This document shows, one piece after another, positions 1 through 28,375 of a stretch of 28,375 bases of DNA (position 1 is the stretch's first letter; each line of letters starts with the position of its first letter). Source of the DNA: a virus; the IMG/VR virus record IMGVR_UViG_3300033052_000050, positions 1-28,375 of that record. One strand, given 5' to 3'. The notes under the pieces were generated by a model that did not search any database, was not told the DNA's origin, and worked only from the letters and a program-made list of their open reading frames with translations. The translations under genes and the position numbers were made by a program.

Positions 1-1620
1 CCCCCTAGCGTAAGCGGCTCCGGTTCGTCCGCGGCCGGCTCCCCCCCTCCCCCTGGAGGAAGTGCGACCAGCGCGGATCAAGATCCGCGGGAAGAGGGAG
101 AATATTCAGCGGGGGGAGAGCCCCCCGAGGAAGAAGTTGCACATGGGGGCGAGCAGGCGACAGAAGCCGTATCGTCTGCCGCTGCCGCTCATGCCTTCGT
201 TGAAAGTCTAGTCAGCGACTTTGACCAACAAGTTGGCATGGACGATATCCCATTTGGCGAGGTCGAGGACGTCTCCGACGAGGGGGGCGGGGGGCGAAGC
301 AACAAAAAGCCGAAGAAGGTCTACGGCGCCGATCACTGGGCGCAGGTCGCTGACGTGCTCGAGAACTTCATCCTGATCTATGGCGAAGACCTCGTGTGGG
401 ACTGCCGGCAGCGCATGCTGATGAAGATCTCGGCCATGCGCACTATCGTCCAGAACAGCGATGTAATGAAGTTCTGGGGCGGTGATGCACGTAAATGGGT
501 CCTCAAAAAGAACATCGTATTCGATCCGACCCAGACGCCTAGCCCGGCCCTGAGCGGTCCACTGGCGACCGTCAATCTGTTTAGTGGGTGGCAGATGAAA
601 CCGAAGAAGGGCGGCTGCATGCAGATCCGCGTGCTGTTGTCCCACCTATGCGACGGAAATGAGGAAATCGAGACATGGATCGCGCGCTGGCTCGCATACC
701 CGCTGAGAAATCCGGGCGCGAAGATGGAGACGTCGATCATCATGCACGGCGACGAAGGGTCCGGTAAGAACTTCTTCTTCGAGAAAGTCGTTAAGGCCAT
801 CTATGGTGAGTACGGCTACGTCATCGGCAATGCCCAGCTGGAGTCGAACTTCAACGACTGGGCGTCGATGAAGCTCTTCATGGTCGCTGACGAAGTGGTG
901 ACGCGCGCCGAGCTCAAGCAGATGAAGGGAAAGCTCAAGTACCTGATCTCGGGTGACTCGATCATCATCAATCCGAAGGGGATGCCGGAGCACGCCGAGA
1001 AGAACCAGATGAATTTCGTGTTCCTTTCAAACGAGCTGACGCCTCTTGCCCTGGACAAGACAGACAGGCGCTACCTGGTCATCTGGACGCCGCCCGCCCT
1101 TTCCCGCGAATTCTACGTAGGCGTGGCAGAGGAGATCGAGCGGGGCGGCATCGAAGCCTTCTACCACTACCTCATGTACGAGCTGGACATGGGTGACTTC
1201 AACGAGCACACAAAGCCGATTTACAACGACGCAAAGGACAGGCTGATTGAGAAAAGCCTTGCGCCGGCCGAGCGGTTCTATAGGGAGTGGCAGCAGGGGC
1301 TTCTGCCGTTGCCGTTTATCACCTGCGGAGTTTCTCAACTCTATGAGGCGTTCAAGGTGTGGTGCGGACGCTCGGGCGAATCGAAATACACATCACAAGC
1401 GCTGTTCAGTCCGCAGATCGAGCGGTACTCCGGTGGGGTGCTGACCAAGAAGCCCATCAATTTCGATGTTGGGTCGAAGGTCAAGCAGCGCCTGGTGTTC
1501 CTGATCGGCGATCAGCCAGCAGACAAATCTCTCCGTGACTGGGCGGACGCGTGCTGGAACCTGTTCGAGGGCGATTTAGCGTCGTACCAGCATCGCGGGA
1601 CTCAGGAATTGGGCGGCTGA
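1..1620 (+). CDS. Phage primase/helicase, C-terminal part (DUF5906-like), 5' truncated by window
   Basis: The frame is open from the first base, so the gene begins to the left of the window; 539 codons are visible before the TGA at 1618. The first ~80 residues are a Pro/Gly/Glu/Ala-rich linker. They lead into an SF3-type helicase ATPase: Walker A GDEGSGKN (748-771), a Walker B-like stretch with MVADEV (about 880-897), and a later FLSNELTPLALDKTDRRY segment (about 1021-1071) typical of DUF5906 and D5-like phage primase/helicases. In this family an N-terminal primase domain is joined to a ring helicase that opens the replication fork; that primase half would be off-window. An internal ATG at 238 is not a credible start because coding continues upstream in the same frame. 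The position just before the late regulator fits an early replication gene. Family assignment is confident; the exact subtype is not. Confidence 0.85.
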   Translation, partial: PPSVSGSGSSAAGSPPPPGGSATSADQDPREEGEYSAGGEPPEEEVAHGGEQATEAVSSAAAAHAFVESLVSDFDQQVGMDDIPFGEVEDVSDEGGGGRSNKKPKKVYGADHWAQVADVLENFILIYGEDLVWDCRQRMLMKISAMRTIVQNSDVMKFWGGDARKWVLKKNIVFDPTQTPSPALSGPLATVNLFSGWQMKPKKGGCMQIRVLLSHLCDGNEEIETWIARWLAYPLRNPGAKMETSIIMHGDEGSGKNFFFEKVVKAIYGEYGYVIGNAQLESNFNDWASMKLFMVADEVVTRAELKQMKGKLKYLISGDSIIINPKGMPEHAEKNQMNFVFLSNELTPLALDKTDRRYLVIWTPPALSREFYVGVAEEIERGGIEAFYHYLMYELDMGDFNEHTKPIYNDAKDRLIEKSLAPAERFYREWQQGLLPLPFITCGVSQLYEAFKVWCGRSGESKYTSQALFSPQIERYSGGVLTKKPINFDVGSKVKQRLVFLIGDQPADKSLRDWADACWNLFEGDLASYQHRGTQELGG

Positions 1621-1864
1621 CCATCTAACGAAGGAAACCCCCCAAATTGCATACGGCCTTTAGGTACGGGCGAATTGGGCGGATTGGGCGGGTTGGGCGG
1701 TTTTCACAGGCTCCATGCGCGTAGTGCATTGTACGCAGTAGCAGTGATGGGTGGTGATCTCTCACACGGAGTCATTTTTTACCCACCAATCTGTCTAACT
1801 CGTCCAATTCGTTAGAAAAAACAAGAAGTTAGATAGTTAGGGGGTAGTTAGACCGATTAGGCGG
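1606..1864. repeat. Iteron-like cluster between replication gene and late regulator
   Basis: The word TTGGGCGG occurs at 1609-1616 (inside the primase 3' end) and three times in tandem at exact 9-bp phase: 1675-1682, 1684-1691 and 1693-1700. A one-mismatch copy, TTAGGCGG, lies at 1857-1864. Degenerate copies appear on the other strand near 1788-1809 (AATTGGACG and AGATTGGT when read on minus). AGTTAG also recurs at 1827, 1835 and 1846. The stretch is AT-richer than its surroundings and contains no gene. Phased short repeats beside a replication gene are typical of initiator or regulator binding sites. Whether this is an origin, an operator or both is inference. Confidence 0.55.
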
Positions 1865-1873
1865 TTTGTCAGA

Positions 1874-2149
1874 GTGATAAGGATGAGTATGACAAAGGGA
1901 GCGATGAGGGATGAGATGCCTGTTGTAACTGCCTGGATCGACAAGATGAGGGACGCCTTTGGTAGAGAGCACATCAATGGGCAGATAAGGGCAGGCATCA
2001 AAGGCGCGCCGGTCTTCTACGCAAGCGAGAACGGGCACACGGTAGGAACGAAGCCGCAGCGCGGTTGGCGAGTATTGAGGGATGAGCGGGGCAACCCGAC
2101 CAGGATAGTGCAGGGCGATGATGAACGTGGGACAAAACAAGGGGAGTAG
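1874..2149 (+). CDS. Conserved-type phage protein of unknown function, ~86-91 aa
   Basis: A small soluble protein with no recognised family. It contains the stretch VTAWIDKMRDAFG and a basic, glycine-rich tail with no membrane segment. Start choice is open: GTG at 1874, ATG at 1883, or ATG at 1889. The last has the best ribosome binding site (AAGGA at 1879-1883, 5 nt spacer) and would give 86 residues. The TAG stop at 2147-2149 is immediately followed by the ATG of the next gene at 2151, so the two are probably translationally coupled. The position between primase and late regulator is where lambdoid phages carry small nin-type accessory genes. Function is not inferred. Confidence 0.6.
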   Translation: MIRMSMTKGAMRDEMPVVTAWIDKMRDAFGREHINGQIRAGIKGAPVFYASENGHTVGTKPQRGWRVLRDERGNPTRIVQGDDERGTKQGE

Positions 2150-2150
2150 C

Positions 2151-2843
2151 ATGGGAGCAGCAGTGGCAGGAATCGAACAAGGGGCAATCTTCCAGAGCGC
2201 AGGGCAGGCGGTACATGTCGCGTTCCTGATCATGGGTCAGGAGCCTGCGGGCGATGCCCCGTTTCGTAAGGCGCTGATTAGGGCGATGGAGTCGATTCAG
2301 CTAGACGGCCAGCAGCGTGACTGGCTTGACCAGTTGCGCGGGGCCTCCGGGGGATCGGTGAACTTTGCTGGGCTTCAAGGGGCTGAGATCCGTGCGCAGT
2401 GCGCGATGATCACGCAGGCAGTGCGCACCAAATTGCCTGCGATGGAACGTTGGGTGCTCGAAGCGAAGTATGGTCAGGTTGAGTTTGAAGACATCGATCT
2501 CGGCGACAAGCAGCTGCCGGCTACCGAGAAGCCTCGCCTGCAGCGTCGATATGCATTCAATGCAGAACGGATCGCGGCAATCCATGGTCTCTCAGACTGG
2601 CTGGCCCCACTGGTGCCGAATGTGAATCGATTCGCAATCGACTTCATGCTTGGGCAGATGTACGCGAATCATAAGCGTATTGAGATCAGTACCCGCGACT
2701 TGGCAGCACAGTTCGGCGGGAGCCATATGATCTACTTCCGTGCGTCTGGAAAGATTAAGCATCACCTCAAGCAGCTGGAGGCGCAGGCGATCGCCCGTCT
2801 AGAGCCGTTGTTTGTCGAGCACGGGGTTTGTTGCAGAAATTAA
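2151..2843 (+). CDS. Probable late-gene regulator, Q-like antiterminator by position
   Basis: 230 residues from ATG 2151, chosen over an upstream in-frame ATG at 2118 because AAGGGGAG (2139-2146) gives a strong ribosome binding site 4 nt before it and the previous gene stops at 2149. The middle has the stretch ERWVLEAKYG. The C-terminal third (ISTRDLAAQFGGSH...KIKHHLKQLEAQA) reads as a helix-turn-helix resembling sigma region 4, a layout shared by several phage late regulators (ArpU/RinA/Q-type). I did not recognise a specific named family. A strong promoter (2852-2881) and then a terminator (2910-2933) follow the stop directly, exactly where lambdoid Q genes sit relative to pR'. Role as an RNA-polymerase-binding antiterminator is inference from this context; a conventional activator is the main alternative. 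Confidence 0.6.
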   Translation: MGAAVAGIEQGAIFQSAGQAVHVAFLIMGQEPAGDAPFRKALIRAMESIQLDGQQRDWLDQLRGASGGSVNFAGLQGAEIRAQCAMITQAVRTKLPAMERWVLEAKYGQVEFEDIDLGDKQLPATEKPRLQRRYAFNAERIAAIHGLSDWLAPLVPNVNRFAIDFMLGQMYANHKRIEISTRDLAAQFGGSHMIYFRASGKIKHHLKQLEAQAIARLEPLFVEHGVCCRN

Positions 2844-2851
2844 ATAATTGA

Positions 2852-2881
2852 TTGACGGCAGTGTTACAGACAGGATATATT
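2852..2881 (+). promoter_or_regulatory. Predicted late promoter (pR'-like)
   Basis: TTGACG (2852-2857, 5/6 to the -35 consensus), an 18-bp spacer, then TATATT (2876-2881, 5/6 to the -10 consensus). Transcription would start near 2888, just after the regulator gene ends at 2843 and upstream of all packaging, head, tail and lysis genes. It is the best promoter match I found in the window. Confidence 0.65.
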
Positions 2882-2909
2882 TCTCCCATCATCGCAGTAA
2901 TTGCATCCA

Positions 2910-2933
2910 AAGCCCGCTCATGCGGGCTTTTTG
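2910..2933 (+). terminator. Intrinsic terminator just downstream of the late promoter
   Basis: Perfect 8-bp stem AAGCCCGC / GCGGGCTT (2910-2917 and 2922-2929) with a TCAT loop, running into a T tract. A transcript from the promoter at 2852-2881 would be only about 45 nt long if it stopped here. This resembles the leader terminators at which Q proteins act. Confidence 0.8.
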
Positions 2934-2984
2934 CATTTCTGCCGTGCTGATGTGCCTGCGGTGTTCCTGTGATCCTGGAGGCGT

Positions 2985-3140
2985 ATGAATCTCAATCTGC
3001 ATCGTCGCCCACGCCCTGGGCGCTTCCTCCGCTCTATCACCGTCCTCCGCAAGAAGTATCGCATCTGTCGGCGCTATGCCCTCAGGTGGGATGCTGCGTG
3101 CTCGAGTATGCGGCTGACCTGGGCGCTCGTTGACCAGTAA
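2985..3140 (+). CDS. Small basic protein, 51 aa
   Basis: ATG 2985 is preceded by GGAGG (2977-2981), and the frame runs to TAA at 3138-3140. The product is strongly basic (many Arg, with RRPRPGRFLR near the N-terminus and LRKKYRICRR in the middle) and has no membrane segment. It is the first gene of the predicted late transcript. Short Arg-rich ORFs at this place are familiar in betaproteobacterial prophages, but I know no function for them. The ribosome binding site and size make it a plausible real gene; nucleic-acid binding is only suggested by charge. Confidence 0.5.
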   Translation: MNLNLHRRPRPGRFLRSITVLRKKYRICRRYALRWDAACSSMRLTWALVDQ

Positions 3141-3510
3141 TCCGGCCGTTGCCTAAGCACGGCGGCGTTGGGCGATAACGATAAGCGCACGAATTCTTAA
3201 CGGCGAAAGGTGGTGATCAATCTCGATCCGCAGGATAGCGGGGGATACACACACGATTCGTTATTGCCCGGGCAGCCGGGCTTTCTTCTACAGCACTAAT
3301 GGTAGTGGTTTGGCCGCTCAAGCTCAAGCGAGCACAGGACGGAGAATCGTCGCCGGTTGTGGGTGCATTGGTTGGGTAGGCCGCCAGCGTGCCTCTAGTG
3401 GCGAGTAACAGGCGCAGTCATCGACGAACAAAGGCCGTCTCCTATGCAGCGCTTTCCAGGCGCGGGCGATGACAACCGACGTTGTGCAGACGTCTACACA
3501 AAGGATTGAT
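3141..3510. other. Non-coding leader between small basic ORF and HNH gene
   Basis: No convincing gene here. It holds a GCCCGG/CCGGGC hairpin with a GCAG loop (3266-3281) followed by TTTCTTC, a weak terminator candidate, and a small CACTA/TAGTG hairpin (3292-3305). A near-perfect 20-bp palindrome centred on AGACGTCT (3482-3501) lies directly before the HNH ribosome binding site. Two tiny overlapping frames (3210-3299 and 3299-3379) are not supported. Confidence 0.5.
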
Positions 3511-3870
3511 ATGCCACGAGCCGCACCGCGCCCATGCTCACTGCGAGGTTGCACTGCGCTGGTGAAGGACGGTAGCGGCCGGTGCGAGAAGCATCCGCGT
3601 GAACCGTGGGTCAAGACGACCCCAACGAAGCGCATCACCGGGCGCCGCCTGCAGGCCATGCGCGCCAATCTGTTCTCGCGCCACCCGCTGTGCGTGATCT
3701 GCCTAGTCAATGACCGCGTCAGCGTGGCGACGCAGCGAGACCACATCAAGCCGCTTGCCGAAGGCGGCGCTGATGACGAGACCAACGAGCAGGCATTGTG
3801 TGAGCCCTGCCACGACGCGAAGAGCGAGAAGGAAGCCCAGCGCGGACGGCAACGTGCGCGGCGGGGGTAG
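3511..3870 (+). CDS. HNH homing-type endonuclease, packaging-associated
   Basis: 119 residues from ATG 3511, preceded by AAAGGA 5 nt upstream. An in-frame ATG at 3469 has no comparable site. The C-terminal half carries the HNH fold: a CxxC pair in LCVICL, then the DH of RDHIKPLAEGG, the Asn of ETNEQALC, a second CxxC and the final His in CEPCHDAKS. The zinc-binding cysteines and the H-N-H residues are all present, so the nuclease should be active. In cos-packaging phages an HNH protein encoded next to the terminase genes (as HK97 gp74) stimulates terminase cutting of concatemers. The terminase small subunit follows 128 bp downstream across a dyad-symmetric element, which supports the same role. 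Confidence 0.88.
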   Translation: MPRAAPRPCSLRGCTALVKDGSGRCEKHPREPWVKTTPTKRITGRRLQAMRANLFSRHPLCVICLVNDRVSVATQRDHIKPLAEGGADDETNEQALCEPCHDAKSEKEAQRGRQRARRG

Positions 3871-3930
3871 GGCGGGCGGAAAGTCTGGGCCGCGTCCACT
3901 GGAAACCGTCCGGGTAGCCTTAGATTTATG

Positions 3931-3966
3931 GAGGCAGAAAACTACCCCTGGGGGGTTAACTGCCTC
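3931..3966. other. Dyad-symmetric element, candidate cos site
   Basis: GAGGCAG (3931-3937) and CTGCCTC (3960-3966) form perfect outer arms. Inner positions AAC/GTT (3940-3942 with 3955-3957) and CCC/GGG (3945-3947 with 3950-3952) also pair, so 13 of 18 positions are symmetric around 3948/3949. The centre is C/G-rich. It lies between the HNH and small terminase genes, where cohesive-end phages of this class usually carry cos. Cutting at this place is inference. Confidence 0.4.
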
Positions 3967-3998
3967 GACCAGCTGGCCGCCGTACTCGAAGGATCAAC

Positions 3999-4484
3999 AT
4001 GGACCCAAAGAAAAGCTTTTCCGTTGCGCTGCCGGCAGTCGGCTCCGACAACGTCACGGCATCGGCGGGCGAGGTCACGTCGCCGCCGCCGCCGCCTGTC
4101 ATCGGACTGACCGGGGACGAGCTGCAAGTGTACGAATACATCTGCGCATCGCTGCGCGAAGCCGGCGTCGACCACCTCACTGCCGGCATGCCGCTGGCCG
4201 TGATAGTCCGCACCTTCATCGACTGGATCGCCGCCTCGAAGGAGTGCGCAGAGAAGGGCCGATCGCAGACCTCGAAAACTGGATGGAGCACCCCGACGCC
4301 CTGGGCCGATGACGAGAAGCGGCTCAAAATGGAACTTGGACAATGGCTACCGAAAGCATGCTTGACCATCCCGGCACTGGCCCGGGTACGAAAGGATACC
4401 GGAGTCCAGGGCGGCCAGGACGACCTGTTCAGCGCACTCGTAAACCACGGCACCAGCTCACCCGCAAACGGGTCGAAGCATTAA
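3999..4484 (+). CDS. terS: Terminase small subunit, P27-like
   Basis: 161 residues; ATG 3999 has GAAGGA 5 nt upstream. After a proline-rich linker (PPPPP near residue 30) the protein has the helical P27-family pattern, from LTGDELQVYEYI to WLPKACLTIPALARVR. The small subunit binds the packaging initiation site and recruits the large subunit. The gene's last 142 bases overlap the start of the large-subunit frame, an unusually long overlap. A candidate cos dyad lies 33 bp upstream of the start. Confidence 0.78.
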   Translation: MDPKKSFSVALPAVGSDNVTASAGEVTSPPPPPVIGLTGDELQVYEYICASLREAGVDHLTAGMPLAVIVRTFIDWIAASKECAEKGRSQTSKTGWSTPTPWADDEKRLKMELGQWLPKACLTIPALARVRKDTGVQGGQDDLFSALVNHGTSSPANGSKH

Positions 4485-6190
4485 AACCTGAAGTTCTGGA
4501 AGAGTGGGACGAGAAGTACGGCCTGCCGGTGCTGCGCGGTGAGATCACCGTAGGCAAGTACGTGTACCTGGCAGTCCAGCGGCATTACGTCGACCTGGTT
4601 AAGGCGCCGGCACGCGGCCTCGTATTCGAGCCGCGCTACAGCTGGCACATCATCGGGTACATCGAGAAGTTCTTCACGCACATCAAGGGACCACTGGCTG
4701 GCACGCCGATCCTGCTGGATCCTTGGCAGAAGTTCTGGACCGCAGTCTTGTATGGCTGGCGCCGTGCCAGTGATGGTGGCCGCCGCTTCAACCGCGCCTA
4801 TGAAGAGGTGGCGCGGAAGAACGGTAAGAGCACGTGGAAGGGACCGCAAGGCGCTTACCTGTTCTCGATGGACGGAGAGATCGGCGCCGAGGTCTACGCT
4901 GTCGCGACGACCCGCGCGCAGGCCATGACGGTCTTCAAGCCGGCATTCGACAACATCAAGCGCTGGGTGCGCCGGTCGCCTGGTGCGGCCCGCTCGTTCA
5001 AGATCCACAGCGGCTTGAACCAGGAACGCATCGAGCTCGACACCTCAGTGTTCGCACCGCTGCCGGCTAACGCCGAGAACCTGGACGGCTTGAACCCGTC
5101 CGCCATCCTGTTCGACGAGCTGCATGCGCAGCGCAACCGCGACGTCTGGGACGTGATGGAGACCGCGCTGGGCGCGCGCAAGCAGCCGCTGCTGTCGGCT
5201 ATTACGACATCCGGCTTCATCCTCGACGGCATCTGTACCGAGCTGCGCGAGTACCTGGTGTCCATCCTCGAAGGCAAGCGCGTCGACGACGACTTCTTCG
5301 GTTACATCTACACGCTCGATTCAGGCGACGATCCCTTCCTGGAAGCGAACTGGTACAAGTCCAACCCGGGCCTGGGCGGCTCAAAGACGCTTGCGTATAT
5401 GCGCGGCATGGCCCGGAAGGCAGCGGCACTGCCTGGCGCCCGTGCCAATTTCCTGACGAAGGATTTGAACATCTGGTGCAACACGGCCGACGGCTGGTTC
5501 GACCTGGCTGTGTGGGACAAGGGCGGTACGAAGTTCGATCCGGCGCTGCTCAAGGGCCGTCGCTGTTTCGGCGGGCTTGATCTGGCATCCACGCGTGACC
5601 TGACCGCATATGCGCTGGTCTTTCCTCCAACTGAGGATGACGACCAGTGGCGAGTCCTGGTGTGGTTCTGGTGCCCGCAGGAGAAGATCGATCAGGAAGA
5701 GCACGCTGACGCGGCACCATACAAGAAGTGGCAGGAGGCGGGCTGGCTCACGGCAACACCAGGCAACGTCACCGACTATGCGCCGGTGCGTAGGCAGATC
5801 CTGCAAAGCATGAAGGACTACGACGTTTGTCAGATCGGCTTCGACAAGTGGAACGCGCTGCAGCTGGCGAACGAGCTGCTCGAAGCGGATGTGCCGCTTG
5901 TCGAGGTGCCGCAGACTACCGGTGGCATGCACCCGGGCAGCCAGCTGCTTGAGAAGCTCGTGTATGGACTGCGGCTCAAGCATGGCGGCAATCCGGTGCT
6001 GCGCTGGTGCGCGAGCAACGTCGCTCTGCTGTTTGACACGAACGGCAACTACCGGCCTGACAAGAAACGATCCAAGGCGAACGGCCGCATCGACGGCATC
6101 GTGGCCACGATCATGGGTCTCAGCCGTGCTGCAGCGTTCGAGGACCAGGGCGACCTGGATGATGCAATCAACGACCCAATCCACACATGA
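4343..6190 (+). CDS. terL: Terminase large subunit (ATPase and nuclease)
   Basis: 615 residues from ATG 4343; ATG 4358 is equally possible, and no start codon occurs in this frame after the small-subunit stop before conserved sequence begins. ATPase motifs: variant Walker A ARKNGKST (residues ~157-164), Walker B AILFDE (~254-259), coupling motif ITTSG (~287-291). Nuclease motifs: GLDLASTRDLTA (~411-422) with the first catalytic Asp, a second acidic site around FDKWN, and the C-terminal DGIVATIMG. It is of the HK97-like Terminase_1 type, which cuts concatemers and drives DNA into proheads through the portal. Length is usual. The stop overlaps the portal start as ATGA, so the two are coupled. 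Confidence 0.95.
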   Translation: MATESMLDHPGTGPGTKGYRSPGRPGRPVQRTRKPRHQLTRKRVEALKPEVLEEWDEKYGLPVLRGEITVGKYVYLAVQRHYVDLVKAPARGLVFEPRYSWHIIGYIEKFFTHIKGPLAGTPILLDPWQKFWTAVLYGWRRASDGGRRFNRAYEEVARKNGKSTWKGPQGAYLFSMDGEIGAEVYAVATTRAQAMTVFKPAFDNIKRWVRRSPGAARSFKIHSGLNQERIELDTSVFAPLPANAENLDGLNPSAILFDELHAQRNRDVWDVMETALGARKQPLLSAITTSGFILDGICTELREYLVSILEGKRVDDDFFGYIYTLDSGDDPFLEANWYKSNPGLGGSKTLAYMRGMARKAAALPGARANFLTKDLNIWCNTADGWFDLAVWDKGGTKFDPALLKGRRCFGGLDLASTRDLTAYALVFPPTEDDDQWRVLVWFWCPQEKIDQEEHADAAPYKKWQEAGWLTATPGNVTDYAPVRRQILQSMKDYDVCQIGFDKWNALQLANELLEADVPLVEVPQTTGGMHPGSQLLEKLVYGLRLKHGGNPVLRWCASNVALLFDTNGNYRPDKKRSKANGRIDGIVATIMGLSRAAAFEDQGDLDDAINDPIHT

Positions 6191-7425
6191 ACATACTCAG
6201 CAATTTCCGGACGTGGTGGGGCGGCATCACCAGTTTTGGCGAAAGCGTCGGCACGCAGAATCGTCTGCCAGCTCAATCGCTGGTCGAGGAGACCAGCAGC
6301 GTTGGCGCCGACGCGGCTATGCAGATCAGCACTGTGTGGGCTTGCATCGACCGGCGCGCCGCGACCGTCGCCAGCCTGCCGTTCTTCGTGTACGAACAGA
6401 AAAACGGGCAGAAGCAGCTTGCTCGAATGAGCCGGCTGTACACGCTGCTTCACGACTCGCCCAACTCCAGGATGACGCCTTTTGAATTCTGGCGTGCGAT
6501 GGTGATGAACCATGATCTGCGTGGCGTGGCCTATGCGCGGATCGACCGGGACGACGACGGCGAAGCCATCGCGATGTGGCCCATGCCCACCGACCAGGTC
6601 GAGGCGCGCGTGCTCGAAGACGGTTCGATGGTGTACCTGTACCGGTTCAAGAACGATATCGCCGTCCTCAGCGAGGACAACGTCTACGTCTTGAAGAACC
6701 TCGGGAACGGGACAACCAGCTTCGATAAGCTGGAATTCATGCGAGCGGGGCTGGACGAGGTGGGCAAGGCGCAGGCCGAGGCAAGCCGCTTGTTCGGCGC
6801 CGCCGGCAAGCCGGCTGGCATTCTGATGGTCGACCGGCTGCTCAAGCCAGACCAGAAGGCCGCGATCAAACGCAACTTTGCCGAGATGGCCGAGGGCGGC
6901 ACGTCGCGCTTGCACGTGCTCGAAGCGGACATGAAATACCAGCAGCTCACGCTGACGCCCGAGCAGCAGCAGCTGCTGGAGACGCGCAAGTATGGCGTTG
7001 AAGAGCTATGCCGCTGGCACGACGTGCCGCCGGTGCTGGTCCACCATAGCAACGTGACCGCCTGGGGCTCTGGCATTGAGCAGCTGATTGCCGGCTTCTA
7101 CACGCTGGCCATCCGACCCCTGCTGGTGAACATCGAGCAGGGCATACGCAAACGTGTCATGACCTCTCGCCAGCGCGTGACGCTGGTGGCCGAGTTCAAC
7201 CTGGACGCCCTCCTGCGAGGCAACCTGAAGGACCGCATGGAGATCTACGCCAAGGCGGTGCAGAACGGCATCAAGAACCGCAACGAGTGCCGCCAGCTCG
7301 AGAACGATGCGCCGTATGAAGGCGGCGAAGTCTATACCGCCCAGTCGAACCTGGCGCCTGTGTCGATGCTTGGCGATCCCGCGCTTGCGCGAGCAAGTGC
7401 GGCAGCAACCCCTACCGCTCAGTAA
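6187..7425 (+). CDS. Portal protein, HK97 gp3-like
   Basis: 412 residues; ATG 6187 overlaps the terminase stop (ATGA). The N-terminus has the family pattern of an STVWACIDRRAATVASLPF block, followed by HDSPNSRMTPFEFWRAMV and NHDLRGVAYARI. The centre has GKPAGILM and the VPPVLVHHSNVTAWGSGIEQL region, characteristic of HK97-type portals. The protein forms the ring at one capsid vertex through which DNA enters and to which the neck binds. Size is typical for the family. The Ala/Thr-rich C-terminus is presumably disordered. It is followed directly by the protease gene. Confidence 0.93.
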   Translation: MNILSNFRTWWGGITSFGESVGTQNRLPAQSLVEETSSVGADAAMQISTVWACIDRRAATVASLPFFVYEQKNGQKQLARMSRLYTLLHDSPNSRMTPFEFWRAMVMNHDLRGVAYARIDRDDDGEAIAMWPMPTDQVEARVLEDGSMVYLYRFKNDIAVLSEDNVYVLKNLGNGTTSFDKLEFMRAGLDEVGKAQAEASRLFGAAGKPAGILMVDRLLKPDQKAAIKRNFAEMAEGGTSRLHVLEADMKYQQLTLTPEQQQLLETRKYGVEELCRWHDVPPVLVHHSNVTAWGSGIEQLIAGFYTLAIRPLLVNIEQGIRKRVMTSRQRVTLVAEFNLDALLRGNLKDRMEIYAKAVQNGIKNRNECRQLENDAPYEGGEVYTAQSNLAPVSMLGDPALARASAAATPTAQ

Positions 7426-7435
7426 AGGAAAAATC

Positions 7436-8110
7436 ATGCCAGTTAAAACCCTGTCGCTCGAGGCAGTACAGCTCAAGCTTGAGGACGAATCGGCCGGTTC
7501 CTTCGTTGGCTACGCGTCAACCTTCGGCAACGTGGACTCGTATGGAGACACGATTCTCAAGGGCGCATATAAAGGCACGCTCAAGCAGTACGGCCTGCCG
7601 AAAATGTTCTTCAACCACGACAAGTACGCGGTCCCGATCGGCAAGTGGACAAAGGCGGTTGAGGACGACTACGGGCTGTTGATGACGGGCGAGCTCACTC
7701 CCGGCAACGCAATGGCCGAGCAGGTGCGCGCAGCGCTCAAGCACGGCACCGTCGACGGGATCTCCATCGGCTACGTGCTCGCCAAGGATGACTACCAAGA
7801 GACAGATGTTGGGCGCACCATCAAGAAGGTCAGCCGGTTGATCGAGTCGTCGATCGTGACCTTTCCCGCTGATACGTTCGCCAAGGTCGACCTGGCCAGC
7901 GTCAAGAACTGCGCCGACGAAATCGATCAGGTCGAAACCATTCGAGATTTTGAAGTCCTCCTGCGGGATGTAGGCGGCTTCAGCAAGGCAGCGGCCCAGG
8001 CACTGACCGCTCGCGCCAAATCGTTGTTCGCCGCGCGGGATGCCGGCACGCTCGACCAGGTGAAGTTCTCTGAACAAGTGCTCGCTCGCCTGGAAAGGTT
8101 GGGCAAGTAG
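7436..8110 (+). CDS. Prohead maturation protease, HK97 gp4 family
   Basis: 224 residues from ATG 7436, with AAAGGA (7424-7429) 6 nt upstream. The frame extends upstream into the portal gene, but that part is out-of-frame portal sequence. Family landmarks: VGYASTFGNVD near residue 25, the catalytic His in FFNHDK (His61), Ser in DGISIGY (Ser110) and an acidic residue in LIESSIVTFPA (Glu137). These match the His-Ser-acid arrangement of herpesvirus-like U35 proteases. It digests the delta domain of the capsid protein inside the prohead. Residue roles are assigned by motif position. The gene is followed by an intrinsic terminator, then the capsid gene. Confidence 0.92.
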   Translation: MPVKTLSLEAVQLKLEDESAGSFVGYASTFGNVDSYGDTILKGAYKGTLKQYGLPKMFFNHDKYAVPIGKWTKAVEDDYGLLMTGELTPGNAMAEQVRAALKHGTVDGISIGYVLAKDDYQETDVGRTIKKVSRLIESSIVTFPADTFAKVDLASVKNCADEIDQVETIRDFEVLLRDVGGFSKAAAQALTARAKSLFAARDAGTLDQVKFSEQVLARLERLGK

Positions 8111-8131
8111 TCATCCAGTAGTGCAACCACC

Positions 8132-8156
8132 GCCGCCTCCAGGCGGCATTCTTTTT
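8132..8156 (+). terminator. Intrinsic terminator between protease and capsid genes
   Basis: Stem GCCGCC / GGCGGC (8132-8137 and 8142-8147), loop TCCA, then ATTCTTTTT. Only 10 bases separate the T tract from the capsid ATG, so no promoter fits between. Full-strength termination here would silence the capsid gene. Confidence 0.7.
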
Positions 8157-8166
8157 AAGGAACGAA

Positions 8167-9507
8167 ATGAACTTCAATAAAATGTTGGGTGGCCGCCCAG
8201 GACGTGCGGCCGTACTGCTGGGTTTGGCCGTGGCCAGCGTCTTTGCCTATGCCTGCGGCGTCGATGTTCTGCACCTGGCCCGCCAGCATCCGGACGTGAT
8301 CGGTGCGCTGTCGCTGATGGGCATGGCAGGCGAAATGGACGTCAAGATCATGGGCGCCCTGGACAACGTCGAGAAAAAGCTCGACGACATGTCGAAGAAA
8401 TCCGAGGAAGAGATCAAGAACCTCGGCAAGATCTCAACCGATACCAAGACCGCAATCGACAACCTGGGCGTTGAACAGCGGACGCTGGCCGATCGCCTGG
8501 TCAAGCTCGAGCAGCGTAGCTCGCAGCAGCAGGACGACACCACGCCGGCAATCGTTCTGCCGGGTCAGCTGTTCACCAAGAGCGCTGCCTACACGTCGTT
8601 CATGGAATCGGGCGCCAAGCAGAAGGTCTTCGGTGAGGTCGAAAGCAAGAATACCGTTACCAACGCGATCGCCAACACCTTCAGCGAGCGCCGTCCTGGC
8701 CTGGTCGAAGGTTCGTTCCGCGTGTTCACGCTCGAGCAGCTGCTGACCAAGATCCCAACGTCGGCCAGCTCGATCGAGTGGGTCCGCGAGAACGTGTTCA
8801 CCAATGCCGCGGGCGAAACCGCTGAAGGCACCGCGAAGCCGCAAAGCTCGATCACCTTCACTCCGGGCGCCATGCCGGTGTCGACGATCTCGCACTTCCT
8901 GAAGATCACGACGCAGATGGCGAAGGACAACGCGGCACTGGCTGCGTACATCAACCGCCGCATGATCTACGGCGTGGACCTGCGTGCCGAGACCCAGATC
9001 TTCGCTGGCAATGGCGTCGGCGCCAACATGTCGGGCCTCGCCCTGGCCGGGAACTTCACGCCGCACGGCTACACCGCCGCGCTGCTGGCTGCTGCTGACC
9101 TGGACAACAACCGCTTCGACCTGATCGGCAAGATGATCGGCGACTGCGCTGCGGCCGACTACCCAGCCGACGCCGTCGTCATGAACACGGTCGACTGGTG
9201 GATCCTTCGCCTGACTAAGGACGGCCAAGGCCGCTACATCCTGGGCGACCCGGGCTCTGCCGCGCCTCCGATCCTGTTCGGAGTGCCGGTCGTGGCCAGC
9301 AACTCGGTCCCGCAAAACAAGGTCTGGGTGGGCAGCTTGGCGCAAGCGGCAACGCTGCACGACCGCGAGACGGTGGGCATCGCCCTGTCGGACTCGGACG
9401 GTGACAATTTCCAGTCCGGCCTGATTACCATCCGTGCCGATCGCCGCCTGGCCCTCACCGTCGAGAAGCCGGCAGCAGCCCGCTACGGCGACCTCAAGCC
9501 TGCGTAA
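8167..9507 (+). CDS. Major capsid protein, HK97 fold, with hydrophobic N-terminal extension
   Basis: 446 residues from ATG 8167, which has AAGGA (8157-8161) 5 nt upstream. Residues ~13-30 are strongly hydrophobic (VLLGLAVASVFAYACG) and resemble a membrane or signal segment, which is unusual in a capsid protein. An internal ATG at 8335 (Met57) would remove it but has only a weak ribosome binding site. Residues ~63-118 are a charged coiled coil, the expected scaffolding delta domain removed by the protease. From about residue 125 the HK97 fold follows, with SIEWVREN, the YINRRMIYGVDLRAE helix, DWWILRLTKDGQGRYI and FGVPVVASNSVP. Fold assignment is firm; the start is the uncertain point. Confidence 0.93.
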   Translation: MNFNKMLGGRPGRAAVLLGLAVASVFAYACGVDVLHLARQHPDVIGALSLMGMAGEMDVKIMGALDNVEKKLDDMSKKSEEEIKNLGKISTDTKTAIDNLGVEQRTLADRLVKLEQRSSQQQDDTTPAIVLPGQLFTKSAAYTSFMESGAKQKVFGEVESKNTVTNAIANTFSERRPGLVEGSFRVFTLEQLLTKIPTSASSIEWVRENVFTNAAGETAEGTAKPQSSITFTPGAMPVSTISHFLKITTQMAKDNAALAAYINRRMIYGVDLRAETQIFAGNGVGANMSGLALAGNFTPHGYTAALLAAADLDNNRFDLIGKMIGDCAAADYPADAVVMNTVDWWILRLTKDGQGRYILGDPGSAAPPILFGVPVVASNSVPQNKVWVGSLAQAATLHDRETVGIALSDSDGDNFQSGLITIRADRRLALTVEKPAAARYGDLKPA

Positions 9508-9514
9508 TCAACCA

Positions 9515-9533
9515 GGGCCGCCTGCGGCGGCCC
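9515..9533 (+). other. GC hairpin after capsid gene
   Basis: Perfect 8-bp stem GGGCCGCC / GGCGGCCC with a TGC loop, 7 bp past the capsid stop and 16 bp before the next gene. It lacks a T tract (ATTCTGAAGG follows), so it is more likely a 3'-end mRNA stabiliser or pause than a terminator. Confidence 0.5.
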
Positions 9534-9549
9534 ATTCTGAAGGAATGCG

Positions 9550-9915
9550 ATGAAGCAGCTTCAAGTCAAAATCCTGTGCCAAGTGATCACGGCGCAGTAC
9601 GGCACGCTCAACACTGGCGCGATCATTCGCACGGACGAGACCTTCGCCAAGCACCTGGTCGACGACTGCGGCGCCGCTGAGTACGTCAAGCCTGTCGATG
9701 CCGGTACCGTTGCAGTCGAAGGAAGCAAGCCGCGGCAGCCACGCGCGACCAAGGCTCCTGCGCCCAAGCTGGCTGACAAGCCAGCCGAATCGGACGGTAC
9801 CCCTCAATCGCCCGCTGTGCAGACGTCTGCACATGAACCAATCGCTGACGGTGTGTCGGCGCCAAACCCCGTCACGGATCCAGGCGCAGTCACTAGCGCC
9901 GACCCGCTGGAGTAA
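9550..9915 (+). CDS. Head-region protein of unknown function, 121 aa
   Basis: ATG 9550 is preceded by GAAGGAATGCG. The first ~50 residues look ordered (VKILCQVITAQYG, then GAIIRTDETFAKHLVDDCGAAEYV) and resemble the small proteins often encoded between capsid and connector genes, in which a start-loop-Ala/Glu pattern precedes a tail. The rest is Pro/Ala/Ser/Thr-rich and probably disordered. No enzyme motif or membrane segment is visible. A perfect 18-bp palindrome lies within the coding sequence at 9816-9833. A minor head or decoration-related role is possible by position only. Confidence 0.6.
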   Translation: MKQLQVKILCQVITAQYGTLNTGAIIRTDETFAKHLVDDCGAAEYVKPVDAGTVAVEGSKPRQPRATKAPAPKLADKPAESDGTPQSPAVQTSAHEPIADGVSAPNPVTDPGAVTSADPLE

Positions 9916-10137
9916 CCTCCCTGCCGCTGGCCTCGCACCGGCGGCTCTGCCGGATATTGAAAGACGCCCTATGCCAGCGCTGCAAAGACCGGTAGCGCGG
10001 TTACGCTTCGCTACAGCTCGCAGTTCGAGTACGCGCACGCCGCAGGGCGCAGGCCATTCACCGCAGCGCGTCGAATTGCAGGCGCGTTCGGCACAGGTCG
10101 GTGGGTGCCGTCCGGTATCAACACGAAAGAACGTCCG
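9916..10137 (+). other. Gap with coding-like sequence but no start codon
   Basis: No supported gene. A CCGGC/GCCGG hairpin lies near 9938-9953. From 9961 to the connector start at 10138 the connector's own frame stays open, with codon usage like its neighbours (GC-rich third positions, Tyr/Phe/Trp present), but no ATG occurs; GTG 10105 is the only alternative start. An ATG at 9971 lies in a different frame and gives a 56-codon Arg/Ser-rich frame ending ATGA over the connector start. A frameshifted or decayed small gene is possible. Confidence 0.4.
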
Positions 10138-10713
10138 ATGAGCACCGAGAAAATTTCAGGACCGGTAGCCCCCGCCGTCTCGATGGCAAAGGCCAAGGAA
10201 GCGCTACGCTTTGAGGAGGGTGACTTGTCGCAGGACGGCTTGATCGCGATCTGGATCGCGGGTATCACGGCCGAGGCCGAGAACCAAACAGGGCGAGCCT
10301 TTGTTAACCGAGCCATGCGCACGACGCTCGGAGGCTTTCCCGACGCGATCAAGCTGAGCGCGCCTACCTTCAGCGTCGAGGCGGTACGCTTCGTGGCGCC
10401 CGACGGTAGCACCCATATCCTCGATCCCGCTGACTACTACGTGGACCGGGTGACCGTGCCTGGTTATATCGTGCCTGCTCGCGGCAAGGCTTGGCCAGCT
10501 ACCGATACCAGGGTCGATGCGGTGATGGTCGACTACACAGCGGGCTATGGCGTGTCCGACGTGGACGTTCCCAGTGAGGTCAAGATGTACATCCTGGCCA
10601 AGCTGCAAGTGCAGTTCGAAACCTCCGTAGGCGCCGGCTCACCGGTGGGCAAGCCTTTCAACGTGGCATATCTCGACCGGCTGCTCGATGGCCTTGTGGT
10701 GTACGACGTATGA
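10138..10713 (+). CDS. Head-tail connector, HK97 gp6-like
   Basis: 191 residues from ATG 10138; an in-frame GTG at 10105 would add 11. The pattern is that of the gp6/gp15-type adaptor: an N-terminal helical domain (KAKEALRFEEGD, LIAIWIAGITAEAENQTGRAFV), a beta section with DPADYYVDRV, WPATDTRVDAVMVDYTAGYG, then a C-terminal helix. The protein binds under the portal and opens the neck. It overlaps the next gene by ATGA, and the head-closure gene follows in the usual order. The upstream ribosome binding site is weak (GAAAGA about 12 nt away), so its expression may depend on whatever the preceding stretch is. Confidence 0.85.
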   Translation: MSTEKISGPVAPAVSMAKAKEALRFEEGDLSQDGLIAIWIAGITAEAENQTGRAFVNRAMRTTLGGFPDAIKLSAPTFSVEAVRFVAPDGSTHILDPADYYVDRVTVPGYIVPARGKAWPATDTRVDAVMVDYTAGYGVSDVDVPSEVKMYILAKLQVQFETSVGAGSPVGKPFNVAYLDRLLDGLVVYDV

Positions 10714-11048
10714 CGATCGCGAGCCGACTCAACAAACGCGTGTTGCTGCAGCAGCCGGTAGCAGGCAAGGATGCCTCTGGCGCACCAGCGCAGGTCTGGC
10801 AGAACGTCATCTCAACCGGCGACGGCAAATTGTGGGCCGGTGTCCGTGATCTGACGGGCCGCCAGTTTGTCGCCGCCGGTGGCACACAGAATGCCGTTCA
10901 GACCGAGATCGAGATCCGTTATCGGCCAGGTGTAGCCGCCAAGATGCGCGTAATCCATGGCGCCGACATCTACGACATCGAGGCAGTGCTCGACCAGAAG
11001 GGCAAGTCACTGTTGTTAATGTGCTCGAAAGGAGTCAGCCGTGGCTGA
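10710..11048 (+). CDS. Head closure protein (SPP1 gp16 / HK97 gp7 type)
   Basis: 112 residues; ATG 10710 overlaps the connector stop. The sequence has the small beta-barrel pattern of the family: IASRLNKRVLLQQPV at the start, KLWAGVRDLTGRQFVAAG, then EIRYRPGVAAKMRVIHGADIYDIEAVLD. Proteins of this group sit below the connector and close the filled head before tail joining. Size and gene order fit. The stop overlaps the next gene's GTG start by 8 bases. Confidence 0.85.
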   Translation: MTIASRLNKRVLLQQPVAGKDASGAPAQVWQNVISTGDGKLWAGVRDLTGRQFVAAGGTQNAVQTEIEIRYRPGVAAKMRVIHGADIYDIEAVLDQKGKSLLLMCSKGVSRG

Positions 11049-11493
11049 TAGCAAGAACCTGACCGGCTTCCGGGAGCTGGCGAAAGCGCTGAAGGAGTTG
11101 GGCCCGCGTGTCGGCCGCAAGCATTTGCGCGGATCCACGTCTAAGGGCGCTGCGGTCATCCGAAAGAAGGCACGGGAGCTCGCTCCGGTTGATACGGGCG
11201 AGATGCGCAAGGATATCCAGATCAAGCGCGAGAAGACCTCGGGCGATCACGTTGCCAGCTACTCGGTCTACACTCGCAGTGGTAAACGTTCTCGACTTTC
11301 AGGCAAAGCGCGCAACGTCGACAAGGACAGCTTCTACTGGAAGTTCATCGAGTTCGGCACGGCCAAGATGGCGGCTCAGCCCTTTCTGCGGCCCGCATTC
11401 GAGTCTGAAAAGGAGGCTGCTGTCGACGCGATCGGCGCTGAGCTGGACAGGCGCATCCAGAAGGAAGCTGCAGATCTGGCAAGGGGTGGGTGA
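11041..11493 (+). CDS. Tail completion / neck protein, HK97 gp10-like
   Basis: 150 residues from GTG 11041, chosen because AAAGGAG (11028-11034) lies 6 nt upstream. The N-terminus has the helical GFRELAKALKELGPRVG motif of HK97-gp10-like proteins, then APVDTGEMRKDIQIKR, a basic stretch, and WKFIEFGTAKMAAQPFLRPA, the signature C-terminal region. Family members join head and tail. The stop TGA 11491-11493 overlaps the following ATG by one base. Confidence 0.88.
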   Translation: MADSKNLTGFRELAKALKELGPRVGRKHLRGSTSKGAAVIRKKARELAPVDTGEMRKDIQIKREKTSGDHVASYSVYTRSGKRSRLSGKARNVDKDSFYWKFIEFGTAKMAAQPFLRPAFESEKEAAVDAIGAELDRRIQKEAADLARGG

Positions 11494-11843
11494 TGGACAT
11501 ACTCGCTGCATTTCTCGCTCTGGTCGACCCGATCATGGGTGGCCAGGCGTATCGCAATGTCATCCCAGAAGGGATTCCACCGCCCTACGCCAAGTTCTTT
11601 CGCGTCTCGGCAATCGAAGGCCTGACGTTAGACGAGAACGGTGGTGATGGGAACGAGACCACCACCCGGATCCAACTGGATATTTACGGCAGTTCGCCAG
11701 ATGTCGAAGTGAAGACTAGGGCCGTAAAGGCGTCGCTCAAGGCCTGGTCAGTCGACAACGTCGTTTTGCTCGAGCTCGACGGTTTTGAGGCGGAAGTGAA
11801 GCTGCATCGCACGACGCTGGACATCTCAACCATCCATCAGTAG
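11493..11843 (+). CDS. Tail terminator-like protein (DUF3168)
   Basis: 116 residues from ATG 11493. GTG 11490 is also in frame but would leave only 3 nt to the AAGGGG ribosome binding site (11481-11486), whereas the ATG has 6. The sequence (PIMGGQAYRNVIPEG, then PPYAKFFRV, TTTRIQLDIYG, VKTRAVKASLKAW) matches the DUF3168 gpU-like fold, which caps the tail tube and joins it to the neck. It is the last gene before a strong terminator and the tail tube gene. Confidence 0.8.
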   Translation: MDILAAFLALVDPIMGGQAYRNVIPEGIPPPYAKFFRVSAIEGLTLDENGGDGNETTTRIQLDIYGSSPDVEVKTRAVKASLKAWSVDNVVLLELDGFEAEVKLHRTTLDISTIHQ

Positions 11844-11865
11844 ACCCGTTAAACCTTTCACGCCC

Positions 11866-11887
11866 GCCCGCGATTGCGGGCTTTTTT
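11866..11887 (+). terminator. Intrinsic terminator before tail tube gene
   Basis: Stem GCCCGC / GCGGGC (11866-11871 and 11876-11881) with a GATT loop followed by six T. The tail tube ATG is 18 bp further on and only its ribosome binding site fits between, so transcription must read through. Confidence 0.85.
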
Positions 11888-11905
11888 ACTTCCAAGAGGA
11901 TCAAC

Positions 11906-12538
11906 ATGTCCGGAATCTCCGCGCAAAAAAGCAAGCTGCACATCGCCACCGGTACCGGCGGCGCCAAAACCATCACCGACATCACCGTCGGCTTCCCGGC
12001 GATCGTGACCAGCAACGCCCATGGCCTGAACAATGGTGACGTCGTCACCCTGGCGGGCATCGTCGGCAGTATGTCGTCGCTCAACGGAAGCAAGCGAGTT
12101 GTAGCGAACCGCACTGCCGACACCTTCGCGCTGCTGGACGTCGACACCACCGGCCTGGTCTACACCTCGGACGGCACCGCGACGCCGGAGGCCTACACCA
12201 AGATCAATGGCCTGCTGTCCTTCGATGGCTTCGACGGCGCGGCGGACGAGCTCGACACCACTGATCTCGATTCGGATGCGAAGGAGTTCGTGTCTGGCAT
12301 CAAGGACGAGGGTAAGTTCGGCTTCGAGATCAAGACGGTGAAAGCCGACAACGGGCAGATCGCACTGCGTGCTGCGCGCGTCAGCGGCAATATCACGGGC
12401 TTCAAGCTCGAGCTGCCCGATGGCAGCGTCGCGTCGTTCAGCGCCTTGGTGAAGACCATCCCGACGAGCGGCGGCGTGAATGCCGTCATGAAGGGCAAGG
12501 TCGACTGCAAGATTTCCGGCCCGGTAACTTGGGCATAA
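11906..12538 (+). CDS. Major tail tube protein with inserted FCCH-like domain
   Basis: 210 residues; ATG 11906 follows AAGAGGATCAAC. The N-terminal tube start (SAQKSKLHIATG) is interrupted at residues ~22-95 by a segment with the pattern of the ubiquitin-activating E1 FCCH-like domain (VTSNAHGLNNGDVVTLAG, GSKRVVANRTADTFALL, TTGLVYTSDGT), a small beta domain often grafted onto phage tail and capsid proteins. The tube fold then resumes with FDGFDGAADELDTTDLDSDAKEF and ends with KGKVDCKISGPVTW. It forms the hexameric tail tube; the insert would decorate its surface. The tube function is secure from sequence and gene order; the domain name is by pattern. Confidence 0.87.
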   Translation: MSGISAQKSKLHIATGTGGAKTITDITVGFPAIVTSNAHGLNNGDVVTLAGIVGSMSSLNGSKRVVANRTADTFALLDVDTTGLVYTSDGTATPEAYTKINGLLSFDGFDGAADELDTTDLDSDAKEFVSGIKDEGKFGFEIKTVKADNGQIALRAARVSGNITGFKLELPDGSVASFSALVKTIPTSGGVNAVMKGKVDCKISGPVTWA

Positions 12539-12547
12539 GGAGGCGCC

Positions 12548-12958
12548 ATGAAACTACTCAACAAAGCAGCAATCCTCGGGGCCAACGACCTGAAGCACGA
12601 AGATGTGCCGGTCCCTCAATGGGGCGGCATGGTGCGCGTGCGCATGATGACCGGCGCCGATCGCGATGAGTTTCGTCAGATGGCAGCGGAGTACGAGGAC
12701 GGCATCCCGCCGGCGCGATTCGCCGCCATCCTGCTGATGCTGACCTGCGTCGACGAGACCGGCGCCCGCGTGTTCACACTCGATGACATTGCAGCCCTGG
12801 AAGGCAAAAGCGCTGGTTCCGTCGACATCCCGGCCGCCGTCGCCATGCGCCTCAACGGCTTCGGCGCCCAAGCTGTGGCGGACGCGGAAAAAAACTCCGC
12901 GAGCGGCCGGAGCGAAGATTCTGGTTCCGCCTCGCCCTCGCCCTCGGAAAAACAGTAG
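12548..12958 (+). CDS. Tail assembly chaperone (gpG-like)
   Basis: 136 residues; ATG 12548 with AAGGAGG (12537-12543). Typical chaperone pattern: N-terminal KLLNKAAILGANDLKHEDV, VRVRMMTGADRDEFRQM, AILLMLTCVDETG, IAALEGKSAGSVD, then a low-complexity Ser-rich end. It coats the tape measure protein during tail assembly. A slippery heptamer at codons 115-116 allows a share of ribosomes to shift -1 and extend into the T frame. It ends TAG 12956-12958. Confidence 0.85.
   Translation: MKLLNKAAILGANDLKHEDVPVPQWGGMVRVRMMTGADRDEFRQMAAEYEDGIPPARFAAILLMLTCVDETGARVFTLDDIAALEGKSAGSVDIPAAVAMRLNGFGAQAVADAEKNSASGRSEDSGSASPSPSEKQ
12889..12895 (+). promoter_or_regulatory. Programmed -1 ribosomal frameshift site A AAA AAC
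   Basis: The seven bases match the canonical X XXY YYZ slippery heptamer, exactly in phase with the gpG frame (AAA 12890-12892, AAC 12893-12895). The -1 frame is open from 12895 to the TAG at 13261-13263. The position near the end of gpG is where lambda G/GT and most siphovirus chaperone pairs shift. Confidence 0.85.
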
Positions 12959-13263
12959 GGCAGCTGCAGGCCGAGATGACATCGGCCGAGTTCACCGAAT
13001 GGATGGCCTACTACGAGCTTGAGCCGTTCGGTGAGCTGGTGGCCGATCAGCGGCATGGTGTGGCAACCGCGCTGCAGGCGAACCTGAACCGGGATCCGAA
13101 GACCCACCCGAACCCGTACAAGCCAGAGGATTTCATCCACTGGCGCGACACGGGCGAGGCCGAAGAAGATGCTGAGCCAGAGCTGCTGGACGATGACGTG
13201 GCGCAGTCGAATCTGATCCGGGCGTCGGTCTTCGGGTTGCCGCCAAGAAAAGCTGTGGCATAG
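12895..13263 (+). CDS. T extension of tail assembly chaperone, made as G-T frameshift fusion
   Basis: 122 residues read in the -1 frame after the shift, giving a fusion of about 238 residues starting at 12548. The extension contains FWFRLALALGKTVGQLQAEM, then MTSAEFTEWMAYYELEPFGEL and PNPYKPEDFI, the recognisable gpT-like segment. Because conserved gpT sequence starts upstream of the first ATG in this frame (12976), the fusion rather than an independent start is the likely product. GT links the tape measure protein to tail tube subunits during assembly. Confidence 0.83.
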   Translation, partial: LRERPERRFWFRLALALGKTVGQLQAEMTSAEFTEWMAYYELEPFGELVADQRHGVATALQANLNRDPKTHPNPYKPEDFIHWRDTGEAEEDAEPELLDDDVAQSNLIRASVFGLPPRKAVA

Positions 13264-13264
13264 T
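13237..13264 (+). promoter_or_regulatory. Possible weak promoter before secreted cargo gene
   Basis: TTGCCG (13237-13242), 16-bp spacer, CATAGT (13259-13264), each 4/6 to consensus, at the end of the T frame and about 30 bp before the next ATG. The match is weak. It is listed because the gene downstream has its own terminator, as independent prophage cargo genes usually do. Confidence 0.25.
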
Positions 13265-13293
13265 AAACCCATCAATAACACGATGGGGATGCT

Positions 13294-13626
13294 ATGAAAG
13301 CACTTTTGGCCGCGGTCCTGGCGCTGGCAACTCTGCCGGTTCTTGCGAACGACGCCAACGCGATCGAGGCGGGAAAGAGACTGGCGAAGCGCGATTTCCG
13401 TGAGTTGCAGGATCCGCAGTTTCGCAGCCTGAAACTGCGCTATTCGATTGATGGGAAAGCAGTTCTACTGTGCGGTGAAATTAGCGGCAGAAATAGGCCG
13501 GAGTTCACCAAATTCTGGGTTTGGCTGGAGCCCAAGGCAGGGGATCTGGATAATAGGCGCCCGCCTGACTTTCCGGAGAAAATCTGGGATGAGCTTGTGG
13601 ACGCAATCTGCGCACCAGGCCCATGA
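13294..13626 (+). CDS. Secreted small protein, prophage cargo (moron) inside tail operon
   Basis: 110 residues; ATG 13294 with GGGGA 5 nt upstream. The N-terminus is a clear signal peptide (Lys2, hydrophobic core LLAAVLALATLPV, cleavage likely after LPVLA at residue 18). The mature part has a helical ELQDPQFRSLKLRY section and a CGEISGRNRPEF section. Its two cysteines, Cys60 and Cys106, could form a disulphide in the periplasm. The pattern resembles small periplasmic proteins of unknown function common in bacteria. It interrupts the conserved chaperone to tape-measure order and is followed by its own terminator, both signs of an inserted cargo gene. A role in the lysogen's envelope or in superinfection exclusion is possible but unproven. 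Confidence 0.75.
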   Translation: MKALLAAVLALATLPVLANDANAIEAGKRLAKRDFRELQDPQFRSLKLRYSIDGKAVLLCGEISGRNRPEFTKFWVWLEPKAGDLDNRRPPDFPEKIWDELVDAICAPGP

Positions 13627-13643
13627 AATCCTGAAGCATCATA

Positions 13644-13669
13644 GACCCGCCCAAGTGGCGGGTCTTTTC
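13644..13669 (+). terminator. Intrinsic terminator after secreted cargo gene
   Basis: Perfect 8-bp stem GACCCGCC / GGCGGGTC (13644-13651 and 13657-13664) with a CAAGT loop and a T-rich tail. The tape measure ATG is only about 15 bp beyond, so the tail transcript must pass through it. Confidence 0.85.
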
Positions 13670-13683
13670 ATTTTGGAGCCGGC

Positions 13684-16161
13684 ATGGCAAATTTGGGTCA
13701 ACTGGTCGTCAATCTTGAGGCGAATATCGCCCGGTTTACGAGTGATATGGGGAGGGCGTCGCAGGCTACCGAGCAAGCGATGACCCGTATCAATGGCGCG
13801 GTCGACACGGTGAAGAACGGCCTCGCCGCTCTCGGTATCGGCGCCTCTGTTGGTGGTTTCGCTATGATCATCAAGGGTGCCGTCGACGCTGCGGACAATC
13901 TGCGCGACATGTCACAGAAGACTGGTCTAGCGGTCGAAGAGCTCAACGGGCTAGGGTTTGCATCGGGCCAGGCCGGCGGCAGCTTGGAAGCCATGGGCGC
14001 CGCAGCCGGCAAGCTGAACAAGGCGCTGACTGAATCTGCTGGCGGGAATGGAGAAGCGGCAGAGGCGTTCAAAGCTTTGGGCATTTCGGTCAAGGACGCC
14101 GAAGGCAATCTTAAGAAGGCCGACGTCGTGATGGCCGAGGTGGCGGACCAGTTCGCCAAGTACCAGGACGGCCCGGAGAAAGCGGCAATCGCGCTGCGTT
14201 TGTTTGGCAAAGCCGGCGCGGACATGATCCCGCTGTTGAACGACGGCGGCGACGCGATGCGCGAAAACATCGAGTACGCCAAGCGATACAGCTTTGCCAC
14301 GACAGACCTGTCTAACGCAGCCGACAACTTCAACGACACGATGGGTAAGCTGGCGATCCAGCAGCAAGGGTTCATCAATCAGTTGTCGGCCGAAATGCTG
14401 CCCGTCATGCAAAGTGTGGCCAATGCCTTCCTTGAGACCTCGGAGAGGGCGAACGATCTGCATTCGTGGAGCGGAAAATTGTCGGGGGCGCTCACCGGCC
14501 TAACCGGTGTCGCTGTTACCGGCGCATTTGTGTTCGAGCAATGGGGGATCAAAGTAGGCGCAGCGGCCGCCAAGGCTGAGGCCCTGAAGAATCTGGACTT
14601 CAAAGCCTTCCGGCAGATCAGCGAGCAGGAAGATAGCGATCTGGCCGAGTCGCGAGGCGACTACCAAGTGCTGCGGGGCGAGATTCGTAGCGGTGGCGCC
14701 AAGGACCGCTTTGCACCGGTGATCGCGGGCGTCGAGAAGATGATGTCGGAGGAGCGCGAGATCCTGGCCGCCCGGAGCGCGATGCTGAATAAGTATCAGA
14801 GCGATGGCCTGATGTCGCAAAAGGCGGCCAACGAAGCGAGGGTCGCTGCCCAAGCTGAGTATGTCAAGAACATGAAGGACATGTATGGCTATGAGATAGC
14901 AATCCTCATGGGCGCCAAAAAGGTAGCGGAAGATAATGAGCGCAATCCGGTAAAAGCAAAGGAAATTCAGGGTCGAATCGACGGCTTGTACCGCGAGCAA
15001 TCGCTCGTCGGCACTGATAGGCCAGCAGCGCCGAAGCTGCCCGAGACGAAGAAGCCGGAGCTGAAGAAAACTGATGCTGAACGGGCGAGCGAGGAAACGC
15101 AAAAGCTGATTGCTCAGCAGAGGGAGCAGATCGACACCTTTGGCCTCAGCGGCGCCGCAGTCCTGGAATACCAGCTCAACCTGAAACCGATCTCGGCAGA
15201 GCTTGCAAATATTGCGGTGGCGAACCAGCAGGTCATCGACAAGATGAAGGCGACCGAAGCGGCCGAGAAGGAGGCGGCCGCGGCCCGGAAGAAAGCGCAG
15301 GACGATGCCGCCAGGGCCCAGGAGCAGAACGCGGCGAACGTCGAGCAGATCCGGCAGTCGCTCCTGACCGATGTGCAGCATGAGCAATTCGTTCACGAGG
15401 CCCGGCTGCAGCAGATCCGCACGTTCGGCGAAGCAAAGCTTGAGAACGTCGTGCAAGCCAATGCACTGATCGAGGCCGAAACTGCGCGCCATCAGGCCGT
15501 GCTAGAGGAAATGGACCGGCAGCGGGCAGAGCAGAAGATTGGGCTTGAGATGCAGGTACTTCAGCAAGCTGGTGGCGTCGCCGACCAGATGTACTCGATG
15601 CTCAGGCAAGCCGGCATGGAGCAGAGCGCACTTGCCAAGGCCGCCTTCCTGGCCAGCAAGGCCATCGCTGTGGCCCAGATCATTATGCAGACGAACGTCG
15701 CGGCTGCTTCCGCACTGGCGCTTCCTCCGATTGGCCTCGGTCCTGTGGCAGGTCTGGGGCTGGCAGGGACGATCAAGGCGCTCGGCTATTCGAGCGCAGC
15801 GATGACCGCGGGCCTGGCGATCGCGGAAGCCTCGGCCGAGGGCGGCTACGACATCCCAGCCGGCGTCAATCCGATGACCCAGCTGCACGAGAAAGAAATG
15901 GTGTTACCGAAGGCTCAGGCTGACGTGATTCGCGGCCTGGCAACGCGCGGCGGCGCCGGCGACGGCGGAGCGATGAAGCTGACCATCGTGAACAACACCA
16001 GGTCGCCAATCGGCCGGGTGACAGAGCAGCGGATTTCTGCCACCGAGCGCGCGCTGATCATCGAGGAGGCGAAGGCGGCGACGATCGCCTCATTCTATGA
16101 GCCCAACAGCAAAGGAAGCAGGTCTTTGCAGGACAATTTCGGCGTGCAAAGACGGCGCTGA
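13684..16161 (+). CDS. Tail tape measure protein
   Basis: 825 residues; ATG 13684 with GGAG 6 nt upstream. The N-terminal section LGQLVVNLEANIARFTSDMG and following helices with the hydrophobic AALGIGASVGGFAMII segment are typical of tape measure proteins. The middle (residues ~430-650) is long charged coiled coil. The C-terminal third has a hydrophobic stretch (KAIAVAQIIMQTNVAAASALA) and ends with the EGGYDIPAGVNPMTQLHEKE and VLPKAQADVI motifs seen in many siphovirus tapes. Its length fixes tail length, roughly 120 nm by the usual 0.15 nm per residue. It follows the chaperones in conserved order. Confidence 0.93.
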   Translation: MANLGQLVVNLEANIARFTSDMGRASQATEQAMTRINGAVDTVKNGLAALGIGASVGGFAMIIKGAVDAADNLRDMSQKTGLAVEELNGLGFASGQAGGSLEAMGAAAGKLNKALTESAGGNGEAAEAFKALGISVKDAEGNLKKADVVMAEVADQFAKYQDGPEKAAIALRLFGKAGADMIPLLNDGGDAMRENIEYAKRYSFATTDLSNAADNFNDTMGKLAIQQQGFINQLSAEMLPVMQSVANAFLETSERANDLHSWSGKLSGALTGLTGVAVTGAFVFEQWGIKVGAAAAKAEALKNLDFKAFRQISEQEDSDLAESRGDYQVLRGEIRSGGAKDRFAPVIAGVEKMMSEEREILAARSAMLNKYQSDGLMSQKAANEARVAAQAEYVKNMKDMYGYEIAILMGAKKVAEDNERNPVKAKEIQGRIDGLYREQSLVGTDRPAAPKLPETKKPELKKTDAERASEETQKLIAQQREQIDTFGLSGAAVLEYQLNLKPISAELANIAVANQQVIDKMKATEAAEKEAAAARKKAQDDAARAQEQNAANVEQIRQSLLTDVQHEQFVHEARLQQIRTFGEAKLENVVQANALIEAETARHQAVLEEMDRQRAEQKIGLEMQVLQQAGGVADQMYSMLRQAGMEQSALAKAAFLASKAIAVAQIIMQTNVAAASALALPPIGLGPVAGLGLAGTIKALGYSSAAMTAGLAIAEASAEGGYDIPAGVNPMTQLHEKEMVLPKAQADVIRGLATRGGAGDGGAMKLTIVNNTRSPIGRVTEQRISATERALIIEEAKAATIASFYEPNSKGSRSLQDNFGVQRRR

Positions 16162-16180
16162 TCGATCGAGCAATAGGGTT

Positions 16181-16393
16181 TCAGGTTGGATGGTGGATGA
16201 CAGGGACATTTGCCTTGGCCAAGGCGAGCGCCGTGCCTTCGATTTCTCGAATTGAACAGTGGGGCGTCGCTGGAAGCGCGAACTGGAAATGAAAACTAGT
16301 GTACTGCCCGTTCGGAGCCTGCTCTGAAGCGTTCCCATGAATCATATAGAAGGCCTCGTCCAAATGAATGCTGTCAATGCTGTAAGTGATCAC
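16181..16393 (-). CDS. Antisense small gene inside tail cluster, 70 aa
   Basis: On the minus strand, GTG at 16391-16393 is preceded by GAAAGGA with a 5-nt spacer, an excellent ribosome binding site. The frame runs 70 codons to TGA at 16181-16183. The product (ITYSIDSIHLDEAFYMIHGN, then TSFHFQFALPATPHCSIREI) is compositionally ordinary and soluble. It fills the otherwise empty 285 bp between tape measure and the next tail gene, where the plus strand has no gene. Opposite orientation and low GC suggest a late-acquired cargo gene transcribed from its own promoter in the lysogen. I do not recognise a family. Confidence 0.6.
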   Translation of the reverse strand: MITYSIDSIHLDEAFYMIHGNASEQAPNGQYTSFHFQFALPATPHCSIREIEGTALALAKANVPVIHHPT

Positions 16394-16446
16394 GCTAATC
16401 CTTTCAATGTAAAGACTCAAAACGATACCAGAAGTCGAGGGTTGCA

Positions 16447-16938
16447 ATGACGAATCCTGTAATGCCAAATGGCTTCACGCCGACTGTGGCCGCTTACTCG
16501 ATGGACGACCCTGGCGGCGTGCTGCGCACGGAAGTCGCCGGCGGCGCCGCTCGGTACGGACTCGATTGGGACCGTGGGCTGCAGCGCTTCCAGGTGACGC
16601 TGATCCTCGATGCGCTCAAGTTCTCGGTGTGGACGGCCTTCTACCACCACATCATCAAGAAGGGCGCCATCACATTCGACATGCGGCTCGATTCCGGCTT
16701 CGGCCCGGAGCCGCACCCGGTGAACATCATGCCCGGGTCGTACTCGGCGGCGCGCACCGGTGGGATTGCAACGGTGGTGTCGTTCGTCGTGGAAGCCGAA
16801 AGTAAGGTGTACGAGATGACCGCGGCAGACGCTGTAGGGATGGTCGAGGTATATAACGCCTATGGCACCAACGCGCCGGCGCTGCTGCAGCGCCTGGCTC
16901 GGTTCGCGACGGTCGACACCAACGTCCTGGAGTTCTGA
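16447..16938 (+). CDS. Minor tail protein, 163 aa
   Basis: ATG 16447 with GAGGG 5 nt upstream. The sequence (GFTPTVAAYSMDDPGGVLRTEVAGG, in two parts; RFQVTLILDALKFSVWTAFYHH; GAITFDMRLDSGFGPEPHPVNI) is a beta-rich protein of the kind that follows the tape measure gene in betaproteobacterial lambdoid phages, in the slot of the distal tail / lambda gpM-type proteins. No enzyme motif is visible. Tail-tip structural role is inferred from gene order; exact family not recognised. Its stop overlaps the next start. Confidence 0.72.
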   Translation: MTNPVMPNGFTPTVAAYSMDDPGGVLRTEVAGGAARYGLDWDRGLQRFQVTLILDALKFSVWTAFYHHIIKKGAITFDMRLDSGFGPEPHPVNIMPGSYSAARTGGIATVVSFVVEAESKVYEMTAADAVGMVEVYNAYGTNAPALLQRLARFATVDTNVLEF

Positions 16939-17444
16939 TGAGCCTCGACCTCGAAAGCCGGTTGCAGACGTTTCTGGCATCCGCACCGCAAGCAATCTGG
17001 CCGATCCAGACACTGCAGATCAGCCATTCGGCTATGAGCAAAACCTACCATCTTTGGCGCGAGCCGCACGCTGGCCAGACCGTTGTCGACGCCATCGCGG
17101 TCGATATGCAGCCGTGCAACATCGAGATCAAGCTGGCCGGCAGCGAAGGTCACCTTGACCAGAAGTTCGACATCCGGATCGGGCTGGTCGACATCGAGGA
17201 CGAATTCCGCGAGCAGCTGGACCGGATTCCTGTTGGCACGACGGAGAAGATCAGGGTCGTGTACCGCGAGTACCTGAGCGACGACCTGACAGCGCCGCAG
17301 GCCACTGCAGTGCTGCAGGCCGAAAGCATCACCTACGCAATCGGCGCGGCCAGCATCAGCGCCGTGTCGCCGCGGCTGAACATGACGCGCACCGGCGAGC
17401 TGTACACCCCCAAAGAAATACCCATGCTGAGAGGATTTCTCTGA
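16938..17444 (+). CDS. DUF1833-type minor tail protein
   Basis: 168 residues from ATG 16938, overlapping the preceding stop (TGATG). The pattern IWPIQTLQISHSAMSKTYHL followed by VDMQPCNIEIKLAGSEGHLD and FDIRIGLVDIEDEFREQLD resembles DUF1833, a beta-sandwich protein at the lambda gpL position. In that position the protein joins the tail tip hub to the peptidase and TipJ proteins. Ends TGATG over the next gene. Confidence 0.75.
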   Translation: MSLDLESRLQTFLASAPQAIWPIQTLQISHSAMSKTYHLWREPHAGQTVVDAIAVDMQPCNIEIKLAGSEGHLDQKFDIRIGLVDIEDEFREQLDRIPVGTTEKIRVVYREYLSDDLTAPQATAVLQAESITYAIGAASISAVSPRLNMTRTGELYTPKEIPMLRGFL

Positions 17445-17815
17445 TGAATGTGAATGCCTACCTGGCCAAACAGTACGACTCGCCGCCATGCTGGCAGCTG
17501 GTTGCAGACGTCTACACATCCGAGCTGGGGCAGTCGGTTACGGACTACAAGACCATCAACGCGTCGATTCGCGCGATCGCCAGCGCTTTCCGGATCGCTC
17601 TTCACAAGTCGCCTGAGGGCTTCGCCCAGATCGCCGAGCCTGTCGACTATTGCATCGTTCTGATGGGGAAGTCCGCGGCGATGGGCCTGCACCATTGCGG
17701 CGTGTACTACCAGGGCCGGGTGCTGCATGGGCTCAACGCCGGTAACCGTTACGAAGAGCTGTCTGTAATCCATGACAGCTACGGATTGATTGAATTCTGG
17801 ATGCGCACATCATGA
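17444..17815 (+). CDS. NlpC/P60-like tail tip peptidase
   Basis: 123 residues from ATG 17444. The catalytic Cys lies in PPCWQLVADVY (Cys16) and the His in GLHHCGVYY (His83 or His84), about the usual distance for NlpC/P60 cysteine peptidases. Unlike lambda gpK it lacks the separate N-terminal metallopeptidase domain. Such proteins sit at the tail tip and probably cut peptidoglycan crosslinks during DNA entry. The stop overlaps the TipJ gene start. The palindrome-like word TGCAGACGTCTACACA lies within codons 20-25. Confidence 0.8.
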   Translation: MNVNAYLAKQYDSPPCWQLVADVYTSELGQSVTDYKTINASIRAIASAFRIALHKSPEGFAQIAEPVDYCIVLMGKSAAMGLHHCGVYYQGRVLHGLNAGNRYEELSVIHDSYGLIEFWMRTS

Positions 17816-20388
17816 CTCGGATCCGCCTATACGATTCGCCGTTCGCGCCGGCCACGCCCCAGGTGTTCGAAGTGCTAAGCCTGGCGCAATGGCTGCTCGA
17901 CCACTACGGACCCACTCCGGCGGTTACGGTGCAAATCTTCGCTGGCGAACCAAGCGCAGAAAACGAGATCAGCCGCGATGTCGCCGCCATCATGGCCGGC
18001 CAGTGCTCAGAATACGTCGTGCTGCAGAGTCCCGGCGCTGAGTATGTAATCTACGCAGCCATCATGGCGGTAGTGGCGGTGGCGGCCGTCGTGCTGATGC
18101 CCAAGCCCGTCATGCCGGGCAACGTCAACCGGACCCAGCAAAGCCCGAACAACTCACTGGGGGATCGCCAGAACAAAGTGCGCATGCTCGAGCGCGTCGA
18201 GGATATCTACGGCACGGTCAAGTCGATCCCGTCGCTGATGATGCCTACCTATACCAAGTACGTTGGTCATCAGAAGTTCGAGTACGGATACTACTGCGTT
18301 GGGCGCGGCTACTACGACATCACGGACGTGCGCGACGGTGACACGCTGATCGCCGATATCGAAGGCGCCAGCGCGGCATTCTATGCGCCGTTCACGTCGC
18401 CAAATAGTGGTGCTCCGGCCCTGCAGATCGGTGCGCCCATCGTCGACGGCATCGTGACAGCGCGCCGCGCTATCGAGGTGGACGGCATCACGCTGAAGGC
18501 GACCAACCAGGTAAAGCCGCCGGAGGCCGCGCTTTACACCTTCACGCCTTCCCCTGGCGGCGACCGTATTACGCAGGGTGAGAAGAACCCGAACTTCAAC
18601 TCCGTCTTCGCGCCGGGCGATGTGATTTCCGTGACGATGGCTGGCTTCGACATCACCAGTTTTGCCGGCCTGGATTTCGACGGCTCGAAGGTCAGTGAGC
18701 AGTACGTGTCGGGCCCCCATAACTACTCCGGGACGTACACCGTCGAGGCTGTAAGCGATGGCGAGATCGTACTGACCACTTCCACCTGGAGCGTCGGGAG
18801 GGAAGGTGTCAGTGCAACGATTGAGAATGCAGATGCAACGAATGTAACGGACTGGATTACGCTTCCTGCCGCTGATCGTACCGAGGTGTGGTGTAACGTG
18901 GTCGCTCCGAACGGCATGTTCAAGGACAACAACGGCAAGCAGTTGACCTCGGTCGACTTCACCATCGAGATCGAGCGGCTGAGTGCCGACCTTACGCCTA
19001 CAGGCCTGGTTGAGACGGTAACCGGCTCGCTGTCTGGCTCTGTGCAGGACGAACGGGCGGAAACGGTCGAGCATGTAACGAGCTGGACCGGGCCGGCGCG
19101 GGTCCGCATGTTTCGTACCACGTCTTTCGATTTCGAGTTCCAGGGCACGGTGATCGACGAGATCAAGTGGACCGACCTGTACAGCGTTTCGCTGGTGCAG
19201 AAAACCGACTTCGGGAACAAGACGACCGTGCATACGGTGACGCAGGCGACAGCTCGAGCTACGGCCGTAAAGTCTCGCCAGCTCAACTGCATCGCGTCGC
19301 GCAAGCTGCCGGTCTATAACGGCGCGGGTTTCTCGGGCGTTCTTGATGGCGAGGGTCGCCATGTGTCCGGGACGATCCAATCGACCTCGAGGCTGGTCGA
19401 CATCATCGCCGCCGTGTCGGTCGATCCGAAGATCGGCCGGCGCGACCTTGCGGCTGAGGTGGACATGCAGCAAATCTGGGGTGTGCAGCAGGCGCTCGAT
19501 GCTTGGCATCCGGAGTGTGGGCAGTTCAACTACACGTTTGACTCGGACAACATCAGCTTCGAGGAGACGGTGGTCATGATTGCCAACGCAGGTTTTTGCA
19601 TCGCCTACAGGCAAAACGGCAAGATCCGGCTGGCGTTTGACCGCGCGCAGGCGAACAGCACGGCGCTGTTCACGCACAGGAACAAGAAGCCTCGGTCCGA
19701 GACAATTACGCGCAAATTCGCATCCGACGCGGAATATGACGGCGTGGAGTTTTTGTACAGCGACCCTGACAGCGGGCAGTCGGAAACGATCACGTTGCCG
19801 CTCGATGGCTCGCACACGAAGCCCAAGAAGTTCGAGATCGCAGGGATACGCTCCTTCGCCCAGGCCTGGCTGCGGGCCAACCGGGAGTATCGGAAGTTGA
19901 TCGGGCAGCGCATCACGATCGAGACTACGACCACGGCGGATGCCCGGTCGCTGCTGCCGAACGCACGCATCGACGTCGTCGACAGCACGCGCTTCAAGTC
20001 GTACGACGGCGAGGTGGTAGCGCAGGATGGGCTTATGTTGACGCTGAGCGGCGATGTGGCATTTCTACCAGGGCAGGCGCACAGCATTGTGCTGATGCGG
20101 CGTGATGGCGGGCTGCAGAGCATCGCGTGCATCGCAGGCGCGGCTCCCAACCAGGTTGTGTTGCAGGCTTTGCCAAGTGAGGCTGTGGTAACAAGCTTCG
20201 GACAAGACGGCATCCGGACGATCTACAGCTTCGCTGCCGATAGCGCGCGCGCTGCGCAGGCGTACCTGGTGCAGGAAATCGACCTGGCGGACGCCCAATA
20301 TGTGACGGTGCGCGCGATCAATTACTCGGCGGACTACTACGCGGCCGACAACGAGCCCATTCCTGGCAAGTCCGCCATTATCAACTGA
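17812..20388 (+). CDS. Host-specificity central tail tip protein (TipJ / lambda J-like)
   Basis: 858 residues from ATG 17812. Residues ~1-75 resemble the gpI-like assembly domain and are followed by a transmembrane-like segment (YVIYAAIMAVVAVAAVVLMP, ~79-98). The MLERVEDIYGTVKSIPSLMM block is typical of TipJ proteins. The hub region follows, with SAFYAPFTSPNSGAPALQIG-like sequence at residues ~185-205, and later parts show the hub/FN3-like patterns LAAEVDMQQIWGVQQALDAW, ETITRKFASDAEYDGVEF and QAWLRANREYRKLIGQRI. It forms the tail tip that contacts the host receptor or passes contact signals from fibres. The fusion of an I-like N-terminus with J in one polypeptide is common in this phage group. 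Length is shorter than lambda J (which has more C-terminal domains), consistent with receptor binding being left to the fibres downstream. Confidence 0.88.
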   Translation: MTRIRLYDSPFAPATPQVFEVLSLAQWLLDHYGPTPAVTVQIFAGEPSAENEISRDVAAIMAGQCSEYVVLQSPGAEYVIYAAIMAVVAVAAVVLMPKPVMPGNVNRTQQSPNNSLGDRQNKVRMLERVEDIYGTVKSIPSLMMPTYTKYVGHQKFEYGYYCVGRGYYDITDVRDGDTLIADIEGASAAFYAPFTSPNSGAPALQIGAPIVDGIVTARRAIEVDGITLKATNQVKPPEAALYTFTPSPGGDRITQGEKNPNFNSVFAPGDVISVTMAGFDITSFAGLDFDGSKVSEQYVSGPHNYSGTYTVEAVSDGEIVLTTSTWSVGREGVSATIENADATNVTDWITLPAADRTEVWCNVVAPNGMFKDNNGKQLTSVDFTIEIERLSADLTPTGLVETVTGSLSGSVQDERAETVEHVTSWTGPARVRMFRTTSFDFEFQGTVIDEIKWTDLYSVSLVQKTDFGNKTTVHTVTQATARATAVKSRQLNCIASRKLPVYNGAGFSGVLDGEGRHVSGTIQSTSRLVDIIAAVSVDPKIGRRDLAAEVDMQQIWGVQQALDAWHPECGQFNYTFDSDNISFEETVVMIANAGFCIAYRQNGKIRLAFDRAQANSTALFTHRNKKPRSETITRKFASDAEYDGVEFLYSDPDSGQSETITLPLDGSHTKPKKFEIAGIRSFAQAWLRANREYRKLIGQRITIETTTTADARSLLPNARIDVVDSTRFKSYDGEVVAQDGLMLTLSGDVAFLPGQAHSIVLMRRDGGLQSIACIAGAAPNQVVLQALPSEAVVTSFGQDGIRTIYSFAADSARAAQAYLVQEIDLADAQYVTVRAINYSADYYAADNEPIPGKSAIIN

Positions 20389-20397
20389 GGCGACGAT

Positions 20398-20874
20398 ATG
20401 GTAGAGCAGGTTCAAATTCCACACAGCGTAGTTGCAGGCAAGGAGCCACTGCCTGGCGAGCTTGAGATTGCCGGGCTCGCGGTCAACCTTGTCGATGGTG
20501 CACTCTACACCAAAGGGTACGACGGTGCTGTGGTGCGGTTGAACGAGACGATCCCGATCGAGGACGACAACACTTTGGAGTCTTCGGTCAACCCGACCTG
20601 GGCGGTAGAGCAAGGTGGAAAAATAAGACTGCGCATGTCAGGTGCAAAGCTGTCGTTCAATCCGTCGACTGGTCGATTTGCGGCAACTTCATTTGCAGGT
20701 GCAGGCAGTGAGCTGACGGGCTTCACGGCAGGCCAGATAACGGGAGCCCTGGGGTTCGAACCGGTCAAGAAAATTGGCGCGGCTTTAGGCCCGCCTGCGA
20801 CTGATCTTGCAACGGTCATCACATTGGCTAACAACATGCGTGCGGCGTTGATCAGCTGCGGTATCGGGTCGTAA
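20398..20874 (+). CDS. Short tail fibre / tip protein with Mtd-like N-terminal domain
   Basis: 158 residues from ATG 20398, with TGAGG upstream. The first ~55 residues (LPGELEIAGLAVNLVDGALYTKG, written here in outline only as LPGELE...NLVDGALYTKG) match the small domain at the N-terminus of major-tropism-determinant-type and many tail fibre proteins. A GAGSELTGFTAGQITGALG linker typical of trimeric fibres follows, then a helical C-terminus. It likely attaches to TipJ and leads to the larger fibre. A strong terminator follows. Confidence 0.68.
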   Translation: MVEQVQIPHSVVAGKEPLPGELEIAGLAVNLVDGALYTKGYDGAVVRLNETIPIEDDNTLESSVNPTWAVEQGGKIRLRMSGAKLSFNPSTGRFAATSFAGAGSELTGFTAGQITGALGFEPVKKIGAALGPPATDLATVITLANNMRAALISCGIGS

Positions 20875-20891
20875 ATAGCAGTATCGATCAG

Positions 20892-20916
20892 AAGCGCCTA
20901 ACGGGCGCTTTTTTTT
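20892..20916 (+). terminator. Intrinsic terminator before fibre gene 1
   Basis: Stem AAGCGCC / GGCGCTT (20892-20898 and 20904-20910) followed by eight T. Fibre gene 1 starts at 20939; the 22 bp between hold only its ribosome binding site (AGGGA). Confidence 0.88.
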
Positions 20917-20938
20917 CGTCCAACGATAGGGAATTTAA

Positions 20939-22381
20939 ATGACGGCTTTAAATATTAACGATCTGAACAATGGCAAGAAGGACCTCGATCATATCGCTGC
21001 AGTCGCGACGTCCACCACGCCGACTGTCATGGATCGGATGGGGAATATCAAAGATACTGTCAAGGGCGCCGTGGACACGCTCAAGGCATTTAACAGCAGG
21101 GGCGCATGGGCAGCAGCAACAGCATATGCCGTCAAGGATGTGGTCTCCGCGTCCGGCACCTGGTACGTTTGTGTTGTTGCTCATGTCTCGAGTGCCACTT
21201 TTGCCACGGACGGCGCGAAGTGGCGCGTGCACCAGGGCGCCTCGCTGGCGGGCGCCGAGACGCTGGAGAACAAGTCGTTCAAAGGTGCCGTTGGGTTCTA
21301 TACGAACGGGTCGAGAATTGGCATTACCGGCGGTGCTGCGCCCATTGTGCCGTCAGCACTGGTCAACGTCGTCAACGAAAACGTATCGACCTGTGCGTTG
21401 CGGGTCACTTCGAAATGGACGGGGTCAACCGCGCAACCCTATCAAAACAACGACGACAGTCTGTGGGAAACCTTCAACAAGGTGACGTCGAACAGCTCTA
21501 ACTTTAGCTGGTCGATCTCAGCACCGAATGCCTACAACGATATCCCGGCAGGAGTGCGCGACGGGGGCGAGCGTGTTGGTGTTTATGGGTGGGCAACGTC
21601 GGTCAGCATCCCCGGCAGCTACGTCCACGCGGGCGCGCTGGCTTCACAGATCGGTGTGAGGGGACGTGCCGGTTTCCAGAACGTGTCTCCCGCGTCGGCC
21701 GTGATCGAAAGTGCGATCGGTGTTAAAGGCGAGATCTACGGGGAGTCGGCCGGGTCGACAATTCAGAATTCGTTCGCTGGTCACTTTTCCTGCGTCGACC
21801 CAGGGTCAACCGTACTGAACAACATGGCAGTGTACGCTGCCGCTCGCGGGGGCCAGGCGTCGAATTTTTCCTTTTTCGGTGAGGCCGGGAAGCTGTTCAA
21901 CAGGGAGCAGGGAATCTTTGGTCAGTCGATTACGGCTACCCAGTCCGATGCTCTTGTCTCGGTTCGTGGCGGAAATGGGATTGAATTCGGCAACCCAGAC
22001 CCTACAGGATACGGCTCGAATTTGGGTGCCACTTCTCCAAGTGGGATTCCATTCCTTGCCTTCTGCGCCGAGGCCGATGTCAGCAGCAATACGTTTCGGA
22101 CGCGCGGGAAAAAGGGTGTACTCACCTATACCGATTTAACAGGCCGGCTCATCTTCGGGCGGCTTGCGAACGGTAACGCTGCTGGCCAAGCGCCGATCGA
22201 GATGGCGGCCTTTTCGGCTGACGGGCATTTGACGTTGGCTGAGACACCCTATCTGCGGTCTAAGACTGTGCAGAACGCCGGGGCTCCGGGGGTGCAGGGT
22301 GAGCTCGCTTGGGACGCAGACTTTATCTATGTCTGCGTCGCACCGAATACCTGGAAGCGATCAGCATTGGCTTCATGGTGA
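20939..22381 (+). CDS. Tail fibre / receptor-binding protein, copy 1
   Basis: 480 residues; ATG 20939 with AGGGA 6 nt upstream. The N-terminus (INDLNNGKKDLDHIAAVA, a helical region to ~50) probably attaches the protein to the tail. Residues ~53-98 (WAAATAYAVKDVV, TWYVCVVAHVSSATF, KWRVHQ) have the pattern of CBM5/12-type carbohydrate-binding modules. The large beta-rich body carries GSRIGITGGAAP, IPAGVRDGGERVGVYGWA and GEIYGESAGSTIQ. The C-terminus, ELAWDADFIYVCVAPNTWKR plus SALASW, is a common closing motif of phage tail proteins. It is about two-thirds identical by eye, with the same length and domain order, to the gene at 24196. Likely binds a cell-surface glycan; target unknown. Confidence 0.78.
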   Translation: MTALNINDLNNGKKDLDHIAAVATSTTPTVMDRMGNIKDTVKGAVDTLKAFNSRGAWAAATAYAVKDVVSASGTWYVCVVAHVSSATFATDGAKWRVHQGASLAGAETLENKSFKGAVGFYTNGSRIGITGGAAPIVPSALVNVVNENVSTCALRVTSKWTGSTAQPYQNNDDSLWETFNKVTSNSSNFSWSISAPNAYNDIPAGVRDGGERVGVYGWATSVSIPGSYVHAGALASQIGVRGRAGFQNVSPASAVIESAIGVKGEIYGESAGSTIQNSFAGHFSCVDPGSTVLNNMAVYAAARGGQASNFSFFGEAGKLFNREQGIFGQSITATQSDALVSVRGGNGIEFGNPDPTGYGSNLGATSPSGIPFLAFCAEADVSSNTFRTRGKKGVLTYTDLTGRLIFGRLANGNAAGQAPIEMAAFSADGHLTLAETPYLRSKTVQNAGAPGVQGELAWDADFIYVCVAPNTWKRSALASW

Positions 22382-22473
22382 CGCAGCCCTCCGCCTGCGA
22401 AGCCGCATCGGCGCCTGCCGCAGCGACGGGTGTGCGTAAGTAGGTATCGCAGCACTGCTCCCCCATCACAACC

Positions 22474-22496
22474 AGCCCGCAATAGCGGGCTTTTTT
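22474..22496 (+). terminator. Intrinsic terminator before lysis cassette
   Basis: Stem AGCCCGC / GCGGGC(T) (22474-22480 and 22485-22491) with an AATA loop and six T. The holin GTG is 12 bp beyond. The rest of the 22382-22507 gap holds no supported gene. Confidence 0.87.
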
Positions 22497-22507
22497 ACGA
22501 GCCATCC

Positions 22508-22693
22508 GTGAACCAATTCAAGCATTTTTTCGACGGCGCCTCCGTGTTCGCGGCCGGTGCAACCCTCATTGGCTGGATCGCGAACGCACTACCGCCGCTC
22601 GCGGCTCTGGTCTCAATCCTCTGGATGGGCTTCCAGTGGTATCACTCTGCGCCGATGAAGGAACGGCGCACTAAACGACAGGAGAAGAAATGA
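22508..22693 (+). CDS. Holin-like small membrane protein 1
   Basis: 61 residues from GTG 22508; the same frame extends further upstream but that part lies across the terminator. Residues ~11-27 and ~29-45 are hydrophobic (SVFAAGATLIGWIANAL, LAALVSILWMGFQW), and the C-terminus is very basic (KERRTKRQEKK), as in class II holins. The ribosome binding site is weak, which suits a lysis timer. It overlaps the next gene by ATGA and lies just upstream of endolysin and spanins. A holin or antiholin role is inferred from size, membrane segments and place. Confidence 0.7.
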   Translation: MNQFKHFFDGASVFAAGATLIGWIANALPPLAALVSILWMGFQWYHSAPMKERRTKRQEKK

Positions 22694-22902
22694 AATTCAT
22701 TAACGATTGGCGGGCGCAGTTCCCCAAGCTGTGGTCCGTACGCTTCACCCTCCTCGCCGCGCTCGCCTCGGCGATCGAAACCGGCATGCACTTGTACGCG
22801 ACCGGCACTGCTCCGCTCCTGGTGGTGGCCGCCGGCATGGCCTCGCTCGGCGCTGCGGTGGCCCGCATCATTGCGCAGCCTTCGGTGACTGGCAATGGAT
22901 AG
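22690..22902 (+). CDS. Holin-like small membrane protein 2
   Basis: 70 residues from ATG 22690 with AGGAG 5 nt upstream. The N-terminal PKLWSVRFTLLAALASAIE pattern and two hydrophobic segments (~17-33 and ~42-63) resemble the DUF7940/holin group that accompanies lambdoid lysis genes in betaproteobacteria. With the preceding gene it gives two small membrane proteins in tandem, a usual holin/antiholin or pinholin pair. With a SAR-type endolysin downstream, a pinholin that depolarises the membrane would be enough. Confidence 0.7.
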   Translation: MKFINDWRAQFPKLWSVRFTLLAALASAIETGMHLYATGTAPLLVVAAGMASLGAAVARIIAQPSVTGNG

Positions 22903-23404
22903 GCGCCGCACTGCAGTGGCAAGTCTCACCTTAAGCGCTGCCGCGTTTGTTGCGATCCTCAGCAGTGAGGGCTACACGGAAACGGCAGTCATCCCGACGA
23001 AGAATGACCGCCCAACTGTCGGCTTCGGCTCGACCTTCAAGGACGACGGTTCACCAGTCCGGATGGGTGACCGGATCACGCCGGTACGTGCCGTCCAGCG
23101 CGCCGCTGCCCACATGTCACGGGAAGAGCGCGAGTTCCGTGCTTCGCTCCCTGGCGTGGCGATGTTCCCTGCGGAGTACGACATCTACATGGACTGGACG
23201 TACCAATATGGGACGGGAGCTTGGCGGGCGTCGTCGATGCGGCGCGAGTTGATCGCTGGTCGATATACCCAGGCGTGTAGTGCCCTGCTGCTGTACAAGC
23301 GCTCTGGCGGGTACGACTGCTCGATCCCAGGAAACAAGGTCTGCGCCGGCGTCTGGAGCCGCCAGCTCGAGCGGCACCGTAAATGCATGGAGGCGCAACT
23401 ATGA
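22895..23404 (+). CDS. SAR endolysin, GH24 lysozyme
   Basis: 169 residues from ATG 22895, overlapping the previous stop. The N-terminal hydrophobic segment (residues ~7-23, VASLTLSAAAFVAIL) is rich in Ala/Ser and lacks a signal peptidase site, as in signal-anchor-release endolysins that wait in the inner membrane. The catalytic Glu follows at once (SSEGY, Glu25). Asp38 and Thr41 in NDRPTVGFGST complete the Glu-Asp-Thr arrangement of T4-type lysozymes. Cys residues are present late in the protein (CSALLL, YDCSIPGNKVC, KC) and may form disulphides in the periplasm. It cuts glycan strands after membrane depolarisation. Confidence 0.9.
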   Translation: MDRRRTAVASLTLSAAAFVAILSSEGYTETAVIPTKNDRPTVGFGSTFKDDGSPVRMGDRITPVRAVQRAAAHMSREEREFRASLPGVAMFPAEYDIYMDWTYQYGTGAWRASSMRRELIAGRYTQACSALLLYKRSGGYDCSIPGNKVCAGVWSRQLERHRKCMEAQL

Positions 23405-23904
23405 CCGCGCTGGAGCGCCTCGCCGCCGTTACCCTGCTGCTGGTCGTGCTGCTGCTGGGCGCCTGGTTCGGCTTGCGTCATTACGGTGCCGAGCAGCGGC
23501 AGGCAGGTTATGACGCCGCCATCGCGGAAGGTGAAGAAGCCCGGGAAGCTGCTGCTATCGCTGCCTTGGCGATCGAATCCGGCCTGCGCGCCCGTCTCCT
23601 CGAGCAAGACACTACTGCCCTACGAAAGGAACAGGAACATGCAACCAATCTGGAAGCTGCTCAGCGCCGTGTGCGCACTGGCGTTGACCGGCTGCGCTGC
23701 CCCACAGGGCCAGTACAAAGCGCCGCCCCGGCCGGTGATCGACCCGCTGCCGCCCGACATGCGGCTGACGGAGAAGGACCGGACCTTGTGCCGGAGGCTG
23801 CTGCTGACGTTCTCGGCCACGGAGCAGCAATTGCAAGCCTCGTGCGGCGATACGAGCGCGTCATCGAGCGGTTCGAAGCCTGCGAGGCAGTGAACGCAAA
23901 ATGA
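23401..23904 (+). CDS. i-spanin, Rz-like
   Basis: 167 residues from ATG 23401, overlapping the endolysin stop by ATGA. One N-terminal transmembrane segment (residues ~8-23, AVTLLLVVLLLGAWFG) is followed by a charged helical periplasmic domain, as in lambda Rz. A second gene, the o-spanin, is embedded in another frame at 23639-23893. The pair spans the periplasm and fuses the inner and outer membranes in the last step of lysis. Confidence 0.85.
   Translation: MTALERLAAVTLLLVVLLLGAWFGLRHYGAEQRQAGYDAAIAEGEEAREAAAIAALAIESGLRARLLEQDTTALRKEQEHATNLEAAQRRVRTGVDRLRCPTGPVQSAAPAGDRPAAARHAADGEGPDLVPEAAADVLGHGAAIASLVRRYERVIERFEACEAVNAK
23639..23893 (+). CDS. o-spanin, Rz1-like lipoprotein nested in Rz
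   Basis: 84 residues from ATG 23639, with AAAGGA 8 nt upstream. It starts WKLLSAVCALALTGCAAP, a lipoprotein signal with lipobox LTGC and lipidated Cys19. A proline-rich stretch (APPRPVIDPLPPD) follows, as usual in Rz1. It is wholly contained in the Rz gene in the +1 frame, the classic nested arrangement. Residues 12, 51 and 68 or so include extra cysteines. Confidence 0.87.
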   Translation: MQPIWKLLSAVCALALTGCAAPQGQYKAPPRPVIDPLPPDMRLTEKDRTLCRRLLLTFSATEQQLQASCGDTSASSSGSKPARQ

Positions 23905-24098
23905 GCACCCTTGACCTCCACGCCCACACGGACGACGGCACGACCCACGTGTGCACGATCCACCGAGGCGCGGGCGACGAGACGCCCCTGCAGATGATCA
24001 GTGTCGAAAGGCTGGCTTCGCTGCTGGAGGCCGAGGCCGAGCTTGCGGCGCTACGCCGGGACTTAGCCATCCCGTTCGGCGCTCCTGGGGCTAAGTAA
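23901..24098 (+). CDS. Small protein after spanins, 65 aa, unknown
   Basis: ATG 23901 overlaps the Rz stop (ATGA), so it is the last gene of the lysis operon. The product has an N-terminal His/Asp/Thr-rich part (LHAHTDDGTTHVCTIHRG) and a C-terminal helix (LLEAEAELAALRRDLAI). No membrane segment or signal. Function unknown. Confidence 0.55.
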   Translation: MSTLDLHAHTDDGTTHVCTIHRGAGDETPLQMISVERLASLLEAEAELAALRRDLAIPFGAPGAK

Positions 24099-24129
24099 AT
24101 TGATTGGCGAACTCAATGTGCTTCGGCAG

Positions 24130-24159
24130 CTGACAGGTTTGATGGGCTTAGAATATAGG
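24130..24159 (+). promoter_or_regulatory. Predicted promoter for fibre gene 2
   Basis: CTGACA (24130-24135, 5/6), 18-bp spacer, TATAGG (24154-24159, 4/6), in the 97-bp gap before fibre gene 2. Start point would be near 24166, about 30 nt before the ATG, with the ribosome binding site AAAGGA at 24184-24189 between. Confidence 0.45.
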
Positions 24160-24195
24160 AACGCGCCCAGTGTTTCTCTATAGAAAGGACCCCAT

Positions 24196-25641
24196 ATGCC
24201 AGAACTCACTATCGCCGATCTGATCAACGCAAAGAAGGACCTCGATCATATTGCGGCTCTCGCCAATTCCAATGAGCCAACGGCAATCGATCGCCTCGGT
24301 AACATTAAGCAAACAGCCACGGGCGCAGTCGAGTCGATCAAAGCGCTTAACCCGCGGGGCCCTTGGACCCCCTTGACGGCCTACGTCATCAAGGATCTCG
24401 TTTCCATTGGAGGTGACTGGTACGTGTGCGTCGTTGACCACACGTCTAGCGAGACATTCGAAGCGGATAGCGCAATGTGGCGCGTGTACCAGGGAGCGAC
24501 GCTGACCGGACAGGAGACGCTCGAGAACAAATCGTTTAGGGGCCCCGTTTCCTTCTTTACGAACGGCTCGCGCATTGGTATTACCGGCGGCGCCGGCCCG
24601 ATCACCCCATCAGCTCTCGTCAACATCGTCAACGAAGATGTTTCGACATGCGGGCTCAGGGTCTCGTCCACCTGGCAAGGCTCTACTGAGACGCCATATC
24701 AGAACAACGACACCAGTCTGTGGGAGACGTTCAATAAGGTAGCTTCCGACAGCACCAACTACAGCTGGTCGATTTCAGCGCCAAATGCATACAACGACAT
24801 CCCGGCAGGGGTGCGCGACGGCGGCGAGCGTGTAGGCGTCTACGGATGGGCTACAACTGTCAATGTCGCTGATCAGTTCGTCCACGCCGGCACCCTGGCG
24901 TCACAGATCGGCGTCCGCGGCCGCGCAGGTTTTCAAGGCCCGAACACCCCCGCAACTGCTGTGGTTGAGCGCGCGATCGCCGTCAAGGGCGAGATCTACG
25001 GCGAGTCCGCGGGCGCTACGATCCAAAATGCTTTTGCAGGGCATTTCTCTTCGGTGAATCCAGCTTCGACGGTTTCGACCAACATCGCGGTTTATGCCGC
25101 TGCCAGTGGCGCGGCCGGGCCCAATTTCTCGTTCTACGGCCAGGCAGGCAAGCTGTTCAATTCCGACCAAGCCGTCTTTGGCCAGTTTGCGAGCGCGACC
25201 CAGTCCGACTCGTCAATTTCAGCCCGAGGCCGTAACAGTCTCGAATTCGGACATCCCGACCCGAACGGATACGGTTCAAATCTCGGAGCGACATACTCGC
25301 GTGGGTACCCTTTCCTTGCTCTGTGCGCTGAAGGGGACCCTCAGGGGGACACGTTCCGGACTCGAGGGAGGAAGGGTGTGCTGGTCCATACCGACCTGAC
25401 AGGTCGACTGATCTTCAGCCGGCTCGGCGACAGCAACGCTGCAGGGCAGGTTCCGGTCGAAATGGGCTCGTTTACTGCAGATGGCCACCTTACTCTGGCT
25501 GAAACCCCGCGACTACCTTCTCGGGCGCCCGCATCCGCCACAGCTGAGGGAAAGCCTGGTGAAGTTGCATGGGACGAGAACTACGTTTACGTCTGCGTTG
25601 CTACCAATACCTGGAAGCGATCGGCACTCGAAACGTGGTGA
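24196..25641 (+). CDS. Tail fibre / receptor-binding protein, copy 2
   Basis: 481 residues; ATG 24196 with AAAGGA 6 nt upstream. It is a full-length paralogue of the protein at 20939, with the same order of N-terminal helix (KKDLDHIAALA), CBM5/12-like module (WTPLTAYVIKDLV, DWYVCVVDHTSSETF), body (GSRIGITGGAGP, IPAGVRDGGERVGVYGWA, GEIYGESAGATIQ) and end (YVYVCVATNTWKRSALETW). Differences are spread over the whole length, so it is an old duplication or an independent acquisition rather than a recent copy. It lies beyond the lysis genes and has its own candidate promoter. It may give the virion mixed or alternative fibres, or be expressed in the lysogen. Confidence 0.77.
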   Translation: MPELTIADLINAKKDLDHIAALANSNEPTAIDRLGNIKQTATGAVESIKALNPRGPWTPLTAYVIKDLVSIGGDWYVCVVDHTSSETFEADSAMWRVYQGATLTGQETLENKSFRGPVSFFTNGSRIGITGGAGPITPSALVNIVNEDVSTCGLRVSSTWQGSTETPYQNNDTSLWETFNKVASDSTNYSWSISAPNAYNDIPAGVRDGGERVGVYGWATTVNVADQFVHAGTLASQIGVRGRAGFQGPNTPATAVVERAIAVKGEIYGESAGATIQNAFAGHFSSVNPASTVSTNIAVYAAASGAAGPNFSFYGQAGKLFNSDQAVFGQFASATQSDSSISARGRNSLEFGHPDPNGYGSNLGATYSRGYPFLALCAEGDPQGDTFRTRGRKGVLVHTDLTGRLIFSRLGDSNAAGQVPVEMGSFTADGHLTLAETPRLPSRAPASATAEGKPGEVAWDENYVYVCVATNTWKRSALETW

Positions 25642-25717
25642 GATAGAGGTCGCCTTTTAGGGGGAAATGAGCGACCGTTGGGCAATCTTCATCGGCGCGC
25701 TTCGTTCGAACAGGGCT

Positions 25718-25741
25718 CGGGCACCGGTCACCGGCTGCCCG
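25718..25741. terminator. Bulged GC hairpin between converging genes
   Basis: CGGGCACCGG (25718-25727) pairs with CCGGCTGCCCG (25731-25741) leaving one bulged base, loop TCA. On the plus strand GGTTTGATT follows; on minus no T tract. Lying between the convergent fibre 2 and 25755 genes, it may act as a weak bidirectional terminator. Confidence 0.35.
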
Positions 25742-25754
25742 GGTTTGATTCTGC

Positions 25755-26114
25755 TCAACCGCCTTCGTCCGCTTCATCCATCCGGATGTACTCAATCCCT
25801 TCAATTTTCGCTATTGCCTGGGTTAGCGACGCCCTCGCCGCATCGAAGAACGGCCGGTGCTTCTCGTCGATCACCGCCTGGTTGGGGAAGTCCGGGTGCC
25901 GGTTCAGCTCGATGGTGTAGTCGACCACCTCGCTCAGCGGCGACTCGATCATGAAAACGCGTTCATGGCCCCGGTCAGCGCCTTCGATTAGCAGCGGCAG
26001 GACCGACTTGAACGGGTCGCCACGGTCGCTGAAGTAATGCACCAGGTTCGGCTCCTGCTGGCCTTCCTCGGGGATGAATTCAATGGACGGGTGCTGCTGG
26101 CGTTTGATGAACAT
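25755..26114 (-). CDS. Accessory protein near attachment site, 119 aa, unknown
   Basis: On the minus strand, ATG at 26112-26114 is preceded by AGGAG with a 5-nt spacer. The product is soluble and acidic, with HYFSDRGDPFKSVLPLLIEG, HERVFMIESPLSEVVDYTIE and EKHRPFFDAARASLTQAIAK. I do not recognise a family. Its location between the last structural gene and the attachment site, on the strand opposite the late operon, is where prophages carry lysogenic cargo genes. It is divergent from the gene at 26193. Confidence 0.7.
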   Translation of the reverse strand: MFIKRQQHPSIEFIPEEGQQEPNLVHYFSDRGDPFKSVLPLLIEGADRGHERVFMIESPLSEVVDYTIELNRHPDFPNQAVIDEKHRPFFDAARASLTQAIAKIEGIEYIRMDEADEGG

Positions 26115-26177
26115 GGTTGCTCCTGGGCTGAGGCGACATTATGCCGCCGTCTATGCGCAGGCGCCGCTGCTCTGCAG

Positions 26178-26186
26178 TGCTACACT
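26178..26186 (+). promoter_or_regulatory. Extended -10 element for a leaderless gene
   Basis: TGCTACACT combines a TGn extension with a TACACT -10 hexamer. Transcription would start about 7 nt downstream, at or next to the ATG at 26193, and no ribosome binding site precedes that ATG. No good -35 element is visible. Confidence 0.4.
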
Positions 26187-26192
26187 TCCACG

Positions 26193-26444
26193 ATGCGTTT
26201 CAAGAAGCCCCTCACGAAAGAGGATCTGCAGGCCATCCAGGCACGTAACCTCGACTCTCCGGACATGCATGCTGCTTTGTGGGAAATTGCGCGCCTTCGC
26301 TCCCTCGTACTCTATGCTGACCAGCTGCAGCGCATGCTTGGCACTCTGCCGGGCCAACAGGGCGACCTGCTCGAGTCGATCCGCAAGATGTTAGTCGACG
26401 AGCCTTGTGTGAAGGAGTTTCCGAAGCTGCCACCGGACGCGTAG
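26193..26444 (+). CDS. Small helical protein, probably leaderless, 83 aa
   Basis: ATG 26193 is chosen because the protein reads well from there (MRFKKPLTKEDLQAIQARN); the frame is open further upstream, but that part is antisense to the 25755 gene and its promoter region. The product is mostly helical (ALWEIARLRSLVLYADQLQR, LLESIRKMLVDEP) with no membrane segment. Small proteins with this opening resemble chromosomal Oxalobacteraceae proteins of unknown function. Expressed divergently from 25755. It lies 22 bp before a 13-bp inverted repeat and 134 bp before the attachment core. Confidence 0.6.
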   Translation: MRFKKPLTKEDLQAIQARNLDSPDMHAALWEIARLRSLVLYADQLQRMLGTLPGQQGDLLESIRKMLVDEPCVKEFPKLPPDA

Positions 26445-26465
26445 GCACGAGCGACTATCGTTTCC

Positions 26466-26536
26466 GTTCCGCAAAACCGCGTGGTAAAGTGCGCAAGCCC
26501 AGAAGAAACGAAGCAAGCCAAGAGGTTTTGCGGAAC
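26466..26536. repeat. 13-bp inverted repeat next to attachment site
   Basis: GTTCCGCAAAACC (26466-26478) and its exact complement GGTTTTGCGGAAC (26524-26536) flank a 45-bp spacer, 42 bp from the tRNA fragment. The stretch 26445-26578 holds no gene. It could be a pair of recombination-protein sites, a structured RNA, or part of the attachment arm. Confidence 0.6.
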
Positions 26537-26578
26537 CAAAAATGTTCTAAGTAGCTGATTTTTTTGAGTTTCGCAGGT

Positions 26579-26625
26579 GACTCATAATCCGTTGGTGCCC
26601 GGTTCGACTCCGGGGAGGCCTACCA
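26579..26625 (+). other. tRNA 3' fragment: right attachment site of the prophage
   Basis: The stretch from GACTCATAATC to CCTACCA has the 7-nt anticodon loop CTCATAA with anticodon CAT (26583-26585) and a T arm with stem CCCGG/CCGGG and loop TTCGACT (26598-26614). It also has an acceptor strand GAGGCCT, discriminator A and encoded CCA (26623-26625). The 5' half is absent: bases before 26579 do not pair with the anticodon stem, and no D arm exists. This is what remains at the distal end when a phage integrates into a tRNA gene and restores the intact tRNA next to its integrase. CAT in this loop fits elongator Met or Ile2 (lysidine) tRNA; the Ile2 type looks somewhat closer. The phage genome therefore ends here. 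Confidence 0.82.
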
Positions 26626-26676
26626 AAATTTCTACTGCCGGATCAAGGGGTTACAGTATTCCTTAATCCATTTTTG

Positions 26677-26862
26677 TCAGCCCTGCAAACGGCACTGTGA
26701 CATGGTTGTGTCGTGCAGCAGGGTACCGATCACCGTTGCGTTGCCTGCCATCTGTGCCGGCGCCAGATGCGCCTACCGCGGTACTATCTCGGCCGACTTC
26801 CACTCCCCATCCCAGGTGTGGCGCAAGTCGTGCAGCCGGACGTTCTCGATCCAGGTCGTACC
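26677..26862 (-). pseudogene. Decayed tyrosine integrase, C-terminal remnant
   Basis: One minus-strand frame reads ENVRLHDLRHTW (box II with HxLRH, 26812-26847), then GEWKSAEIVPR, an amber TAG (26773-26775), then AHLAPAQMAGNA and a final stop at 26677-26679. In intact phage integrases these are linked as HDLRHTWAS(about 17 residues)GGWKS..MV.RYAHLAP, where the Tyr of RYAHL is the nucleophile. Here the linker is deleted and the Tyr codon is TAG. No N-terminal part is visible. It sits directly beyond the attachment fragment and points to an older element at the same tRNA gene. Confidence 0.75.
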
Positions 26863-27030
26863 CGGTCGACCTGCGACATCGCGACCTACTCCGTCAGATA
26901 ACGAATCCCGTCCCGGAACCGTCCATATTCGCCATGATGGCCGCGGACATGCTGACGTTCGGCTTGCGCCGCCGTCTTGGCCGGGCACCCACCGGGCATA
27001 TTGACTGACTCGCGCGACGGGTCTCCAAAA
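26863..27030. other. Non-coding remnant DNA on host side
   Basis: No gene or clear motif that I can support. By position it may be more degraded sequence of the old integrative element. It ends at the terminator of the surface protein gene. Confidence 0.5.
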
Positions 27031-27033
27031 ATA

Positions 27034-27064
27034 AAGGCTTACACGCGCTTGTCGTGTAAGCCTT
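27034..27064 (-). terminator. Intrinsic terminator of the surface protein gene
   Basis: Perfect 12-bp stem AAGGCTTACACG / CGTGTAAGCCTT (27034-27045 and 27053-27064) with a 7-nt loop. Read on the minus strand it runs into TTATTTTT, so it serves the gene ending at 27132, 68 bp upstream in its direction. Confidence 0.9.
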
Positions 27065-27131
27065 GTTCGGGTCCGGTCATGGGCTGACCGGATCGCCGCT
27101 CGCTGCCCTCATGCAGGGCAGCTTGCCCGCA

Positions 27132-28375
27132 TCACGGCAGGAAGCGGTCGTGGTACTCCTCCGACTGGATGAACTGGCCGACGATGTCGATCGCGGTGCC
27201 GCCCTGGTCGAGCATGCCCTTCCAGTAGTCCTGGCCAGCCTGATCAGGCGTGCGCTCGAGCAGGTTAAGGTAGGAGAGCATCACGTTGACCTCGTCCGCG
27301 CTGCGTGCCAGGTTCTCCGACGACTCGGTGAAGCCGGTCAGCACATTGCCACGCCCAGTGCCGTTGGTGAGCTCATTGCTCCACCACGCAAGTTCGGCAG
27401 CCGATCCGTGGCGGTGCAGGACGTTCTGGTACAGCGCGCTGATGAAGGCCATATTGTCCAGCGTGCCAAATGCCGAATGGGCAAAACCGTCGGCAATCTG
27501 GGCCAGCGTGCTGCCTTGATGGAGCTTGTCCATCAAGGCCTGCACGCTTGTACGCTCCGGCTGCTGGCCCAGCGCTCCCTGGTACAGGCGCAGGATGCCT
27601 GCAGCGCCGTCCTCCACCTGGTCAGGGTGCAGGAAGGTGTTGGTCAGTTCCTTGCGCGTGAGCGTGCCGGCGTCGAGCAGCGACTGCCAGTACGCGAGTC
27701 CGCCGGCATCGGCTTCCCGATAGAAGACGTCGCGATAGAGCTGCATGACGAACAGCTTGCTGCTGCCGAAGACGTCGTTGTCCTTGACGCCGACCGTCAG
27801 GCCGTTGGCCGCCTCCAGGTGATCCGGGAACTGGTCGTTGTCGCTGTCCACTCCCGCATCCGCCAGGTAGGCGGGCATGCCAGGATCGGTCACGACGCCG
27901 TCGGCCCGGCCGTCGCTGTCGAACTGGCCGCCATCCACGATCGTGAAGTCGAGGCGGATCCGGCCGCCTTCATGGACCACCGCGCCGCCATATTCGGCGC
28001 TGGCAAGATTGACCCAGTTGCCGCCGGCGTCCTGTTTCCAGTAGCCGTTGACCGGCAGGGTGCCGTCCACATACAGGCTGAACGATGCCGCCTTGCCTGG
28101 TTCCGCAATCTGCGCCTTGAAGCTGATCTGGCCGATAGGGGCCAACGCGTTCAACGGCAGCTCCGATGCCGCGTCGACTTGCGTCACGTCCTGCAGCACG
28201 GTTCCGGCGCCGGACGGCTTGCCCGCCACCGAGTCGGCGACCAAGGTGACGAAGGTCGGCGCCGCGCCAGCCGGCTTGCTGACCGGCGTGCTCGTGTGCA
28301 GGACGTGACGCAAGTCGACGCGGCATCGGAGCTGCCGTTGAACGCGTTGGCCCCTATCGGCCAGATCAGCTTCAA
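27132..28375 (-). CDS. Host surface/secreted protein with choice-of-anchor U and DUF4214 repeats, 5' truncated
   Basis: Minus-strand frame ending TGA at 27132-27134 and open to the window edge; the true start is not present. A TTG at 28311-28313 is not a credible start. N-terminal visible part is beta-rich: APIGQISFKAQIAEPGKAAS, YWKQDAGGNWVN, then IRLDFTIVDGGQFDSDGRAD and GVVTDPG, the pattern of choice-of-anchor U domains. An Asp-rich DSDNDQFPDH calcium-type motif follows, then four DUF4214 repeats of about 45 residues (FVMQLYRDVFYREADAGGLA; ILRLYQGALGQQPE; FISALYQNVLHRHGSA; MLSYLNLLERTPDQAGQDYW), with the family's Asp/Gly/Tyr-Trp pattern. Such proteins are usually large secreted or S-layer-associated proteins of Oxalobacteraceae, of unknown exact role. 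Sequence beyond 28296 is an inverted copy and unreliable. Confidence 0.78.
   Translation of the reverse strand, partial: EADLADRGQRVQRQLRCRVDLRHVLHTSTPVSKPAGAAPTFVTLVADSVAGKPSGAGTVLQDVTQVDAASELPLNALAPIGQISFKAQIAEPGKAASFSLYVDGTLPVNGYWKQDAGGNWVNLASAEYGGAVVHEGGRIRLDFTIVDGGQFDSDGRADGVVTDPGMPAYLADAGVDSDNDQFPDHLEAANGLTVGVKDNDVFGSSKLFVMQLYRDVFYREADAGGLAYWQSLLDAGTLTRKELTNTFLHPDQVEDGAAGILRLYQGALGQQPERTSVQALMDKLHQGSTLAQIADGFAHSAFGTLDNMAFISALYQNVLHRHGSAAELAWWSNELTNGTGRGNVLTGFTESSENLARSADEVNVMLSYLNLLERTPDQAGQDYWKGMLDQGGTAIDIVGQFIQSEEYHDRFLP
28117..28195. repeat. 79-bp inverted repeat, inner arm (other arm 28297-28375)
   Basis: 28117-28195 is the exact reverse complement of 28297-28375, with a 101-bp spacer; identity stops abruptly at 28196/28296. 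The outer arm ends at the last base of the window. The inner arm is ordinary coding sequence of the surface protein gene, while the outer arm breaks the protein pattern, so this is most likely a fold-back assembly or library artefact at a contig end. Confidence 0.9.

Follow-up and report, generated by a model that had tools for sequence, protein, structure and literature searches.

A predicted AlpA-family antiterminator gene and its putative loading site at the early-late junction of a phage genome

The window analysed here, that is, the whole stretch of 28,375 nt from the virus record IMGVR_UViG_3300033052_000050, carries on its + strand a gene (2151-2843) which very probably codes for a Q-type processive antiterminator of the AlpA family, with the segment behind it, 2852-2932, as the loading site of this factor. 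The assignment draws on the homology between the predicted protein and AlpA of Pseudomonas aeruginosa, on the conserved architecture of the module, on a fixed distance between a putative binding element and a pause hexamer, and on the co-variation of this element with the helix-turn-helix (HTH) of the protein. The P. aeruginosa AlpA in question (alpRABCDE) is unrelated to the AlpA excision regulator of CP4-57. A previous sequence-only reading had described this place as a late control module of the Q type. Every part of that description which can be tested on the sequence is supported: promoter and early terminator abut the gene, many phages keep this arrangement, and packaging and structural genes are located downstream.

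The predicted protein of 230 aa consists of an N-terminal part, predicted to bind RNA polymerase, with the conserved motif IFxxxxQAxHVxF, and a C-terminal HTH at residues ~178-202. It had been noted before that it shows no obvious match to the Q proteins of lambda, 21 or 82 and may belong to a separate Q family. Indeed, for lambda Q, 21Q and 82Q it matches none of the searched models (Pfam, NCBIfam, PHROGs); Pfam and NCBIfam gave no significant match to it, and the sole PHROG match was phrog_17923, annotated as 'unknown function'. When the single sequence was searched against the PDB, AlpA appeared at a non-significant E=0.071, with both ends of the protein matching in the same order. A profile built from five relatives found AlpA at E=1.6e-8, a profile from 46 relatives found it (7xya/7xyb) at E=2.7e-9, and hhalign against seven AlpA sequences gave a probability of 97.2% with E=3.4e-11, aligning residues 13-221 to AlpA 1-174 and thereby nearly the full length; E-values from such small alignments are approximate. 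The AlphaFold model has a mean pLDDT of 79. In a fold search against 350,542 PDB chains it yielded E<0.001 only for the two AlpA-RNA polymerase structures 7xya/7xyb, which are the AlpA-loaded and the AlpA-loading complex (TM 0.69-0.76 on the target). The model thus has the AlpA fold, with low confidence (pLDDT about 54-61) at residues 31-70, the N-terminal region that would form the ring in the RNA exit channel.

In AlpA, R128 contacts the DNA, as do S139 and H142, and E53 contacts the RNA polymerase dock (PMC9371919). R128 aligns with R182 of the window protein, an arginine in 51/52 family members, and E53 aligns with E79, which is E or D in 52/52. AlpA R34 is not conserved in the phage family (M46 in the window protein). 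Judged by profiles, fold model and these conserved residues, the 2151-2843 protein is a homologue of P. aeruginosa AlpA. The suggestion of a separate Q family was thus right in substance, with homology to AlpA in place of a match to a Q family, and the profile search and structure prediction that had been proposed as a check returned AlpA and no known Q family. The C-terminus had also been called sigma-region-4-like. The Pfam model Sigma70_r4 does not detect this in the window protein; in two relatives, L099 and L004, the HTH scores above the curated cut-off of Sigma70_r4_2, and so it appears to be only the HTH that the family has in common with region 4 of Sigma-70. The earlier impression can be explained by such family members.

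The phage protein is longer than AlpA (230 versus 176 aa), and about half of the family carries in addition, behind the N-terminal part and ahead of the HTH, an Ala/Arg-rich, apparently coiled-coil insert of ~100 residues (for instance, L003, 4992-5963, as well as L048, L051 and L055). With AlpA as query no match was found in the phage collection.

Directly 3' of the gene, whose stop codon TAA is at 2841-2843, a promoter begins 9 bp past the last base. Its -35 element TTGACG (2852-2857), identical to that of PalpB in P. aeruginosa, is separated by an 18 bp spacer (2858-2875, GCAGTGTTACAGACAGGA) from the -10 element TATATT (2876-2881), all on the + strand and at the coordinates claimed before. 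Transcription would start at the A at 2888, as judged from the position of the -10 element and from the register with PalpB. It is followed on the same strand by an intrinsic terminator at 2909-2932 with 9 perfect pairs (2909-2917/2922-2930), a 4-nt loop and a T-run at 2928-2932. The perfect terminator had been placed at 2910-2933; the perfect stem and T-run are there, one base further upstream. If transcription starts at 2888, termination at this hairpin would give an RNA of ~45 nt, in agreement with the length proposed earlier, and the RNA 2888-2940 folds with z = -4.55 against shuffles. The promoter match alone is within chance (1 found versus 2.3 +/- 1.5 expected in 8-kb shuffles) and was dropped as evidence by itself. 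The pair of promoter and terminator, unlike the promoter by itself, is above chance: the + strand has a single 10/12 promoter located 15-65 nt before a strong terminator, and 0/60 Markov resamples have one.

Within the spacer lies a putative protein-binding element, TGTTACAG (2862-2869, + strand), which is kept in relatives at a fixed distance and co-varies with the HTH. Its core GTTACA (2863-2868) is at -25 to -20. A -10-like hexamer, CATCAT (2887-2892, + strand, -1 to +5), would serve as a sigma-dependent pause signal, and the conserved initially transcribed stretch behind it (2894-2905, + strand) points to a pause near +16/+17. Among 54 distinct modules with an 18-bp spacer, A at +1 occurs in 50 and T at +5 in 51, followed by G+7 in 52, T+15 in 50, G+16 in 49 and Y+17 in all 54. 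CATCAT agrees with TATAAT at 4/6 positions, and CATTCT, the commonest hexamer of the family, agrees with it at only 3. The AlpA system has its element GGGACG likewise at -25 to -20 and the -10-like hexamer CACGAT at -1 to +5 (PMC9371919). In the P. aeruginosa locus that we fetched, TTGACG-ACATGGGACGATAAAGG-TATAAA-TTCTCC-ACGAT is found right behind alpA.

The distance between element and hexamer is 24 nt in 69/72 distinct modules, three Pseudomonas PalpB included. Over the same 72 modules the distance from the -35 to the element varies between 9 and 14 and that from the -10 to the hexamer is 11 or 12; where the latter is 12, the element is 12 and not 13 from the -10, so that the shifts compensate. 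In loading complexes of known structure, sigma region 2 on the -10-like hexamer places the binding element beside the RNA exit channel (PMC6606751), and a fixed distance of 24 nt is, by this analogy, what the published complexes predict. At lambda pR' the polymerase pauses at 16-17, and sigma-dependent pauses of E. coli at +16 to +20 have been reported with a -10-like element 11 bp past the -10 and a 6-nt spacer to the start (PMC7876045). By comparison, the arrangement in the window is the same as reported for those E. coli pauses.

A conserved element between -35 and -10 is also where ordinary regulators bind, and in some family members the HTH resembles sigma region 4. The protein could hence be an AlpA-like DNA-binding regulator that activates or represses initiation at this promoter, in which case the terminator would be incidental. 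We consider this unlikely. The promoter is near consensus already, the start-proximal terminator recurs among relatives, and the transcribed region up to ~+18 is as conserved as the promoter, for which a simple regulator has no need. Nor would such a regulator need an element that is in register with the -10-like hexamer and not with -35 and -10. Furthermore, the nearest characterised homologue is an antiterminator (PMC7969949, PMC9371919).

Protein and element co-vary. Among 73 distinct protein-module pairs, most have A or C at -22. When mutual information with this base was calculated for 217 protein positions, the top four were 181, 196, 200 and 193, all of them within the HTH, and 0/400 tree-based null simulations attained the observed maximum over the helix. 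HTH columns were excluded from the tree behind the null model, in which the simulated labels changed a similar number of times. Two of the four positions, 193 and 196, correspond in the alignment to the DNA-contacting residues S139 and H142 of AlpA. As the positions were in part, namely 181 and 200, picked by the scan and near-duplicates remain among the pairs, the strength of this signal is approximate. The window and L002 combine GTTACA with M193 and F196, the close relative L005 combines GTTCCA with T193 and L196.

We compared 82 loci, consisting of 80 viral loci, the window and Burkholderia phage BgManors32, with a few near-duplicates among them. The module is at or near the end of the gene in 65/82 and in several more it is displaced by an intervening gene or insert. 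Among the genome loci, 14/18 have the module; these are Burkholderiales and belong to Massilia, Duganella, Janthinobacterium, Pseudoduganella, Rugamonas, Trinickia, Burkholderia and one unclassified Burkholderiales bin. A position weight matrix from relatives, trained with the window and its closest kin excluded, scored the window site at 69.6 bits and the next best place in the window at -10.5; with -35 and -10 masked the values were 45.0 versus -0.2. TerL or HNH genes are located downstream on the same strand in 52/65 loci. The module was not recognisable in the fetched downstream sequence of about nine Burkholderia-type loci (L032-L034, L037, L039, L042, L045-L047). A DNA search of the phage collection with the module returned terminator-like fragments only, and a search of the window and four related loci against Rfam yielded no RNA family.

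A hairpin behind the last early gene, together with a promoter match that alone is within chance, could also mean that the terminator only closes the early operon and that the promoter upstream of it is accidental. This has next to no probability: promoter, spacer element and pause hexamer are kept together in fixed geometry over dozens of diverged loci, and the module persists even where it is displaced from the gene, as in L036, L043, L062 and L079. By sequence comparison, conservation refutes the chance match. In L079 (4612-5970) ~1.3 kb lie between the antiterminator gene and the intact module, as if an insertion had parted them.

A terminator was detected at +11 to +80 in 33/65 modules versus 1% of random sites, by a scan that overlooks hairpins with long loops. 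In many relatives a similar hairpin begins at +20 to +24, and some loci have their first recognisable terminator only >100 nt downstream. These numbers also bear on the idea that the promoter makes a ~45-nt regulatory RNA, which the terminator merely ends, while the late genes are driven from elsewhere. Promoter and terminator would yield such a short RNA, comparable to the 6S RNA of lambda. However, the same RNA is expected under antitermination, so that the two readings are not exclusive; the least variable part is the start-proximal pause-like region, whereas position and sequence of the terminator vary among relatives, and nothing else in the window looks like the module. An RNA-only role therefore appears very improbable, and we keep to the antiterminator with its loading site.

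The module is located exactly at the junction of early and late genes, since a phage primase-helicase (DUF5906) and a small conserved ORF lie upstream, and HNH, TerS and TerL genes, followed by structural and lysis genes, lie downstream. The first late genes on the + strand, identified by Pfam and PHROGs, code for an HNH endonuclease (3469-3870), TerS (3999-4484) and TerL (4343-6190); the rest of the late region (6187-23904, + strand) contains portal, major head protein, tape measure, tail protein, endolysin and an Rz-like spanin. This is the layout of Q-type late control: the gene stands last in the early region, and behind it come the late promoter, the terminator and the late genes. Three further strong terminators are found on the + strand before the endolysin gene (13643-13664, 20890-20908 and 22474-22490), so that four terminators in all would stand between a start at 2888 and the lysis genes.

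Taking start site, pausing, binding, exit-channel mechanism and antitermination from the biochemistry of AlpA and Q (PMC7969949, PMC9371919, PMC6606751), we propose the following mechanism. In absence of the protein, RNA polymerase would start at ~2888 and stop at the 2909-2932 terminator, releasing the ~45-nt RNA. Once the early operon supplies the protein, its C-terminal HTH would bind TGTTACAG between -35 and -10, while sigma re-binds the -10-like hexamer at -1 to +5 and holds the polymerase at ~+16/+17. The N-terminal part would then enter the RNA exit channel and block hairpin formation. The polymerase could thus pass the first terminator and the three more ahead of the lysis genes, and packaging, head, tail and lysis genes would be expressed.

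Like the phage system, alpA is directly followed by its target promoter and terminator (PalpB), and both have the element at -25 to -20, the hexamer at -1 to +5, 24 nt between them and a TTGACG -35 in common. They differ in the element, GTTACA/GTTCCA in phages versus GGGACG, with matching changes in the recognition helix of the phage proteins. AlpA governs a chromosomal self-lysis operon, whereas the phage protein is predicted to control packaging, head, tail and lysis genes. By sequence, the Q proteins of phages fall into three families, 21Q, lambda Q and 82Q (PMC9371919). These, too, are found between early and late genes and have a binding site inside the late promoter (putative here), a -10-like sequence in the initially transcribed region and a downstream terminator (PMC6606751, PMC9371919), but the window protein shows no detectable sequence match to the Q family models. 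21Q binds two direct-repeat subsites with two protomers, whereas here, as for AlpA, a single 6-bp element is conserved. In the gene transfer agents of Caulobacter and Rhodobacter, GafZ/GafA is an antiterminator with a proposed element between -35 and -10 at the promoter of the structural-gene cluster (PMC11150451); GafZ acts together with GafY, IHF and Nus factors.

The AlpA papers that were found describe no antiterminator related by sequence and suggest that the alp system originated from a prophage (PMC7969949). In the literature searched, with its incomplete coverage, we found no paper on phage late control by AlpA relatives. Because of this and the missing Q-family match, we count a phage Q family homologous to AlpA as new, Q-type late switches and antitermination by AlpA being known. 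It seems likely to us that this is a fourth phage Q family, widespread in phages of Burkholderiales, in which helix and promoter element co-evolve, that AlpA and its promoter are a domesticated phage late switch, and that the 24 nt represent a loading rule. A phage protein family that is annotated as unknown and has no Pfam or NCBIfam entry would thereby gain a predicted function, and the three known Q families would be joined by a fourth sequence family. Homologous sequences in phages support the published suggestion of a prophage origin for the alp self-lysis system (PMC7969949). The many natural pairs of protein and element may be read as a specificity code, and the fixed spacing of 24 nt makes the loading geometry of Q-type factors testable.

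Several further features of the window deserve mention. The small ORF directly 5' of the antiterminator gene (1874-2149, about 80-90 aa) is kept in relatives (L001 4741-5001, L003 4709-4948) and has no Pfam, PHROG or NCBIfam match; its product may be a partner of the switch. Another noncoding block of strong conservation is located at 3200-3296, behind the late terminator and ahead of the first late gene. It reads CGAAAGGTGGTGATCC..TCTCGATCCGC..AGCGGGGGATACA, followed by a terminator, and is found in most relatives (for instance, L003 6147-6240, L010 4917-5010). Its CCGC/GCGG hairpin is invariant, there is little covariation and no match in Rfam; the block is present in 34 viral DNA stretches. 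With this little covariation and its location well downstream it was left aside as part of the switch; a cos site, a late-leader RNA or a protein site are possible. No tRNA was found within the window. Past the late operon, the minus-strand ORFs at 25755-28313 have no PHROG match and may be host DNA at the end of a prophage. Finally, two paralogous tail-protein-like genes, 20939-22381 and 24196-25641 (480 and 481 aa), are located on either side of the lysis cassette, and the PHROG matches of both are tail proteins.
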